A stretch of 64,000 nucleotides of DNA from Niabella soli DSM 19437 (GTDB lineage: Bacteria; Bacteroidota; Bacteroidia; Chitinophagales; Chitinophagaceae): assembly GCF_000243115.2 (NCBI RefSeq), contig NZ_CP007035.1:1116001-1180000 (forward strand), written 5' to 3'. The notes beneath the pieces are model-generated. The model searched no databases and was not told where the DNA came from. It saw only the letters and a program-made list of their open reading frames with translations. Shown in pieces: positions 1 through 64,000 of this stretch. Numbering within the stretch: the first letter of the stretch is position 1; each line of letters opens with the position of its first letter. A program made the translations under genes and the position numbers.

Positions 1-2555
1 GACCCCCAGGGAACAATGGCGCTTTCATCCAACTTGGCAATCTCATCTTTGCTCTTAAAGAATCCATCGCTCTGCAATCCCCAGATCTCACCGACTGTTT
101 GACCCTGCCGGTACTTAGCCGCAAACAATCCCAGCGGGTTATCGTACCGGGTAATTTTACTTTTATCATCCCATAACTGCGCTTTTACATTAAAGGAGAA
201 GGGCTTGTTTGCTACATTGAACGTAGTATTATAGGCCGCAGTAAGCTCCCAGCCTTTGGTAGACATATCTGCCGCATTCTGCTGCGGAGCCGTAGTACCC
301 AGCACACCCGGAAGCACTCTCGAGGGCGCCAACATTCCCGTGGTGTTGCGTATATAATAATCGAACGTAAAGTTCAGGTGATTATTCAAAAATCCCAGGT
401 CCGTACCCAAATTCGTTGAAGCTACGCTTTCCCAGGTATAGTTATTCGGGTCAACATTCAGGTTCGGAACAGTAGTGATCGGCTGTTGACCGGCCCCACC
501 GATCAGATACCCTGAAGTGCCTTTTCCCAGCCCGGAGATATAGCCATAATAGTCAACCGACTGATTCCCTTGTTTCGCATAAGAGGCTCTGAGCTTGAAA
601 GTGGAAACAGCGGAGGAAAGCCCTTTCCAGAAATTTTCTTTGTTCACCACCCAGGCGCCGGAAACACCGGGTGTAAAGGCCCAGCGGTCATTAGGAGGAA
701 ATCTTGAAGACCCATCTTCGCGAGCAGTGAAGGTTGCAATATAGCGGTCATTGAATGTATAATCGGCCCGGCCAAAATAGCTCCGGATCGCATAATCATA
801 ATAATCATATCCAAAACCTGATTGCGTGATGCTGGGATCGGAGCCCAATGTAAGACCGATATAAGGCAGGTTGGTGGAGATCAGTTGGTTCCGGTTTACC
901 GACAAGGGATTCCACTGATAATACTCCTGGTTATAACCCGCGGTAAGTTTAATATTATGCGCCCCGAATGTTTTATTGTAGTTGGCAAACAGGTCATAAA
1001 TATCCTGTCGCACCACACCATTTACATTCGTAACCGATCCCGGTGCATTTACCGTTCTTACATCGTTAGGCCCGTAGCCTACCTGTATCGGCAAATAGGA
1101 ATAATACCCATTCCAAAGCTCTCTTTTATTGCTGGCGGTCCCGGTAATGGTCAGGTCGCCATTTAAAAGCGTTACGATACCTCTTAAAATGTTAGCAAAA
1201 CCGAAGCGGGTTTCTTTATTTCGTCCCCCGTCCGTTAATTCACCGGCTAGAATGCCGGCCGTATTATTGCCCCAGGATCCATCAGGGTTTTTAGGAACAT
1301 TCACGGGTTGCGTATAATATACATCGGTTATATTATAGGAGGGCATATCTTTTACCATCTGGTACACGCTGATATTATCTTCCACCCGCAACCATGAGGT
1401 GGGGCTGATGCCCAGGTTAGACCGTACGCCATACCGGTCCCATTCATTCTTGGTCAGTTTGATTAATCCATTTTCTTTAGTATAATCAGCCGATAACAAA
1501 TAGTTGATCGGATTTTTCCCCGAGGAAGATCCACTAAAGGAGAGGGTATGATACTGTGAGAAATTGGTATTGCTGAAAAAATAGTCGTTAAAATTATAGT
1601 TACCCATATAGGCCCATTTCGTAGGATCATCAGGATTCGGTTTTACATCCGGAGCCGATGAAGGATCGTCCGACCGCTGCTTGGCCCAGGTCTGTTCCCA
1701 GGGCGCAAAGGGAGAATATTTCCAGGGAGTGTTCTCGGTAGCAATGTTCATCACCTTTCTGTAAATAAACGGGTCTGTTACAGGATCGGGCATTACCGTT
1801 CTTTTAGAAAGGGCGAAATAATCATTATAAGAAACTGTATGGCGGCCACCTGATTTTCCCTTCTTGGTTACGATCATGATCACTCCAAAGGCTGCGCGCG
1901 CACCATAGATTGCGGCCGATGCACCATCTCTGAGCGTGGTGATCGACTCCACATCAGAAGGGTTAATGCGCAGCAGGTCGTCCGTCTGCGACGCCACACC
2001 GTCAATCAATATCAGAGGCGCTCCGCCCCCGCCGTTGATAGACCCCATGCCCCGGATATTAATATTGGGCGTGGCGCCCGGCTGCCCGCTGGAATAAGAA
2101 ATATTCAGGCCCGCGCTCAGCCCTTGCAATCCCTGCAGGATATTGGCCACCGGGCGTTCCGCTATCTTTTTACCAGCGATCTGATCCACCGCCCCGGTGA
2201 TCTCGATTTTCTTCCGGGTACCATAACCTACATTCACCACCACTTCCTGCAGTTGGTCATTACTGCCGCCCGGTTGCAGGTATATCGTAGCTGCATTGCT
2301 TCCATTTAATGGAACCTCCTGTAGCGCATACCCTATCGAAGTAAATACTAAAGTGGCGTTTTTTGGACAGGTAATAGTATAAGTTCCCGCGCCATCGGTA
2401 ATAGTACCTTTACTGGTACCCTTTACGGCAACAGAAACTCCTTGCAGCAGACTGCTGTCTTTAGCAGACCGCACAACACCGCTGATTTTTACGTTTTGTG
2501 CACCTGAATAAATACAGAGCAGACAAAACAAAAGCGCGAAAGCCAGTTTTTGCAT
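1..2555 (-). CDS. SusC/RagA-family TonB-linked outer membrane receptor (3' end outside window)
   Basis: This is an outer-membrane TonB-dependent transporter for oligomeric nutrients; the substrate cannot be told. About 851 residues are visible from the ATG at 2555, and the reading frame runs open off the left edge, where full-length relatives have about 1000-1100 residues. Residues 1-20 form a signal peptide. A carboxypeptidase-regulatory-like beta domain follows (about 22-100), then the characteristic VVVNVGYGTRKK linker, the plug domain with NINIRGMGS and PLILIDG, and the beta-barrel. SusC genes are normally followed by susD, which would lie outside the window. No glycoside hydrolase or regulator tied to it is visible here. 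The family call is secure. Confidence 0.95.
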   Translation of the reverse strand, partial: MQKLAFALLFCLLCIYSGAQNVKISGVVRSAKDSSLLQGVSVAVKGTSKGTITDGAGTYTITCPKNATLVFTSIGYALQEVPLNGSNAATIYLQPGGSNDQLQEVVVNVGYGTRKKIEITGAVDQIAGKKIAERPVANILQGLQGLSAGLNISYSSGQPGATPNINIRGMGSINGGGGAPLILIDGVASQTDDLLRINPSDVESITTLRDGASAAIYGARAAFGVIMIVTKKGKSGGRHTVSYNDYFALSKRTVMPDPVTDPFIYRKVMNIATENTPWKYSPFAPWEQTWAKQRSDDPSSAPDVKPNPDDPTKWAYMGNYNFNDYFFSNTNFSQYHTLSFSGSSSGKNPINYLLSADYTKENGLIKLTKNEWDRYGVRSNLGISPTSWLRVEDNISVYQMVKDMPSYNITDVYYTQPVNVPKNPDGSWGNNTAGILAGELTDGGRNKETRFGFANILRGIVTLLNGDLTITGTASNKRELWNGYYSYLPIQVGYGPNDVRTVNAPGSVTNVNGVVRQDIYDLFANYNKTFGAHNIKLTAGYNQEYYQWNPLSVNRNQLISTNLPYIGLTLGSDPSITQSGFGYDYYDYAIRSYFGRADYTFNDRYIATFTAREDGSSRFPPNDRWAFTPGVSGAWVVNKENFWKGLSSAVSTFKLRASYAKQGNQSVDYYGYISGLGKGTSGYLIGGAGQQPITTVPNLNVDPNNYTWESVASTNLGTDLGFLNNHLNFTFDYYIRNTTGMLAPSRVLPGVLGTTAPQQNAADMSTKGWELTAAYNTTFNVANKPFSFNVKAQLWDDKSKITRYDNPLGLFAAKYRQGQTVGEIWGLQSDGFFKSKDEIAKLDESAIVPWG

Positions 2556-2996
2556 TGTTGAAATTTTAGGGATTTGTGATTATTTAAGCTTTTAAAAAAG
2601 AACAGTCAGATCATTATACCTGCTCACCGTCAATTTTCGTCATTGTTATTTTATCGTTCAGTCAAAGTGCAAAAATCATTACTATGGAAGCATTTGTTTC
2701 ATTTGGCACATTAAGTATTTGATATGTTTATTTTACCAAATTATTAAATATTTTGATTGAACATTCATTCAATTAAAAATAAATTTAAACTGGCTACATT
2801 TTGCCACCTTGTGCAATCGGTTGCACAGACGACGGACGTCTTCAGGGCATGGTCAGACTATTTTTTTAGCGGACCTGCCGCCCGCCCATTGCATTTATTA
2901 ACATAAAAAAAACACATCCCGCTTCATTATTATTTAGCTGGATTCAGTATTTTACTCTCCGGAACTACCACACTTTAAAATATTTAAAACCAAACT
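2556..2996. other. Intergenic region between divergent susC and tetR
   Basis: About 440 bases of AT-rich DNA separate the two divergent starts, so both promoters should lie here. I could not find a full TTG-N19-21-TAnnTTTG promoter on either strand, nor a convincing operator or small ORF. A short GC-richer patch around 2820-2890 has no recognisable structure. Confidence 0.5.
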
Positions 2997-3590
2997 ATGG
3001 GAAGAAAAAGTTTAAAAGAACCGAGACAAAAGGAAATTATAAAAGCGTTCTATAAGGTAGCCAAGAAAGAAGGGTTAGAAGAAACATCTATCGCTAAAAT
3101 AGCGGAGGTAATGAAAATAAACCCCAGCTTAATTGTTCATTACTTTAAAAATAAACAGGAATTGGTTTATGCGCTGATTGCTTATATCCTGGACAAGTAC
3201 CTGCTTATTTATAATGTAGAGAATATAGATGTCCCCACTTTAACTGATCTTAAAAAAGTGATCGACAACTTGTTTTCAAAGCAATGGAATAGTCTTTTCG
3301 ACGACGGATTATTCTACAGTTGTTATGCGCTCACCTTCAGGGATAAAAAAGTAAAACAGATGTATCATACTATCGGCAGCACCCTCCGCAGCAGGCTGGC
3401 AGTGTTTCTTGCATCCTGTAAACATGAAAAAATACTATCAATGAAAAATATTGAGGAAGTAGCCGACAAACTTTTTGTATTAGTAGACGGATCCTACTTT
3501 TATGTAAGCCTGGTATCCGATAAAAAGGAATATGAAAAAATAGTAGACCGGCATAAAGCGGCTGCCTATGATTTACTTGGAATTTCCTGA
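2997..3590 (+). CDS. TetR/AcrR-family transcriptional regulator
   Basis: A 197-residue DNA-binding regulator of normal TetR length. The N-terminal helix-turn-helix covers roughly residues 13-55 and ends in the family hallmark IVHYFKNKQELV. The C-terminal ligand-binding half is all-helical and not recognisable as to ligand. It is divergent from the susC gene, which makes that gene a possible target, but this is inference. Its last 25 bases overlap the 3' end of the convergent small membrane protein gene. Confidence 0.9.
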   Translation: MGRKSLKEPRQKEIIKAFYKVAKKEGLEETSIAKIAEVMKINPSLIVHYFKNKQELVYALIAYILDKYLLIYNVENIDVPTLTDLKKVIDNLFSKQWNSLFDDGLFYSCYALTFRDKKVKQMYHTIGSTLRSRLAVFLASCKHEKILSMKNIEEVADKLFVLVDGSYFYVSLVSDKKEYEKIVDRHKAAAYDLLGIS

Positions 3591-3829
3591 TCCCGCCGGC
3601 TTTTAAAATATTTGACAATTCCAATAACGGCAATCAATCCCCATAGCGCATTAGCAAAGATATTCGGTAGGTCACGAAGGTCATAAGCCTTTATTGCCAG
3701 CCCCGCTCCTCCCAGGAAATTCAGTAACTGGAAAAGCCAGCCGTCAAAACGGATATACCGAAAATTTAGCAAGAGGTAAGCGATGGTGCAACAACCAAAA
3801 CCGATCCAACCAATAATATCTGATACCAT
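3566..3829 (-). CDS. Small membrane protein, CBU_0592-like
   Basis: An 87-residue protein with about three hydrophobic segments (near residues 3-22, 30-46 and 57-74) and a short basic tail. The pattern of a first helix, a YLLLNF turn and a second helix rich in Gly resembles the CBU_0592-type small membrane protein family of unknown function. Its 3' end overlaps the 3' end of the convergent TetR gene by 25 bases. No function can be assigned. Confidence 0.7.
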   Translation of the reverse strand: MVSDIIGWIGFGCCTIAYLLLNFRYIRFDGWLFQLLNFLGGAGLAIKAYDLRDLPNIFANALWGLIAVIGIVKYFKSRRDQEIPSKS

Positions 3830-3911
3830 ACTATTTTTCCTAAAAATAAGACCTTACGGGCGCTTATCAAACATTTGTTTTCAATGTATCTTTTAAAAAT
3901 ACCAACGCAAG

Positions 3912-4526
3912 TTATATCATTCCGAGTTTGGTTGCTTTACTGATCAGGATGGCCGTGTTTTTTGCGGCAAATTTTTCGAGCAGGCTTTTACGATGGGTGT
4001 TCACGGTGGGAATGCTGATAAAAAGTTGTTCGGAAATCTCGGCATTCGTGAGGCCGGCGGCGATCAACTCCAGTACCTCTTTTTCTCGTCGGGTAATTAC
4101 TGGTAACGCATTGCCTGATTCCTTCAACGAAAAGGCAGCTTCCGTGCTGAGGTATGTTTTTCCGGAAGCAACGACCGTAAGAGCCTCCAGCAGTTCTTCT
4201 TTTGTTGCATTTTTCAGCACATAGCCCGACGCTCCGTTTTCAGTAATGTTCCGGATAATGGCCTGCTGATTGAACGTGCTCAGTCCCAGTACAAATACGG
4301 AAGGATATTTTTGCCTTACAGCCTTGCACAAATCGATGCCATTCATATCCGGCAGGTTAATGTCCATCAGTATAATATCCGGCTGTTGCTGTTTTAAAAA
4401 GCTCAGACAGGAAGCAGCATTAGTAGCATGGCCCAGCCAATCGATATCCTTCTCATTTTGTAATAAGGAGCGGATGCCTTCAATCACCATATAATGATCA
4501 TCAACTATAAATACGCTTATCTTCAT
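3912..4526 (-). CDS. NarL/LuxR-family response regulator
   Basis: A 204-residue two-component response regulator. The receiver domain (about 1-120) has the acidic pair D9-D10, the phosphoacceptor D55 in LMDINLPD, S83/T84 and the conserved K105. The C-terminal LuxR-type helix-turn-helix (about 140-200) carries TRREKEVLELIAAGLTN and the recognition region SIPTVNTHRKSLLEKF. The gene follows the histidine kinase on the same strand with a 28-base gap, so the two form a cognate pair. I infer that it binds the palindrome found repeatedly in the neighbouring locus (see the regulatory sites at 6571, 6946, 7026, 13378 and 18381). NarL-type regulators bind inverted repeats, but no binding data exist here. 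Confidence 0.95.
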   Translation of the reverse strand: MKISVFIVDDHYMVIEGIRSLLQNEKDIDWLGHATNAASCLSFLKQQQPDIILMDINLPDMNGIDLCKAVRQKYPSVFVLGLSTFNQQAIIRNITENGASGYVLKNATKEELLEALTVVASGKTYLSTEAAFSLKESGNALPVITRREKEVLELIAAGLTNAEISEQLFISIPTVNTHRKSLLEKFAAKNTAILISKATKLGMI

Positions 4527-4554
4527 TAATCAATGGACTATTTATTTATAAATG

Positions 4555-6537
4555 CTACTCCTGAATCCTGATCTCAATAAGAACAGAGGTTCCTTTGCCG
4601 GGTGCCGAGCTCAGGTCCAGCTTGCCTTTTAGAAACTCAACACGGTTCTGGATATTATTCCACCCTATACCAGATGACTGTCGCAGCCTGGCGGTATCAA
4701 ATCCCTCTCCATCGTCTTCTACCGTAATACTTAACAACTGTTCGGATCCCGACCAATGTAGCTGCACCAGTACATTTTTAGCAGCCGCATGTTTGATGGC
4801 ATTGTTTACCAGTTCCTGTACAATACGATAAATGGTAACGGCCGTGGTCTGTTCCATTTCAACAGCATCCGCTCCCACCGACTGGTAACTGGCATGTATT
4901 ACGCCGCTGCGGTCAATTTCATTGCAGAATTCCTTCAAGGCTGCGCTCAGTCCATATCTTACCAATACTTCGGGCATCATATTATGGGCCACCCGCCGCA
5001 TTTCTTTTATAGAACTGTCGAGCATATCGATACTGCGTTCAAAAGCCTGTGCATTATCAGGCGTTAAAATTAAATTCCCTTTCATAGTACTTAAAGAAAA
5101 TTTTATGCCACTCAGCATGCCTCCCAACCCGTCGTGCAGGTCCTTAGCCAGACGGGTACGTTCCTGCTCCTCCCCCTTCAGAACGGCCTCTGTGGCGGTC
5201 AATTGTTTTTCGGTTTCAAGCTCGTCAATCTTAGCCTGTTGTAGCTTTTGGCGGTGTTTGTAGTTGCGGTAAGCAAGCAACGAAATGATCAATAACGCAA
5301 CGGCGGCGCCGGCTAAAACATTTGTGAAAATATTTTTTTGCCGGAGCTGCAACTGTTGAATTTCTCTTTCTGCCTGTAAAGTCCTTATCTCACGGTCTTT
5401 ACTTCCTACTTTATAACGCACCTCCATTAGCGTTATTTTTTTTCTCATTTCATCGGAAGATATGCTATCCGAAAGTCGCATTTTCTGATCAAGAAACCGG
5501 TAAGCGCTTTCGTAATCTTTCTGAAGAAAGCTGAGTCTGGCGCTATTGTCATAGGCGTTTACCTGACCCGATGGCATTTTAAAACTGATAGACTTTTGCA
5601 ATAAAGTATCATTCATTTTCTTTGCTTCGGCCATTTTTCCGGCAGCAATCAAAGCTTTTATAAGTGGGTCTATCAGCGCTATTTGTTTATAAGTATCATC
5701 ATTATCCTGCCCAGTTTTATAAGCAACTCCAAAATCTTCAATTGCTTGCTGGTATTGCTTTTTATTCAGATTTATGCTGCCGCGTACTTCGTAAAAAGAC
5801 GCCTTTGCAGTCAGGTCATTTGTTTTGGCAACTAAAGGAGCTGCTTTGTTCAAAACACTTTCGGCCTTCGCATATTTTTTCTCTTTAATCAATCGCAGCG
5901 AATAATTTAAGCGATAACGTGCAATAAGAGCCTTATTGCCGCTTTTTTCGGCATCGTTGATAGCCTTATTTTCATATTCGTAGGCTTTTCCCGGTTGCAG
6001 CAACTCATCATATAATGAAGCTAATCCATCATACACAGTAGCAGATGGTTCAAATTTGTGATACTGTTCTAATAAATTTGCAGCTTTTAAATAATGATCA
6101 ATAGCACTTTCGTGATCACCCATTTTTAAATAATCACCGCCGAGGTTATTGTGCAAGTATGCGGCATTAATTTTTGCAAACTGATTAGTGTCTTTTTGTA
6201 AAATTTGAAATGCAGTATCAGCATATAACATAGAAGTTGAGTAATCGCCCCTGTCTGCATAATAAAGCTGGAGGTAAATGTATCCTATCTGGACTCCCCG
6301 GGTGTTACCCAATTTTTGACTAAGTGTGATAACCTCCTTCATATAGGGTAATGCCTGCGACGTATTCACATTTACTGCATTTAAGACATAATCTACCAAT
6401 ATATTCAAGCGTGTTGTGTCATGCTGTGGATGTTTAGCGATTTCAACCTTAATGCTGTCCAGCTCTTTTGTTTGTGCATCGGAAACAGTGCTCCAGAGCA
6501 GTAAATTTGCGAATAGTATTAGCAGCTTTTTTTTCAT
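4555..6537 (-). CDS. TPR-domain sensor histidine kinase (HisKA_3 type)
   Basis: A 660-residue sensor kinase. It has a signal peptide (1-21), a periplasmic region made of tetratricopeptide repeats (about 40-370), one transmembrane helix near residues 405-422, and a short coiled-coil. The HisKA_3 dimerisation domain carries phosphoacceptor H468 in KDLHDGLGG. A HATPase domain follows, with the N box ELVNNAIKHA, the G1 box EDDGEGFD and the later GIGWNNIQNR segment. This is the usual Bacteroidota partner of NarL-type regulators, and the regulator gene lies directly downstream. It is divergent from the large secreted-protein locus starting at 7147. The signal sensed by the TPR region is unknown. 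Confidence 0.95.
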   Translation of the reverse strand: MKKKLLILFANLLLWSTVSDAQTKELDSIKVEIAKHPQHDTTRLNILVDYVLNAVNVNTSQALPYMKEVITLSQKLGNTRGVQIGYIYLQLYYADRGDYSTSMLYADTAFQILQKDTNQFAKINAAYLHNNLGGDYLKMGDHESAIDHYLKAANLLEQYHKFEPSATVYDGLASLYDELLQPGKAYEYENKAINDAEKSGNKALIARYRLNYSLRLIKEKKYAKAESVLNKAAPLVAKTNDLTAKASFYEVRGSINLNKKQYQQAIEDFGVAYKTGQDNDDTYKQIALIDPLIKALIAAGKMAEAKKMNDTLLQKSISFKMPSGQVNAYDNSARLSFLQKDYESAYRFLDQKMRLSDSISSDEMRKKITLMEVRYKVGSKDREIRTLQAEREIQQLQLRQKNIFTNVLAGAAVALLIISLLAYRNYKHRQKLQQAKIDELETEKQLTATEAVLKGEEQERTRLAKDLHDGLGGMLSGIKFSLSTMKGNLILTPDNAQAFERSIDMLDSSIKEMRRVAHNMMPEVLVRYGLSAALKEFCNEIDRSGVIHASYQSVGADAVEMEQTTAVTIYRIVQELVNNAIKHAAAKNVLVQLHWSGSEQLLSITVEDDGEGFDTARLRQSSGIGWNNIQNRVEFLKGKLDLSSAPGKGTSVLIEIRIQE

Positions 6538-6570
6538 TTATTGCAATTTAAGCCTTGGTTTAACAGCTTT

Positions 6571-6590
6571 TCTCATCCTTTTTAACGATT
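6571..6590 (-). promoter_or_regulatory. Candidate operator in front of the histidine kinase gene
   Basis: The segment contains CATCCTTTTTAACGATT, a degenerate copy of the palindrome AATCAT-N8-ATGATT seen at 6946, 7026, 13378 and 18381. Read toward the kinase gene it lies 34 bases from the ATG. A weak TAAATTGC box sits at 6543-6550, at about the spacing seen at the other sites. It may mean autoregulation of the two-component genes. This copy is the least certain because only one half-site is well conserved. Confidence 0.35.
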
Positions 6591-6593
6591 TTT

Positions 6594-6634
6594 AAAAAAA
6601 CAGGAGGCTGCCTCACCATTCGAGACAGCCTCCT
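6594..6634 (-). terminator. Rho-independent terminator of the GG-leader peptide gene
   Basis: Arms at 6602-6614 and 6622-6634 pair over 13 positions with one G-T wobble around a 7-base loop. On the minus strand the stem is followed by seven T residues. It starts 26 bases after the stop of the peptide gene and separates that gene from the kinase gene. Confidence 0.8.
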
Positions 6635-6659
6635 ATCCTTTCAGTAAGGCCTTCTGCCA

Positions 6660-6868
6660 TCAATTGTCAAATCCGCTACCAACTACATTTTTTAATGTAT
6701 ATGATGCAGCGATTAAATTGCCGGATGTTCCTGGAGCCAATCTTTCCGTTATCGAACTGGTAAGGGTATCATCGACAGGCCCTACATAATTGCCGCCTAC
6801 AATTTTTTTTGATCTTCCTTTGTCAACTCCTGCAGTTGTAATTTTTCAATTGTCAATCTGTTTTTCAT
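6660..6868 (-). pseudogene. GG-leader natural product / bacteriocin-like precursor peptide, frameshifted
   Basis: From the ATG at 6868 the peptide begins MKNRLTIEKLQLQELTKEDQ and reaches a stop after 23 residues, just after a run of eight A (6803-6810 on the plus strand as T). With one extra A the frame continues through KKIVGG and gives a 69-residue peptide ending at 6660. This fits the Bacteroidota family of precursors with a Leu/Lys/Glu-rich leader and a double-glycine cleavage site. The predicted core after GG is NYVGPVDDTLTSSITERL and onward, rich in Ser/Thr and without Cys. A terminator follows directly, as for a real gene. No maturation enzyme or peptidase-transporter gene is nearby. 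The break may be an assembly error, slippage on A AAA AAA, or true decay. Confidence 0.7.
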
Positions 6869-6945
6869 TTTAATAAATTTTTAATTGTTTAAAAGGCTTA
6901 CGCTTAAAGTTAAAATACTTTTCCCATTTTAATGTCTATTTTGAG

Positions 6946-6994
6946 AAATCATTTTTTTAAGAATGCTGCCAGCTGGTACCTAAATATACTTTTA
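6946..6994 (+). promoter_or_regulatory. Upstream copy of the duplicated operator-promoter module
   Basis: A diverged copy of the module at 7026. It has AATCATTTTTTTAAGAATG (6947-6965), then GCTGGTACCTAAATATAC and a TACTTTTA box at 6987-6994. The palindrome's right arm and the -33 element are degraded, so activity is doubtful. The two copies are 79 bases apart and share the block GCTGGTACCT, which implies a tandem duplication. Confidence 0.5.
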
Positions 6995-7025
6995 TCGCGC
7001 TAAATAATAAAAAGATATTTTTTAA

Positions 7026-7074
7026 AATCATCTTTTTTAATGATTGTTCCCGCTGGTACCTGAATATACCTTTA
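7026..7074 (+). promoter_or_regulatory. Operator-promoter in front of the secreted-protein locus
   Basis: A palindrome AATCAT-CTTTTTTA-ATGATT spans 7026-7045. Its right arm runs into a TTG (7044-7046), followed after 20 bases by TACCTTTA (7067-7074). This is a Bacteroidota-type promoter with A in place of the last G. The palindrome centre lies about 42 bases upstream of the expected start of transcription, a class II activator position. The first gene starts at 7147. Confidence 0.6.
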
Positions 7075-7146
7075 CGCTGTTAAAGAACAAAATAAGATCT
7101 TCCTTTACCAGAATTAAAACCAACTCCTCATCAAAATCATAATTCA

Positions 7147-7512
7147 ATGGAAACAGGACCACAAGGGATCAATGATAATGAAAGTAAAACGATTGCTGTC
7201 ATCAGTTATCTTACACCTATTGGCTGGATAATTGCCTATGTGATGCACCACAACAATAAATCAGTGTTTGCCAGTTATCACCTGCGGCAAACCTTACTGC
7301 TGATGCTTATTTCCCTGGGCGTTTATGTTGTTCAAACTATGCTTTTGTTTATTCCTTATATCGGCTGGCTGATAACACTATTCTCTATGGTGCTAAATAT
7401 CGGCTTATTGGTATTATGGGTTATTGGTCTGATCGCGGCAATAAACGGCGAGGAAAAACCCATTCCCCTGATCGGTGAAAAAGCACAATTGCTCTTTGCG
7501 AAAATAGTATAA
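7147..7512 (+). CDS. DUF4870-family membrane protein
   Basis: A 121-residue integral membrane protein of the DUF4870 family. The hallmarks are SKTIAVISYLTPIGWIIAYV at the start of the first helix, a HLRQTL segment after a polar loop, and two further helices around 60-100. The function of the family is unknown. It is the first gene of the plus-strand locus and lies about 70 bases downstream of the expected start from the promoter at 7026. The gap to the next gene is 60 bases. Confidence 0.85.
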   Translation: METGPQGINDNESKTIAVISYLTPIGWIIAYVMHHNNKSVFASYHLRQTLLLMLISLGVYVVQTMLLFIPYIGWLITLFSMVLNIGLLVLWVIGLIAAINGEEKPIPLIGEKAQLLFAKIV

Positions 7513-7572
7513 AGCCGTCGCGCAACATCAGCCAATACCCGTAACACCCTTTATAAAACAAAATTTAAACTA

Positions 7573-8625
7573 ATGAGATCATATATGCCGCTGCTAACCC
7601 TGTTGTTGAGCATGACTGCCGTTGCACAAAAACAAACCTACGATATTGTTTCCTACACCCCGCCAAAAGATTGGACCGAAAAACAGAGCGGTAGCAATAT
7701 TTCTTATTCACGGATCGACGGCGGTAGCTGGGCCCAGATAGCCATTTACCAACACCGGAATTGTGAAGGCGATATACAAACAGATTTTGATAAGGAATGG
7801 AACGAACTCGCGGCATCGAACAAAGCCATTTCATCTCCTGAAAGAACAATGCCGCAAACAGAAGACGGCTGGACAGTGATGAGCGGCAGTGGGATATGGC
7901 AATACAATGGGGCAAATGTAGCTTCTGTACTTACTGTTTATTCCAACAACAGGGTTTGTATATCCGTGTTGTGCAATGCTACTGCACAGCCGTATCTGAA
8001 AGATTACCAGGCATTGATAGGCTCGCTGGATCTGAATCCTGATGGTGTTTCGGAAATAGCTGCCACTGAAAATCCTAGTTCCACAGCCGCCGCCAATACA
8101 CCAGCAAATAACGGAAATGCTTCTATCGCTGGTTTGTGGTGCGACTATGTTTTAGAAACAACTGCATATACCATTAACGGCAGGCCACAATATACCGCAG
8201 GGTATTTGAGAAAGGAATATACATTTCATCCCGATGGTACCTATATTTTTCGCAACAAACAATGGCTGACTAAAACGAAAGACATTTTATTCATTTATGA
8301 AACCGGAACTTATTCTGTAAGCGGTAATCAACTTACTATTACACCCGACAAAGGCAAAGGTGAGTTTTGGAGCAAAACAAACAGCAGCAAAGAATGGGGC
8401 AAGTTGGTTAAGTCATCGGATTATAAAGTGGAAAAAGTTACTTACTCATTTGAGATAATACAAGACCCGGCCTATGGCAATAGTATTGTTCTCAAACCCG
8501 GAAAACCTACCGAAAGAGATGGGGGAAAATTCAATGCTCCCAATGACCCATACGAATTTCGCTACAAAAAACGGGAGCAATTGGGTACGTTGATTGACAA
8601 TCCACCTGGGTTTCAAATAAAATAA
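7573..8625 (+). CDS. Secreted two-domain protein, paralogue 1 (lipocalin-like C-terminus)
   Basis: A 350-residue exported protein that I cannot assign to a characterised family. It has a signal peptide ending in VAQ (about 1-18), then an N-terminal domain (20-155) beginning KQTYDIVSYTPPKDW, a low-complexity linker, and a C-terminal beta-rich domain starting AGLWCDYV. That last domain has the rhythm of lipocalin-like domains: TFHPDGTYIFRN, then GTYSVSGNQLTITP. Two paralogues lie downstream, at 14962 (nearly identical N-terminal domain) and 16042 (very similar C-terminal domain and the same ending DNPPGF). The start could also be Met5, but the first ATG gives a normal signal peptide. The periplasm or cell surface is the likely location. 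Confidence 0.85.
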   Translation: MRSYMPLLTLLLSMTAVAQKQTYDIVSYTPPKDWTEKQSGSNISYSRIDGGSWAQIAIYQHRNCEGDIQTDFDKEWNELAASNKAISSPERTMPQTEDGWTVMSGSGIWQYNGANVASVLTVYSNNRVCISVLCNATAQPYLKDYQALIGSLDLNPDGVSEIAATENPSSTAAANTPANNGNASIAGLWCDYVLETTAYTINGRPQYTAGYLRKEYTFHPDGTYIFRNKQWLTKTKDILFIYETGTYSVSGNQLTITPDKGKGEFWSKTNSSKEWGKLVKSSDYKVEKVTYSFEIIQDPAYGNSIVLKPGKPTERDGGKFNAPNDPYEFRYKKREQLGTLIDNPPGFQIK

Positions 8626-8695
8626 TAAGCAAAAAAAGCGGGAAAACGATCAGGGAACACTTTCTCATGGAAATAAATAAATACAAACGATACAA

Positions 8696-10836
8696 ATGAA
8701 AAAGTTCGTCGCCATTATTATTGCCTTTACTATTGCCTGCAACATTTTTGCCCAGCAAAAAAATCCCACCTCTGTAAAAGAAATACAGCAAAAACAAAAG
8801 GAGGCGCAGGCCGCCCTTGATAAACTTGCCCCCGAACAAAAAAAGATGATGGAACAAATGGGGTTTTCCACTAAAGTTCCCGCCATGCCGGCCGGAATAA
8901 CAGACGCCCAGGTAGCAATGGCTGTTGGCGGCGATGCCGTGCCCAAAAGAAACGGTGCAATGATTGATGCTATTCCTAAAATAACGCTTAGCCCGGCAAC
9001 CGTTCCGGCTTACATCAAAACGCTGGGGGATTATATTGAAAAATCACTTGCAAATGATGCCAGGATATTCGCCGGGCAAGTATATACAGCATTTAAAAAA
9101 ACAAATACAATGCAGCGGCTATCGGTAATGCTGCCATCGGTTACTGGGCTACCGGCCAGCCGCAAGTAGCAGTGTATCTTAGCAGCCGGGCTTGTTCTGA
9201 AGATGCCTCCGATGCAGATCTGCTCAGCAACTTTGCTGCGATGCTTAGTATGAGCGGCGCACCGCAAAAGGCAATTCCGCTATTGGAATATCTAAACAAA
9301 CAATATCCAGACAACACCACTATTCTCAACAACCTGGGGCAGGCATGGTTTTATTTGGGAGACGTGGACAGGGCCAACGAAAAACTGGATAAAGTGATAA
9401 AAGCATTTGCTTACCATCCGCAGGCAAATTATACGCAATGCCTGATACAGGAAAGTAAAGGCAATAAAGCACCGGCAATTGAAAAAATGAAAAACTCCCT
9501 GGCTTACAGCTACTCTTTAGATAAAATAAACAAGCTGCGCAAGCTGGGCTATTCTGTAAAGGGAAGCGACATGCGCACGCCTTTTCGCCCCGACCCCGAC
9601 CCACTGGGGTTGCATAATTTCATGCGGCCTGACGCCCCCACTTCTTATGAAGAGGAACTAAGGCTGGGTGCAGATTGGGACGCTTTTCAAAAACAGGTAT
9701 ATGATAAAATAAGTGCGCTTAACAAACAGGAACTACCTTACCTGCAAGCCAATAATCAAAAGGCCCAACAGGCGTACCAACAATATCAAAATGCCAAAGG
9801 CGATTTAAGTAAACTAACTGCCGCCCCCAAACAAAAAGAAAATATTTACGGGAAAACAGCAGAAAAAAACCTTGAAGAAATGTCGAAGGACGGAGGCATT
9901 GCCTATCGGTTGGAAACAGCCAAAAAGCAAATTGATAATTTGAGGAATGATTTTGACAACAAAAACGAAGCAGAAAGAAAACAACTCGAAAAAGAGAACA
10001 AGATTATTGCGGAAACCGAAACTGAATATGCCCATAAAGGTGAAAATGTTGGTTTTGATAATTGTAAAGTACAGAAAAAATACAGTGAGTGGGTATATAA
10101 AAATTACAATAAACCCCTGGAAGAAGCTTACAAAAATTACCTGCATCAATTGTATATAAAAATCAACGAAGAGCTGTACTGGCGGCAGTTTACAACAGAC
10201 GCAACTGCATTTGAAGCTGTTAAAATTGGAGCCAAGAAAGAATGGCTAGCGGCCCTATCCAACACAAGATATATTGCCACCGACAAATACGGCAAGTGTG
10301 CTCCTCCCCAAAGTAAAGATTCCCGATACAAGTTGGCCGACTTTGATGATATGCATTGCACCTATAAATCAGTACTTGATTTTGGGGTGTACAAACAGAT
10401 AGTAGAATGTGGTAAAATGCGGGTAGAATTTGACGCTGGAAGGCTGAGTGGCAATTTCAATTTCAAGGCCGGAAATGATGGCAGAGACCACTTTGATAAT
10501 GCCACTTTAGAAGCTACTGTTATAGACAAATCCATTTCAACCAACAAAGGGCCGCTGCAGATAGGCGCTTCGGTAAAAGCCGGAGTGGGTGTAACGTTTA
10601 CCAGTCAGGGCATCGAAGATGTATACGCCACCGGCGAAGCCAAAGTAACGGTAAAATCAAATAGTATTGAAACGTTTGATCAGCATATATCCGAAGCTAG
10701 TGGCGGCGATAAAAGTCAGCCCGGAATGGGCGATGCACAATTGAGCGACAAAGGTGTTGAGGTAGGCGTTTCGGGCAAAATGAGCCTTATTTCCGGAAAC
10801 ACCTCCTCAAATATTTTTGTAAACACCCCTCAATAA
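8696..10836 (+). pseudogene. Secreted TPR-repeat protein split by a frameshift
   Basis: Two adjacent frames (8696-9169 and about 9103-10836) form one gene of about 713 codons. The first part has a signal peptide (MKKFVAIIIAFTIACNIFAQ) and a Lys/Gln-rich helix. The second has TPR motifs (LLEYLNKQYPDNTTILNNLG, then QAWFYLGDVDRANEKLDKVI), a long Lys/Glu/Gln-rich helical stretch (about 10 kb) and a beta-rich C-terminus. At 9095-9101 there are seven A. Adding one makes the first frame run on as NAAAIGNAAIGYW and then VAVYLSS, without a break. In the published frame the first part ends at 9169 with no homologous sense after 9110. The family is unknown beyond TPR. The C-terminal half repeats Gly/Val-rich beta strands. 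It is the second secreted protein in the series. Confidence 0.8.
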
Positions 10837-10850
10837 CAAAAAACATAGAA

Positions 10851-12293
10851 ATGAAAAAAATAACTTTTATCCTGCTTTTTTTATTGTGTGTAGTTAGTAT
10901 CCTAAAGGCACAGGTACCCGATGACGCGCCCGAAGCAAGAGCCGCTGCTATTGCCCGGCTGCAAAAGGCCGCTAGCTGCCAGTCTTGTAACGGATCCCCG
11001 GCTTTGTTTATGCCTTACGGCACCAGTTGTAACAGTCGCGAATTCCAGGCCCCGCCTATTCTGGCTGCCCCTAAAAAGCAATGGGAAATAAATCCCGGAT
11101 GGTGGGGGGTGTGGACGCCGGTGCTGATTGGCAACCTGGTACTTGCCGGCAGTTGCAACAATGATGATAACGCCGGGCTTTCGGCTATTGATAAGCAAAC
11201 AGGAAAAACAGTGTGGCGTATCGGCAATATCTGCGCAACAGGCAACCGGCGTGGTTCAACGGGCAATATAGCGCTCTATGAGCTGCCCTCCGGCGAAGCA
11301 TTGCTGGTATACCCCCGGGAAGATGGTGGACCTACGGATTACTATGTAATAAATATAAAAACCGGCAAGATCGTGCGTACCCTTACCCCGGCAAAAACAG
11401 GAACCCTGCGTTACAGGGGCGGGATATTTACGACACTCAATCAAAGCCAGAAGGAAGGCAACAGTTATATCAGCGCGCTCAGCAGTGATTTGAAAAGTAT
11501 TCTGTGGCAAAACAAGGAATTTAAACTGGCCATGCCCGACAAATCGGATCCACTATATACGCCTACTTTCAGTGCGCCGGCCTCATGGGGCGGCATCCTG
11601 TTTCAGACTGCCAGAAACAAGGATCAGGGCGAACCATTTACGCGACAGTTGCAAGCCATAGATCTTAGAACGGGGAAAACACTTTGGCGGCATACTGCGC
11701 AATCGGTAATGCTTAAACGAAATGAAAAATCCTATCGTTCAGACGACGGCATTCCCATGATAGCCGATGGAAAAGTAATCATCCGAGTGCAGGCAATGGC
11801 GTGGCCTAATGCATATGCTGCGGGCTTGCGGGCATTGGATCCCAATTCAGGCAAGATCCTGTGGACTACCCAATCGGCACCCGGCCTGCATATTCTTAGC
11901 CATGTGGCGGCCTGCAGCATGTTGGTCACTGAAGTGCAGCTAAATGGGAAAAAGGAACTATGGGGCTACCGGCTTAACGATGGAACCATAGCCTGGCGGC
12001 GCGTTATTTCTAAAAACGCGCAACTGATGACGTCGTCCGGCGGCGTCTTCTATGTAGGGGAACGCATTCTGGACAATGAAAACAACTATAAAGACCACCT
12101 CCTACAGGGCTTTGATGGCCTGACGGGAACGTTGCTCTGGACAGGCAGTTATCCTGATCATTATTTCGGCCTGGGCAATTCTAACAACAGTTGGGATATC
12201 GAAAACCCAAACGCCAGCACCCCGGTCTGGACTATTGACCGGGATGGCGCTATATATGGCGTTACGCTAAGAGGCGTCTTTAAATTGAAATAG
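10851..12293 (+). CDS. Secreted PQQ-like beta-propeller protein
   Basis: A 480-residue exported protein with a signal peptide (1-20), a Cys-containing segment CQSC near residue 43, and repeated blades of the PQQ-like (quinoprotein) propeller type, for example LSAIDKQTGKTVWRIG, LQAIDLRTGKTLWRH and LRALDPNSGKILWTT. The repeats match the tryptophan-docking motif of quinoproteins, but I see no evidence that PQQ or a metal is bound. BamB-like scaffolds have the same fold. It starts 14 bases after the TPR gene, so they are probably co-transcribed. Confidence 0.85.
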   Translation: MKKITFILLFLLCVVSILKAQVPDDAPEARAAAIARLQKAASCQSCNGSPALFMPYGTSCNSREFQAPPILAAPKKQWEINPGWWGVWTPVLIGNLVLAGSCNNDDNAGLSAIDKQTGKTVWRIGNICATGNRRGSTGNIALYELPSGEALLVYPREDGGPTDYYVINIKTGKIVRTLTPAKTGTLRYRGGIFTTLNQSQKEGNSYISALSSDLKSILWQNKEFKLAMPDKSDPLYTPTFSAPASWGGILFQTARNKDQGEPFTRQLQAIDLRTGKTLWRHTAQSVMLKRNEKSYRSDDGIPMIADGKVIIRVQAMAWPNAYAAGLRALDPNSGKILWTTQSAPGLHILSHVAACSMLVTEVQLNGKKELWGYRLNDGTIAWRRVISKNAQLMTSSGGVFYVGERILDNENNYKDHLLQGFDGLTGTLLWTGSYPDHYFGLGNSNNSWDIENPNASTPVWTIDRDGAIYGVTLRGVFKLK

Positions 12294-12324
12294 ATTTTTC
12301 TTCATCACCCCTAAAACAAAAAAA

Positions 12325-12588
12325 ATGAAAAGACTGTTATCTTTTGTCTCCGCGCTGCTGGTGCTCACCGGACTGAAAGCACAAACCACTGATGTAAAAA
12401 AGGAAACTACGCCGCCCAAACCGGTAGCAGGTGTTGTTTCCTCCACAACGACCAAACCCGTCAAATTAACAACTCCCAAAAATGTAAAGGCGCCGGAATA
12501 TAAATATGATAATAATAAGCCTGCCCAATTTAAAAAAGATAACAACGCGCCAAAGGCGGTTTCCACAAAAGCCATTAAAGCCGGCTAA
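12325..12588 (+). CDS. Small secreted Lys/Thr/Pro-rich protein
   Basis: An 87-residue protein of unknown function with a signal peptide ending in KAQ (1-20). The rest is low-complexity and basic, rich in Lys, Thr, Pro and Asn, with no predicted fold. Its stop codon overlaps the start of the next gene by one base (TAATG), which supports it as a translated member of the operon. Confidence 0.75.
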   Translation: MKRLLSFVSALLVLTGLKAQTTDVKKETTPPKPVAGVVSSTTTKPVKLTTPKNVKAPEYKYDNNKPAQFKKDNNAPKAVSTKAIKAG

Positions 12589-12992
12589 TGTTTTTCAAAA
12601 AACAGCATATTGAAAAAGCGCTGGCCATCAAAGCAGGGCCGAGCAAAATTCATGGCACGGGTGTTTTTGCAAAAGCGTCTTTTAGTCCAGGTGCTATTAT
12701 TGAAAAAGTGCCCCTGATATTGCTGGACGCCACGGAACGGAGCCGACTGCAATACACCCCACTTTTCGATCATTATTTTTTACTGGACCATGCGCAAACA
12801 CCGGTAGCATTGGCCCTGGGAATGGCTTCATTGTACAAGCATGCAGCCATTCCCAATGCGGCATACACTATTTTATTGAAGAAGGGGTTGCTGGTTGTAA
12901 AAGCGATCGCATTGATTAACCAGGACGAAGAGATCACGATTAATTATCACGGGAATACCGGTAATAAAAATGACGAAGCCACTCTATATTAA
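12588..12992 (+). CDS. SET-domain protein 1
   Basis: A 134-residue protein that is almost entirely a SET domain. It has no signal peptide, so it is cytoplasmic. It shows the first SET motif (IHGTGVFAKASF), the central LALGMASLYKHAAIPNAAY and the last motif EEITINYHG. SET proteins transfer methyl groups from S-adenosylmethionine to lysine. Here the usual Asn-His pair of the cofactor motif is Lys-His, which may weaken activity. The start overlaps the preceding stop, and its end overlaps the second SET gene by 23 bases. The two proteins are diverged duplicates. Pfam searches sometimes extend short bacterial SET calls, but the three motifs in order make it safe. Confidence 0.85.
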   Translation: MFFKKQHIEKALAIKAGPSKIHGTGVFAKASFSPGAIIEKVPLILLDATERSRLQYTPLFDHYFLLDHAQTPVALALGMASLYKHAAIPNAAYTILLKKGLLVVKAIALINQDEEITINYHGNTGNKNDEATLY

Positions 12993-13368
12993 ACAGTGCA
13001 AAGGAAAAGGCCGGGGCGTATTTTGCAAACAGGTCATTATAAAAGAGGAGCTGATTGAAAGCGCACCGCTCATTATTATCCCTGCTGCGCAAAAGGCATG
13101 GGTTATGGAGTCGAAACTGACCGATTATTTTTTCAACTATTGCGAAACGGAAGACGCCCTCGCACTGGCACTGGGTTTCGGCAGCCTGTACAACCATGCG
13201 GAACATAGTAATGCAGATTACAGGATTGATTACGACAACCGGCAAATCGACTTCTTTGCGCTGGAAGACATTCCAACCGGCAGGGAGATATGCATTAACT
13301 ATGGCGGCGCTTACGGTAAAGATTACCGGAACTGGTTTGAAGACAGGAATATTCCTTATCAAAAATAG
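12970..13368 (+). CDS. SET-domain protein 2
   Basis: A 132-residue cytoplasmic SET-domain protein, paralogous to the gene just upstream and overlapping it by 23 bases. The motifs are GKGRGVFCKQVI, LALGFGSLYNHAEHSNADY with the intact Asn-His pair, and GREICINYGG, followed by a C-terminal tail GKDYRNWF. This copy keeps the SAM-binding residues that copy 1 has lost, so an active/inactive pair is possible. The substrate is unknown. It sits in an operon of otherwise secreted proteins, which is unusual. Confidence 0.88.
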   Translation: MTKPLYIKQCKGKGRGVFCKQVIIKEELIESAPLIIIPAAQKAWVMESKLTDYFFNYCETEDALALALGFGSLYNHAEHSNADYRIDYDNRQIDFFALEDIPTGREICINYGGAYGKDYRNWFEDRNIPYQK

Positions 13369-13377
13369 TTACTGAAA

Positions 13378-13426
13378 AACCATCTTTTTTAATGATTGTC
13401 TGGCCTGCCCAGGTAAACTATTTTCA
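13378..13426 (+). promoter_or_regulatory. Operator-promoter inside the secreted-protein locus
   Basis: AACCAT-CTTTTTTA-ATGATT (13378-13397) is followed by TTG (13396-13398), 20 bases, and TATTTTCA (13419-13426). Position by position this matches the layout at 7026 and 18381. It fills the 94-base gap before the gene at 13463, so that gene and those after it probably have their own transcript. Confidence 0.55.
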
Positions 13427-13462
13427 TCTTATGAATTTTTCAGCAAAATAAAACTACTAATT

Positions 13463-14137
13463 ATGAAATCAATTTTTCTTTTTCTATTCACATTTGTCGT
13501 TGTTGGCCTTTTCGCTCAAACACCGGCAACCATTTATGCCAGGATCGCGAACAAAGACGGAAGCCTGGTTAAGGGTACCGCCTTCAATACCAGTAACAAG
13601 GGCATGTTCGACAACCTGTTAATCGTTAAAAATTTATCCGGAGGAACAGATAATTCAGCCATTATTGAACTCGAAGTACCTACAAGCGGCTACACAGCCA
13701 CATTCCGCAGTCTGGCCCAGGCAACCGCTGCCCAACCTCAAAGTGCTCCGGCAAAACCTATTGCGACCAGAAACATAGCAACTACAATGAACCCCACAGT
13801 TGCTAACGCAGCTAAAACAATAACACCCAACATTGCACTGCTTGCATATCCCATATCAAGAATAGACATTTCGGTAACCGCAACGAGAGATGGCGGTAAT
13901 GCCTCGATAGAATTCATAACACGGGAAATCATATTGGAAAACGTGAAAGTTGAGAGCTGTACAGAAAATATGGCAACCGGCACTACCAAAATAAAGTTTA
14001 AAGGAACCCGTATCGGATGGGTATATGTAGACCGGCCGCTGCCGGCTTTCAGGCCCGGCAATATCACCAAATCAGGATGGAACGCAGTTGCCGGGACCGC
14101 ATGGAATAACTTTGAAATAATACAACGACCATATTAA
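13463..14137 (+). CDS. Secreted protein with Hcp-like pattern
   Basis: A 224-residue exported protein with a signal peptide ending FAQ (1-19). The N-terminal block (ATIYARIANKDGSLVKG), the later stretch ISRIDISVTATRDG, then EIILENVKVESC and KIKFKGTRIGWVYVD follow the strand order of Hcp-type tube proteins, whose C-terminus typically reads as a strand, a valine-rich strand and an IEWTY-like end. An Ala/Thr/Pro-rich insert (about 85-125) separates the halves. The Hcp resemblance is by eye only, and Hcp proteins normally lack signal peptides, so a different beta-barrel is possible. Confidence 0.6.
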   Translation: MKSIFLFLFTFVVVGLFAQTPATIYARIANKDGSLVKGTAFNTSNKGMFDNLLIVKNLSGGTDNSAIIELEVPTSGYTATFRSLAQATAAQPQSAPAKPIATRNIATTMNPTVANAAKTITPNIALLAYPISRIDISVTATRDGGNASIEFITREIILENVKVESCTENMATGTTKIKFKGTRIGWVYVDRPLPAFRPGNITKSGWNAVAGTAWNNFEIIQRPY

Positions 14138-14163
14138 ATTTCTAATCCTATAAACCAATTGCA

Positions 14164-14895
14164 ATGATAAAATACGTATCCTCTTTAGCAATGCTGCTTT
14201 GCACCATAGCAGTCAACGCCCAGCAAAAAACAACCCTGCCCATCACAGCTAAACCGGTCATTAATAAAACAACCGATATCACGAAAACGCTTGCCACCGG
14301 TGGCACCTCATTACAAACAACACCGACAACCTCCGCTGTACAGGAAAAACCAAAACCGGGAGGCGGCAGCACCTCGCCATCATCCCCCGCTCCTGCCCTC
14401 ACTGACGCGGATTATTTCCTGGCCGTTGCGAAAGTGACAATAAAAACCGCCGGCGATAACAAAGAAAAGTTATCAAAGATGATGGTGAGCGTGTACCCGG
14501 CGGCTGGTGACGACAATTATCAAAAAGGCTACACACTGGAGAGCTGGCCCGAGGAGCTCAAAGTATGGAGCACCACCAATTTTACACTACCAAGAAGAGC
14601 AGGCTTTGAGCAGGCCTTCAACAGCCTGGCTCATTACAGACAAACAGGCGTAATGCTGGATGTATTGTACAACACCCTTGGTAATGGACCATTCTTCATC
14701 TCCGATGCCTGGAAAATACAGGAAGTAAGCGTAACGCTTGAATTTAAAGATAAAAACGGCAATCCACACCCAACCTACGGATCTAAGACACTCTATTTCC
14801 CTGGTGTGTACCTGGACTTTTACAAATGGAAGGTTTACTATAAAACAGACCCGTATTTTAACGCCCTTCCGCCAACGATTGAAAACAGGCCCTAA
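14164..14895 (+). CDS. Secreted protein of unknown function
   Basis: A 243-residue exported protein with a signal peptide ending NAQ (1-20), then a Thr/Pro/Gly/Ser-rich linker (about 20-78) and a mixed alpha/beta domain (80-243) that I do not recognise. The domain starts ADYFLAVAKVTIKTAGDN and ends with aromatic-rich strands (YLDFYKWKVYYKTDPYF). It starts 26 bases after the preceding gene. Confidence 0.75.
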   Translation: MIKYVSSLAMLLCTIAVNAQQKTTLPITAKPVINKTTDITKTLATGGTSLQTTPTTSAVQEKPKPGGGSTSPSSPAPALTDADYFLAVAKVTIKTAGDNKEKLSKMMVSVYPAAGDDNYQKGYTLESWPEELKVWSTTNFTLPRRAGFEQAFNSLAHYRQTGVMLDVLYNTLGNGPFFISDAWKIQEVSVTLEFKDKNGNPHPTYGSKTLYFPGVYLDFYKWKVYYKTDPYFNALPPTIENRP

Positions 14896-14961
14896 TTTAA
14901 AAATCCACCTACATGAAACAAACATTCTCGGGAGGAAACATCCAGGTAAAATAATAGACAA

Positions 14962-16011
14962 ATGAGAAAAATAGTATCGTTCCTGCTAATTGTTTTTAGT
15001 TGCGGAGCGGCGTATGCCCAAAAACAAACCTTTGACATCGTTTCCTATAACGCCCCTCCTGGCTGGACAACAAAACAAGAGGGCACTTATATTTCCTATT
15101 CCAGAATTGACGGAGGTAGCTGGGCGCAAATTGCCCTCTACCAGCACAGAAACAGTGACGGAAGCACCCAGACTGATTTTGATAAAGAATGGAACGATTT
15201 GGTTGCTACCGGTAAAACAATTTCATCGCCGGAAAAGACTGAACCGCAAACAGCGGACGGCTGGACGGTAATAAGTGGTTCCGGCGTGTGGCAATATAAT
15301 GGAACCAATGTAGCCTCGGTGTTAACTGTATATTCCAACAACCAGGTTTGCGTATCGGTGTTGTGCAATGCCACAGCGCAACCCTATTTGAAAGACTATC
15401 AAGCACTACTTGGTTCGCTGGATTTGAATGCAGACAGCGTTTCCTCCAATGCCGAAATGCCCGTTAGCGCCTCTTCGGAGGAAACTACTCAACCGGCAAA
15501 TACAAATAATTCCCCGCTTGCCGGAAAAATCTGGGAAGGTTCTTCATCAGAAAAGTTTAACGGAAGCGGTATGAACACAGGTGGCTTTTTTACAAAGCAA
15601 TACCAATTCAATGCAGATGGCACCTACCGGTTCGTTGATGTGCTGGCCTCACATTATACCGATACCAAAACATTAAATCACAAGACGGGTACATGGTCGG
15701 TAGGTGTCAACCAGCTTACCATCAAACCATCCAACGGACAAAACGAAGAATGGAGCAAAGCAGAAAAAACAACTAATGGGAACAGCGATGTAACGAACCG
15801 CGCCATCAACGAAACCTGGGGCAAAAAACTAAAAAATGGTTCAAGAAAACTGGAGCAATATACCTACACTTTCTCTGTTGGAAAGAATGGAGATAAGGTT
15901 GCCCTGATACTGCAACGCAGCGGGCGTACCGGAAGGGAAGGCGATGGCAAAATCTCTTATTTCAATGAAACAGCACCCAGGCAATCGGTTAAATTGCCTA
16001 AAGGGATATAA
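14962..16011 (+). CDS. Secreted two-domain protein, paralogue 2
   Basis: A 349-residue exported protein. The signal peptide ends YAQ. The N-terminal domain (20-155) is nearly the same as that of the gene at 7573, sharing SYSRIDGGSWAQIA and the run VSVLCNATAQPYLKDYQALL. The C-terminal beta domain (about 180-349) is much more diverged and starts AGKIWEGSSSEKFNG, keeping only the GTYRF and GTWSVGVNQLTI pattern of lipocalin-like folds. The contrast between a conserved N-terminal and a divergent C-terminal domain suggests that the latter carries specificity. Confidence 0.85.
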   Translation: MRKIVSFLLIVFSCGAAYAQKQTFDIVSYNAPPGWTTKQEGTYISYSRIDGGSWAQIALYQHRNSDGSTQTDFDKEWNDLVATGKTISSPEKTEPQTADGWTVISGSGVWQYNGTNVASVLTVYSNNQVCVSVLCNATAQPYLKDYQALLGSLDLNADSVSSNAEMPVSASSEETTQPANTNNSPLAGKIWEGSSSEKFNGSGMNTGGFFTKQYQFNADGTYRFVDVLASHYTDTKTLNHKTGTWSVGVNQLTIKPSNGQNEEWSKAEKTTNGNSDVTNRAINETWGKKLKNGSRKLEQYTYTFSVGKNGDKVALILQRSGRTGREGDGKISYFNETAPRQSVKLPKGI

Positions 16012-16041
16012 CAGCAGCTTCATACAAACCAATCCTTAGAA

Positions 16042-17082
16042 ATGAAAAAAATATCCTTCCTACTTTTTGCCATCTGTATCACAGGGAGCATTTTTGGCCA
16101 AAAACAAACATACGATGTTGTTTCCTACACCCTTCCTGGTGGTTGGCAAAAAGAAGCAAAAGAAAACGGTATACAGGTGTATGCCACGGATACAAAAACC
16201 GGGGAATATGCCATTGCTATCGTTCTGAAGTCACAGGAATCAGATGGCACCCCCGCTAAAAATTTTACAGCTTACTGGGAAAAATTAATAAAAGGGACTG
16301 TAACTGTTTCTGAAGAACCGACTATGTTGCCCGCAACAAAAGATAGTGATTGGGATATTATTTCAGGGCAGGCGCCTTACAGCGATGGCGCTAATAAAGG
16401 TATGGTTACATTGCTGTCTGCAACAGGCAACAGGCAAACGGCAGCGGTTGTTTTGATGACGAATACAAACAAATATCAACCCGACATATCAGCATTTTTA
16501 CATTCGTTAGCATTATCAAAAGCTACAGAAAATCAGGCCGGCGTTACTACCTCCGGAACAAAAAACAATGCAACCAACAATAGGATCGCTGGTTTGTGGA
16601 CAGACTATACCACCGAATCCAATGGCTATGTAAATGGCTTCCCTCAGGTTACAGGTGGGTACACAAGACGGGAATATAATTTAAAGGCTGATGGCACTTA
16701 TATTTTTCGTCACAAATACTGGAGCGCCTATATGAAAGAAATATTGTTTATTTATGAAACAGGCACCTGGAAAATCAATGGCAACCAATTAACGATTATG
16801 CCTACAACCGGCAAGGGTGAGTGGTGGAGCAAAGCGGCAAGCGGCAAAAACAGCGAATGGGGCGCTTTCAAAAAAGCCTCGGATTATAAACCAGCGACAG
16901 CTACTTATAGTTTCGGATTTAAATATTTGTCAGGAATGCAGCAAACCTACCTGGTGCTCCATAGCAACATTCGTACGCCAAGAGACGGCACAACCGCCGA
17001 AACCAATAATTATGAAGAAAGCTTTAGCCCTAAGGCGCTTGATAAATCGCTGATCGATAACCCCCCGGGATTTAAAAAATAA
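16042..17082 (+). CDS. Secreted two-domain protein, paralogue 3
   Basis: A 346-residue exported protein with a signal peptide ending FGQ. Here the N-terminal domain is the divergent part (QTYDVVSYTLPGGWQKEAKE, then few matches), while the C-terminal domain (about 178-346) closely resembles that of paralogue 1: AGLWTDYTTESNGYVNG, DGTYIFRHKYWSA, LFIYETGTW and the ending SLIDNPPGF. Together the three paralogues look as if domains were swapped or converted between copies. It lies 30 bases after paralogue 2 and 4 bases before the next gene. Confidence 0.85.
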   Translation: MKKISFLLFAICITGSIFGQKQTYDVVSYTLPGGWQKEAKENGIQVYATDTKTGEYAIAIVLKSQESDGTPAKNFTAYWEKLIKGTVTVSEEPTMLPATKDSDWDIISGQAPYSDGANKGMVTLLSATGNRQTAAVVLMTNTNKYQPDISAFLHSLALSKATENQAGVTTSGTKNNATNNRIAGLWTDYTTESNGYVNGFPQVTGGYTRREYNLKADGTYIFRHKYWSAYMKEILFIYETGTWKINGNQLTIMPTTGKGEWWSKAASGKNSEWGAFKKASDYKPATATYSFGFKYLSGMQQTYLVLHSNIRTPRDGTTAETNNYEESFSPKALDKSLIDNPPGFKK

Positions 17083-17086
17083 CGCA

Positions 17087-18379
17087 ATGAAAAATCTCAT
17101 TTTACTGTTTGCACTATTGTTTTGCAACAACAGCATTAATGCACAAGTTCCCTGCAATGGTACCGCAGATAATTTGCCGGGGAAATACACCGATCATACT
17201 AAACCTAAATATCCTTTCAACCTTAAAGGCACCGTTGCAGAAAAAGCGGCGATGACCAGGCAACTGATCGCATTGGAAAAACTGGAAGAAGCCAGCCGCA
17301 GCAATTTCCAGTTAACGGGCTGTGTTGCCAGGGTCAATTTTACCGGTGGTGATAAATATGTTTTTGGCAGCTCCCCCCATACCATGAGCGGCTACCAATT
17401 GGGTGTATACCAGAACGTCTGTCATGTTACCGAACATGTTGTAAAAACCGTAGATGAATACCGGACAGTATTTCGTGTAGACATCAACCACCCGCTTACC
17501 GAAGGCACTTTTTATGGAGAAAGTGGCGTCTTCTATATTACCGATAAAAACGTCCGTTATGAAATTGCTATTGATGCCGTAAGAGGTCCCAGTTACGATA
17601 GAGACCGGGTCAATAACCGCAGCCTTATTTCGCAATATATTTCAGAGGATATGGTGTTGGCAAACCGGTCGGACGAAAGACAAGAACTGAAGCACAACGA
17701 TTTTTTAAAAATAATCAACGGTGATGGCTATGTGGAGAACGGCAACGGGCGCTACGATAAAAAGCGGGGAAAATATTATTGGATTGACCGGCATTATTTT
17801 ATTACAAGACCCCGAACTCCTTTGCTGGCACCGGTTACACGCAAACAATTACTGGAGGCGTTGCTGGAATATTATGAAATAGAAAAAGCAAATTTCTTCT
17901 GGAGCATAACTAATAAAATAAAAGACAACGGCAAAAACGTCGGTGTTTACGAAGCGGATAAAGCAGCCTATCAGAAAATATATGAAATGAAAAAAGCCAA
18001 AGCGCAGCAACTGCTTGCTGCACAAAAATCAGACTGGCTGCAACAACCAGCGTTGGTTTCAAAATACAGAGACAGTCAGCCGAATCGTTGGAATTACAAA
18101 GAATCTTACGGCTTGTTTGATTTTGAGAGCGGTTCCGCAAAAAGTGGTGTATTCGATTTTAATAAAGCTACCAAAGTTGTTCCTGGCGATAAACCTGTAA
18201 TGCTTTACGAGTACAACCCGGAATACTTTAAGAACAGTGCCGATCAACCCATCAGCCCCCTGTTGATGGAGGTACAGTTCCGTTACGAAATAGATCCCGA
18301 TAAAGGTTTTTCTGAAAGACTATTCAGCAATTTTGTAAAGAACTATGACATGAATGCTCTGAAGAAAATGATTGAATAA
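17087..18379 (+). CDS. Secreted protein of unknown function
   Basis: A 430-residue exported protein with a signal peptide ending NAQ (1-20). I do not recognise a family. It begins with a helical segment (AEKAAMTRQLIALEKLEEAS), then beta-rich sequence with Cys near residues 78 and 109, a charged middle with RYDKKRGKYYWIDRHYF, and a helical part around 290-330. The C-terminus ends in a helix (FSNFVKNYDMNALKKMIE). It starts 4 bases after paralogue 3, so the two are translationally linked. It ends just before another copy of the operator-promoter module. Confidence 0.75.
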   Translation: MKNLILLFALLFCNNSINAQVPCNGTADNLPGKYTDHTKPKYPFNLKGTVAEKAAMTRQLIALEKLEEASRSNFQLTGCVARVNFTGGDKYVFGSSPHTMSGYQLGVYQNVCHVTEHVVKTVDEYRTVFRVDINHPLTEGTFYGESGVFYITDKNVRYEIAIDAVRGPSYDRDRVNNRSLISQYISEDMVLANRSDERQELKHNDFLKIINGDGYVENGNGRYDKKRGKYYWIDRHYFITRPRTPLLAPVTRKQLLEALLEYYEIEKANFFWSITNKIKDNGKNVGVYEADKAAYQKIYEMKKAKAQQLLAAQKSDWLQQPALVSKYRDSQPNRWNYKESYGLFDFESGSAKSGVFDFNKATKVVPGDKPVMLYEYNPEYFKNSADQPISPLLMEVQFRYEIDPDKGFSERLFSNFVKNYDMNALKKMIE

Positions 18380-18380
18380 A

Positions 18381-18429
18381 AATCATCCTTTTTAACGATT
18401 CCCATCTCCTTTTTGCTCCGTTACTTTTA
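18381..18429 (+). promoter_or_regulatory. Operator-promoter in front of the last gene of the locus
   Basis: AATCAT-CCTTTTTA-ACGATT spans 18381-18400, one mismatch from a perfect inverted repeat. TTC takes the place of the -33 TTG (18399-18401) and TACTTTTA lies at 18422-18429, exactly 41 bases from the palindrome start as at 7026. It drives the 98-residue gene starting at 18453. Confidence 0.6.
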
Positions 18430-18452
18430 CTACGTCAACTAAATCACATAAC

Positions 18453-18749
18453 ATGAAAAAAGCAATCATCCTAATGCTGCTTATTACCGGTGTTGCCAAC
18501 GCAAATGCACAACTGCTGAAAAAAATAAGCACCAAAGTAAAACAAACTGCTACTAATGTCGAAAATACCTTAGACAATAAAGTACAGGAGCGCACCGCCC
18601 GCGCAGCTTCTGATAAAGCCGATAAGGTCATGAACGGAATTTTCGACGGTGGCAAAAAGAAAAAGAAAAGAGCCGGGGAAAATAATGAGCCCGAAGTCCG
18701 GCCACAGGCAATTGCTGTAGCTGATTCGGCGCATAGTACAGTGAATTAA
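18453..18749 (+). CDS. Small secreted basic protein
   Basis: A 98-residue exported protein with a signal peptide ending NAQ (1-20). A mature amphipathic helix follows (LLKKISTKVKQTATNVENTL and on), then a patch of five consecutive lysines and an acidic-polar tail. The layout looks like the N-terminal helix of larger Bacteroidota envelope proteins, so truncation is possible, but no continuing frame was found downstream. It has its own operator-promoter and is the last gene of the locus. Confidence 0.65.
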   Translation: MKKAIILMLLITGVANANAQLLKKISTKVKQTATNVENTLDNKVQERTARAASDKADKVMNGIFDGGKKKKKRAGENNEPEVRPQAIAVADSAHSTVN

Positions 18750-18785
18750 AACAAGGCGGATTAGTGAAAAAAATCCGGCCACAAC

Positions 18786-19634
18786 TCAGGTTCCGGCCAC
18801 TAAAAAAAACTCTCCGCTGGCAGGCAACAATCCGTCGGCCCGATTGGCAAAATATAATTGTTTCAAATCCTTTGTCTCCACGACTTTCTGCTCCTTAAAT
18901 CCGGCCGCCACCGCCAGTTGTAACACCTGCTCCGGTGCAAAAAAACTTACAAACGGCGTTCCTGCCTCACGCGCACCTTTTTCAGCTATTTCCTGCAACG
19001 GCTGATCTGTTGCATCCATCAGGTTGATGGGCAAATAAAACGTCATGGCTACTATAGACCCGGGCGCTAATGTTGCCAGTTGTCGCAGTGTATCCCGGAT
19101 CGCCTCCCGTGTAAGATAGAGCGTTACGCCCGTAGAGGCCACCACTGCGGGTTTTCGGGGTTCAAAACCTGCCTGCTGTAACGCTTCCCACCAGGAGGTT
19201 TTCTCAAAATCCACCGATACAAAATGCAACCAGTCCGGCAGACCATAGCCCAGTTCCTGTAAACGCTGTTTTTTCCAGGTCTGTGTGCCCGGCTGATCAA
19301 TTTCATAGAGTTGCAGCCCCGAAGCTATTTCCGGCCGGCGCTGTGCAAACGTGTCTAATCCCGCTCCAAGAATTACATACTGACCGATCCCTCTACGGGC
19401 TTCCTCCAGGATCAAATCTTCAATAAAACGGGCACGGGCGGCCATCGATGCCCGCAGGCGCCTGGTAAATTCCACGTGCATATCCGGGCGTTGCCGCCAC
19501 CCCTCATCAGGAGCGATCAGTTCCAATCCAATTGTATCGGTAATGATCGATGGCGGCGCATCTGCCTCTGTATGAAGCGCGCGCCATAAGGCCGTTCGTA
19601 CCGCCGTATTATCGGGTTTACTATTGACTTCCAT
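18786..19634 (-). CDS. LCMT-family S-adenosylmethionine-dependent methyltransferase
   Basis: A 282-residue enzyme of the leucine carboxyl methyltransferase-like family, which is widespread in bacteria with mostly unknown substrates. The SAM site reads YVILGAGLDTFAQRRP (about residues 88-103), followed by the acidic strand end LYEIDQP and, later, VASTGVTLYLT and the PLQEI region. Length is normal for the bacterial TIGR00027-like group. It is convergent with the secreted-protein locus and divergent from the KAS III gene. Confidence 0.9.
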   Translation of the reverse strand: MEVNSKPDNTAVRTALWRALHTEADAPPSIITDTIGLELIAPDEGWRQRPDMHVEFTRRLRASMAARARFIEDLILEEARRGIGQYVILGAGLDTFAQRRPEIASGLQLYEIDQPGTQTWKKQRLQELGYGLPDWLHFVSVDFEKTSWWEALQQAGFEPRKPAVVASTGVTLYLTREAIRDTLRQLATLAPGSIVAMTFYLPINLMDATDQPLQEIAEKGAREAGTPFVSFFAPEQVLQLAVAAGFKEQKVVETKDLKQLYFANRADGLLPASGEFFLVAGT

Positions 19635-19917
19635 TGATCCAATGTACTGATTTAAATTTAACCGGCTTTCGATAATTTCAACCGGGGTCGGTTATAGCTT
19701 ATTTGATTTGCGTTAAGAGATAAAAGATCAGAATATAAAAAAATACATCAAACGGCATCTTTAATAATCAGGCTCTTGTATAACAACAACAGTATATGTC
19801 AGAAAAAATCGGTATATTCAATAGCTGTTAATTACTTAACTGATTGTTCTACTGTTTTAGTAAGGCAACCATATAGTAACAATAATGGGTGCATGCCTTT
19901 ACTTAAAACAATAACAA

Positions 19918-20988
19918 ATGCAGTTTGCTTCAATCATCACAGGAACCGGCGCGTATATCCCCAACAAAATACAAAAGAACGCAGATTTTTCCGATGCAGC
20001 GTTCTACGAACCAACCGGCCTGCCCATTTTAGCACAGACAAAGCTTGTTATTGAAAAACTCAAAAATATAACCGGGATATCCGAAAGACGTTATGCACCC
20101 GCTCATATTAATGCTTCTGATATGGCCGCAGTGGCGGGATGGCAGGCATTAACCGATAGCGCTATTGATCCGGAAACGCTGGATCAAATTGTAGTGGCAC
20201 ATAATTTTGGAGATATCTCTTATGGCACCATGCAGTCTCAGAATGTACCATCATTGGCTTGCAGGGTAAAACATATATTGGGGATTAACCGGCCGGAATG
20301 TATCGCATACGACGTATTGGTGGGATGCCCCGGTTGGCTGCATGCGGTCATTCAGTCCCATGCCTGGTTTAAGGCCGGAATGGCACAGAAAGTATTATTG
20401 ATCGGCACAGAAGCGCTCTCCCGTGTGATTGACCCGGCAGACCGCAACAGCATGATCTTTTCCGATGGCGCGGGTGCCATTGTACTGGAGCATCAACCAG
20501 CAAAAATAAAAGGACCGGGCATCCTGGGCTGTTGCGCACAAACACACAGCACAGAGGAGCTCAGTTATATAAATATGGGTAAAGGATACAAACCCAATGA
20601 AGAGGAACGCCTGTTTATTAAAATGAAGGGAAGGAAAGTGTATGAATATGCCTTGAAGCAGGTACCCCTGGCCATGAAGGAATGTCTTGATAAAAGCGGC
20701 GTATCCATAAACGAGGTGAACAAGATCCTGATACACCAGGCCAACGAAAAGATGGATGAGGAAATTATTAGACGATTGTACGGACTTTATGGAACCACTC
20801 CCCCACAAAATATAATGCCTATGAGCATACAGTGGCTGGGGAACAGTTCGGTGGCAACCATCCCAACCTTATATCATTTAATACAGCATCATAAAATAGC
20901 CGGGCACCAACTTTCAGAAGGCGCCATTGTCCTCTTTGCATCGGTGGGGGCGGGAATGAATATTAACGCTGTTTGCTATCGCGTCTGA
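19918..20988 (+). CDS. 3-oxoacyl-ACP synthase III-like ketoacyl synthase
   Basis: A 356-residue thiolase-fold enzyme of the FabH/KAS III type. The catalytic triad is visible: C137 in LVGCPGW, H273 in LIHQANEKM and N309 in WLGNSSVATIPT. FabH condenses an acyl-CoA primer with malonyl-ACP. This copy is somewhat long and has an insert near residues 20-50, and it is not beside other fatty-acid genes, so it may be a specialised paralogue rather than the housekeeping enzyme. The 283-base gap upstream contains no clear promoter. Confidence 0.88.
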   Translation: MQFASIITGTGAYIPNKIQKNADFSDAAFYEPTGLPILAQTKLVIEKLKNITGISERRYAPAHINASDMAAVAGWQALTDSAIDPETLDQIVVAHNFGDISYGTMQSQNVPSLACRVKHILGINRPECIAYDVLVGCPGWLHAVIQSHAWFKAGMAQKVLLIGTEALSRVIDPADRNSMIFSDGAGAIVLEHQPAKIKGPGILGCCAQTHSTEELSYINMGKGYKPNEEERLFIKMKGRKVYEYALKQVPLAMKECLDKSGVSINEVNKILIHQANEKMDEEIIRRLYGLYGTTPPQNIMPMSIQWLGNSSVATIPTLYHLIQHHKIAGHQLSEGAIVLFASVGAGMNINAVCYRV

Positions 20989-21010
20989 TGGTCTTTAATA
21001 AAATTAAGTT

Positions 21011-21865
21011 TCACTTCGGCGGTAACATAGGAAACAGCGCTCTCATTTCAGGTTCAGTGAGCTGGCGGCCAAATTCGGCAATCTCAAAAGCTTCGGCATA
21101 TTTAATACCGGAGCTATCGGATCCGTACCATTTTGTCAATGCCGGCATATTAACATTGGTAACACTACTATAAGGATAAGTGTTATCGTAAACCAGTTTT
21201 TTCTGCCGCTCGGGGTTCGCCCGCACTTCTGCTAATATTCCCATCTTGTATGGAATGGCATCATTCACCTGCGACCGCTGAACCGCACAGGCGGCTAGTT
21301 TTGTTGGCCATACCGCGTCGATGGCAACTGCAAAATCCGGGATATAGGAAAAATGGATCGTATGAAAATCGCGGATGTACACGAACACAGGCTTTTTCTT
21401 CATTTGCAGGCGGGGCGCGGCATCCCGTACAATATACCCCGCGGTCATATTATCAGTATGCCCTCCTGCCGCCGGATAATAAGTAAACACAACGTCCGCA
21501 TCCCAATCCTGGATGCTTTTGATCACTCTATCCTGCACTTCCTTTGTGTTCTTCAGGTATTTATCATGATAACTGAGCACTTCATACTCCCCCAGGGAAA
21601 GGATCTGCTTTGACTCCATAGCTTCCTGGTAGCGCATTTTTGCCAGATCAGCAGGCTTCATAGCATAATGCCCCGCATCCCCGTTGGTTAAAGACATAAA
21701 TTTAACCTGGTGCCCCATTTTTGTATAAAGCGCCGTGATGCCCCCTGTGTAAATCTCCCCTTCGTCGGGGTGGGCAAAAATGACCATTACCTTCAATGGT
21801 TTTTGAGCAAAAGCTAGGTTGCTGCACAGCAGGAAAATCGTCATCAATTGAAGCAATCTGGGCAT
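21011..21865 (-). CDS. PIG-L-family deacetylase, exported
   Basis: A 284-residue protein of the PIG-L/LmbE family of zinc-dependent N-acetylglucosamine deacetylases. It has a signal peptide (1-21), then the metal-binding motif AHPDEGE near residues 31-37 (AHPDDE is usual), GGITALYTKMGHQV, and the later motif GGHTDNM carrying the third metal ligand. The substrate is unknown. The gene is convergent with the KAS III gene, with a 22-base gap. Confidence 0.88.
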   Translation of the reverse strand: MPRLLQLMTIFLLCSNLAFAQKPLKVMVIFAHPDEGEIYTGGITALYTKMGHQVKFMSLTNGDAGHYAMKPADLAKMRYQEAMESKQILSLGEYEVLSYHDKYLKNTKEVQDRVIKSIQDWDADVVFTYYPAAGGHTDNMTAGYIVRDAAPRLQMKKKPVFVYIRDFHTIHFSYIPDFAVAIDAVWPTKLAACAVQRSQVNDAIPYKMGILAEVRANPERQKKLVYDNTYPYSSVTNVNMPALTKWYGSDSSGIKYAEAFEIAEFGRQLTEPEMRALFPMLPPK

Positions 21866-21989
21866 AGTCGTTTTTTGTAAAGGTAGTATCGAAAATAAGC
21901 TATTTCGGGGAGTTCACTTTTATTGGTTCGGTAAGTACATCAAAAACTTGTCTTATTTTTACTGTTAAAACCTCAAGAGCAAACAAAAT

Positions 21990-22421
21990 ATGTCTCCATA
22001 CCAACGAAAGAATACGCGCAGGAAATTTATAAAACGCGCCGCCCTGCTGGCTGCCGCTCCTACCATGATTACTAACACAGATTATTCCGGGCAACATCCC
22101 CAGATCATCCATCACGTTTTTTTCTGGCTCAAAAACCCGTCATCATCCGCCGACTTAAAGGAACTGATCGCTGGTCTGAAAACCCTTAAGGCCGTTCCAC
22201 AAGTGAAGCAACTATTGATCGGTACTCCTGCATCCACCTTAAAAAGAGAGGTCGTGGATAATAGTTTCCAGGTATCGGAACTGATGTATTTTAATAATAC
22301 CAAAGACCAGGACGATTACCAGTCGCACCCGGTGCATAAAGCCTTTGTTGAAAAATACAGCCACCTGTGGGCCAAAGTACTGGTATATGATATGGCGACG
22401 GGAAACCTGGAAAATATATGA
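21990..22421 (+). CDS. Dabb-domain (stress-responsive A/B barrel) protein, probable Tat substrate
   Basis: A 143-residue protein. The N-terminus holds [16 protein letters not shown], a good twin-arginine signal. The rest is a Dabb dimeric alpha/beta barrel domain starting [13 protein letters not shown] and including [20 protein letters not shown] and VHKAFVEKY. The family includes plant stress proteins and bacterial proteins of unknown role. Confidence 0.85.
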
Positions 22422-22461
22422 ATGCCGGTATAAAAAACCGGAAATAGTCCTTTTAAATTTC

Positions 22462-22959
22462 ATGCAAAGAACGATCCGATTAAAAGCCGTCTTACCGTAT
22501 CCGCCGGAACGGGTATGGCAGGCATTAACCCATCCCGGATTATTGGGCAGTTGGTTTATGAAAAATGATATTAAACCGGAGCCGGGGCATTCTTTTACGT
22601 TTCGTATGGCGCCGCAAAGGGGCTGGGATGGCATCACGCATTGCGAGGTTATAGCCGTGGAGCCACAAAAATTGATTGCTTACACTTACCGTGGTGAAGC
22701 AAGCGGCGAAAAAGCATTGGCCTGCGCAGGCATTCATTCCGGTACGGCTGATAAAATCACAAAAGGTATTTTTACAAAGCTGGACACGATCGTACGTTTT
22801 TCTCTGGAACCCACCTGCGGCGGCACCCTTCTGCATCTTGAGCAGTCTGGGTATAAAGGGTTAAAACTGATCATTATCAGCCTGATCATGCAAATGGGCT
22901 GGAAACGCCAGTTAAAGAAAAAACTGCCGGCTGCATTGCAAAAAATGACAACCGTATAA
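22462..22959 (+). CDS. SRPBCC / AHSA1-like domain protein
   Basis: The 165-residue protein starts MQRTIRLKAVLPYPPERVW. I take the ATG at 22462 because homology begins there; upstream in-frame sequence overlaps the Dabb gene in another frame and is not conserved in character. The family features are VWQALTHPGLLGSWFM, a central WDGITHCEVIAVEP and a TLLHLEQSGYKG strand, typical of AHSA1/START-like ligand-binding folds. Its role is unknown. It lies 40 bases after the Dabb gene and is probably co-transcribed. Confidence 0.85.
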   Translation: MQRTIRLKAVLPYPPERVWQALTHPGLLGSWFMKNDIKPEPGHSFTFRMAPQRGWDGITHCEVIAVEPQKLIAYTYRGEASGEKALACAGIHSGTADKITKGIFTKLDTIVRFSLEPTCGGTLLHLEQSGYKGLKLIIISLIMQMGWKRQLKKKLPAALQKMTTV

Positions 22960-23429
22960 ATAAGATCCCGGACCTTTCTCTAAGAATCTACCCCCGGGGC
23001 AAACACATCTAAATTAAAACAGATAGAATGAGGTATAGCCTCGAAAATTATTTCAAAAACGGGTTTCAATCCGTTTGAAGAGCTGTCAAGATAGATGGAG
23101 AACCGTAGGTTCGGCCCATAATGTGCCGTGCCAAGGGCACTCCAGCCACCACATCGCACATAAAACTGCACTAAAGCGCGGATTTATATAACCCAAACGA
23201 GCCGAAGGCTCTAAAAAATATAGATGCATTTGCACTGAGAATCTATCAAAGCATAAGACAGTATCAATTAAATTACCTACCTTTGCAATCTTGTATGTTA
23301 TCCTAACACTCGATTTGTATCTTCTCCACTATTCAAATACAGTGATTGCATAACGTAAGGCAGGTATCGTATCTAATGCTTATGTGTGGATAGCCTTACC
23401 TTAGTTTATCATTTTTAATTTTATTTATT
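22960..23429. other. Intergenic region upstream of the helicase gene
   Basis: This stretch of 470 bases contains no convincing gene. A 63-codon minus-strand frame (22980-23171) has no recognisable protein character. A small stem GAGCC-GAA-GGCTC lies near 23200. A Bacteroidota -7 box TACCTTTG is at 23278-23285. The rest, including the likely 5' leader of the helicase mRNA, has no feature I can name. Confidence 0.5.
23278..23285 (+). promoter_or_regulatory. Promoter -7 element for the DEAD-box helicase
   Basis: TACCTTTG is a perfect TAnnTTTG match. No clear -33 TTG is present at the usual distance. Transcription from here would give a leader of about 140 bases before the TTG start, in line with the long regulated leaders of cold-induced helicase genes. 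Confidence 0.5.
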
Positions 23430-24668
23430 TTGTCATTTAACAATTTACAGCTTATTGCGCCTTTATTAAAAGCGCTGAGCGAAGCGGGTTATACAACCCC
23501 CACTCCTGTACAGGAAAAATCGATTCCCGTAATTTTACAAAACAGAGATATTCTGGCCTGTGCCCAAACCGGTACAGGTAAAACAGCCTCTTTTGCACTG
23601 CCCCTGTTGCAATTACTGCACCAGGAGCCCGAAGCAGCCAACAAAAATTGCCGGGCGTTAATATTAGTGCCTACAAGAGAACTGGCGCTGCAGGTAGCAG
23701 AAAGTTTTTCCGATTATGGAAAATACCTGCCGTTGAAACACGTAGCTATTTTCGGAGGGGTATCGCAACACCAGCAGGTGAAGGCCTTAAGAGAGCACGT
23801 TGATATTCTTATTGCTACCCCGGGCCGGTTGCTGGACCTGATGAACCAGCGCCATGTTTCCTTAAACGGGATCAAACATTTGGTATTGGATGAAGCAGAC
23901 CGTATGCTGGACATGGGTTTCATCACCGACGTGCAAAAGATCCTTTACCGGATGCCGGCGCAACGGCAAACCATTTTCTTTTCTGCCACCATGCCGCCGG
24001 AAATTCAGCACCTGTCTGATTCGCTGTTGAAGAACCCCGAAAAAATCGCCATCACGCCACCCTCAACAACGGTGGAACTGATCCAGCAATCGCTGTACTA
24101 TACAGAAAAGCAGAACAAATCTTCTTTATTGCTGCATCTGCTAAAAGATGAAACGATCACCAGTGTGCTGGTTTTTGCCCGGACAAAATATGGGGCAGAT
24201 AAAATTGCCAAAAACCTTACCCGCGCGGGTATCAGGGCTGCAGCTATTCATGGTGATAAAACACAATCATCAAGGCAGCGCTCTCTTTTGAATTTTAAAA
24301 CGGGCGCCGTAAGAGTACTTGTTGCCACTGATATTGCAGCGCGGGGTATCGATATAGATGATATGGGATATGTGATCAATTACGAATTACCCAACCAGCC
24401 GGAAACCTATGTGCACCGCATCGGGCGTACCGGAAGAGCCGGCGCTGCAGGCACGGCTATTTCTTTCTGCGATTATGAAGAAAAGATCTATTTGCGTGAT
24501 ATCCAAAAACTGATCAAACAAACGATCCCGGTTGTAAAAGATCATCCGTTTGATGTACCGCTGATGCATGCTGTTGAACAGGCACCGGCGCAACCTGCTC
24601 CCTGGAGCGGCAGAAAAAAAGGGCCTGGCGGTTCCAGAAGAGGACGCTCCTTTTTACAAAGGATCTAA
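23430..24668 (+). CDS. DEAD-box ATP-dependent RNA helicase, RhlE-like
   Basis: A 412-residue RNA helicase. Motifs in order: Q motif (YTTPTPVQEKSIP), Walker A AQTGTGKT, PTRELALQV, TPGRLLDL, DEADRMLDMGF, SATMP, the ARGIDIDD motif and HRIGRTGRAG. A short Arg/Gly-rich tail ends the protein (KKGPGGSRRGRSF). The N-terminus MSFNNLQL matches the usual RhlE start (F, L and a hydrophobic), which supports the TTG start codon at 23430, although no ATG lies nearby in frame. The role is RNA unwinding in ribosome biogenesis or cold adaptation. Confidence 0.95.
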   Translation: MSFNNLQLIAPLLKALSEAGYTTPTPVQEKSIPVILQNRDILACAQTGTGKTASFALPLLQLLHQEPEAANKNCRALILVPTRELALQVAESFSDYGKYLPLKHVAIFGGVSQHQQVKALREHVDILIATPGRLLDLMNQRHVSLNGIKHLVLDEADRMLDMGFITDVQKILYRMPAQRQTIFFSATMPPEIQHLSDSLLKNPEKIAITPPSTTVELIQQSLYYTEKQNKSSLLLHLLKDETITSVLVFARTKYGADKIAKNLTRAGIRAAAIHGDKTQSSRQRSLLNFKTGAVRVLVATDIAARGIDIDDMGYVINYELPNQPETYVHRIGRTGRAGAAGTAISFCDYEEKIYLRDIQKLIKQTIPVVKDHPFDVPLMHAVEQAPAQPAPWSGRKKGPGGSRRGRSFLQRI

Positions 24669-24680
24669 GAATTTTTTAGC

Positions 24681-24722
24681 CACTGAAGCACAGAAGATAC
24701 AGATTTTTTCTGTGCTTCAGTG
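24681..24722. terminator. Hairpin between convergent genes, probable bidirectional terminator
   Basis: A perfect 15-base inverted repeat, CACTGAAGCACAGAA at 24681-24695 and its complement at 24708-24722, with a 12-base loop. It lies between the helicase gene and a convergent lipoprotein gene. The arms resemble intergenic palindromic repeats common in this group. Confidence 0.6.
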
Positions 24723-24753
24723 TTTCAGTGGCAATTTTGTGCTGCTCAAAAAA

Positions 24754-25614
24754 CTAACTCGCTTCCCGGTATACAAAATCCTCCAGTATTACTAAATACC
24801 CCTCTGTTGTTTTTTGTATTTCCACCATTGTTGGATAATACCCGCTGATCGCCACTTTTTTGGGTTGGGGAATGGACCGTTTAAATTCGGGATGCGTTTC
24901 AAAAAAAGCTTTGGTAATCATTGGCTCCAGGAAAGTAACCTTACCATCATAGGTGCCATAAATAAAGGTTTGCCCAAAACCCTGCGGAGTAAATTCAGCG
25001 GAGGTGGTATCCACCCAGTGGCAGCCCATTTGTGGCACGCCGCCGCCGGGATTGATATAGTTTGCCGGAAGATAATCCAGGGCCGGCCAATTGTCGAATT
25101 TCGCCGGAGCCAGGTCATAAGGAGGGATCGCATCTACATAGGCCAGGCTTACATTATAAAAATGAAAATCGAAGTGCGGCTTACCGTAGATCTGAACGGG
25201 CTCATGACCATTGGGGTTCCAGTCCAGTTCGGCATGGTTAAAGATCCGGGCGTCCACTTTAGGATGAAAAGGAAGAATCACCGTATTGGGCGAAATATTA
25301 TTGCTGCCGCCGGGAGCAGGCATATCCAGGCTGTTCCAGGCGTCATTGTTAATACTGATGGCAAGACGCAACGGGTGCGCTGCATCGTCTACCTGGTATA
25401 AAGTAGTAACTTTCCCTTTCTTAAAAGAAACTTCCGGGCCTGTGTACACTTTGCCACCCGGCATCCCTAACACCTTTGCGGAGGAGCCCGGATGCAAACC
25501 CGCCACCATTGCGGCCGATGCGCCGGCATTGTGATCATTTAGTGGTGCGGTTTCCTTTGTGCAGGAGCTCAACAGGAGGCCTGCTGCCATTGTTGTTAAA
25601 AGCAGATTTCTCAT
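24754..25614 (-). CDS. Lipoprotein with DUF5602/TTHB210-like domain
   Basis: The start is set at the ATG at 25614 because it gives a lipoprotein signal, MRNLLLTTMAAGLLLSSC, with a lipobox cysteine at residue 18; an upstream ATG adds 12 residues without sense. The mature part (about 268 residues) includes the histidine-rich motif PHFDFHFYN and later GCHWVD, the pattern I associate with the DUF5602/TTHB210-like family of unknown function. It is the last gene of a three-gene minus-strand unit with a dihaem cytochrome and a periplasmic protein. Confidence 0.75.
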   Translation of the reverse strand: MRNLLLTTMAAGLLLSSCTKETAPLNDHNAGASAAMVAGLHPGSSAKVLGMPGGKVYTGPEVSFKKGKVTTLYQVDDAAHPLRLAISINNDAWNSLDMPAPGGSNNISPNTVILPFHPKVDARIFNHAELDWNPNGHEPVQIYGKPHFDFHFYNVSLAYVDAIPPYDLAPAKFDNWPALDYLPANYINPGGGVPQMGCHWVDTTSAEFTPQGFGQTFIYGTYDGKVTFLEPMITKAFFETHPEFKRSIPQPKKVAISGYYPTMVEIQKTTEGYLVILEDFVYREAS

Positions 25615-25655
25615 TACATATTTTTTGTGTGAAGATTTATGGCGTTGCAATCAGT

Positions 25656-26636
25656 CTACCTTTTTGCAAATCGTTTTACATCATTTTTTATCTTTTTTAC
25701 CGTTTGCAGGTAGCTGAAAATAGCTGTCAGATCAGAGCTATCCATCCCCGCAAACATGAACCAGGGCATGGGGGTATTAAAATCATTCGGCCCCAGTTTT
25801 TGTTCATGATAAGCTGAATCGGAAAAGCGTTTAAATTTTCGAAGAAACAATTCGTTTGTCCAGCTACCGATACCGGTTTCAACATCTGACGTAATATTAG
25901 GGGTGGTTACTACTGTTCCGTTGGGGAAATTAAAAGACCGCCCCCCGCCAAATTCAGAGCCTGCAATAATTTCACCGTGCTCATCTACCCGGCTATGACA
26001 GGCAACACAGTCGGCTACCGTTACCAGGTATTTCCCATATTGTACGGGATCAGTTGTTGCCGGTTTCGGCGATAAGACAGCTTTTTGGGGAATCGTGTTT
26101 ACGATAAAGTTTACGGGGAAATCAAGCGTTCGTTCCGGCACTTTATTGGCAATGGCAGGCAGGGTGCGGAGGTAAGCAATAATGCTGTAAATATCCTCCT
26201 GGTCCATAGTGCCATAATGCAAATAAGGCATTAAAGGAAATAACGCATCGTTCGTTTTATTTTGCCCGGTAGTAATGGCTCTGAAAATTTCCCCGTCGGT
26301 CCAGCCCGAAAGCCCGTATGGAGTAAGGTTGCGGGAATATAAAGTACCCGGAAATCCCATTTCTTTTCCAAATTTTTCACCGCCGCCGCCAAAGGTTCCT
26401 TCTTTAATAGGCGCTCCGTATACCGTCCAGTCGCGCTGGCTATGGCAATCCATACAGGCGGCAACATGATTGGCCAGGTATTTGCCCCTTTCCACCCGCC
26501 CGTTTGTGCGATCCACTTTAATGTCAGGAGCCGCGCCAACGCTGGGCAATCCCTCTTTCACATACAAAAGAATTACCGCCAGGCCTCCCACTGCCGCCGC
26601 TATTATTATAAGCAAAACTTTTAGGATCTTTTTCAT
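25656..26636 (-). CDS. Dihaem cytochrome c
   Basis: A 326-residue membrane-anchored cytochrome. The N-terminal hydrophobic segment (residues 5-25) is an uncleaved anchor or signal peptide. Two c-type haem sites are present, CMDCH at 61-65 and CVACH at 210-214, each in its own cytochrome c domain with a likely Met axial ligand. Such proteins transfer electrons in the periplasm, often to a dehydrogenase or oxidase. It lies 41 bases upstream of the lipoprotein and 11 bases after the PepSY-like gene, so the three form an operon. Confidence 0.9.
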   Translation of the reverse strand: MKKILKVLLIIIAAAVGGLAVILLYVKEGLPSVGAAPDIKVDRTNGRVERGKYLANHVAACMDCHSQRDWTVYGAPIKEGTFGGGGEKFGKEMGFPGTLYSRNLTPYGLSGWTDGEIFRAITTGQNKTNDALFPLMPYLHYGTMDQEDIYSIIAYLRTLPAIANKVPERTLDFPVNFIVNTIPQKAVLSPKPATTDPVQYGKYLVTVADCVACHSRVDEHGEIIAGSEFGGGRSFNFPNGTVVTTPNITSDVETGIGSWTNELFLRKFKRFSDSAYHEQKLGPNDFNTPMPWFMFAGMDSSDLTAIFSYLQTVKKIKNDVKRFAKR

Positions 26637-26647
26637 TTTTTACGCAG

Positions 26648-27172
26648 TTATTTGATTACGTTCCGGATGCATTCCACCCCGTCTGTAGTGTACTTTAAGG
26701 TAATAAAACCGGAGGCATTTTCAAGTATTGCCTGATACGCCTTCTGCCCGTATGCCTGTATTTCCGTCGCCTGCAGCAACCAGTAGCCGGCATAACTTTT
26801 TCTGATTTTTCTATTGAACAGCTTTGGCAACTGCTCCAAACTGCATTCCGTAATAACATAGTTCAGGACGCCTTTGGGTGAGAAACTTGCGGTGGCCTTG
26901 CGTCCGTTGTTTAAAAAAGATACATAACTGTAAGTGTCTTTCTGCGTCCATTTTGGTTCCGTTGCATTCGGAAATAAAATTGAAAAACTGGAGTGAGCCG
27001 CTGGGTTTGCCTCTGTGACCGTCTCTTTATTGATATCCACCAGTGCCATTAGAATGGTTGCATTGAATGCTTTTGCTACGGTGCCCTCGTACCTGTTTTG
27101 TGCGTATGAGGGAAGAAAACCTCCCAGTACCAGGAAGCATGCAGCGCTTAGCGTTTTGAGTTGCCGTTTCAT
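26648..27172 (-). CDS. Periplasmic protein, PepSY-like fold (putative)
   Basis: The likely start is the ATG at 27172 (MKRQLKTLSAACFLVLGG), which gives a clean signal peptide ending YAQ; the longer frame adds six residues. The mature part has the rhythm of small beta-lactamase-inhibitor-like/PepSY-like periplasmic domains, for example PNATEPKWTQKDTYSYVSF and GVLNYVITECSLEQLP. The assignment rests on that rhythm alone. It is the first gene of the cytochrome operon. Confidence 0.65.
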   Translation of the reverse strand: MKRQLKTLSAACFLVLGGFLPSYAQNRYEGTVAKAFNATILMALVDINKETVTEANPAAHSSFSILFPNATEPKWTQKDTYSYVSFLNNGRKATASFSPKGVLNYVITECSLEQLPKLFNRKIRKSYAGYWLLQATEIQAYGQKAYQAILENASGFITLKYTTDGVECIRNVIK

Positions 27173-27279
27173 GTCAATTCTTTTAAACAATTATGAATCA
27201 ATCACTTTACGAGCATAAAAATACGACCTGACCAAGCGGCGGTACTATAAGAATCGGGTCAAAAACTATCAGTTTTGGG

Positions 27280-30200
27280 TCATTCAGGCATTGAAACCCA
27301 ATCGGTAGGCGATACGCCGTACTGTTCTTTAAAACATTGACTGAAATAAGAGGGGCTGCTGAACCCGGTTTTGTAGGCGGTAGTAGCTATGTCCAAACCT
27401 GCGGCAATAAGACCACAGGCTTTTTGCAACCGGTATTGGCGAATAAGATCATTTGTTGAAATATTGAGCAGTGCTTTTAATTTGCGATTGAGGGTGCTGC
27501 GGCTCATGGCCATCACCTTGCATAAATAATCCACCCCCAGTTCGGCTTCGTCCAGTTTAGCATCCATTTCATTGTACAACTGTACCAGGAAGGGGTCAAT
27601 AATTTCGGGCAACGGATCGGCAGGAGCCCGATGCGCCAGTTGCACCTGTAACCACTCCCGTTGCTTTTGCCGCAACTGGTAAAGGTTGGCAGTGCGCAAT
27701 TCCAGTTCAGGCAAACTAAAGGGTTTGGTAAGATAGTCATCGGCGCCGGCGCCCAATCCCCTCAGGCGGGCATCATGTGCAGCTTTGGAAGTAAGCAAGA
27801 TAAATCCTATATGAGCGGTACGACTGTCCGCTTTGCTTTTTTTGCACAGGTCGAATCCATCCTGCCCCGGCATCATCACATCGCTGATAACCAGGTCGGG
27901 CAATTCCCGCAAGATCAGCTCCCAGGCTTTCAGACCGTCTGCCGCCTCCAATACCCGGTATTGTTTGGCAAGGGCCTCTGCAAGGAAGGCGCGCAACTCA
28001 TCATTATCTTCCACCACCAATAATAACGGAGCATCGGCGGATGCCAATGGTGTCGCCTCCTTTTGCAGGGAGGCGGACTCCATAACCGGCAGCGCTGCTA
28101 CTTTTTTCATTGGCAGGGTAACTATAAAACGGGTATCGCTTCCCGGCCGGCTATCCAGCTCGATGCGCCCTTCCATTAACACGATCAATTCCTTTACCAG
28201 CGATAAGCCAATACCCGTGCCGCCGTAATTACGTACCGAAGAATCATCTACCTGGTAAAAGCGGGTGAATATTTTTTTATGTAAGGCTTCAGGTATGCCG
28301 GGACCGTTGTCGCATACTTCCAACCGGGTTGCCTCTGTTGCCGTTGCAGAAAGGGTTACAGTGACGCTTCCGTTTTGGGGAGTAAATTTCAAGGCATTAC
28401 TTACAAGATTGGTTACGATCTTTTCCCATTTCTCTTCATCAAAAAGATAATAACCCTCCATGGCTTCTGCTATAAAACGGAGGGTGATATTTTTATCTTT
28501 TGCGGCAACTTCAAAACTATTTACACAACCGGAAGTAAACACCTCGATTTCACCGGCTGTTATTTTTAACCGGAGCTGCCCATGATCGAGCTTGGAAAAA
28601 TCAAGATACTCATTCACCAACCGCAAGAGTTGTTTCGAATTTCTTTGAGCCGTTTTTATATTGTTGACGGCCGGTACTGAAAGCGAGGGATCCTGCGCCA
28701 GTTTTTCAAGCGGCGTCATGATCAGGGTTAATGGTGTTCTGAATTCATGGGTGATGTTACTAAAAAACCGGTCTTTCAACTCATCCACCTCTTTTAAGCG
28801 AAGCGCTTCCCTCCTTTCAAATAACAGGTTTTGCTGTATGCGCAAGCGACCTTCTTTAAACACAAAATACCAACGCACCAGCCCCAGCGCCAATACAACA
28901 TAAATGACCCAGGCCCACCAGGTACCCCAAAACGGTGGCTTGATGGTTACTTTTACCGACCTGATAACATTGCTCCATAACCCGTTATTATCAGTAGCAT
29001 TTATTTTAAAAGTATAGTTGCCCGGCGGCAGCGCCGAGTAGGAAGCTATATTGGAATAACCATTTTCTATCCAGCGATCATCAATCCCCTCCAGTTGGTA
29101 GCGATACCTTATTTTTTGTGGCTGGTTGTATAAAAGGGCAGCAAACTCAAAACGCAGATAGTTTTTGTCATAGGGCAATTCGATATCCGATAAAGTGCTC
29201 AGGGATTGCTTTATAATACTATTAGGAAGATTAATATCCTGCGGTTCATTGTTGATCAGCAAACCGGTTAACAACACCGGCACCTGCCCCGTTTTATTGA
29301 TGAGTTCAAAATCGGCCGGATTAAAAATACAATATCCATCCAGTCCGCCAAATACCAGCCGCCCATCGGGCAATATGAATTTATGCGCCCGGTTAAATTC
29401 ATTCCCCGGCAGGCCATCTGTTTTTTCAAAGGCCGTAATATGGCCGTTTTTCGGATTCAGCCGGAAAAGCCCTTTATTGGTGCTGCACCATAGTTTCCCT
29501 GTTTTGTCGGGCAGGATGCAATAAACAGTATTGTTGGGCAGCCCGTCATCCATGGTGTACGTCCGTTGCAATCCTTTATGTACATCCCATAATAACAGGC
29601 CACCGCCACGCGACCCGATCCAGAACTTATTTTTGTCTGCCGGGTCAGGGCAAATTTCAGTAAGACCATTGGGCACTTTATTCCCTACATACTTTGCCAC
29701 CAGTTTTTTGCCATCAAACTGAAACAGTCCGTTTGCCAAAGTCGTCATCCAGATATATCCGCCGATATACCGGGCATCTGCAAGCTCCACGTCTGCAAAG
29801 TTCTTCGCATCGGGTTGCATCTTTTTTGGAACCGCATCAGGGCTGCTCCAGACATACCATACAGATTCGGACTGGTCGAAAGCCCATATCTCATCCCCGG
29901 GCATAGCAACAACGGCTGTAAAGATTTTTTGATCGGGCACATGGGCAAACCGGCGAAAGCCTTGCGGGGTAAACCGAAACACGCCTGTACGGGCATACCA
30001 GTTATTACAGGAATATAGATTGCCTTTGCTGTCCCGGGCCTGCCGGAAATAATAGCCCGCGTCGGGGTTTTTCCATTCTGCAGGCTGTAATGGCTTATTG
30101 CCGTTCAGCAACCCTGCTATTTCTTCTATAAAATTACCGGTGTTCCTGTAGGATTCAAAATGAAGCGCCTGAAGGTCTATTTTAAGCACACCCTGTGCAT

Positions 30201-31233
30201 TTAAGCTTACCCACAATACATCCGACCGGTCGATAAAAAAGGCACTGATGCGGGCGGGAGCACCCGTGTTTTCCCAAAGCAGTTCCAGTGCTCCCTTGTC
30301 GGTAACCCGGTATATCCGTCCATAATATTCGAAATAAATATGACCACCGGGATCCAATTGCAGAAAATTTTCTCCTCTTATGCTGCCGGGCGGCGGAGGG
30401 GGCAGCACAATAACACGACTGCTCTTTTTATCAATATCCAGCAGGGTAAGCGTATTTTTTTCCAATGTGGCAACCCGGTTGCCGGGATAGCTTAGAATGG
30501 AGAACTTTTCTCCAAACACGTTCCAATCGGGGTTGGGGGGTTGCGGTCCTATATGGGTGTCGAAACCGAACCATTCAAATTTTGTCTGTGTAGTATCACT
30601 TACTTCCACCCCGTGCGCGCTTATTATATATATTTTCCCTTCTGGCGATTGGGTTATTGCCGATACAGAATCGGTATGCAACAGTCCGTTGGAAGTGCTG
30701 GCATAATGCACCTTACCTGTAATACGATCCAGCCAACCCATGCCTTTCTTATTATTGATCGTGAAAAACCAGCTATTAGTGGTGAAACTAAACCGGTACG
30801 ATTGCCACCGGATACCCGGTATGGCTTCCAGCCGGCTACGTACCGTGTTGCGGGTAACCCTGAAGGACCGGAGATCAAATTCATCTGCTTTTGTAGGGCC
30901 GTAGTAAAGGGTAACAATATTATTGACCAGTTTACCCAACGCGTTGATCGTATTAGCGGCCAGCCCGGTGCTATCTTTGGGATCATAATGGAATGTTCTG
31001 AATCCTCTGCCATCATAACGGCAAAAACCATCCAATGTGCTCAGCCAGATAAACCCATCTTCATCCTGCACGATACCGCTGATATAACCCTGAGGGAGCC
31101 CGTCTTCTACCCCAAAATGTTGTTGATTGGTAAAAAGGCGCTGCTGTCCGAAAGCCGGTTGTATTATTACAAATAAGCCGGCTATAATAAATAAGCCTGT
31201 AGCCCTGGTAAAAGAAAATAAAAAAGCAGTCAA
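27280..31233 (-). CDS. Hybrid two-component system regulator (propeller / kinase / receiver / AraC)
   Basis: A 1317-residue one-protein signalling system of the Bacteroidota HTCS type. In order: signal peptide (about 1-29), periplasmic two-component propeller repeats starting NQQHFGVEDGLPQGYISGIV, a Y_Y_Y domain ending before a transmembrane helix near 765-785, HisKA with HEFRTPLTLI (about 828), HATPase with NALKFTPQNG and DNGPGIP, a receiver with VVEDNDEL and phosphoacceptor in SDVMMPG (about residue 1118), and an AraC helix-turn-helix (about 1230-1315, ending SYFSQCFKEQYGVSPTDW). These proteins usually sense glycan fragments and activate a linked utilisation locus. Here no sus genes or glycoside hydrolases lie beside it, so its target is unclear. 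Confidence 0.95.
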   Translation of the reverse strand: MTAFLFSFTRATGLFIIAGLFVIIQPAFGQQRLFTNQQHFGVEDGLPQGYISGIVQDEDGFIWLSTLDGFCRYDGRGFRTFHYDPKDSTGLAANTINALGKLVNNIVTLYYGPTKADEFDLRSFRVTRNTVRSRLEAIPGIRWQSYRFSFTTNSWFFTINNKKGMGWLDRITGKVHYASTSNGLLHTDSVSAITQSPEGKIYIISAHGVEVSDTTQTKFEWFGFDTHIGPQPPNPDWNVFGEKFSILSYPGNRVATLEKNTLTLLDIDKKSSRVIVLPPPPPGSIRGENFLQLDPGGHIYFEYYGRIYRVTDKGALELLWENTGAPARISAFFIDRSDVLWVSLNAQGVLKIDLQALHFESYRNTGNFIEEIAGLLNGNKPLQPAEWKNPDAGYYFRQARDSKGNLYSCNNWYARTGVFRFTPQGFRRFAHVPDQKIFTAVVAMPGDEIWAFDQSESVWYVWSSPDAVPKKMQPDAKNFADVELADARYIGGYIWMTTLANGLFQFDGKKLVAKYVGNKVPNGLTEICPDPADKNKFWIGSRGGGLLLWDVHKGLQRTYTMDDGLPNNTVYCILPDKTGKLWCSTNKGLFRLNPKNGHITAFEKTDGLPGNEFNRAHKFILPDGRLVFGGLDGYCIFNPADFELINKTGQVPVLLTGLLINNEPQDINLPNSIIKQSLSTLSDIELPYDKNYLRFEFAALLYNQPQKIRYRYQLEGIDDRWIENGYSNIASYSALPPGNYTFKINATDNNGLWSNVIRSVKVTIKPPFWGTWWAWVIYVVLALGLVRWYFVFKEGRLRIQQNLLFERREALRLKEVDELKDRFFSNITHEFRTPLTLIMTPLEKLAQDPSLSVPAVNNIKTAQRNSKQLLRLVNEYLDFSKLDHGQLRLKITAGEIEVFTSGCVNSFEVAAKDKNITLRFIAEAMEGYYLFDEEKWEKIVTNLVSNALKFTPQNGSVTVTLSATATEATRLEVCDNGPGIPEALHKKIFTRFYQVDDSSVRNYGGTGIGLSLVKELIVLMEGRIELDSRPGSDTRFIVTLPMKKVAALPVMESASLQKEATPLASADAPLLLVVEDNDELRAFLAEALAKQYRVLEAADGLKAWELILRELPDLVISDVMMPGQDGFDLCKKSKADSRTAHIGFILLTSKAAHDARLRGLGAGADDYLTKPFSLPELELRTANLYQLRQKQREWLQVQLAHRAPADPLPEIIDPFLVQLYNEMDAKLDEAELGVDYLCKVMAMSRSTLNRKLKALLNISTNDLIRQYRLQKACGLIAAGLDIATTAYKTGFSSPSYFSQCFKEQYGVSPTDWVSMPE

Positions 31234-31335
31234 CGCTTATGCATTTATAAAAGCGAAAAATCAGTTACATCGGTTGTTTGTCCTATAAAGATAAAACAAA
31301 TCTGTTTAGTGATCGCAAATGAGTGACCAATGGTC

Positions 31336-31450
31336 AGGGCGCATGCAAAAATTCAGGAATTGCCACAAATGCACGAATGAATATATTTTTCACAGAAAAT
31401 AGACATAAATAGCATGCGCCTTTAGCGCACATTTGCGGATTCGTGGCATT
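31336..31450. repeat. Intergenic palindromic element
   Basis: Nested inverted repeats lie in the gap upstream of the hybrid regulator: GGCGCATGC (31338-31346) with GCATGCGCC (31412-31420), and TGCCAC with GTGGCA further out. The same words (CACGAAT, ATTCGTGGCA) recur in intergenic repeats of this phylum. It has no coding potential. Confidence 0.5.
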
Positions 31451-31500
31451 CGACAATAGTAGTACAGGCATTAAAAATTAGCATATGTTCGCCTGAACAG

Positions 31501-31710
31501 TTAGTGCAACGGCTCACATATAAAATCTTTCAACTTCATTTCGCTGATGATTGCGGTTATAAAAATCGGATCGCCTTCTATCCGTAAGATGCGGTCACAG
31601 TCCTCCAGGTCAAAATTCATTATCAGCTCCGGAAATTTTTGTTTTAGTATGTTGAGCATAGCCATCGAATCATGACGCCCTCTCACATTTGTTTTACAAA
31701 CTTCTACCAT
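31501..31710 (-). CDS. Small conserved protein, HMA-like without metal site (putative)
   Basis: A 69-residue protein of a size and pattern common in Bacteroidota: VEVCKTNVRGRHDSMAMLN, then FDLEDCDRILRIEG. The beta-alpha-beta layout resembles a heavy-metal-associated domain, but the CxxC motif is absent. The function is unknown. It is not clearly linked to any neighbour. Confidence 0.6.
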   Translation of the reverse strand: MVEVCKTNVRGRHDSMAMLNILKQKFPELIMNFDLEDCDRILRIEGDPIFITAIISEMKLKDFICEPLH

Positions 31711-31847
31711 AGCTCAATTTTATATTACGCTATCAAAGACTTAATTCCAATATTATAGAGAACACTCCAATACCCAAACTCAACGGCGTGTAGCAGTAGG
31801 CATCATGCCGGGAATATTTTATCTTTTTAAAAAAGCCGACATTAAGT

Positions 31848-32222
31848 TCATTGCTGGATAAAAAATCTGCCGCAGGCGATCAGGATACCGATAATAAAAT
31901 AGATGACATTTGTGAGAACGTTACGGGGCTCGTTCCTGCGATAATGGATCCGGGCTGCAAAAGGCATGATCAACGCAAGGCACAGGGCGGCTACCGGCGT
32001 AAGCCAGGGCGCTATATGAAAGTACAGGGGCAGGATCAGCCCCACAGCACCTGCCAGTTCCGATAGGCCAATAAACCTGATAAAAACCGGGAAAAGTCCC
32101 TCTACTCCCGTTTGCCCTACGGCCACCAGTTTTTTTTCAGACAATACCGTTTTGCAGATGCCTGAATAAAAAAATGAAAGGGCCATAACAACCTGCAAGA
32201 TCCAAAGAATACTGTTGCTCAT
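31848..32222 (-). CDS. DoxX-family membrane protein
   Basis: A small integral membrane protein of about 124 residues with four hydrophobic helices and the DoxX-type start ILQVVMALSFFYSGICKT, then GLSELAGAVGLILPL. I start at the ATG at 32222; an upstream TTG would add seven residues. The role of the family is uncertain (a DoxX-like subunit of thiosulfate-quinone oxidoreductase in archaea, unrelated roles elsewhere). It is the third gene of an operon with a Crp-type regulator and an ICL/PEPM-family enzyme. Confidence 0.85.
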   Translation of the reverse strand: MSNSILWILQVVMALSFFYSGICKTVLSEKKLVAVGQTGVEGLFPVFIRFIGLSELAGAVGLILPLYFHIAPWLTPVAALCLALIMPFAARIHYRRNEPRNVLTNVIYFIIGILIACGRFFIQQ

Positions 32223-32288
32223 AATATTTCTGTTTGTACACAAAGGTCAAAAATCAGAACAATAGCATCTTTGATATATATCAAAAAC

Positions 32289-32852
32289 TCAGCGTTGCGC
32301 GCGCATACGGCTTAATGTTTCCTGCGTAATGCCCAGGTAAGAAGCGATCATACCCAGGGGCACCCGCCGGATAAATGAAGGATTGGTTTGCATTAAATGC
32401 CGGTAACGCTCCAGCGCATTGGTAAAATGCAGGTCGTCAAATTTTTGCTGCAACTGTATCAGGCCAAATGATACAAGCTTTCTGAAAAGGCTTTCAATAT
32501 CATGATGCCGGGCACAAAGCGTATCCAGCACATCGCAGTGCAGCGAATAAAGAACAGAATCTTCCAGCAACTCAATCCCCCGCCGGTCTGGTTTGCGTGT
32601 TATAAAACTGATGATGGAGCAGGCAAAGGAATGCTCATCACTGATCCAGTCGGTTATATCCTTACCGTCTTTCAGGTAATAAGTCCGGGTAAGGCCACTG
32701 TCGATAAAATACAAGTGTTTGCAGGTGGTATCCGGTTTCACCAGGACAGTTCCCCTGGGCAACGTTTGCTTTTGAAGGTGCCGGGCCAGCTCCTGCCTGC
32801 TTTGCGCACACAGGTTTGTGTATTGAGAAACCGTTGAGAAGAAATGATCCAT
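32289..32852 (-). CDS. Crp/Fnr-family regulator
   Basis: A 187-residue regulator with a cyclic-nucleotide-binding beta-roll (about 20-120: LPRGTVLVKPDTTCKHLYFI) and a C-terminal winged helix cut short compared with Crp (ends RVPLGMIASYLGITQETLSR). There are no Cys residues arranged for an Fnr iron-sulfur cluster. It lies 5 bases after the ICL/PEPM gene. Confidence 0.88.
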   Translation of the reverse strand: MDHFFSTVSQYTNLCAQSRQELARHLQKQTLPRGTVLVKPDTTCKHLYFIDSGLTRTYYLKDGKDITDWISDEHSFACSIISFITRKPDRRGIELLEDSVLYSLHCDVLDTLCARHHDIESLFRKLVSFGLIQLQQKFDDLHFTNALERYRHLMQTNPSFIRRVPLGMIASYLGITQETLSRMRAQR

Positions 32853-32857
32853 AGGCT

Positions 32858-33727
32858 TTATTTATGAAGTCCTGTCGCCATTTTATAGGCCAATGCTGCT
32901 TCAGAAAACGGTACCAGCGCATCTGATAAAATAGCATAGGTTCCTTGTTGAGATAATTCAATAGCAATCTTTTTGATCAATGCCAGCGTGGCTTTCATTA
33001 CGCTGGAGCCCAGGCTCAACCGGGCTACGCCCAGATCCTGAAGCTCCCGGACGGACGGAGGCAACCCCGCCCCGATGGTAGGGTTAGCAAGTATATTAAC
33101 CGGGGCATTAATTTCTTTAACCAATGTGGCGATCGTTTCCTTTTCCCATACGGGCTGCACAAAGATGCAGTCGGCCCCGGCTTCGCGATACATATTCCCC
33201 CGCCTTATTGATTCCGCTAATTTTTCCTTCGGCGAGCCAGGTGAAGTATAAAAAGAATCAGTTCTTGCATTGATCACTAAATGAATGCCCAATGAATCGG
33301 ATAAGGAACGGATAGCCGCTATTCGTTCACAAAATTCCAGCTCATCAATTAGTACCGGGTTTAAATCAATGCTGTCTTCAATATTTATTCCAACAATTCC
33401 GGTGGCAATGATCCGGGTGACCGAATCAATTATTTCATCCAGCGTATTTCCATATCCGGCTTCTATATCTACCGTTACCGGAACCTGCACTCCTTTTACA
33501 ATTCCCGTTATCACGTTAAGTAGTTCAGACAATTGCAGCACCTGGCAATCGGGATAGCCCAACGCCGCCGCTATTCCCATACTGGTGGTTGCTATGGCCT
33601 TATAACCACAGGCTTCTATTAATTTAGAGCTTCCGGTATCCCATGAATTTAACAGCACTAATATCTCTTCATCCTGGTGCCATTGCAGGAACTGCTCCGC
33701 TTTTTGTTTTTGAATCTGTGAAACCAT
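32858..33727 (-). CDS. Isocitrate lyase / PEP mutase family enzyme
   Basis: A 289-residue TIM-barrel enzyme of the ICL/PEPM superfamily, with the metal-binding motif PVTVDIEAGYG (about 80-90), GINIEDS, NARTDSFY and the C-terminal GVARLSLGS. The reaction of this subgroup (oxaloacetate decarboxylase, methylisocitrate lyase or phosphonate-type) cannot be told from sequence alone. It is the first gene of the unit with the Crp-type regulator and DoxX and is divergent from imuA. Confidence 0.85.
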   Translation of the reverse strand: MVSQIQKQKAEQFLQWHQDEEILVLLNSWDTGSSKLIEACGYKAIATTSMGIAAALGYPDCQVLQLSELLNVITGIVKGVQVPVTVDIEAGYGNTLDEIIDSVTRIIATGIVGINIEDSIDLNPVLIDELEFCERIAAIRSLSDSLGIHLVINARTDSFYTSPGSPKEKLAESIRRGNMYREAGADCIFVQPVWEKETIATLVKEINAPVNILANPTIGAGLPPSVRELQDLGVARLSLGSSVMKATLALIKKIAIELSQQGTYAILSDALVPFSEAALAYKMATGLHK

Positions 33728-33770
33728 ATCTAAAGGTACAATTATTTTAAAGCTAAAATAATTGGCTAAA

Positions 33771-33791
33771 AATACTAATTTATTTAGTATT
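33771..33791. promoter_or_regulatory. Palindromic operator candidate between ICL/PEPM and imuA
   Basis: A perfect inverted repeat, AATACTAA (33771-33778), five bases, TTAGTATT (33784-33791). It lies 29 bases before the imuA start and 44 bases before the ICL/PEPM start. A TACCTTAG box at 33797-33804 could be the -7 element. ImuA-imuB-dnaE2 cassettes are usually LexA-controlled, so this may be the SOS operator, but I know of no LexA consensus in this group that it matches. Confidence 0.45.
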
Positions 33792-33819
33792 TAGCATACC
33801 TTAGCAATACAAACAAGAA

Positions 33820-34554
33820 ATGGGTCAGTTACGGTTTCATAAAACGCTGTTTGAGCAACTGCAAAATGAAATATTGCAATTGCAGGGCCTGCGCGCGCCG
33901 TTGGAAGCAGCGCAACTATCTGTAGGCCTTGATCGTTTGCAGGATGCTTTTCCCGACCGGGCATTCCCACAGAGTGCTGTTCATGAATTCATCAGTTGCA
34001 CGAAAGAAGCCGCAGCAGCCACTACCGGTTTTATGGCCGGCTTATTGGCCCCCCTGATGCACCGGGGCTGCTGTTTGTGGGTAAGCACCCGCCCCCACCC
34101 TTATCCCCCGGCTTTAAAATTGTTTGGGGTGGAGCCGGACCAGGTAATTTTTGTAACGGCCCGTAATGCCGTAGAGGCCTTATGGACCATAGAAGAAGGG
34201 CTGAAATGCCCGACACTGGCCGCCGTAGTGGGCGAAGTGCCGGAATTATCCTTTACCGCATCGCGGAGGTTGCAATTGGCCGTAGAGCAAAGCCACGTAA
34301 CAGGACTGCTGCATCGCTGCACCGTACAACCACCGGGTATAGTGGCCTGCACGGCACGCTGGCGTATAACACCGCTGGCCAGCAGTGCTGTGGATGACCT
34401 TCCGGGTGTAGGCTTCGCCCGATGGCAGGTGGAGCTGCTGAAAATACGCAACGGGAAGCCGGGAACTTGGCAGGTGCAATGGACGCCTCAGGGCTTTGCT
34501 GTAACAATTCCCGAAAAAGAGGCCCCACCATTGGTGATACAAAAAACAGGATAA
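33820..34554 (+). CDS. imuA: ImuA (SulA-like mutasome protein)
   Basis: A 244-residue protein of the ImuA family, RecA-fold partner of the ImuB/DnaE2 translesion mutasome. Features are the region AVHEFISCTKEAAAATTGF, CLWVSTRPHPYPPALKLFG and VFVTARNAVEALWTIEEGL, the last like the Walker B-adjacent helix. It lies directly before imuB, with one base between stop and start. In Actinobacteria and Proteobacteria the ImuA counterpart recruits ImuB to damaged DNA; here that is by family. Confidence 0.88.
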   Translation: MGQLRFHKTLFEQLQNEILQLQGLRAPLEAAQLSVGLDRLQDAFPDRAFPQSAVHEFISCTKEAAAATTGFMAGLLAPLMHRGCCLWVSTRPHPYPPALKLFGVEPDQVIFVTARNAVEALWTIEEGLKCPTLAAVVGEVPELSFTASRRLQLAVEQSHVTGLLHRCTVQPPGIVACTARWRITPLASSAVDDLPGVGFARWQVELLKIRNGKPGTWQVQWTPQGFAVTIPEKEAPPLVIQKTG

Positions 34555-34555
34555 C

Positions 34556-36052
34556 ATGGCTCGCTTTTTAAGTATATGGTTTCCCCATCTGATTACAGAC
34601 AGCATGATACGGCTGCGCCCGCAATTACGGCAACAGGATTTTGTGCTGACCGCGGAGCAACGGGGCCGCAGGGTTATTGAATGTGCCAGCCCCACCGCAA
34701 TAAAAAAAGGAATTATGCCGGGCATGGTAGCGGCGGATGCACGGGCCCTGCTGCCGGAGCTGCAACTCTTTAACAACAAACCCGGACAGGAAGCGCGTTT
34801 GCTGACAAAACTGGCGCACTGGTGCATACGGTTTACACCGGTGGCTGCTGTGGACCTCCCGGATGGCCTGCTGCTGGACATTAGCGGCTGCGCCCACCTT
34901 TGGGGAACCGAGGCGGCTTATCTGGAAACCATCCTTGCAAAATTGAAAGCCGCTGGCTATACCGCCCGCGGAGCGATTGCGGACACGGTAGGCGCCGCCT
35001 GGGCCCTGGCGCGGTATGGCGCCGAACAGTGGATAGCGCCTCCTGCCGCACATTGGCAGGACTTGTTATCCTTGCCGCCGGCAGCCTTACGACTGGAAGC
35101 GGAGGTCCTGGAGCGCATGAAAAAACTGGGGTTCTGCACCATTGGCCAGTTGGATGCGATTCCACGCCCCGTGCTGCGCCGGCGTTTTGGGCAACGATTA
35201 CTGTACCGGATGGAACAGGCGGCAGGCCTCGCTACGGAATGGATCGAACCCGTAACCCCGCCGGTACCCTTTCAGGCAACGCTCCCCAGCCTGGAACCGA
35301 TACGCACAGCAACAGGTATTGCCCTGGCATTGGATCAGTTGCTGGATAAACTATGCCTGCGCCTGGCAAAAGAAGAAAAAGGATTGCGCACCGCACTGTT
35401 CAAGGGATACCGGATTGATGGCAATCTGCAACAGGTAAGCATTGGTACCAATCGCCCGGTACGCAACAAAGCCCATTTGTTAAAACTGTTTGAGCAAAAA
35501 CTGGATTGCATTGCCCCCGGTCTGGGCATAGAGTTATTTATATTGGAAGCGCCTGTGGTGGAGCACTTCCCGGCACAACAGGAGGCGTTCTGGAAAACCC
35601 TTGGAGGCGATGAAGGTATTGAGCTGACCAACCTGCTGGACCGGATTGCCGGACGCATGGGCGCTGCCTGTATCCGCCGTTATTTACCGGCAGCGCATTA
35701 CTGGCCTGAACGCGCGCAATATCAGGCGGCTTCCTTAACCGCAAAAGCAGCTATCGGCTGGAAAACAGACCGCCCGCGCCCGGTGCAACTGTTGCCATTG
35801 CCCGAACCCATTAGCGTAACAGCGCCCATACCCGATTACCCGCCCATGCTGTTCCGGTATAAAAACGAGGTGCACAGAATACAAAAGGCCGACGGACCGG
35901 AGCGTATCGAGCAGGAATGGTGGCTGGAAGAGGGCCTGGTGCGGGATTATTATGTAGTAGAAGATGAAAAGGGTGCGCGGTACTGGCTGTTCCGTTCCGG
36001 CCGCTATGAAGAAGGAAAACCCCGATGGTACCTGCATGGATTCTTTGCGTGA
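34556..36052 (+). CDS. imuB: ImuB (Y-family polymerase homologue)
   Basis: A 498-residue Y-family DNA polymerase homologue. The N-terminus reads ARFLSIWFPHL where active enzymes have a metal-binding Asp pair, and the second motif is LDISGCAHLWG instead of a Ser-Ile-Asp-Glu type sequence. The loss of catalytic acids is typical of ImuB, which acts as a scaffold to bind the beta clamp and DnaE2. A helix-hairpin-helix region follows (IGQLDAIPRPVLRRRFGQ), then a little-finger region and a C-terminal extension with YWLFRSGRY. It lies next to imuA and is followed by dnaE2 164 bases on. Confidence 0.92.
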   Translation: MARFLSIWFPHLITDSMIRLRPQLRQQDFVLTAEQRGRRVIECASPTAIKKGIMPGMVAADARALLPELQLFNNKPGQEARLLTKLAHWCIRFTPVAAVDLPDGLLLDISGCAHLWGTEAAYLETILAKLKAAGYTARGAIADTVGAAWALARYGAEQWIAPPAAHWQDLLSLPPAALRLEAEVLERMKKLGFCTIGQLDAIPRPVLRRRFGQRLLYRMEQAAGLATEWIEPVTPPVPFQATLPSLEPIRTATGIALALDQLLDKLCLRLAKEEKGLRTALFKGYRIDGNLQQVSIGTNRPVRNKAHLLKLFEQKLDCIAPGLGIELFILEAPVVEHFPAQQEAFWKTLGGDEGIELTNLLDRIAGRMGAACIRRYLPAAHYWPERAQYQAASLTAKAAIGWKTDRPRPVQLLPLPEPISVTAPIPDYPPMLFRYKNEVHRIQKADGPERIEQEWWLEEGLVRDYYVVEDEKGARYWLFRSGRYEEGKPRWYLHGFFA

Positions 36053-36216
36053 AGTAATGCTGTTTCGATGGACAAAAAATTAATAACCATTAAAAAAAGT
36101 TTTGCCGGAAGGAGGGTAAATCAGACACGGTTGAAGACATCCTTTTCCGCCTTTCCGGCGAACCATGTGCCACAACTTTTGGTAACCCGATCTATGATGC
36201 TATCATAAGCTAAAAA

Positions 36217-39200
36217 ATGCATTATACGGAATTACAAATAACGACGAACTTCAGTTTCCTGCGCGGTGGATCGCACCCGGAAGAACTGGTACAATATGCG
36301 GCCGGACTGGGCTACACAACCCTTGCTATTACGGATCATAATACCCTGGCAGGTATTGTGCGCGCGCATGCCGCGGCAAGGAAAATTAAAGACAAAGATG
36401 GGAACCAAAAGATACACCTCATTCCTGCCTGCCGCCTGGACCTGGCTGATGGTCCGTCCCTGCTGGCTTATCCTACAGATATAAAAGCCTACGGCCGCCT
36501 CTCTGCCTTATTAACACTGGGAAACCTGCGTACTGAAAAAGGGAAATGTATTTTATACAAAGCCGATGTATACAGCCATGCCGAAGGCCTGCTTTTTATT
36601 ATGATCCCCCCGGATGCGCTGAATGCGCAATTTGATTTTGAAGCAACTTTTATAGAAGTGCTGAACGAGTATAAAAAAGAATTGGGCCATCGCCTGTACT
36701 TAGCGGCTTCATTTATTTACCAGGGACAGGATGTAAAAAGAATGCACCGTTTACATCAATTGTCTTTATTATACAAAGTACCGCTGGTAGCAGTTAATAA
36801 TGTGCACTACCATAGCCCTGCCCGCCGGGAGCTGCAGGACATCCTTACCTGCATCCGCGAGAAATGCACCATTCAAACAGCGGGTTATAAGCTCTGTCAG
36901 AATGCGGAGCGCTACCTGAAGCCGGAAAAAGAATTGCAGCGCCTGTTTCGCCATTATCCCGATGCGATAGCGCATACACAGGAAATTGTTACTGCCTGCC
37001 GGTTTTCGTTGGATGAGCTGCATTATGTGTATCCGGAAGAGCTTACCAGCGAAGGACGCACGCCTCAACAGGAGCTGGAGTTTTTAACCTGGCAGGGCGC
37101 CCGGGAAAAGTTCGGAACGGATATACCGGAAAAAATAAAAGCGGCTCTTAATGAAGAACTGGCATTTATAAAGCGAAAGAATTATCCTTCTTATTTTTTA
37201 ACCGTATATGATCTGGTGCGCTTTGCCCGCAGTAAGGACATCTTATGCCAGGGGCGCGGTTCTGCGGCTAATTCGGTGATCTGTTATTGTTTGGGCATTA
37301 CCGCTGTAGACCCTATACAAATAAAGTTATTGTTTGCCCGGTTTATGTCGGACGCGCGCGATGAACCACCCGATATTGATGTGGATTTTGAACATGAACG
37401 GCGGGAGGAAGTGATGCAGTATATCTATGAAAAATACGGACGGCACCGGGCAGGCATTGTTGCCACCGTTACCCAGGTGCATTGGAAGGGCGCCGTGCGG
37501 GATGTGGGCAAAGCGATGGGACTATCTGTAGATGCAGTAACGCATTTATCGAAATCGGCATATGAATTTACGGAGGAATGGTTCGCGGGCAAAGCTTTGT
37601 CCAGTGATGGTTTTAGCGCCAAAGACCCCCATCTGCTGAAAACGCTGGAATTAACCCAACAGTACATGGGATTTCCGCGGCAACTAGGGCAGCATACCGG
37701 CGGTTTTGTGATCACCCGGGGGCGGCTGTCCGACCTCTGCCCTGTCCTGAACGCGCGCATGAAAAACCGCACCTGTATTGAATGGAATAAAGACGATGTG
37801 GAAGCCCTGGGCTTTTTAAAAGTAGATGTGCTGGCCCTGGGCATGCTAACCTGCATCCGCAAAGCGTTTGACCTGGCCCGGCAGCATTATGGGCTTCAGT
37901 TAACGTTGGCCAATATTCCGCAAAAGGATAAAAAAGTCTATGAAATGATCTGTCATGCAGATACTATTGGGGTTTTCCAGATCGAAAGCCGTGCCCAGAT
38001 GTCGATGTTGCCGCGCTTAAAACCTGAGAACTTTTATGATCTGGTCATTGAAGTGGCCATTGTGCGGCCCGGGCCTATACAGGGTGATATGGTGCATCCT
38101 TATTTGAGAAGGCGCGAGGGGTTGGAAAAAGAAGTATATCCCAAAGAAGAATTGCGGGAAATATTGGGGCGTACCAAAGGCGTTCCCCTGTTCCAGGAAC
38201 AGGCCATGGAAATTGCCATTGTAGCTGCCGGTTTTACTCCGGCCGAAGCGGACGGCCTGCGCCGCAGTATGGCCACTTTTAAGGCACAGGGGCAGGTAAG
38301 CCAGTGGCGGGAAAAGCTGGTACAGGGAATGGTAAAAAGAGGTTATGAAGAGGAGTTCGCACTGCGTGTTTTTAAACAATTGGAAGGCTTTGGCTCTTAT
38401 GGTTTTCCGGAATCACATGCCGCCAGCTTCGCCTTGCTGGTATATGTTTCTGCGTGGATCAAATGCTATTATCCTGATGTGTTTGCCGCAGCGCTGTTAA
38501 ATAGTATGCCCATGGGGTTTTACCAGCCGGCGCAAATTGTGATAGACGCCCGTAAACACGGAGTGCCCGTATTACCGGTGGATGTTAATTATTCTGCCTG
38601 GGACAATACGCTTGAAAAACAATCCAAAGGTTTTTGTGCGGTGCGTCTGGGCTTTCGCCAGGTAAAGGGGTTGAAGGAAGATGATTGTTTGTCGCTGTTA
38701 GCACAGCGGAAAAACGGTTATACAAACATCCATCATCTGCATGATGCGGGCATGACGCAAGCAGCACTGGAACGACTGGCCGATGCTGATGCCTTCCGGT
38801 CGTTGGGGCTGGATCGCCGGCAGGCATTATGGGAAGTAACTGCCCTTGCCGACAAACCCCTTGGCGTATTTTCCGGACAGGCCTCACCAGGTGCAACGGA
38901 ACCTGTTATATCCTTGCCGGAATTAAGCCTGGCAGCACATGTATTGCAGGATTATAATAGTACTACCCTTTCCTTAAAAGCACATCCTGTAAGTTTTGCA
39001 CGACGAATGCTGACCGTTGCAAACTGTGCCCCTACGCAACACCTGTCGTTATGGCCTGATGGTGCTTTTGTACGGGTGGCCGGCCTGGTACTGGTACGAC
39101 AGCGGCCACAAACCGCTACCGGTGTCTGTTTTATCACCCTTGAAGATGAAACGGGCATTGCCAACCTGGTGGTATTTCATAAGGTATTTGAAAAATACCG

Positions 39201-39453
39201 CAGAGAGATCCTGCAATCACGACTATTAATGGTGACCGGCAAGCTGCAAAAAGAGGGTGAAGTGATTCACGTGGTGGTGCATAAATGTTATAATCAAAAT
39301 GTCTTGCTACAAGCAATGACTGAGACTGAAACGCCCGGCTTGCAATTCAATACAATCTCTTATATGAATGAAGCAACTCCCGGAGGGCAACAAAAAGAGT
39401 TGCTGCAAAAAGCAACGCAGGGTGAATTGTTCCCTTCAAGAAATTTTAAGTAA
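36217..39453 (+). CDS. dnaE2: Error-prone DNA polymerase DnaE2
   Basis: A 1078-residue C-family polymerase of DnaE2 length, shorter than the replicative DnaE. It has an N-terminal PHP domain beginning with TNFSFLRGGSHPEEL, the polymerase core with acidic residues in DIDVDFEHERRE (about residue 386), GRGSAANSVICYC, and a C-terminal OB-fold (VRVAGLVLVRQRPQTATGVC). It completes the ImuA-ImuB-DnaE2 mutasome, which makes errors while copying past lesions. The 164-base gap to imuB suggests a single transcript but no obvious second promoter. Confidence 0.95.
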   Translation: MHYTELQITTNFSFLRGGSHPEELVQYAAGLGYTTLAITDHNTLAGIVRAHAAARKIKDKDGNQKIHLIPACRLDLADGPSLLAYPTDIKAYGRLSALLTLGNLRTEKGKCILYKADVYSHAEGLLFIMIPPDALNAQFDFEATFIEVLNEYKKELGHRLYLAASFIYQGQDVKRMHRLHQLSLLYKVPLVAVNNVHYHSPARRELQDILTCIREKCTIQTAGYKLCQNAERYLKPEKELQRLFRHYPDAIAHTQEIVTACRFSLDELHYVYPEELTSEGRTPQQELEFLTWQGAREKFGTDIPEKIKAALNEELAFIKRKNYPSYFLTVYDLVRFARSKDILCQGRGSAANSVICYCLGITAVDPIQIKLLFARFMSDARDEPPDIDVDFEHERREEVMQYIYEKYGRHRAGIVATVTQVHWKGAVRDVGKAMGLSVDAVTHLSKSAYEFTEEWFAGKALSSDGFSAKDPHLLKTLELTQQYMGFPRQLGQHTGGFVITRGRLSDLCPVLNARMKNRTCIEWNKDDVEALGFLKVDVLALGMLTCIRKAFDLARQHYGLQLTLANIPQKDKKVYEMICHADTIGVFQIESRAQMSMLPRLKPENFYDLVIEVAIVRPGPIQGDMVHPYLRRREGLEKEVYPKEELREILGRTKGVPLFQEQAMEIAIVAAGFTPAEADGLRRSMATFKAQGQVSQWREKLVQGMVKRGYEEEFALRVFKQLEGFGSYGFPESHAASFALLVYVSAWIKCYYPDVFAAALLNSMPMGFYQPAQIVIDARKHGVPVLPVDVNYSAWDNTLEKQSKGFCAVRLGFRQVKGLKEDDCLSLLAQRKNGYTNIHHLHDAGMTQAALERLADADAFRSLGLDRRQALWEVTALADKPLGVFSGQASPGATEPVISLPELSLAAHVLQDYNSTTLSLKAHPVSFARRMLTVANCAPTQHLSLWPDGAFVRVAGLVLVRQRPQTATGVCFITLEDETGIANLVVFHKVFEKYRREILQSRLLMVTGKLQKEGEVIHVVVHKCYNQNVLLQAMTETETPGLQFNTISYMNEATPGGQQKELLQKATQGELFPSRNFK

Positions 39454-39699
39454 TTGCTGAAATATTTTCTTATGTAAATATACCCTTACTCCTTTATCGG
39501 TTTTCTGGCGAACGGGAGACTTTTGTGACAACAATAGTACCATTCTGCTACGCGTCGCCCCAGTCTTCTGTGTTCCACCAGGATACCAAACCAACGCCGG
39601 TTTTGCTTTTAATGCCCAGTCACCGTGTTTTTTAAGGTAGCCATGCCTAAAGGTGCTATTTCTTTAAAGCACTACTTATTTTTCATCCGCTAATTTTAT

Positions 39700-40308
39700 T
39701 TAAACCCCTATTGTTCCCGTCTTTACCTCCCCTGCCCGTTTATAATTGGCGAAAATAACACCACCCGGAGTAATGGCCGATTCCGTTAACGCAAATGCAG
39801 CAGGGATAGGGCCATCAGCAAATAAGTTTTTTCCTTTGCCCAGCGTCAACGGATAAATTTTAAGCCAGAGCTCGTCCACCAGGTCATGCTTTAGCAGCAA
39901 CTGAACCAACGCGCCACTGCCCCAAACTTTAATCGCAGAACCCGTTGAATTTTTGAGCTCCCGGATAGCTGCCAGATCAGTTAAAACATGAGAGTTGTTC
40001 CACGCCGTAACAATCGGGTCCGACTGTTGTATCGTATTGGACAAAACGTATTTATTCACCTCCATAATGCCGGGCCAAAATGTGGCATGTGCCGGCCAGT
40101 AACGGGCAAAGATCTCAAATGTTTTTCTGCCCAAAAGAAGGTCTGCCGGTTCCATCTGTTTCAGCATCAGCTTACCGGAAGCTTCATCATCGTAGGGCGC
40201 AGACCAGCCACCAAATTTAAAATCTTCTGAGGGGTCCTCTTCCGGACCACCCGGCGCCTGCAGTACGCCGTCCAGCGTTATAAATTCTGTTACAATTATC
40301 TTTCTCAT
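39700..40308 (-). CDS. Dihydrofolate reductase / RibD C-terminal family protein
   Basis: A 202-residue protein of the RibD C-terminal / DHFR-like family: N-terminal IIVTEFITLDGVLQAPGGP, then LLLGRKTFEIFARYW and IKVWGSGALVQLLLKHDLV and ending in a TLGKGKNLF motif. Most members are NADPH-dependent reductases of unknown substrate. It is divergent from the acyltransferase gene. Confidence 0.85.
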   Translation of the reverse strand: MRKIIVTEFITLDGVLQAPGGPEEDPSEDFKFGGWSAPYDDEASGKLMLKQMEPADLLLGRKTFEIFARYWPAHATFWPGIMEVNKYVLSNTIQQSDPIVTAWNNSHVLTDLAAIRELKNSTGSAIKVWGSGALVQLLLKHDLVDELWLKIYPLTLGKGKNLFADGPIPAAFALTESAITPGGVIFANYKRAGEVKTGTIGV

Positions 40309-40324
40309 AGTATTTTTATTTATT

Positions 40325-40332
40325 CAAATTTA
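40325..40332 (-). promoter_or_regulatory. Candidate -7 element for the DHFR-family gene
   Basis: TAAATTTG on the minus strand, 16 bases before the ATG, a perfect TAnnTTTG. No TTG lies at the usual distance upstream, so it is a weak call. Confidence 0.35.
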
Positions 40333-40487
40333 GACCACAAATACTGCGCCACTGCAGTGCAAATGCGACAATCACAGTTGCTGAATGCGAAAGCTGTCCG
40401 CGGTTATAATTACTATTAATTGATCGGGCATTGATATGATTTTGTATATTCGAAGGATTCGAACCATTATCCATAACGATTGTAACG

Positions 40488-41615
40488 ATGCAAAACATTG
40501 TATTTAACGACACAAAAAAACACTACGAAATTTTAGACGGGTTAAGAGGCGTGGCAGCCCTGCTGGTAATATTGATGCACGTATTTGAAGTGTTTGCCAA
40601 CGGCGATCACAGTAAACTGATCATTAATCACGGTTACCTGGCGGTGGACTTCTTTTTTATGCTTTCGGGTTTTGTAATTGCGCACGCTTACGACGACCGG
40701 TGGAATAAAATGACCTTGAAAGGCTTTTTTAAAAGACGCCTGATCAGGCTTCATCCGTTGATCCTGGTGGGTACGACTATCGGCGCTTTACTTTTTTATT
40801 TCCAAAAATCTTCTATGTTTCCCAATATTGCCGGAACAGGCCCGGGAATGTTTTTGCTCACCATAATTGCAGGATATCTTATGTTGCCGATGCCTGTTTC
40901 TATGGACATCAGGGGCTGGACGGAAACTTATCCGTTAGATGGCCCGGCCTGGTCTTTGTTTTTTGAATATCTGGCGAATATTTTATATGCTATTATTATC
41001 CGGAGGTTTTCTACAAAAGTGCTTGCTGTACTAGTGTTTATTGCTGCAATTATTTTGCTCCAGTTTGCCCTTACCAGCCCCACAGGCGATCTTGTCGGTG
41101 GATGGGCCTTAAATGAAGAGCAACTGCGCATTGGATTCACCCGGTTGCTGTTTCCTTTCCTGGCGGGATTGTTACTATCAAGAATTATCAAAATAAAAAA
41201 AATAGCGTACGGATTTTTGTTTAGTAGCCTTATGCTTATTGTAGTACTGGCTATGCCCAGAATAAGCGCCAACGGGCCACTGTGGCAGAACGGATTGTAC
41301 GAAGCCCTGTCTATCATCCTGGTGTTTCCGCTTATCGTATATATTGGTGCCTGCGGAACAATAAAAAATGCTACCGCGAAACGGTTCTGTTCTTTTCTGG
41401 GGGATATTTCCTACCCTTTATATATTACACATTACCCGTTAATATATCTTTCCACCGCTTGGGTAACCAATCATAAAGTGCCCTTGTCCGAGGCCTTTCC
41501 CCTTTGCATCCTCATCGTCTTTATAGCTATTGGAATTGCTTATCTGAGTTTGAAATACTACGATATACCGGTGAGGAGATGGTTATCAGACCGGTATATG
41601 AAAACACGAAAATAA
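40488..41615 (+). CDS. Acyltransferase family 3 membrane protein
   Basis: A 375-residue integral membrane acyltransferase of the OafA/YrhL type, with the signature ILDGLRGVAALLVILMHVFE near residues 15-35, FFFMLSGFVIAHAY and a R-RR-x-x-R motif in FFKRRLIRLHPL. About ten hydrophobic helices follow. Such proteins acetylate or acylate surface polysaccharides or lipids. The acceptor is unknown, and there is no polysaccharide locus around it. Confidence 0.9.
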   Translation: MQNIVFNDTKKHYEILDGLRGVAALLVILMHVFEVFANGDHSKLIINHGYLAVDFFFMLSGFVIAHAYDDRWNKMTLKGFFKRRLIRLHPLILVGTTIGALLFYFQKSSMFPNIAGTGPGMFLLTIIAGYLMLPMPVSMDIRGWTETYPLDGPAWSLFFEYLANILYAIIIRRFSTKVLAVLVFIAAIILLQFALTSPTGDLVGGWALNEEQLRIGFTRLLFPFLAGLLLSRIIKIKKIAYGFLFSSLMLIVVLAMPRISANGPLWQNGLYEALSIILVFPLIVYIGACGTIKNATAKRFCSFLGDISYPLYITHYPLIYLSTAWVTNHKVPLSEAFPLCILIVFIAIGIAYLSLKYYDIPVRRWLSDRYMKTRK

Positions 41616-41626
41616 TTTCAAAAAAA

Positions 41627-42844
41627 TTATACCAACTTATTGGTCGTAAGATTCACTTTTACTGAATCGTAAAGCACCGTGTTTGTTTTCACTTGGTAAA
41701 AGTTAAAACTCAGGAATTGAGGCGATGCTGTGACCAAAAGATAACCGTAGCCGGAAAGGGACTGATCAAAACTAACGCCACCGGTTTTTTTCTTCGATGG
41801 CTTTGTGACGGGATCAGCATTACGCCCGCCGGTACCCGCAACAATAAACGGTATCTGCAGGCTTTTTTTGTTGAAGGAAATAGTACGCGTGTAGCGCTGA
41901 TAATTGTGTGAATGGCCCGCCAGCACAGCATCCGGCATGATACCTGCTTTAGTACAAGCGTCATCAATGCCCGCCAGCATTTGTGCGCTTCCACTATGAC
42001 CACCATTACTATAAGGCGGATGATGTGTAACAATGACCAACGCTTTTCTTGCATTTTTTGTGCGTTGCTGCTGGATGGTTGTCAATGCCTGCTGCAACCA
42101 GTTTTTTTGTTTTTGACCAACAATAGCATTATCTGCAATATAACCCGGGTTTTCAGCGATATTGGAATAGAGACCGATGATATCAACAAACGGGGCATCC
42201 AAATGCCAGTAAACGCCCGGCTGACTTGGCATTTCCCTGTAGATCGTGCCCGCCGCAGGTGGCACACCCGGAGCAGGTTGACAAAAATTCCTCATAAACG
42301 CTTCGAGTGTTGTTTTTTGCCCCGTGCTGGTTCCATCGTATTTGAATAGCTCCCCGTCATGATTACCCGGGATAGCAATTATTTTGCCCGGATAGGTTTT
42401 ATACGGAACATAAAATTGTTCGTGGTAGCCGCTATCTGTATTGTTATAATAATTTACATCTCCCAAATGGAGAAAAAAAGCAGGCGAATGTTGCGGAGCC
42501 GAAATAGAATAATCTTTAGTCATCGCGTTCGTCACAGCCATCTGCTGAATATTATTCGGATTCCAGGTATCTCCTACAGCGTGAAATTTTATTGACCCCG
42601 CTGTAATAATTTCATTAGTGCCTTGCTGCCCGATTATGTCAGCCAGCGTCATAGTGGGGTTTCTTTGAGGGTCGGGTATCGGGAGTAATTTTGTGGCAAT
42701 ATAGTCGGTCATCCTCCTGCCTACTCCCCTGATCAGGGGCCGTTTTTCCGGGGGAAGGGTTGTGAAAAAAGGTTGCGCAAACCGAAAAGAATCGTGGGTA
42801 CCTGTTTGCTCTTTGATCGAGTTTTTTTTAATTTGTCTTTTCAT
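41627..42844 (-). CDS. Calcineurin-like metallophosphoesterase
   Basis: A 405-residue metallophosphoesterase. The metal-binding motifs are in order: HAVGDTW, LHLGDVNYYN, PGNHDGE, VTHHPPYSNGGH and AGHSHNYQRY. The layout is that of purple-acid-phosphatase-like or calcineurin-like enzymes. No signal peptide or lipobox is seen at the start, so it is probably cytoplasmic, unusual for this subgroup. The N-terminal 60 residues are basic and not conserved in pattern. The substrate is unknown. Confidence 0.88.
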   Translation of the reverse strand: MKRQIKKNSIKEQTGTHDSFRFAQPFFTTLPPEKRPLIRGVGRRMTDYIATKLLPIPDPQRNPTMTLADIIGQQGTNEIITAGSIKFHAVGDTWNPNNIQQMAVTNAMTKDYSISAPQHSPAFFLHLGDVNYYNNTDSGYHEQFYVPYKTYPGKIIAIPGNHDGELFKYDGTSTGQKTTLEAFMRNFCQPAPGVPPAAGTIYREMPSQPGVYWHLDAPFVDIIGLYSNIAENPGYIADNAIVGQKQKNWLQQALTTIQQQRTKNARKALVIVTHHPPYSNGGHSGSAQMLAGIDDACTKAGIMPDAVLAGHSHNYQRYTRTISFNKKSLQIPFIVAGTGGRNADPVTKPSKKKTGGVSFDQSLSGYGYLLVTASPQFLSFNFYQVKTNTVLYDSVKVNLTTNKLV

Positions 42845-42963
42845 GCTAACCTGTATTTACCATTAGTAATAAAAAACCACAGGAAACTGTCAGCACTACG
42901 CCTTGGTAAGTTATGAAATTCTCTCTGAATGATCAAAAATCCCTACCTTGCCTTTTAAAAACA

Positions 42964-44244
42964 ATGCACTATCGACTTATAACCTTAGCATCACTGCTCC
43001 TCCTGTTGAATGCAACCGCTGCTTTTGCGCAACAAACCGGTACTGTTTTTAATCCGGCCACTACAAAGGATATTATTCAGTCCCTCGCGGCTGATGACAT
43101 GAAGGGACGGGCGGTTTTTTCACCAGAGATCGATAAGGCAGCCCATCTGATTGCAGCTTCCTTTGAAAAAAGCGGATTACAGCCATTAACAGGTACTTCT
43201 TTTCTACAACCCTTTTCCGTATACAGTGCCGCCTTTAAAGGTCTTACCGCCACGATCGATCAAAAAGAATTTTCCAGGGATAATATTATCGTAATAACGG
43301 GGCAGCCAGAAATTGCGGTTACAGAAACATCCGGCTACCGGATAGAACATATAAAAAGTGGCGATAACCTTTTTCGTGCTGCAAGTGGGTTTGTCCGGAA
43401 TAATGCAAATACAATTGTGCTTGTGGACGCCTCCTTTTCAGAAAATTTTAAACGGCTTATTGCTTTTAAAAGAAACTTTTTCAAACGGGATTACTCCACC
43501 CTATTCATTCTGGGCAATCCCGAAATGAAGACCTTTTCTATAAAGGCATCACATACCATTAAAGAAAACAAACTGGCAAATGTTGCAGGCGTATTGCCCG
43601 GCAAATCAAAAAAGGATGAGTACGTCGTTTTTTCCGCGCATTATGATCACCTGGGGATCGGAAAGCCGGAGAATGGCGATTCCATATATAACGGAGCCAA
43701 CGATGATGCTTCCGGAACCACAGCGGTATTAATGCTGGCCGATTATTTTGGTAAGCTGAAAAACAATGAACGTTCTATTATTTTTGCAACCTTTACGGCG
43801 GAGGAATCCGGCGGGTTTGGATCACAATATTTCAGCAAACAACTGGACCCGGCAAAAATTATGGCAATGCTGAATATTGAAATGATCGGCACCGACAGCA
43901 AATGGGGTAAAAATTCGGCGTATATTACGGGTTTTGAAAAATCAAACCTCGGAACGATCCTCCAGAAAAACCTGAAAGGGACCGGCTTTTCGTTTTACCC
44001 GGACCCCTATCCGGATCAGCAATTATTTTACCGGTCCGACAATGCAACGCTGGCCCGGCTCGGCGTTCCCGCACATACCATTTCCACTTCAAAAATGGAT
44101 AATGAACCGCATTATCACAAGCCTAGTGATGAGGTAAAGACACTTGACCTGGATAATATGACGCAAATTATCCGTTCCATCGGATTAAGCGCTGGTTCTA
44201 TTATTTCAGGGGCAGATACGCCTTCGAGAGTTACAGGCGAATAA
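42964..44244 (+). CDS. M28-family zinc metallopeptidase, exported
   Basis: A secreted aminopeptidase-like enzyme. I take the ATG at 42964 because it gives a signal peptide (MHYRLITLASLLLLLNATAA), whereas the upstream ATG at 42913 adds 17 residues without character. The two-zinc site is recognisable: FSAHYDHLGIG, GANDDASGTTAVL, FTAEESGGFGS and EMIGTDSKWG, with the last histidine in EPHYHKPSDE. M28 enzymes release N-terminal residues from peptides. A large hairpin follows directly after the stop. Confidence 0.92.
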   Translation: MHYRLITLASLLLLLNATAAFAQQTGTVFNPATTKDIIQSLAADDMKGRAVFSPEIDKAAHLIAASFEKSGLQPLTGTSFLQPFSVYSAAFKGLTATIDQKEFSRDNIIVITGQPEIAVTETSGYRIEHIKSGDNLFRAASGFVRNNANTIVLVDASFSENFKRLIAFKRNFFKRDYSTLFILGNPEMKTFSIKASHTIKENKLANVAGVLPGKSKKDEYVVFSAHYDHLGIGKPENGDSIYNGANDDASGTTAVLMLADYFGKLKNNERSIIFATFTAEESGGFGSQYFSKQLDPAKIMAMLNIEMIGTDSKWGKNSAYITGFEKSNLGTILQKNLKGTGFSFYPDPYPDQQLFYRSDNATLARLGVPAHTISTSKMDNEPHYHKPSDEVKTLDLDNMTQIIRSIGLSAGSIISGADTPSRVTGE

Positions 44245-44245
44245 A

Positions 44246-44290
44246 AACGGAAGCCCTGTGAGGTTTTGGAAACCTCACAGGGCTTCCGTT
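44246..44290 (+). terminator. Perfect 21-base hairpin after the peptidase gene
   Basis: Arms at 44246-44266 and 44270-44290 are exact complements around a three-base loop, starting two bases after the stop codon. The stem is very long and GC-rich and there is no T-tract, so it may be a terminator or an intergenic palindromic repeat rather than a standard terminator. Confidence 0.6.
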
Positions 44291-44332
44291 ATGTAATTAT
44301 ATCCACAATTGCATCATAACCCAAAAGCAATT

Positions 44333-44869
44333 ATGAATATAAGCATCCCTGTTCCCTGCCATGAAGACTGGAACCAAATGAAACCGGAAGATAGAGGCCG
44401 CTTTTGTGGAATTTGTGCAAAAACAGTAACTGACTTTGCAGGTATGACCGCTCAGGAAATCAGTGATTTCCTGATACGAAACCAGTCTGAAAAAATATGT
44501 GGGCGCTTTACTGACAGGCAGTTAGCTATGGAATACGACGAAAACATTCAGACTATTGCGATCCGTATTGCCCAAACCGGATGGCCCCTCGTCAAAAAAA
44601 TGGCAGCCATTTTCCTGTTCCTTTTTTTATTATCGCATCCCGGTCAGGCACAGTCTGTAAACAAAAAGCCACCGGGCTTTGCTTCAACAATAAATGCAAT
44701 AACCATCCCAAAGAGGGATTCACTTGTTACCACAGACAGCACTGTTACATCTGTAGATCCGTCTCAATGTATCGAGGGGAAGCTCGGTCGGGTTATTATG
44801 ACATCTGAAAAAAAGAAAAACGAAAAACAAAAAAGATCCGGAAAATACAAAACCACTCTTCCGTACTAA
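44333..44869 (+). CDS. Cys-rich N-terminal, membrane-anchored protein of unknown function
   Basis: A protein of about 178 residues when started at 44333 (MNISIPVPCHEDWNQM). The N-terminal part, with PCHEDWNQMKPEDRGRFCGIC and a later ICGRF, is a short cysteine motif widespread in Bacteroidota and probably a metal site, facing the cytoplasm. A transmembrane helix follows near residues 88-106 (MAAIFLFLFLLSH) and a basic C-terminus. No function is known. It lies 88 bases after the peptidase gene. Confidence 0.7.
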   Translation: MNISIPVPCHEDWNQMKPEDRGRFCGICAKTVTDFAGMTAQEISDFLIRNQSEKICGRFTDRQLAMEYDENIQTIAIRIAQTGWPLVKKMAAIFLFLFLLSHPGQAQSVNKKPPGFASTINAITIPKRDSLVTTDSTVTSVDPSQCIEGKLGRVIMTSEKKKNEKQKRSGKYKTTLPY

Positions 44870-44979
44870 CCGGAGAAGTAGTGGTAGTTGCCGGAATGGT
44901 AAAAATTGACTGACGCTAAATGAAAGAAGCCTGCGATAATGGACCGGAATCAGTTTTATTAAAATGTATAAACGTACAT

Positions 44980-45032
44980 GGTTTGTGAAGACACAAATCA
45001 TTGCCTCGCCACGGTCAGTGTCTTCACAAACC
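44980..45032. repeat. Intergenic palindrome with long loop
   Basis: The 15-base arms GGTTTGTGAAGACAC (44980-44994) and GTGTCTTCACAAACC (45018-45032) are exact complements, with a 23-base loop. It sits between two convergent genes. There is no T-tract, so I list it as a repeat rather than a terminator. Confidence 0.55.
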
Positions 45033-45093
45033 GAAAAACGGCCAATTCATTATGCGATCTTGACCTGACCTCGACGGAGACTTTATAGGTCTG

Positions 45094-46431
45094 TTAAAAT
45101 TTCGCTACGATCCCTGTATAATTATGCGGCGTTATTTTGCGCAGTTCATTTTTGAGATCGGCTGAAATTTTTAATCCCTTAATAAATTCATGAATGGTTT
45201 GTTTGGTGATGCTCGCTTTGCCCCTGGTAAGCGCTTTCAATGCTTCATAAGGATTCGGATATTTTTCCCGGCGCAGGATCGTTTGGATCGCTTCGGCAAC
45301 AACCGCCCAGTTGTCTTCCAGGTCCTGTTTTAATTTTGCTTCATTCAACACCAGTTTGCCCAATCCTTTTTCGATGCTACGGATCGCAATGATCGTATGG
45401 GCAATGGGCACTCCGATATTTCTTAAAACGGTGCTATCTGTAAGATCTCTTTGCAGGCGGCTTATGGGCAGTTTGGCTGAAAGGTGCTCCAGCAGTGCAT
45501 TAGCAATGCCCAGGTTTCCTTCGGCATTCTCAAAATCGATAGGATTTACTTTATGCGGCATGGCAGAAGAACCTACTTCACCAGCCTTGGTTTTCTGTTT
45601 GAAATAATCCATGCTGATGTAGGTCCAGATATCCCGGCATAGATCCAGCAATATCGTATTGAGCCGTTTAATACCATCGAAATGCGCTGCAAGATTATCG
45701 TAATGCTCGATCTGTGTGGTATACTGCATGCGTTGCAAGCCTAATATTTCATCTACAAATTCATTCGCGAATTTGATCCAGTCAACTTTTGGATAGGCCA
45801 CATGATGCGCATTAAAGTTGCCGGTGGCACCGCCAAATTTTGCTGCAAACGGAATATAGGAGAAGAGCTGGATCTGGTTTTCCAGGCGCTCTACAAACAC
45901 CATGAATTCTTTTCCCAATTTTGTGGGAGAGGCAGGCTGCCCGTGGGTTTTAGCTAACATGGATACCTCCCGCCATTGCCGGGCCTGTTCTTTTAGAACG
46001 GATTGCAGATTTGCATACGCCGGTATCAGTTCCTGCTCCACGCTGCCTTTCCATAGCATGGGAATGGCAGTATTATTAATATCCTGGGAAGTGAGGCCAA
46101 AATGGATCCACTCCTTTGCTTCTTTCGCATCCGTTTTATCCAGCTCGCTTTTTAAAAAATATTCAACGGCTTTTACGTCGTGGTTGGTTATCTTCTCAAT
46201 CTCTTTAATTGCCTTTGCCTGCTCCGTGCTGAAATTTTCGATCAGGGCCCGCAGGTGTTTTTTTGCCGATGCCGATAGTTTCAAAAATTTCTTCTCAGAC
46301 AGGAAAAAAAGATATTCTACTTCTACGATTACCCGGTATTTTATTAATGCATATTCACTATAAAATTCTTCTAATTGCTGTACCTGTTTATGATAGCGGC
46401 CATCAATGGGCGAAATGGAGGTCAAAGACAT
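45094..46431 (-). CDS. purB: Adenylosuccinate lyase
   Basis: A 445-residue enzyme of the purine pathway that cleaves adenylosuccinate and SAICAR, releasing fumarate. The signature GSSAMPHKVNPIDFENAEGN is present, as is the catalytic histidine region TKTHGQ-like (AKTHGQPASPTKLG) and the start LTSISPIDGRYHKQV typical of the gamma-proteobacterial-like form. It is divergent from mqnA. Length is normal. Confidence 0.97.
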   Translation of the reverse strand: MSLTSISPIDGRYHKQVQQLEEFYSEYALIKYRVIVEVEYLFFLSEKKFLKLSASAKKHLRALIENFSTEQAKAIKEIEKITNHDVKAVEYFLKSELDKTDAKEAKEWIHFGLTSQDINNTAIPMLWKGSVEQELIPAYANLQSVLKEQARQWREVSMLAKTHGQPASPTKLGKEFMVFVERLENQIQLFSYIPFAAKFGGATGNFNAHHVAYPKVDWIKFANEFVDEILGLQRMQYTTQIEHYDNLAAHFDGIKRLNTILLDLCRDIWTYISMDYFKQKTKAGEVGSSAMPHKVNPIDFENAEGNLGIANALLEHLSAKLPISRLQRDLTDSTVLRNIGVPIAHTIIAIRSIEKGLGKLVLNEAKLKQDLEDNWAVVAEAIQTILRREKYPNPYEALKALTRGKASITKQTIHEFIKGLKISADLKNELRKITPHNYTGIVAKF

Positions 46432-46464
46432 ATTTTATATTTGAAGTTTTTGGTTTGAGGTTTA

Positions 46465-46496
46465 TTGTTATTTAAACCTTAAACAGACTAAATTTG
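46465..46496 (+). promoter_or_regulatory. mqnA promoter
   Basis: TTG (46465-46467), 21 bases, TAAATTTG (46489-46496). This is a full Bacteroidota promoter, giving a start of transcription near 46503. It excludes the TTG codon at 46494 as the mqnA start. Confidence 0.7.
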
Positions 46497-46517
46497 CACA
46501 AAAATAAAGGATTCAGC

Positions 46518-47255
46518 GTGGAAGAAAAGATAAGAGTGGGAATAATTAATTATCTGAACACCCGGCCCCTGTTATACGGCTTACAACACCCTCCCATCAG
46601 CAAAAAAATAGAACTGATCGAAGACGTTCCGGCCCGGCTGGCAGCGATGCTTCAAAGTGGTCAAATCGATGTTGGACTGGTTCCGGTGGCGATTACAAAA
46701 AAGTTGCCGCAGTATTTTATCAATGGCAACTATTGTATCGGCGCCATTGGCGATGTAGCTTCGGTTTGTGTTTTCAGCCAGGTGCCGCTTAAAGAAATAA
46801 AGACCATTTACCTGGACTACCAGAGCCGCTCCTCCGTGATGCTTTGCAGGTGGCTGATCAAAAACCACTGGAAGATCGATCCGGAAATTATTGACGCACA
46901 AAATGAATCCTACATAGATGCTATTAAAGGTGCGGCAGCGGGGCTGGTGATAGGCGACAGAGCTTTACAACAGCGGAACCGTTTCGAATACATTTACGAT
47001 CTTGCAGGTGAATGGAAAGCCTCTACAGGACTGCCTTTTGTGTTTGCAGCATGGGTCAGCACCAAAAAACTTCCAGAAGATTTTATAGCCGAATTTGACA
47101 CTGCCAATGCGTTGGGACTGCAACAACTGGACAAAGTAATCGCGCAGATTCCAGAGGGCATTTATGACCTCAAAAAATATTATTCACATGATCTCAGCTA
47201 TACCCTTGACAATGAAAAGCGTAAGGGGCTGGAAAAGTTCTTAGCGTTACTTTAA
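46518..47255 (+). CDS. mqnA: Chorismate dehydratase MqnA (futalosine menaquinone pathway)
   Basis: A 245-residue enzyme that dehydrates chorismate to 3-enolpyruvyl-benzoate, the first step of the futalosine menaquinone pathway. The periplasmic-binding-protein-like fold is clear: VGIINYLNTRPLLYGL, GQIDVGLVPVA and a YLDYQSRSSVMLCRW segment. I set the start at the GTG at 46518; a TTG start at 46494 would overlap the promoter's -7 box. The use of this pathway implies menaquinone respiration. Confidence 0.92.
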   Translation: MEEKIRVGIINYLNTRPLLYGLQHPPISKKIELIEDVPARLAAMLQSGQIDVGLVPVAITKKLPQYFINGNYCIGAIGDVASVCVFSQVPLKEIKTIYLDYQSRSSVMLCRWLIKNHWKIDPEIIDAQNESYIDAIKGAAAGLVIGDRALQQRNRFEYIYDLAGEWKASTGLPFVFAAWVSTKKLPEDFIAEFDTANALGLQQLDKVIAQIPEGIYDLKKYYSHDLSYTLDNEKRKGLEKFLALL

Positions 47256-47288
47256 TGTTTCGTTTTGCAGCCTGTATGCTAACGCTGT

Positions 47289-48161
47289 TTAACCAAAAAG
47301 ATTGCTGCTCAAATACCGGTCGCCGCGATCACAGGCAATGAATACGATAATGCCGCTTTCTATTTCTTTTGATAACCTGATAGCGGCCGCAGCAGCGCCG
47401 CCGGAGCTCATACCTGCAAACACGCCTTCTTCTTTCGCCAGTTTTCGTGTGGTATCCACAGCTTCCTGTTCGCTGATATCCATGATCCGGTCTACCCGGC
47501 CGGGCTCAAATATTTTAGGAAGATAAGCTTCCGGCCAGCGCCGGATACCCGGTATAGAAGCTTCCGCTGTAGGCTGGCATCCTACGATCTGAACATTGGG
47601 ATTTTGTTCTTTTAAATACCGGGAGCAACCCATAATAGTACCGGTAGTGCCCATCGCGCTTACAAAATGTGTAATGCCGCCGTTGGTGTCCTTCCAGATC
47701 TCCGGTCCGGTGGTTTTATAATGCGCCTTCCAGTTATCCGCATTCGCAAACTGGTTTAAAATAAACGCTTCTCCTTTTGCAGCTTTGGCTTCGGCATAAT
47801 CGCGGCAGGCTTCTATACCGTTGAGTAAGGTTACCCGGGCACCAAAAGCTTCCATTGTTAAGGTGCGTTCCCGGGTGGATGAATCGGGCAGCACCAGCTC
47901 CAGTTCCAGGTTGTAAAAGCGTGCGATCATTGCCAACGCGATCCCTGTATTGCCACTGGTAGCTTCCACCATTTTATCGCCGGGTTTAATATCGCCCCGT
48001 TCCAGTGCAGAAGCGATCATATTCAGCGCGGCGCGATCCTTCACGCTGCCGCCGGGGTTATTGCCTTCCAGTTTGACAAACATTTTTACGTTTGGATTGG
48101 GATTTAATTTCCTTAACTCCACCATGGGAGTATTGCCGATGAGATCCAGTAACGAAGACAT
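47289..48161 (-). CDS. cysM: Cysteine synthase B
   Basis: A 290-residue PLP enzyme that makes cysteine from O-acetylserine and sulfide (or thiosulfate). The PLP lysine lies in NPGGSVKDRAAL, TSGNTGIAL binds the cofactor, and the C-terminal IVFIACDRGDRYLSSNLF is the CysM-type ending. The serine acetyltransferase gene lies 189 bases upstream on the same strand, so substrate supply is adjacent. Confidence 0.94.
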   Translation of the reverse strand: MSSLLDLIGNTPMVELRKLNPNPNVKMFVKLEGNNPGGSVKDRAALNMIASALERGDIKPGDKMVEATSGNTGIALAMIARFYNLELELVLPDSSTRERTLTMEAFGARVTLLNGIEACRDYAEAKAAKGEAFILNQFANADNWKAHYKTTGPEIWKDTNGGITHFVSAMGTTGTIMGCSRYLKEQNPNVQIVGCQPTAEASIPGIRRWPEAYLPKIFEPGRVDRIMDISEQEAVDTTRKLAKEEGVFAGMSSGGAAAAAIRLSKEIESGIIVFIACDRGDRYLSSNLFG

Positions 48162-48350
48162 TGTAAAATGTAAAATATTGAATGTTGAATTAATAAATTT
48201 TGAATGAACAACAAGTTACAGGTTACGGGTTTCTGATTACAGGTTGCAGTACGCTATGAACTATTGACCATTGACAATTCGCCTTGCAGCCCCATGCACT
48301 GCAGCACAAGAGTGCGACGCAAGACGGATGCCACCTGCACCCCAGCCGGG

Positions 48351-49166
48351 CTACCCCAACAACTCCTGCTCCACCAGGTCTATGGACGGCCGGTGATACA
48401 CTTTTGAATTGGGGGGAATGCTGCGGGTAAGCCAAACGTTGCCGCCCACGATGCTGTTACTGCCAATAACTGTTTCGCCGCCCAAAATGGTAGCATTGGA
48501 ATAGATCACGACGCCGTCCTCCACTGTCGGGTGCCGTTTGCTGTTCATCATCGTTTTCTCCACGCTCAGCGCGCCCAACGTAACACCCTGATAGATCTTT
48601 ACATGATTACCGATCAACGTAGACTCCCCTATTACCGTACCACTGCCATGATCGATGCAGAAATATTCACCGATAACGGCTCCCGGGTGTATATCGATGC
48701 CGGTAATACCATGCGCATATTCTGTGAGAATACGTGGCAGGTGCGGCACCTGTACTACCAGCAATGCATGCGCGATGCGGTAATGAGCGATGGCAAAAAA
48801 TCCGGGGTAAGCCCGGATGACCTCGAAGCGGGTCTTTGCCGCCGGATCACCAGCAAGAATAGCCTCTATATCTGTATTCAGTATGCGATACAATTCCGGC
48901 AACTGTTGGAAGAAACTGCGGGCTTTAACAGCACCTTCCCGGCAGGTTTCGGTAACCGCTAACACAGCGGCGAGCTCTTTTTCTCTTAATCCGAATTTAT
49001 GATCCACTTCCTCTGTGCTGATAGGAAAACAATCGGCCCGTTCGGGAAACAGCAAACAGATCAGCGAATCGGCCCAGGATGCAATCACCTGGTTGGGCGG
49101 TACCGATGGCACTCCTTTTTGCGATTCAAATATTTTCTGATAAAAATCTTTTTCTACATCATCCAT
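48351..49166 (-). CDS. cysE: Serine O-acetyltransferase (EpsC/CysE type)
   Basis: A left-handed beta-helix acetyltransferase of about 271 residues. An N-terminal helical domain precedes hexapeptide repeats, with DIHPGAVIGEYFCIDHGSG, KIYQGVTLGALSV and GGETVIGSNSIVGGN. It makes O-acetylserine for CysM downstream. I start at the ATG at 49166 because the longer frame adds a hydrophobic stretch of 17 residues unlike family members. A TAGTTTTG box at 49173-49180 fits an origin of transcription there. No DUF or fusion is seen. Confidence 0.9.
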   Translation of the reverse strand: MDDVEKDFYQKIFESQKGVPSVPPNQVIASWADSLICLLFPERADCFPISTEEVDHKFGLREKELAAVLAVTETCREGAVKARSFFQQLPELYRILNTDIEAILAGDPAAKTRFEVIRAYPGFFAIAHYRIAHALLVVQVPHLPRILTEYAHGITGIDIHPGAVIGEYFCIDHGSGTVIGESTLIGNHVKIYQGVTLGALSVEKTMMNSKRHPTVEDGVVIYSNATILGGETVIGSNSIVGGNVWLTRSIPPNSKVYHRPSIDLVEQELLG

Positions 49167-49246
49167 ACGCTGCAAAACTAACATAATAAATAGAAATGAA
49201 CTAAACCGACTGTTCATTTAGAAAGCGCAATAAGCAAATAAGCGCT

Positions 49247-50011
49247 TTACAGCGACTGCCCACCGGAAACTTCAATACGTTGTGCGGTGATCCAGCCGGC
49301 ATCATCGGTACATAAAAAAGCGACCACCCCGCCGACATCACCCGGCAGGCCTACGCGTCCCAACGCGGTAACGCCGGCTATATGGTCGTTAATTTCCTTA
49401 TTGTCCCTTACATGGCCACCGCCGAAATCAGTTTCAATGGCGCCCGGCGCCACCACATTTACCCGGATCTTCCTCGGGCCCAACTCTTTGGCGAGGTACC
49501 GGGAAAGCGTTTCTACCGCTCCCTTCATAGATGCATATACAGAAGAGCCCGGCATCGTCATGCGCGCCAGGCCGGATGAGATATTAACAATACCTCCGCC
49601 ATCATTCATAAAAGGCAATGCCTTTTGTGTTAAGAAAAATACGCCCTTGTAGTGGATGTTGAAAATAGCATCCAGTTGCGCTTCAGTGGTTTCGGCTGCC
49701 AGCGCATATAAACCCGTACCCGCATTATTAACCAGGAAGTCAAAACCCGCACTTCCGTACTCCGCCTGCAGGTAAGCAGTAAGCTCTTTAAAAAAATCGT
49801 CGAACGAGGATACATTACTTGTATCTAACCGGAAAGCCGCCGCTTTTTGATCAAGCGACTGAATGGCTGCCATAACACTATCTGCCGCTGCCTTATTGCT
49901 GTTGTAGGTAAATACTATATCGATTCCTTTTTTGGCCAGGCTGATCGCCATATCCCTTCCTAATCCACGGCTGCCGCCGGTAACCAATGCTATTTTGTTT
50001 TTTGCAGGCAT
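49247..50011 (-). CDS. Short-chain dehydrogenase/reductase
   Basis: A 254-residue classical SDR with the cofactor motif TGGSRGLG (about residues 11-18), NNAG, the catalytic YASMK and a C-terminal SGGQSL. It is 3-oxoacyl-ACP reductase-like in its general pattern, but the substrate is unknown. The neighbours give no help. Confidence 0.92.
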   Translation of the reverse strand: MPAKNKIALVTGGSRGLGRDMAISLAKKGIDIVFTYNSNKAAADSVMAAIQSLDQKAAAFRLDTSNVSSFDDFFKELTAYLQAEYGSAGFDFLVNNAGTGLYALAAETTEAQLDAIFNIHYKGVFFLTQKALPFMNDGGGIVNISSGLARMTMPGSSVYASMKGAVETLSRYLAKELGPRKIRVNVVAPGAIETDFGGGHVRDNKEINDHIAGVTALGRVGLPGDVGGVVAFLCTDDAGWITAQRIEVSGGQSL

Positions 50012-50144
50012 ATTATTCTTTTTATTATGATCTTTGAATTATTTATTATCTAAAAGAACTATTCTGCTAAACGCAGAACAAAATAAAAGGTTTAGCCAGA
50101 TGGCAAAAAGTAATATAACATTAACTTCCTGTAAATAAAAGAAC

Positions 50145-50777
50145 ATGAAAGCGTTCGATAAAAAAAAGCATTGGAATTCGATTTATCAGTCAAAGGCCGC
50201 AAATGAAGTAAGCTGGTACGAGCAAACACCCGCCACTTCCCTGGCCTTTTTCAACCAGCTACAGATCTCCCGTACAGCAAAAATTATTGATATTGGCGGC
50301 GGCGATAGTCTTCTGGCCGATCATCTGCTGGCATTGGGTTATGAGCATATTACGGTGCTGGATATTTCGGAAACAGCGATACAAAAAGCAAAGAAACGGC
50401 TGGGGCAGCAGGCCAACCGGGTGCATTGGATTGTTGCGGATGCAGCACATTTTAAATCTGCGGAGCAATACGATGTGTGGCACGACCGGGCGGCGTTTCA
50501 TTTTTTGACGAGCGACCAGGATATTTCCAATTATATAGAAACTGCGCAAAAAGGAATTGTCCCCAACGGTGTTCTAATTGTTGGTACTTTCTCCAAACAA
50601 GGGCCTACTACCTGTAGTGGCATTAAAATAAAGCAATACTCGCAGCGCTCGATGGCCGACCGGTTTAAAGCATTCTTTAAAAAGATACAGTGTATCACCA
50701 TTGATCACAGAACGCCTTTTAATACGTTGCAGCATTTCGTTTTCTGCAGCTTCAGAAAACCGGCAGTCATAAACTGA
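50145..50777 (+). CDS. Class I SAM-dependent methyltransferase
   Basis: A 210-residue methyltransferase with the SAM site IIDIGGGDSLLADHLL, acidic strand end ITVLDISETAI and the later DVWHDRAAFHFL. The N-terminal HWNSIYQSKAANEVSWYE is typical of a widespread bacterial group of unknown substrate, sometimes compared with thiopurine methyltransferases. It is convergent with the kinase/FHA cluster. Confidence 0.9.
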   Translation: MKAFDKKKHWNSIYQSKAANEVSWYEQTPATSLAFFNQLQISRTAKIIDIGGGDSLLADHLLALGYEHITVLDISETAIQKAKKRLGQQANRVHWIVADAAHFKSAEQYDVWHDRAAFHFLTSDQDISNYIETAQKGIVPNGVLIVGTFSKQGPTTCSGIKIKQYSQRSMADRFKAFFKKIQCITIDHRTPFNTLQHFVFCSFRKPAVIN

Positions 50778-50823
50778 CGCCGTTGCCTCCTGGTAAAGGA
50801 GATCGACAGTTTGCCCAACCTCA

Positions 50824-52194
50824 TCAGGACTGATGAAAGATCAATTTTGTATTTCCTACCCAGAAATAATCGCCTTCTTTTAAAGCCGCTTCTGTTGTAG
50901 CCGAAAGCCGGATGGTATTTTTATCAGTGTTAAAAAAGGTGCCGTTCTTGCTCGGCATTTTATCCTGCAAAAAATAAGTATAGCCTCCTTCAGCATCAGC
51001 CCTCCGGATGATCTGGCAATGATTTTTTGAGATAAACCGGTCGGAGGTTCTGATGCTAAAATCAGCAGTCTCCGCACCCGGCAGGTCGTTCCGGCGGCCA
51101 ATAGTACTATAGTCTTTTTCAATAAAAAACTGCTGGGCTTCGGTAAGTATATTAGACTGTACTTCAAGCGATGCACCTTTTTTCTCCGCAATGGTGGGAT
51201 CAATATCAATCACCGAACCGGGCGCTTCCTTCTCTGTGATCTCAATTTTTCCATCTAACCCGTTATAGAAAAACTGCGCTAACTCCCGCCCGGTTTTAAA
51301 GCGTTTGGCCGGTTCTTTTTCCAGACAGGTTTGTACCAGGAGTGCCAGCCATGCCGGAATGTCACAATCTTCTGCAGGTTCACTTGTTTTTTCCCGAAAG
51401 GCGTCCATCCTTGCGTCGCAAAGATCAGGCACCGGCGCGGCTTTATGCTTTTCCTCCAGCGCCGCCATTTCATTCGTTTGTTTATAATCTTTCACAGGAA
51501 ACGGAACCGCACCCGTCAACAGTTCATAGATCACCACCCCAAGGCTATAAATATCCGAAGGCGTGTCCACCAATGCTCCGCGCCATTTTTCGGGCGCCTT
51601 ATATTCGGCCATGCCATCTTCTTTCTTGCTATGACGTACGGCCGCCGGATCCACAAACGACAGCCCGAAATCGATCAATACATAGCGATACAACCCATCC
51701 TCATTTTTTGTACGGATAATATTTTTGGGATTGATGTCGTTGTGGATGATGGCATTCCTGTTGATAATGACCGAATCCGTTCCTTTACGTTGCGGCATAT
51801 TCCCTGATACATAATAATGATGGCAATAACTCAGTGCCGAGGCCATTTGAGCAATCACATCCATTGTATCTTCTATTGAAAAATATCCGTCGCGTTGTAA
51901 AAGGGTTTCCAGTGTTTCGCCATCCACAAACTCCATTTCAAGAGAAGGCTTATTATCCAATATATACTCGCCATATATTTTTACAATATTGGGATGGTCC
52001 AGTTGCTTTAGTATTTCCACTTCATTCTTGAAGTCGGTGTATTCTTTTGCCGTTTCGCTGGTCAGCACAAAATCCAGTTGTTTCAGCGCCACCACATGCT
52101 CAGGATCTTCTTTGCTTCGCGCTTTAAATACAGCAGAGAATCCGCCGTGGCCGATCACTTTTAAAATATCATATTTCGATGCTAATTCCTGCAT
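50824..52194 (-). CDS. Ser/Thr protein kinase with C-terminal FHA domain
   Basis: A 456-residue protein with an N-terminal Hanks-type kinase domain (about 8-305) and a C-terminal FHA domain (about 360-450). Kinase features are VIGHGGFSAVF, K38 in VALKQL, IIHNDINPKNII with Asn in place of the Arg of the usual HRD motif, DFG in IDFGLSF, and an APE-like YKAPEKW. The FHA domain has STIGRRND, ISKNHCQI and SKNGTFFN. There is no transmembrane helix. It is the last gene of the minus-strand cluster that also holds a second kinase, PP2C, two FHA-type genes and the SEDS-PBP fusion. Confidence 0.92.
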   Translation of the reverse strand: MQELASKYDILKVIGHGGFSAVFKARSKEDPEHVVALKQLDFVLTSETAKEYTDFKNEVEILKQLDHPNIVKIYGEYILDNKPSLEMEFVDGETLETLLQRDGYFSIEDTMDVIAQMASALSYCHHYYVSGNMPQRKGTDSVIINRNAIIHNDINPKNIIRTKNEDGLYRYVLIDFGLSFVDPAAVRHSKKEDGMAEYKAPEKWRGALVDTPSDIYSLGVVIYELLTGAVPFPVKDYKQTNEMAALEEKHKAAPVPDLCDARMDAFREKTSEPAEDCDIPAWLALLVQTCLEKEPAKRFKTGRELAQFFYNGLDGKIEITEKEAPGSVIDIDPTIAEKKGASLEVQSNILTEAQQFFIEKDYSTIGRRNDLPGAETADFSIRTSDRFISKNHCQIIRRADAEGGYTYFLQDKMPSKNGTFFNTDKNTIRLSATTEAALKEGDYFWVGNTKLIFHQS

Positions 52195-52245
52195 AGCTAA
52201 CTACACACTTGTTTAAACTTATTTTCAACTACACCCAACACCACC

Positions 52246-52358
52246 GTCATTCCGACAAGCCCGCCAAAGGCGGATGAGGAGGAATCTCAATAGTAAAGAA
52301 TGAGATTTCTCATCCTCCCCGGTCGTCCGGGCGGGGCTGACGCCGGATTCGAAATGAC
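52246..52358. repeat. Intergenic palindromic element between kinase-FHA and FHA genes
   Basis: The outer arms GTCATTCCGA (52246-52255) and TCGAAATGAC (52349-52358) are near-complements. Inside, GGATGAG and AATCTCA pair with TGAGATT and CTCATCC across 52272-52315. The CGTCATTnCGA ends are typical of dispersed intergenic repeats in this phylum. It occupies the whole gap of about 200 bases. Confidence 0.6.
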
Positions 52359-52395
52359 GATAATAAATAAAGATCGTATTTCATAAATACGCTAC

Positions 52396-53285
52396 TTACG
52401 GCAACAAATAAAATTCCAAAACAACCGTATCATTAAAACAGATAGAATCCCCGTTCTTTAAAATATGCGGCACGGCAGCGTTACCCAGGCTCACCCCTGT
52501 AAAATCATCCAATGAAGTATTAAAAATTTTTATTTTATGCGAAGGGTTATTTAAAAACCGGGAACGATAGATCTTATAGGCCCCTATTTCCTTATCGAAT
52601 ACGATCATGGCGTGAGAGCGGCTGATGAAATTATTGATCTTATATTGCGGCTCGGCCTTTTCCTCGATCCCAACAAAAGCTATATCATTATGGATCTTCG
52701 GTCCGTTCTCAATTTTCGGATCCTTACACCTGCCTATAAAATAATGTTTCCCGGTGGGCTCCAGGATATACTCCGGCTCCCAAAGAATACCTTCTGTAGC
52801 CACCACGCGGGCCTTTATTTTCCGGAGCGATTCTTTTGGCGTCAGCACCTCAACCCCTATGCCTTCGGTAATTACCGTTACTTTGTCCGCATATGGAGAC
52901 TCATGTACCAGCTCCAATAAAAGATCCTCTTTATACTGAATCCCGCGGGATTTAAATTCCCTTTTGATGCGGTTTATATAATTCCCATCCTTTATAAGCG
53001 TGGCCAGGCTTACGTTTTCAACCGCATTGTCCTTGTAAGCCGAATGAAATACCAGACCGGTAACCACCGCATCGCCATAGCCCAGCATGCGTATGGTATT
53101 ACTGATGGCGCCCAGGGTGATCTCTTTCAGTTCTTCAATATTATCAATACGCACAGCAGCAGGTGGCGGGCTGACTGGTTTCCTTTCTTCAACAGGCGCA
53201 TCCTTTTTTCTTCTTTGTCAAAAGAAGCATCATCCGCATTGAGCTTTTCCGAAAGTTGTTCCAACTTTTTCTTAAACCAGTTCAT
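52396..53285 (-). CDS. FHA-domain protein, frameshifted near the N-terminus
   Basis: In the given sequence the intact frame runs from a GTG at 53154, but the gene more likely starts at the ATG at 53285 (MNWFKKKLEQLSEKLNADD). The two frames join with one extra A in the A-run at 53204-53209, giving KKDAPVEERKPVSPPPAAV before the rest. The C-terminal FHA domain (starting about YFIGRCKDP, then ISRSHAMIVF) is preceded by a domain of unknown type (about 45-160). FHA domains bind phosphothreonine, so the protein is a likely substrate or partner of the cluster's kinases. It lies between the kinase-FHA and SEDS-PBP genes. Confidence 0.85.
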
Positions 53286-53348
53286 GTTGTAGGTTATTAG
53301 TTATAAGTTATCCGTTATCAGTCGTGAAATGTCAAACATCAAACCCGT

Positions 53349-53369
53349 CCGACCGGGTCGTCCGGTCGG
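53349..53369 (-). terminator. GC-rich hairpin after the SEDS-PBP gene
   Basis: CCGACCGG (53349-53356) and CCGGTCGG (53362-53369) pair around a five-base loop, 11 bases after the stop of the fusion gene. There is no T-tract, so it may only attenuate. The word GGTCGTCCGG recurs in the element at 52246. Confidence 0.4.
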
Positions 53370-53379
53370 GCATTTTGTA

Positions 53380-56300
53380 TTAAAAATATCCGGCATTTTG
53401 TAATTGTTTTAAAATAGCTACCGCAAGGGTCTTGGCATATTCTGAGTTACCAATTTCTTCGATCCGGATCGTAAACGCAATAGGCGCGCCCAATTTTGGC
53501 GAGTGCACAAAGAACGTGTACCAGGAATCCGTTACCCGCTTTAATTCCGTTTTATTATTTCCTGTTTTTACAATCTTATCCCGCTCCGGGCTCCCTGTTT
53601 TTCCATGCACTTCCAGTCCTGATGCTGCGGCTACCTTAACCGATTGCTCCCGCATAAAATCACTGATCAACGGGGCTATTTGTGGTTGTTTGGTAATGGT
53701 TACCGGACTTGGAGCAATCAATTGGTTACTCCAGCTTTTAAATAGAAAGCGCGAAGGGTTCAGTATTCCGCTGTCGGACAGCGCCCCCGACATTTTTGCC
53801 ATTTGCAACGGCGTTACCATCAGTTCGCCCTGACCCCAGGCAATGTCGGAATAGCGCGACTGCAGCCGCTGCCGCGTATTCATCAGCCGCTGATTATTGA
53901 AAATATTTTTTCCTTTTGCAACAAACTGATCCCATTCCTTGAAATATTTTTCACTGTTATAGTCCTCCGGACGTTGAAAGTGAAAACCGCCACGGTTCAG
54001 AATATTGATCCCCAGCGCATCATAAAGATTAAATAAAGAAGATTCCAGATTCTTGTCATTGGCCAGTTTGATGAAATACACGTTGCTGGAGCGCACAATG
54101 GCGGTGCGCATGTCCACATTCATATTTTCCGGTTCCCCCTTGTGGATCGCTTCATCCGGATAAACAAAATAGCTAAACTGTGCCGCCGCAGGGCCATACT
54201 GATTCATAGCGGCTGTTGCATCCAGTATTTTGATCGTAGAGCCGGGTCTTGAATTAAAGGTGATCCCGAGGTCTTGCGGTACCACAACGCGATCCTGGAA
54301 GATCTGTTTGAAAATCGTACGGTAATCCGACTGTTCTATATTACTGATCAGTTTCAGATCCTTGTAAGACGGTGCCGGGTTGGATGCCGAGGCCAAAACA
54401 TCTCCCGTTTTTGCATTAACGGCTACAACCGATGTTCTGAATTGATTAGAAGCCGCTGTGCCCTGGATCACCGCATTGATCCGCTCATTCAGGGCTACAT
54501 CCAGCGAAAGCTGGATATCCTTATTCTTATTATTTTGCTGTTCTACCCACTTGCCTTCCATTCCTTCTTTGAGGATCGGCACCAACGCACTGTAATTATA
54601 ATTAACGAGCTCTGACTCCCGCATGGTTACCGGCAGGAAGCGGTCTTCCTTGTACCGGTCGGATGTTTTTTGTTTGGTGGTATAGGAAACGTCAAAGCCC
54701 TTCAACATTGTGTAATGCCGGTATTCCGCGGAATAACCAGCTTCTTCTTCATTCGCGATCTCCTTGTTGTAATCGCCCAGCCAGAACAGCAGATCCGGCC
54801 CGAAGGGATAATAGCGGTGCTGTTCCCGCTTCAATTGCTCTTCATACAGATCTGCATTGGCGCCCAACGGAATCAGGCGGCTCTTTTGCTTTTCAAACGC
54901 CGTTTTGCTGGAGGTCGCTAATAAAACGCCATTGCGATCGTAAATATTCCCCGAGCGGATCTGTCGCAAAAAAATACCAATGCGCGGGTTATAGCTATAT
55001 TGCCAGGCTCCTTTCCGGTTGAGCACCAACGCGGGTTTTACAATATATTCATTGGATTTATACTGATACCAGAACAAGCTGCCGATAAAAAAAAGCAGTA
55101 CGGCAAAAAAGGTTAATATGGCATAGGCATTTACATTATCATACCGCTCCTTTACATATTCCATTTCCAGCGCATCTCCCCTTTCGTTGGAGATAATGAG
55201 CACCCATATAAAAGCGAGCAATGTGATGATGATACCTGCATTGCCCTTACTTAAAAACGGAACCGAGATGCCCGTCATCGGGATCAATCCTAACGTTCCC
55301 GCAGTAATAAGGAAAAACTGGAGCATCGTCGCAATGGCAATGCCCGCAGCAAAATAAAACAGGAAGGGCTTTCCCGTTCTTCTTGCAGCAAGCAGCGTGC
55401 GGTAAGTAAGTAAGCCAAAAGCAAGAAAGATCGCGATCAAAGCCACCAGGCCCAATTCTTCCCCAATACTTTCCAGGATCATATCCGTATGATAGGCCGG
55501 CATTACACTGGCATAGCCTTTTCCCAGGCCCTGTCCAAAAAAACCGCCGGCATTTAACGACCAAACCCCCTGTGCTACCTGGTCGCCTCCCATGAGCTGA
55601 TTCTCCCATATATCTTTAAACATTCCGTTACGATCGGCCAGGCGCTGTGTAAACTCAAAAGGCAAGGCCGCCAGGAGAATAAAAGAAGAAATGATCAGCA
55701 CAATAAAAAAAATGGATTCATACCGCTTTTTAAAGAACGCGTAGGCAAAAGTGCCGATAGTGGCTATTAGCGCAACCAACGGCAGGAAATCATGCTGCGG
55801 CGAATTGATCCCTATTGAAGTGATCATTAATACTACCGCATAGATAACGGCAGCCAGCACCATGGGGAAAAATTCATTCTTTGCAAAGGAATAGAAAAAA
55901 AGAAAGGTGAGACATAAGACAACCGCGGGGCCCAGATCGCCCAATGCTGCGTAAATGCAAAGCAAAAAACCAAACAACAACAGCATCTTAATATTATTCT
56001 GTGTCAGCCAGCGGTTGTCGGGGATATTGCGCAGGTATTCCGATTTGACGGCAAAATAAGCCGCAAAAAAAACGACCATCAGCAGTTTGGATAATTCACT
56101 TACCTGGAACCCGAACAAATTTACTTTTACCCCACTGCCCTCCGGTCCGGTGCCGGCAACAAACAGGGCCAATAGCAGGAGAATGGACAACAGCAACCAG
56201 GAATAACCCCTGGGCGCTTTTAATTTATTTGCCTCAGGTAAAAAATTATAGACCGGGTCGAACCATTTCGAATGATAAAAGCGATTCACCGGATTGTCCT

Positions 56301-57426
56301 TAAGAAAGAACAAAAGCACCGATGCTACCAACAATACGCCCGTTGCACATCTTGCCATTCCCGTTCCATGGATAAAGTCGCGCAGCGGGTCCTGCATGCT
56401 ATACAAAGCCAATACCCCCGTACCGGAAAGAAAGAACAATAAAGGAAGGATAAACTGGTCGCTCCGGTAATTTTTTAACCACAATACAACGTGAAAGACC
56501 CAGAACGACAACAGGAACAGGGCCAGGGTTTTGAAATATTCCTTTTTAAAATCATCCGGTGTCCGAACGGTAAAAAACTTATCATTTTTGATCTGGCGAA
56601 ACTCTGTCCGGTCCAGCACGCGTATCCTGTGAGGCGCCCCTTTGAATTCAAAGGTCTCATCGCCTTTTATAGCCACAACACCTTTCGCCGGTCCAAAATC
56701 ATAGCCCGGTTTTATGGCGATCACCCGATAGTTGCTCTCCTTTTTAAGATTATAAAACTCATAGGATCCGTTGGGATTGGTTCGCGCGAAAAATGCCTCC
56801 GGCTCGTCGCCGTTTTTTACGCTTAGCGTATCTAAATAACCCGATGGAAATTCTTCCGTTAATTTCACCAGCACGCCGCCGGCTGCCGTCTCCGGCTGTT
56901 GCACTTCCTGTGTAAAATGTATTTTCCCTTTAACCGATAAAGATGTTTTTTCATTTTGCACGGCAACCTGGTCCGGAAATTTTTGAGGATCTTTTGATTC
57001 CCCGGCATAAAGGGCACTGTCCATATCAAGCCTTGTGATCGCGTTCAGGAAGCGGAGCTTGCCCGATTCACTGGACGTATTTAAAAATTCAGTGGCGGGG
57101 ATCATCAGGCTGTTTTTGTTCAAAGCGCCCAGGTTCGGCAAGGAACCTTCTTTATCGATGATGCCCTTTATTTTCCCGGCAATAAACTGGATATAGTTTG
57201 CATCCGTGAAATAGCCTCCTTTGGTAAGGATCTGTACCAGCACCGGGGTTTTTACGGGAGCTACAAGATTCAGCATCTTACCATTCGTATAACCCTGATC
57301 GGCTTCCGCAAAAGCCGCTCTTTTATTTTGATAAAAGACAAAGGCCATCCCGGCCAGCAACAGCGTTACGCAAAGCAGCAGGAGGCGTTCTATTCTGCGC
57401 GGGTATAATTTTATTTTCTTGTTCAT
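53380..57426 (-). CDS. SEDS glycosyltransferase - class B PBP fusion
   Basis: A 1348-residue membrane protein joining two peptidoglycan enzymes. An N-terminal helix (about 13-32) and an extracytoplasmic region (35-290) precede a polytopic SEDS domain (about 295-745). This has NLFGFQVSELSKLL (RodA-like), LGDLGPAVVL and FGQGLGKGYASVMPAYHTDM, with the catalytic Asp of the HTD motif near 645. A further helix (765-785) precedes the transpeptidase (790-1348), with active Ser in RPGSTIKIL (about 1063), VRSSNVYFI (about 1112) and the KTG motif in VHGKTGSPE (about 1277). The parts normally occur as two partners, RodA/PBP2 or FtsW/PBP3. The stop-start gap to the small membrane gene is 3 bases. Confidence 0.95.
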   Translation of the reverse strand: MNKKIKLYPRRIERLLLLCVTLLLAGMAFVFYQNKRAAFAEADQGYTNGKMLNLVAPVKTPVLVQILTKGGYFTDANYIQFIAGKIKGIIDKEGSLPNLGALNKNSLMIPATEFLNTSSESGKLRFLNAITRLDMDSALYAGESKDPQKFPDQVAVQNEKTSLSVKGKIHFTQEVQQPETAAGGVLVKLTEEFPSGYLDTLSVKNGDEPEAFFARTNPNGSYEFYNLKKESNYRVIAIKPGYDFGPAKGVVAIKGDETFEFKGAPHRIRVLDRTEFRQIKNDKFFTVRTPDDFKKEYFKTLALFLLSFWVFHVVLWLKNYRSDQFILPLLFFLSGTGVLALYSMQDPLRDFIHGTGMARCATGVLLVASVLLFFLKDNPVNRFYHSKWFDPVYNFLPEANKLKAPRGYSWLLLSILLLLALFVAGTGPEGSGVKVNLFGFQVSELSKLLMVVFFAAYFAVKSEYLRNIPDNRWLTQNNIKMLLLFGFLLCIYAALGDLGPAVVLCLTFLFFYSFAKNEFFPMVLAAVIYAVVLMITSIGINSPQHDFLPLVALIATIGTFAYAFFKKRYESIFFIVLIISSFILLAALPFEFTQRLADRNGMFKDIWENQLMGGDQVAQGVWSLNAGGFFGQGLGKGYASVMPAYHTDMILESIGEELGLVALIAIFLAFGLLTYRTLLAARRTGKPFLFYFAAGIAIATMLQFFLITAGTLGLIPMTGISVPFLSKGNAGIIITLLAFIWVLIISNERGDALEMEYVKERYDNVNAYAILTFFAVLLFFIGSLFWYQYKSNEYIVKPALVLNRKGAWQYSYNPRIGIFLRQIRSGNIYDRNGVLLATSSKTAFEKQKSRLIPLGANADLYEEQLKREQHRYYPFGPDLLFWLGDYNKEIANEEEAGYSAEYRHYTMLKGFDVSYTTKQKTSDRYKEDRFLPVTMRESELVNYNYSALVPILKEGMEGKWVEQQNNKNKDIQLSLDVALNERINAVIQGTAASNQFRTSVVAVNAKTGDVLASASNPAPSYKDLKLISNIEQSDYRTIFKQIFQDRVVVPQDLGITFNSRPGSTIKILDATAAMNQYGPAAAQFSYFVYPDEAIHKGEPENMNVDMRTAIVRSSNVYFIKLANDKNLESSLFNLYDALGINILNRGGFHFQRPEDYNSEKYFKEWDQFVAKGKNIFNNQRLMNTRQRLQSRYSDIAWGQGELMVTPLQMAKMSGALSDSGILNPSRFLFKSWSNQLIAPSPVTITKQPQIAPLISDFMREQSVKVAAASGLEVHGKTGSPERDKIVKTGNNKTELKRVTDSWYTFFVHSPKLGAPIAFTIRIEEIGNSEYAKTLAVAILKQLQNAGYF

Positions 57427-57429
57427 GAA

Positions 57430-57663
57430 TTAGTATCCTTGCAGCGCCTTTTTACGGGAGCTATCTCTAAAAATGGTATCTGTTGCATTAATAAGGGAGT
57501 CTGTTCTGTGTAAATGCGCAGTGTCAGGAGCAGCAATACTGTCTTTTTTTAATAGGGTGGAGTCAACTGCCGGGGGCGCTAGTGCCTCCTTTCGGAAGAA
57601 AGATCCTGTACCGCTCCAGTTTACCAGAAACCCTACTACGAACGCGATGATTACCGGAACCAT
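57430..57663 (-). CDS. Small single-pass membrane protein
   Basis: A 77-residue protein with one hydrophobic segment (about 2-18) followed by a polar tail rich in Asp, Ser and Thr. No family is recognised. It lies 3 bases before the SEDS-PBP gene and 2 bases after the PP2C gene, so it is translationally coupled to both, which argues that it is real. It may be an assembly factor or kinase target in the cell-wall complex; this is inference from position alone. Confidence 0.7.
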   Translation of the reverse strand: MVPVIIAFVVGFLVNWSGTGSFFRKEALAPPAVDSTLLKKDSIAAPDTAHLHRTDSLINATDTIFRDSSRKKALQGY

Positions 57664-57665
57664 CC

Positions 57666-58559
57666 TTATTTTTTTTTACTGATTGTTGCACTTGTTGTTT
57701 CTTGGTTCATAATTGTTGCTGTTTGCGCATTTTCGGCTTCAATGGGGACTTCGATCGTATTTTTGACCGATCGTTTTCTTCCCGGTTTTTTAGGAGCGGC
57801 GTAGGTGGCCAATACAACAGTAATATTGTCTTTCCCTCCCAATGCATTGGCCTTATCAATTAATTGCTGCGCTTTTTGCTGCAGTGTATTATTTGCCGAG
57901 AGGATAAGCACCATCTCTGCCTGGGTTACCAGGTCTGTTAATCCGTCGGAACAGAATAAGGCGATATCGTCCGGAAGGAAACTATGTTCCCCGATATCAA
58001 AATAGTTGTCGGAATCATTTGCATCCAGCAATAACTCCCCCACCATTTTATTGATCTCATTGCGACGCGGATGCTGCATGGCTTCCTCTTCTGTAAGGTA
58101 ACCGCTATCCTCTTTCATTCCTACAGAAGAATGATCCCGCGTTATTTTCAGCATAGCGCCATTCCGGTATACATATCCCCGGCTGTCGCCAACGTGCGCC
58201 ACATACATTAACTCTTTATCTGCATCCAGCACGGCTACAGAAAGCACGCAGCTCATCCGGCCCAGCTCAACGTTCTGCCGCCGGGCTTCATAAATAGCAT
58301 TATTAGCCGCTACGGCCGCTTCTTTCAGTAATTGCAGTGGTGCGCCAAAACTAAAGTTCTGGAAATAGTCTTCAATCGTTTGCTTGGAGATCAACGCGGC
58401 TTCGGCGCCTCCTTCATAACCGCCCACGCCGTCAATAGCACCAATAAGCGCCCGGGATGCTCTGCTCCACAGCGCAGGAACGGCAATGAAATTATCTTCA
58501 TTCTCTTCCCGCTTGCGGCCCAGGTCTGTTTGCGCATATACGTCGATCTTTCTGTTCAT
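57666..58559 (-). CDS. PP2C-family protein phosphatase
   Basis: A 297-residue metal-dependent Ser/Thr phosphatase, the counterpart of PstP. The motifs are NEDNF, GAIDGVGGYEGG (usual DGMGG), VAHVGDSRGYVY, LFCSDGLTDLV and GGKDNITVVL. A Lys/Arg-rich tail and a Thr/Ser-rich end follow the catalytic domain (about 250-297), with no transmembrane helix. It should reverse phosphorylation by the two kinases of the cluster. Confidence 0.95.
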   Translation of the reverse strand: MNRKIDVYAQTDLGRKREENEDNFIAVPALWSRASRALIGAIDGVGGYEGGAEAALISKQTIEDYFQNFSFGAPLQLLKEAAVAANNAIYEARRQNVELGRMSCVLSVAVLDADKELMYVAHVGDSRGYVYRNGAMLKITRDHSSVGMKEDSGYLTEEEAMQHPRRNEINKMVGELLLDANDSDNYFDIGEHSFLPDDIALFCSDGLTDLVTQAEMVLILSANNTLQQKAQQLIDKANALGGKDNITVVLATYAAPKKPGRKRSVKNTIEVPIEAENAQTATIMNQETTSATISKKK

Positions 58560-58731
58560 AATTTCACTTTTGATTGTAACAGAAATACAAGGATGATAAA
58601 TAATAACATTACCGCGCCGATCATGGGTTCATTTTTAGTTGTAAAGTTTATTGGAAGTTGATTAATTGAAAAGTTAACAGGGGTAATCCTTTTTAAACAT
58701 TTCAACCTGTAAACTTGTAAACGCACAACCC

Positions 58732-59685
58732 TCACACCATCGCTTTAAAATCCAGTTGAAAAATGCCACACACGATGGTCGATTCACTTTTTAACGGGTG
58801 CCATACCGGGTTTTCCCCTACGCGGCTCACCTCCAGCCGCTGTTCGTTTACAAAAGCCTCGGCAAACAAAGCAATGTAAAAAGCCCGCGCGTTATCATCA
58901 TACCGGATCATCACATGTTCTTTTTGCAGGCTGCCACTGGGCTCATTAATGCACAACAACGTGGCCGTGCTGGTCATCCCTTCGATCGCCTTTGTAATTT
59001 TCAGTTGCTTTTCCCGCATCGGAAAACTATACCGCTGTTTATTCAGAACAAATTGTACGGTAGCTAATTTATCCGGCGCTGCGCTATTCCTGGAACCGGC
59101 AGGCGCGCCCTGCATTGTTGTAAAATCGCCCAGCAGGTCTTTATTAAATTTGACCCTGAAATGCCCTTTGGATAAAATATCAATATTGCTAAACGTGTTC
59201 GGGTTCAGATCGTATTTGGAATATTTAGAATGTTTGCTGCTAACCGAAACTTTTATATGTTCTGAAGAGAGTTCCGACCACGACTTTTCGGAGGTAGGTG
59301 TGCTAACTACCTGGATGGTTCCGGGCTCGATTTCGCTATTATCAATCCCCCGCTCCGCCGGGCAGTACTGAAAATCCCAATAGCTGCCAATGGGCTCATA
59401 CCGGGGGTACTGGGTCTTGCGCTCATTGATATACTCATAAAATTCATCCAGAATGCCCTCGGTAATGCCCGCCAGGCGTAGTTCGGCATGCTTGTAATCT
59501 TCGGGCCGCATCAGGATCAGATAGCTGCAATCATACATCATGCGCTTGTTAAACGATTCGCGTTCTACCGTTTCCTTAAAGGAGACCAGGATCTGATCCA
59601 CCAACGCCTGGTTGGTTAAACGTACCGTTTCTTCTTCTTCCTCTTCTCCATCGGGCAGCAGCCATTTTTTTAATTTATCAAACAT
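58732..59685 (-). CDS. FhaA-like protein with degenerate C-terminal FHA fold (putative)
   Basis: A 317-residue cytoplasmic protein. The N-terminal 140 residues (FDKLKKWLLPDG, YDCSYLILMRPEDYKHAEL, YPRYEPIGSYWDFQY) recall the FhaA N-terminal domain of actinobacteria in length and rhythm. A middle part (about 140-200) is Ser/Thr-rich and could be a phosphoacceptor region. The C-terminal part has RYSFPMREKQLKI and KEHVMIRYD, in which the FHA-type Ser-x-x-His is not intact. Position between the first kinase and the phosphatase strengthens the reading. Similarity is by eye. Confidence 0.65.
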   Translation of the reverse strand: MFDKLKKWLLPDGEEEEEETVRLTNQALVDQILVSFKETVERESFNKRMMYDCSYLILMRPEDYKHAELRLAGITEGILDEFYEYINERKTQYPRYEPIGSYWDFQYCPAERGIDNSEIEPGTIQVVSTPTSEKSWSELSSEHIKVSVSSKHSKYSKYDLNPNTFSNIDILSKGHFRVKFNKDLLGDFTTMQGAPAGSRNSAAPDKLATVQFVLNKQRYSFPMREKQLKITKAIEGMTSTATLLCINEPSGSLQKEHVMIRYDDNARAFYIALFAEAFVNEQRLEVSRVGENPVWHPLKSESTIVCGIFQLDFKAMV

Positions 59686-59747
59686 AAAACCGGTTTATTT
59701 TTTTGCATTAATTTCTAAACCATTAAGAAGTTGGGAAAATCAGGTCA

Positions 59748-61253
59748 TCACAATTTTTCTATACGCCGTTCCACGATGCGTACGATCTTCATTTCCTTAT
59801 CAAAGACCATCGATACATCTATATTATAGGGGATCCAGTCATCTGCATCATTTTGTTTTATTTTATAAAGCATATTAAAATCAACGTACGTATTACCGTT
59901 GGGATTGTGCGTAAAGGTATAGGACGAATTGGGAATATCCGCGTCCGTAAAGCGCCATTTACCATGATACGCGGCACATTCTTTCTGGATCTCGGATAAA
60001 GATTCATCGCTTTTATTATAATACTGATCTACCGTATCATGAAAAAAACGCGATAAACTGCCACAATCCTGGCGGGTACGGTAATAATCGTTGATCTTGT
60101 TTTTTATATCCGTTTCCTGTTTGCCCAGGTCTTCACTGGTTATTACCTGCGAGGAAGTCATGGTATCTGGGTGGGTTTGCTCCGTATCCGGCGCAGCCGT
60201 TTCCGGCAAAGGAAGGTCATTGGTTTTGGGCGCCGGTCGGGCGATGGGTTTCTCCGTTCGTTTTTTGGAAGTCTCTTTATTGGAACCAAATAACCGGTCC
60301 TTGTTAATCGCCAGTAACACCAATACCGTTACGATAAAAAATACCAGGAAGATATAGCCCAGGCGATTGGGATCTTTCCGTTTTCCTGATGAAACAGGTA
60401 GTACCGGCCGGCTGTTGCGAACCGGCTCCGCCGGAACAGGTGTAAACAGCATGGTTTCATCATTTCTTGTTTCGTTGGCGCCGATCTTTCGTAACTCCCT
60501 TCGCCCTTCCGGTTTTTTGCCCAGGTAATCGCCCAATAGCCCGTTCCAGGGCACGGGCAGCAATGCCGTATCCAATGGCTTGCGCACAATATTTTCCTGG
60601 ATCTCAAAATCAGAAATTTTAGACGCATCATAGGGCGCTACTCCTGACACCAAATGATAAAAAGTAACCGCGAGCGAATATATATCGGTTTTATAGGACA
60701 AGGTTTTTACGTCATATACCTGCTCCGGGCTCATGTACATGAGCGTTCCCATTCTTGACCCCGTTTGGGTAACCGTAACGTTATCCCGCAGCTTGGCGAT
60801 GCCAAAATCAAGGATCTTTATTTTCCCCTCTTCGGTGATAAAAAGATTGGAAGGTTTTATATCCCGGTGAATGATGTTCTTGCGATGCGTGTATTGTAAG
60901 GCATCCACGAGGTCGTTCCACCAGTTGATCAATTGCTGGTTGGTAAACTGTGCTCCTTCTTTCATCAGGAGGGAAAGGTCCTTTCCCTCCAGGTATTCCA
61001 TGATCATGCAGGGACAGCCGTTCACAGTAGAATAATCGTAAATATTCCGGATATGCGGATGGTTCAACTGCACCATCAGGCGGGCCTCATTTTCAAACCG
61101 GCTCACGATCTCCGGTGTTCCGCAAAAGCGCTGTTGCAATACCTTTACGGCCGCGGGTTTTTGCAGATAATTTTCTGCATACCAAACCTCGGCCATGCCT
61201 CCTTCACCCAGTTTGTATTTTAATTTGTAGCCGTTAATGGTCGAATTCTCCAT
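59748..61253 (-). CDS. Transmembrane Ser/Thr protein kinase (PknB-like, no PASTA)
   Basis: A 501-residue kinase. The N-terminal Hanks-type domain (about 8-265) has LGEGGMAEVW, K37, HRDIKPSN, DFG in ILDFGIAKL and MSPEQV. A juxtamembrane stretch, one transmembrane helix (about 300-319) and an extracytoplasmic C-terminal part of about 180 residues follow. That part has no PASTA repeats, the muropeptide-binding modules of PknB; it resembles an SnoaL/nuclear-transport-factor-like fold at best. It is the first gene of the cluster and is read from the promoter at 61316. Confidence 0.93.
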   Translation of the reverse strand: MENSTINGYKLKYKLGEGGMAEVWYAENYLQKPAAVKVLQQRFCGTPEIVSRFENEARLMVQLNHPHIRNIYDYSTVNGCPCMIMEYLEGKDLSLLMKEGAQFTNQQLINWWNDLVDALQYTHRKNIIHRDIKPSNLFITEEGKIKILDFGIAKLRDNVTVTQTGSRMGTLMYMSPEQVYDVKTLSYKTDIYSLAVTFYHLVSGVAPYDASKISDFEIQENIVRKPLDTALLPVPWNGLLGDYLGKKPEGRRELRKIGANETRNDETMLFTPVPAEPVRNSRPVLPVSSGKRKDPNRLGYIFLVFFIVTVLVLLAINKDRLFGSNKETSKKRTEKPIARPAPKTNDLPLPETAAPDTEQTHPDTMTSSQVITSEDLGKQETDIKNKINDYYRTRQDCGSLSRFFHDTVDQYYNKSDESLSEIQKECAAYHGKWRFTDADIPNSSYTFTHNPNGNTYVDFNMLYKIKQNDADDWIPYNIDVSMVFDKEMKIVRIVERRIEKL

Positions 61254-61315
61254 ACCTGACGTGCTTAATCCTCTGATGATCGTTTTACGGTTAAATATCC
61301 TGTCTTTCGCTCCTT

Positions 61316-61345
61316 CAAACTTACTTTAAATATTTCTAATCCCAA
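61316..61345 (-). promoter_or_regulatory. Promoter of the kinase/FHA/SEDS-PBP cluster
   Basis: On the minus strand TTG (61345-61343), 19 bases, TAAGTTTG (61323-61316). This is a complete Bacteroidota promoter; transcription would begin near 61309, about 56 bases before the first kinase's ATG. Confidence 0.7.
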
Positions 61346-61711
61346 TGTTTTAGCTTGTCCGCCAGGACGCAAAAGCCCTGCTTATTTGTAGAATAGCTTC
61401 CCAAACCCAAATTTTCATTGCGTCTTCGCGCCATTGCAGTTAAAACATATAACAATATCCCTGGTTAATACCCCGTTTTGTCCAATGTAACCTGTAAAAT
61501 AACGGCTCCTTTATGGAGGAAGCTCAAAATTTGTTATAAAAACGGTAAATGATGTGATTAAGACGGTGAATGACGGGCTTTTGTTTTGTCATTCATCGCC
61601 AGGGTTCTTAAAAGAAAACGGGCGTGTTTAAATGTTTTAATACAAACAAGTGTTCTGTTTCAATAATATTTAAATAACTGAAAAGATCATAAAATAAAAA
61701 TCAATTTCACT

Positions 61712-61719
61712 TATATTTG
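61712..61719 (+). promoter_or_regulatory. Candidate -7 element for pfp
   Basis: TATATTTG, a perfect TAnnTTTG, 28 bases before the ATG at 61747. No -33 TTG is seen at the usual distance. Confidence 0.4.
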
Positions 61720-61746
61720 CGCACTTTAGTATATTAAAAATTGTAT

Positions 61747-62967
61747 ATGGAGAAAAGTATTGTAATTCTTGCCGGCGGCGGCCCTGCTCCCGGTATTAAC
61801 ACGGTTATTGGTTCTGTAGCTAAAACATTTTTAAAGGATGGCTACCGGGTGATTGGTTTGCACGACGGCTACAAAAACCTGTTTAACGGAAAAGGAACTA
61901 CAACAGACATCGACTTCAAACTGGCGGACGATATTTTCAGCCGCGGCGGTTCTTTTTTGCGGATGAGCCGTTATAAACCAAAAGATGATGAATTTACCAG
62001 CGAATTTTTTGAGCAGAATAATATAAAATTATTGGTTACCATCGGAGGGGATGATACAGCCTCCACGGCCAACCGCATTGCAAAATTCCTGACGGCCAAA
62101 AACGTGGCGGTTCAGAATATTCACGTTCCCAAAACGATCGACAACGATCTGCCGCTGCCTTACGGCCAGCCTACTTTTGGCTACCAGAGCGCGCGCGAAG
62201 AAGGCGTAAAACTGGGCAAAACTATTTATGAAGATGCCCGCACTTCCGGTAACTGGTTTGTAGTATCCGCCATGGGTCGTGAAGCCGGTCACCTGGCATT
62301 TGGCATCGGCGTTGCCTGTCATTACCCGATGATCGTGATCCCTGAAATGTTCAACAAAACAAAGCTTACATTAGACAAGATCACTAAACTGATCGTTTCT
62401 TCTATTGTTAAAAGAAATATCCTGAACATTCCTTATGGGGTTGCGGTAGTAAGTGAAGGGGTATTCCATTTTATGAGCGATGACGACATTACAGCATCGG
62501 GCATTCAATTCACTTATGACGATCACGGCCATCCGGAGTTGGGCAATGTTAGTAAAGCGCATATTTATAATATTCTTTTACAAAACGAATTAAAAAAACT
62601 GAACATTGCTGTAAAGAGCCGTCCGGTTGAATTAGGCTATGAGCTGCGCTGCCTGGCGCCTACGGCCTTCGATCTGGAATATTGTACCTTCCTGGGCTTT
62701 GGCGTAAAGCAACTGTTCGACCAGGGCATCACCGGCGCGGTAGTTACTGCTGATGCCACCGGAACCGTAAAACCGCTTTATCTTAAGGATGTGGCGGACG
62801 AAAAAGGAAAGGTAAAACCACGTTTAATTGATATGGAAAGCGCTGATGCGAAGACCGTGTTTGCACATACCCTGCATTATTTGACGGAAGCAGACAAAGA
62901 AGCCGCAAAGCAGTACCTGTCTAATCCTGAAGAATATATTTTCAACAATATCCTGGAGTGGAATTAA
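61747..62967 (+). CDS. pfp: Phosphofructokinase, PPi-type signature
   Basis: A 406-residue enzyme that phosphorylates fructose 6-phosphate. The start is the ATG at 61747; a TTG two codons earlier is unlikely. The phosphoryl-donor site reads TIGGDDTAS (D103 in place of Gly of ATP enzymes) and the substrate loop is PKTIDND (K129, where ATP enzymes have Gly). Both residues are hallmarks of pyrophosphate-dependent phosphofructokinases, so PPi is the predicted donor. The GGGPAPGIN nucleotide-binding-like motif is near residue 10. A terminator follows, then pyruvate kinase. Confidence 0.9.
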   Translation: MEKSIVILAGGGPAPGINTVIGSVAKTFLKDGYRVIGLHDGYKNLFNGKGTTTDIDFKLADDIFSRGGSFLRMSRYKPKDDEFTSEFFEQNNIKLLVTIGGDDTASTANRIAKFLTAKNVAVQNIHVPKTIDNDLPLPYGQPTFGYQSAREEGVKLGKTIYEDARTSGNWFVVSAMGREAGHLAFGIGVACHYPMIVIPEMFNKTKLTLDKITKLIVSSIVKRNILNIPYGVAVVSEGVFHFMSDDDITASGIQFTYDDHGHPELGNVSKAHIYNILLQNELKKLNIAVKSRPVELGYELRCLAPTAFDLEYCTFLGFGVKQLFDQGITGAVVTADATGTVKPLYLKDVADEKGKVKPRLIDMESADAKTVFAHTLHYLTEADKEAAKQYLSNPEEYIFNNILEWN

Positions 62968-62983
62968 ACAGAACCGAATAAAT

Positions 62984-63018
62984 AAAAAACCGCCTTTACT
63001 GAGCGGTTTTTTATTTTT
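62984..63018 (+). terminator. Rho-independent terminator after pfp
   Basis: AAAAAACCGC (62984-62993) pairs with GCGGTTTTTT (63003-63012) around a 9-base loop, followed by ATTTTT. It starts 16 bases after the stop. Confidence 0.85.
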
Positions 63019-63068
63019 GTACTGACGATTTCCGGATTGCGCCGAAAATTGAAATTATTATCAGATAT

Positions 63069-63091
63069 TGCAGGTTCAATTGAACCCTGCA
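63069..63091 (+). promoter_or_regulatory. Near-perfect palindrome upstream of pyk
   Basis: TGCAGG-TTCAATTGAA-CCCTGCA, symmetric but for one extra C. It lies 18 bases before the pyruvate kinase start. It is a possible regulator site or mRNA hairpin close to the ribosome binding site. No known regulator is matched. Confidence 0.4.
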
Positions 63092-63109
63092 TATTTAATT
63101 AAAAGTAAC

Positions 63110-64000
63110 ATGACAGAAACTCAAAAAGTTCGAAAGAAAACATTACTACCTGTTGAACAGCCTCATGTGGATCATAGTATCAGCCGTACTAAGATTGTAG
63201 CCACCGTTGGACCTGCCTGTAATACTTACGATAAATTGTTAGACCTGGTGAAAGCCGGCGTTAATGTGTTCCGGTTAAATTTTTCACACGGTGTACATGA
63301 AGAAAAAAAACAGATCATTGAGTATATACGGGAAATTAACAGAAAAGAAAAAACAACGGTTGCGATACTGGGCGATTTACAGGGCCCTAAATTGCGCGTA
63401 GGCGATATGGAAAACGGCGGCATCACTGTAGAGCCGGGTGACAGCTTTATCTTCACCAATAAAAAACTGGTGGGCAATAAAGAGAAGATCTACATTTCTT
63501 ATCCCAACTTCCACAAAGATGTAAAAGTGGGGAACAAGATCATGATCGATGATGGCAAACTGGAAGTAATTGTACGCAAAATATTACCCAACAACGATGT
63601 AAAAGTAGAAGTGATACTGGGAGGTTTTCTTTCCTCTAAAAAAGGAGTAAACCTGCCGGACACCAAAATCTCGCTGCCGGCATTAACGCCGAAAGACCTG
63701 GCAGACCTGGATTTCATCATTAGAGAACAATTGGGTTGGGTGGCCCTGTCCTTTGTGCGCCAGGTAGAAGATATTAAAAAATTGCGCAAGATCCTGGACA
63801 AACATAAAAGCCAGTCGAAGATCATCGCCAAAATAGAAATGCCCGAAGCGATCCCGAATATCCGCGAGATCATTCATGCTTCTGATGGTATTATGATCGC
63901 CCGCGGCGACCTGGGTGTGGAACTGCCGGTGGAGAAAGTGCCACTGATCCAGAAGAGCATTATCCGTAAATGTATTCACCGCGCCAAGCCGGTAATCGTT
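63110..64000 (+). CDS. pyk: Pyruvate kinase (3' end outside window)
   Basis: The visible 297 codons run from the ATG at 63110 to the window edge without a stop; full-length enzymes have about 470 residues or more. It converts PEP and ADP to pyruvate and ATP. Conserved parts are [52 protein letters not shown] and [13 protein letters not shown] with the metal-binding Glu and Asp. An N-terminal extension of about 25 residues precedes the first strand. It lies 142 bases after pfp behind a terminator, so it has its own promoter. Confidence 0.95.

Follow-up and report, generated by a model that had tools for sequence, protein, structure and literature searches.

A probably mobile gene cluster for Ser/Thr kinases, a PP2C phosphatase, FHA proteins and a fused SEDS-PBP protein in Niabella soli and other Bacteroidota

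Niabella soli DSM 19437 (Chitinophagaceae, Bacteroidota) has a gene cluster encoding two Ser/Thr kinases, a PP2C phosphatase, an FhaA-like protein, a second FHA protein, a candidate membrane microprotein and a single-chain fusion of a SEDS protein with a PBP. We propose, with a probability of about 0.6, that this cluster encodes a peptidoglycan synthase that is accessory, was spread horizontally and is regulated by phosphorylation; the enzymatic activity and the action of the kinases on the synthase are predictions from sequence. The proposal draws on gene content and order, co-occurrence of the genes, catalytic motifs, the phylogenetic place of the SEDS half, a phosphatase-SEDS-PBP fusion in another class and a plasmid-borne copy.

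Results

Gene layout

The preliminary description of this DNA named a kinase, an FhaA-like protein, a PP2C phosphatase, a SEDS-PBP fusion, an FHA protein and a kinase-FHA fusion, and all of these are present where it placed them, on the minus strand (Table 1). It also counted the reading frame at 57430-57663 as a gene for a small membrane protein. This frame is instead the transmembrane (TM) tail of the phosphatase and is ruled out as a separate gene: in 12 of the 15 other Niabella loci that have PP2C, the catalytic domain, TM helix and tail are encoded by one continuous ORF (361-376 aa), and the assemblies of the remaining three (L047, L053 and L054) show frame damage within the cluster. The window departs from its relatives at an A-tract near 57670, which puts the tail out of frame. 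The FHA gene, 286-314 aa long in 15 of 16 other Niabella loci, is likewise frame-broken in the window, with its first ~26 codons, from 53285, in another frame. This break too lies near an A-tract, at about 53205, and each of the two could be a true break, a case of slippage or a base-calling error.

Table 1. Features of the N. soli cluster. Coordinates are those of the window, the 64-kb stretch of DNA that was analysed.
Feature	Position	Strand	Evidence
Promoter-like site, Bacteroidota type, ~60 nt upstream of K1	61316..61346	-	One mismatch; weak
K1, Ser/Thr kinase; one TM helix (residues 298-316); C-terminal region extracytoplasmic, no PASTA	59748..61253	-	PF00069 8.2e-45
FhaA-like protein; N-terminal alpha/beta domain and degenerate FHA fold	58732..59685	-	AF2/Foldseek, hhalign, PF00498
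Microprotein ORF, 22 aa, one hydrophobic segment	58556..58624	-	Position kept across loci
PP2C phosphatase catalytic domain, metal-binding motifs present	57666..58559	-	PF00481 1.9e-13
PP2C TM helix and tail, out of frame in this genome	57430..57663	-	One ORF in Niabella relatives
SEDS-PBP fusion, 1348 aa	53380..57426	-	PF01098 1.4e-35, PF00905 1.4e-19, motifs, trees
FHA protein; ORF 52396-53154 and N-terminal part 53285-~53210 in other frame	52396..53285	-	Relatives, AF2/Foldseek
K2, Ser/Thr kinase without TM segment, C-terminal FHA	50824..52194	-	PF00069 4.4e-42, PF00498 3e-09

The restored phosphatase has the layout of PstP, with a PP2C domain, one TM helix and an extracytoplasmic tail. The helix was called in nine of 11 relatives and fell below the threshold used in the PP2Cs of L046 and L048. 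Just before PP2C, 42 of 47 loci have an ORF for a membrane microprotein of 22-33 residues, against 2/35, 2/40 and 0/39 in controls and 15/940 in shuffles. This ORF, overlooked previously, overlaps the start of PP2C with its stop by 4 nt (ATGA) in the window. Its product is probably a small membrane component of a kinase/phosphatase/synthase assembly.

What had been called a strong promoter at 61316 does fit, with one mismatch, what we take to be the Bacteroidota consensus (TAnnTTTG at the -7 side), but the match is weak, as the window contains 20 matches of this type versus 12.1 expected (1 of 100 shuffles reached as many). A single transcript of the whole cluster would have to cross a 94-nt gap with terminator-like hairpins, which separates the SEDS-PBP gene from the FHA gene, and a further 201 nt between the FHA gene and the kinase-FHA gene.

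Kinases and FHA proteins

K1 has intact HRD and DFG motifs, and a Thr-rich segment of its activation loop is invariant in all six Niabella orthologues aligned. The best solved relatives of its profile include StkP, PknA and PknB; the NF033483 model gave 232.9 bits, with a cut-off of 450. In K2, HND replaces HRD. As stated in the preliminary description, neither kinase has a PASTA domain in a domain search.

The AF2 model of the FhaA-like protein had many FHA matches in Foldseek, including the FHA domain of Rv0020c (2lc1, E 1.1e-4), while the N-terminal domain of Rv0020c was not among the 50 matches listed. Its profile had five weak matches among solved structures, three of which are FHA proteins. 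PF00498 was matched in 11 of 26 members of the family at E up to 1. At the same threshold the FhaA_N domain (PF12401) was matched in none of the 26, and it had no match in the Niabella genome at E up to 10. FhaA_N was matched in one Bacteroidota cluster protein, that of L131, with 27.4 bits against a cut-off of 25; the L129 protein, with 17.7 bits, fell below it. In hhalign, the window family matched at 98.8% a group with one member that passes the FhaA_N cut-off, and the direct comparison with the Tsukamurella FhaA was weak (14%). The probable homology to FhaA is bridged by intermediate Bacteroidota proteins. The FhaA N-terminal domain is called, in a passage of PMC11898655, one without similarity to any known protein. 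For the second FHA protein, AF2 and Foldseek recovered an FHA fold in the 252-aa window ORF.

The SEDS-PBP fusion

The fusion consists of a first TM segment, an extracytoplasmic insert that contains a carboxypeptidase-regulatory-like domain (scoring above the cut-off in L131, below it in the window protein), a SEDS domain of actinobacterial type (PF01098, 123.3 bits in the window) and a transpeptidase. The SxxK, SxN and KTG motifs are kept in all 17 aligned fused PBP halves, one having KSG, and the catalytic Asp is kept in 18 of 18 fused SEDS. The conserved tryptophan of the second extracytoplasmic loop, at the column of E. coli FtsW W138, is missing in 17 of these 18, the window protein included; the column assignment is our own mapping, and the sole row with Trp (L194) is unsurely aligned. 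Changing W138 is described as abolishing FtsW function in E. coli (PMC8765783). The RodA of this genome, which has separate FtsW-type and RodA-type SEDS, likewise has no Trp at this column. Hydropathy gave 14 segments, whereas 13 would place the transpeptidase outside.

In another class, a single 1384-aa ORF (L129) contains PP2C (6.1e-09), SEDS (1.2e-49) and transpeptidase (7.3e-37), which directly links phosphatase to synthase. Engineered RodA-PBP2 fusions are reported as functional in E. coli (PMC6207328).

Phylogeny

A comparison of the SEDS half with Actinobacteria, suggested in the preliminary description, supported the relationship. Our best SEDS tree had the fused halves beside actinobacterial RodA and clostridial FHA-linked SEDS, apart from 24 canonical FtsW and RodA sequences (100/99); in this tree the fused rows were thinned and canonical rows L023 and L160 (long branch) were left out. 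A larger tree with both kept had the same split (SH-aLRT 99). Two sequences labelled Bacteroidota FtsW by guess from their neighbours (L026 and L027) fell with RodA in both trees. In AU tests neither alternative was formally rejected, with p 0.080 for a grouping with Bacteroidota RodA and p 0.056 for one with FtsW. Among the loci scored, the fused SEDS had its best matches in actinobacterial RodA (three sequences, 1e-25 to 2e-24) and in the FHA-linked SEDS of Clostridia (2e-24), with weaker scores for Listeria (1e-15 and 4e-14) and the genome's own two SEDS (4e-13 and 1e-11).

In the PBP tree, from which L030, L151, L140 and two fused rows were left out, the fused PBP half was not sister to PbpA; PbpA and the clostridial PBP stood together, apart from it. 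A further tree of the fusion, in which similarity served to assign the Spirosoma plasmid sequence to f25, carried a long-branch warning.

Distribution

The neighbourhood was kept in the loci fetched within and outside Niabella, contrary to the refuting condition named in the preliminary description, a neighbourhood not conserved in relatives, and the conservation of gene order in relatives is far beyond chance. Of 394 Chitinophagaceae genomes, 56 had both the FhaA-like and the SEDS-PBP gene, 333 had neither and five had one alone (FhaA-like in three, SEDS-PBP in two). The fusion was found in 15 of the 101 Chitinophagaceae genera searched, also beyond the family, and in 15 of 395 genomes of the phylum. 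This spread rules out an oddity of Niabella. In three f34 loci, neither a kinase nor a PP2C gene adjoins the FhaA-like, SEDS-PBP and FHA genes. One copy of the cluster lies on a Spirosoma plasmid; no cluster relatives were found among 264 pattern matches in viral contigs. The cluster, accessory and patchily distributed, is probably mobile, and horizontal transfer may have caused its distribution.

Discussion

In the model that we favor, the SEDS half would polymerize lipid II and the transpeptidase half of the same chain would cross-link the glycan. K1, and perhaps K2, would phosphorylate threonines on itself and its partners, the membrane-anchored PP2C would remove the phosphates, and the FhaA-like and second FHA proteins would read the phospho-marks and so connect them with the synthase. 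The model is weakened by the missing W138-column Trp, the non-significant AU test, the separation of the PBP half from PbpA, the three f34 loci, the count of 14 hydropathy segments and the two frame breaks.

The phospho-control could be right and the product different: the fused enzyme may polymerize another lipid-linked glycan, or remodel the wall in a special state such as rest or stress. The replacement of the active-site Trp, the large insert with its carboxypeptidase-regulatory-like domain and the patchy, accessory distribution would fit such a role, which we nevertheless consider unlikely, as the catalytic Asp is kept and the D,D-transpeptidase motifs of the PBP half imply peptidoglycan. 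We similarly doubt a convergent assembly, in which a Bacteroidota SEDS-PBP pair acquired its kinase, PP2C and FHA genes independently and resembles the actinobacterial locus by coincidence. The SEDS grouping and similarity scores argue against such convergence, as does FhaA_N above the cut-off in L131, while the PBP and AU results, the different places of the FHA and kinase genes and the weak direct match to the Tsukamurella FhaA speak for it.

A mobile defense or conflict module, with its kinases, phosphatase and FHA proteins directed at invaders and the wall enzyme as effector or passenger, appears very improbable. Plasmid copy and patchy spread would suit it, and the two kinases match PADLOC models by their kinase domains, but the other four of the six proteins scanned have no PADLOC match, and no toxin or nuclease domain occurs among the window proteins; a PADLOC defense system was rejected. 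A kinase, a PP2C and an FHA protein also work jointly in type VI secretion (PpkA, PppA and Fha). A regulator of this kind was rejected too, with 26.7 bits for VI_FHA against a cut-off of 120.25 and no secretion domain among the window proteins.

Returning to the phospho-regulated synthase, we give roughly even odds to a broader proposal: that FtsW and RodA are joined by a third SEDS lineage, "FHA-linked SEDS", which is wired to phospho-control and common to Actinobacteria, some Clostridia and Bacteroidota. The Bacteroidota form would be a mobile wall synthase in a single chain, served by a kinase, a phosphatase and phosphothreonine readers of its own and by an undescribed membrane microprotein; in one lineage the phosphatase would be part of the same polypeptide.

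Comparison with known systems

Sections of PMC6554272 present the phospho-control of wall synthesis by PknB, PstP and FhaA as a matter of Actinobacteria and partly Firmicutes. The Bacteroidota cluster would be a homologue of this system, rebuilt and probably mobile, in Gram-negative organisms with a separate RodA and FtsW. It would provide a removable test system for the control of a SEDS-PBP enzyme by kinase, phosphatase and FHA readers, and the natural SEDS-PBP and PP2C-SEDS-PBP fusions are single-chain targets for structural and biochemical work.

The match to the actinobacterial fhaA-fhaB-pstP-rodA-pbpA-pknA-pknB cluster, claimed in the preliminary description, is supported by the RodA grouping of the SEDS half and by the probable, bridged FhaA homology; it fails for the PBP half and for PASTA, and the window FhaA-like protein does not match FhaA_N by sequence. 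Related actinobacterial genes are described as controlling wall growth (PMC6554272, PMC11898655). The Tsukamurella locus (L142) shares an FhaA homologue, PP2C, a RodA-class SEDS with a PBP directly after it, an FHA protein and two kinases. The Bacteroidota cluster differs from it in the single-chain SEDS-PBP with its large insert, the lack of PASTA, the kinase-FHA fusion, the microprotein and the placement of FHA and kinase genes, and in being accessory, once plasmid-borne, and found beside a separate RodA. The clostridial trio of Monoglobus (L143) shares adjacent FHA, SEDS and PBP genes, and its SEDS falls with the fused halves at the 100/99 branch, but its SEDS and PBP are separate genes, and no kinase or PP2C is annotated within 14.5 kb. 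The RodA-PBP2 and FtsW-FtsI pairs share SEDS and class B PBP domains with conserved motifs, but are encoded by separate genes outside any kinase/FHA cluster, with their SEDS on the other side of the tree.

Domain composition of the cluster

All six long ORFs named in the preliminary description are present where it placed them in the 4.7 Mb, single-contig genome of Niabella soli. Pfam assigned a protein kinase domain (8.2e-45) to the transmembrane kinase K1, kinase (4.4e-42) and FHA (3e-09) domains to the fusion K2, a PP2C domain (1.9e-13) to the phosphatase, and both SEDS (1.4e-35) and transpeptidase (1.4e-19) domains to a single chain of 1348 residues. The FHA protein scored 0.062, below the cut-off, and the Pfam scan matched no FHA domain in the FhaA-like protein. 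AlphaFold2 models of these two proteins (mean pLDDT 83.4 and 81.3, respectively), compared using Foldseek, show a predicted FHA fold in both, and the matches of the FhaA-like model include the Rv0020c FHA domain (2lc1, E 1.1e-4).

Features of the window (cluster genes K1 to K2 on the minus strand)
Feature	Coordinates	Remarks
K1	59748-61253	transmembrane Ser/Thr kinase
FhaA-like	58732-59685
Microprotein ORF	58556-58624	predicted; 22 codons; overlaps PP2C start by four bases
PP2C	57666-58559
Small ORF	57430-57663	77 aa
SEDS-PBP	53380-57426
FHA	52396-53154
K2	50824-52194	kinase-FHA fusion
Three-gene block	33820-39453	a protein that Pfam leaves unassigned, a Y-family polymerase (IMS), and a homologue of DNA polymerase III alpha; resembles an imuA-imuB-dnaE2 mutagenesis cassette
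SET-domain genes	12588-13368	small, overlapping tandem pair
Three similar-looking proteins	7573-8625, 14962-16011, 16042-17082	~350 aa, secreted-looking, without Pfam match

Catalytic motifs and topology

The kinase motifs of K1 are intact, and in K2 HND replaces HRD. A Thr-rich activation-loop segment and Thr267 are invariant in all six Niabella K1 orthologues aligned, and are candidate sites for FHA reading. The metal-binding motifs of PP2C are present. The SxxK, SxN, and KTG motifs are retained in 17 of 17 fused PBP halves examined (KSG in one), as is the SEDS catalytic Asp in 18 of 18 fused rows. The SEDS Trp whose replacement in E. coli FtsW abolishes function (PMC8765783) is missing in 17 of the 18; the remaining one, at locus L194, has a Trp aligned to it, in a stretch that is aligned with little certainty. 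The genome's own RodA (L003:1471-2814) is also without the otherwise common Trp.

Hydropathy gave 14 hydrophobic segments in the window SEDS-PBP: one ahead of a long extracytoplasmic insert, one behind it, about 11 in the SEDS half, and one ahead of the PBP half. Thirteen would place the transpeptidase outside, where it must be, so one of the 14 is probably not a helix in the topology that we infer.

Corrected gene models

The small membrane protein previously described as having its own gene proved to be part of the phosphatase, since in 12 of 15 other Niabella loci having PP2C the two form one ORF of 361-376 aa. The exceptions (L047, L053, and L054) come from assemblies in which the cluster is frame-damaged. 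Full-length Niabella PP2C has a catalytic domain, a single TM helix, and a short tail, the helix not being called in L046 and L048 at the threshold applied. In five loci of other genera PP2C is longer (437-498 aa), also with a TM helix and with a longer extracytoplasmic part. In the window, an A-tract difference places the PP2C stop ahead of the TM part, and the initial ~26 codons of the FHA gene are out of frame, also at an A-tract; this gene is in frame in the nearest relative, L038 (SEDS-PBP identity 92%). Two A-tract differences within one cluster suggest base-calling error; a genuine break or slippage could also produce them.

A short ORF preceding PP2C

We searched 320 bases around the PP2C start for hydrophobic ORFs of 15-45 codons and found one in 41 of 47 loci, the window included; a wider upstream stretch added the Spirosoma plasmid (42/47). 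None was found in L091 and L093 even after widening, the FhaA stop being near the PP2C start, nor in the frame-damaged L047 and L053. L129 gave no match by these criteria, and a less hydrophobic short ORF is readable there by eye. The ORF as called is longer in L049, L104, and L105, with a start further upstream. Control regions ahead of FhaA-like, SEDS-PBP, and FHA genes gave 2/35, 2/40 (one of them, L131, being the same place, since PP2C is absent), and 0/39, and shuffled bases gave 15/940, against 41/47 before PP2C in the same run. The predicted C-termini are kept by lineage (RHFKNLPR, HFxDIKNTHxxNG, or Q[ST]K near the end). Among 13 Niabella copies, 13, 9, and 17 of 21 sites vary at codon positions 1, 2, and 3, which is a modest coding signal.

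Conservation and distribution

We fetched 39 loci from Niabella and other Chitinophagaceae, selected by a match to FhaA-like or SEDS-PBP, so that the informative gene is the second one. SEDS-PBP occurs in 19 of 20 loci selected via FhaA-like, which were hand-picked to cover genera from 59 genomes with that gene. Overall, FhaA-like is present in 37 loci (L050 and L052 start at a contig edge within SEDS-PBP) and SEDS-PBP, whole or partial, in 38 (the exception, L087, is a 4.6-kb contig). FhaA-like, PP2C, SEDS-PBP, FHA is the core order in these loci, so that the refuting condition set in the preliminary description, a neighbourhood not conserved in relatives, did not hold. The position of a kinase varies: it precedes FhaA-like (as in Niabella), separates PP2C from SEDS-PBP, or follows FHA.

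Of 394 genomes of the family, 59 matched FhaA-like at E up to 1e-3 and 58 matched the SEDS-PBP N-terminus at E up to 1e-10: both in 56, FhaA-like alone in 3, SEDS-PBP alone in 2, and neither in 333. The five named loci encoding a SEDS-PBP relative in the genome collection are all from Niabella. An N-terminal SEDS-PBP profile matched 31 of 395 phylum genomes; 15 are fusions (E 3.4e-36 or better), and the other 16 (E 2e-6 to 1e-3) match part of the insert region only, in different ORFs. A 137-kb Spirosoma oryzicola plasmid carries the cluster (FHA, PP2C, kinase, kinase, FtsW/RodA/SpoVE, FHA), with generic names only in its gene table. A two-component system and a set of curli genes lie close to the plasmid copy (L132, NZ_CP089545.1).

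A quick tree of 34 fused proteins, in which long branches meet near Niabella according to a tool warning, nested families f18 and f25 within Chitinophagaceae diversity, and its starred branches force three family-label changes. This tree and the distribution are most simply explained by transfer from family to family; deep paralogy with loss could also have caused them.

Variants in other genomes

In G587, from another class of the phylum, a single 1384-aa ORF (L129:10262-14416) between the FhaA-like and FHA genes encodes PP2C, SEDS, and transpeptidase. Because the three share one ORF, this is, as read from sequence, a Rosetta-stone tie of phosphatase to synthase, more direct than neighbourhood. 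The G587 cluster FHA protein (L129:14479-15753) has an N-terminal HEPN_Swt1 domain (7.4e-22), and an 837-aa kinase with WD40 repeats (L129:2604-5117) is encoded upstream of the cluster. Three genomes of family f34 (L131, L193, and L195) have FhaA-like, SEDS-PBP, and FHA genes together, with no kinase or phosphatase matched in the 20 kb fetched; these may be located elsewhere or absent. G540 has, besides an FhaA-linked fusion, a second, divergent one (L194:5165-9088), on a 14.8-kb contig where no FHA gene was matched.

Proposed function and transcription

Our best reading of the cluster is a phospho-switch on an accessory SEDS-PBP synthase, since PknA/B, PstP, and FhaA have roles in wall growth (in the cited passages of PMC6554272 and PMC11898655) and engineered SEDS-PBP fusions are functional (likewise, PMC6207328). 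The kinase and phosphatase would form the switch, with the FHA proteins as readers, and would thereby set the activity of the synthase. The shared transcript from a strong promoter at 61316, proposed from the sequence earlier, is putative, the promoter-like match there being one of 20 with 12.1 expected. Sigma-70-like sites are about as frequent as chance would give (20 versus 21.6 expected). Terminator-like hairpins lie between the SEDS-PBP and FHA genes, in a region with 23 such sites versus 12.3 expected. Among the best-ranked matches in open-access literature, we found no description of the cluster, of natural SEDS-PBP fusions, or of FhaA in Bacteroidota.

Relationship to actinobacterial and clostridial systems

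The window SEDS-PBP matched three actinobacterial RodA proteins at 1e-25 to 2e-24, a clostridial FHA-linked SEDS at 2e-24, two Listeria SEDS at 1e-15 and 4e-14, and the genome's own two SEDS at 4e-13 and 1e-11; Tsukamurella RodA, missed by the gene caller, was left out of this scoring. In a careful tree of 47 SEDS rows, one branch (100/99) parts 24 canonical rows from the 18 fused ones, which lie together with four RodA of Actinobacteria and the FHA-linked SEDS of Monoglobus, and a quick tree with two further canonical rows gave the same split a support of 99. Either the actinobacterial or the clostridial proteins may be the nearer relatives of the fused SEDS (83/72). AU tests of trees constrained to join the fused rows to Bacteroidota RodA or to FtsW gave p values of 0.080 and 0.056, so that these groupings are disfavoured, though not excluded. 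The fused PBP halves form one clade (100/100) apart from PbpA, which joins the clostridial PBP.

The FhaA profile PF12401 matched nothing in the window genome and none of 26 FhaA-like members of the window family. Two FhaA-like proteins from other classes scored 27.4 bits (L131, beside the fusion) and 17.7 bits (L129) against a cut-off of 25. The window family aligned with the L131/L129 group over 266 columns (98.8%), and weakly with Tsukamurella FhaA alone (14%), so its putative homology to FhaA rests on the bridge through other Bacteroidota classes.

Three plasmid-filed records, from Acetoanaerobium (L134, 2.6 Mb), Tsukamurella (L142, 402 kb), and Nonomuraea (L144, 11.9 Mb), resemble chromosomes or pieces of them. 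The Tsukamurella gene order is DUF3662-FHA, FHA, PP2C (as an ORF), RodA-type SEDS, PBP, kinase, and PASTA kinase. SEDS and PBP are thus listed separately there, alongside a PASTA kinase, whereas in the window they occur in one chain.
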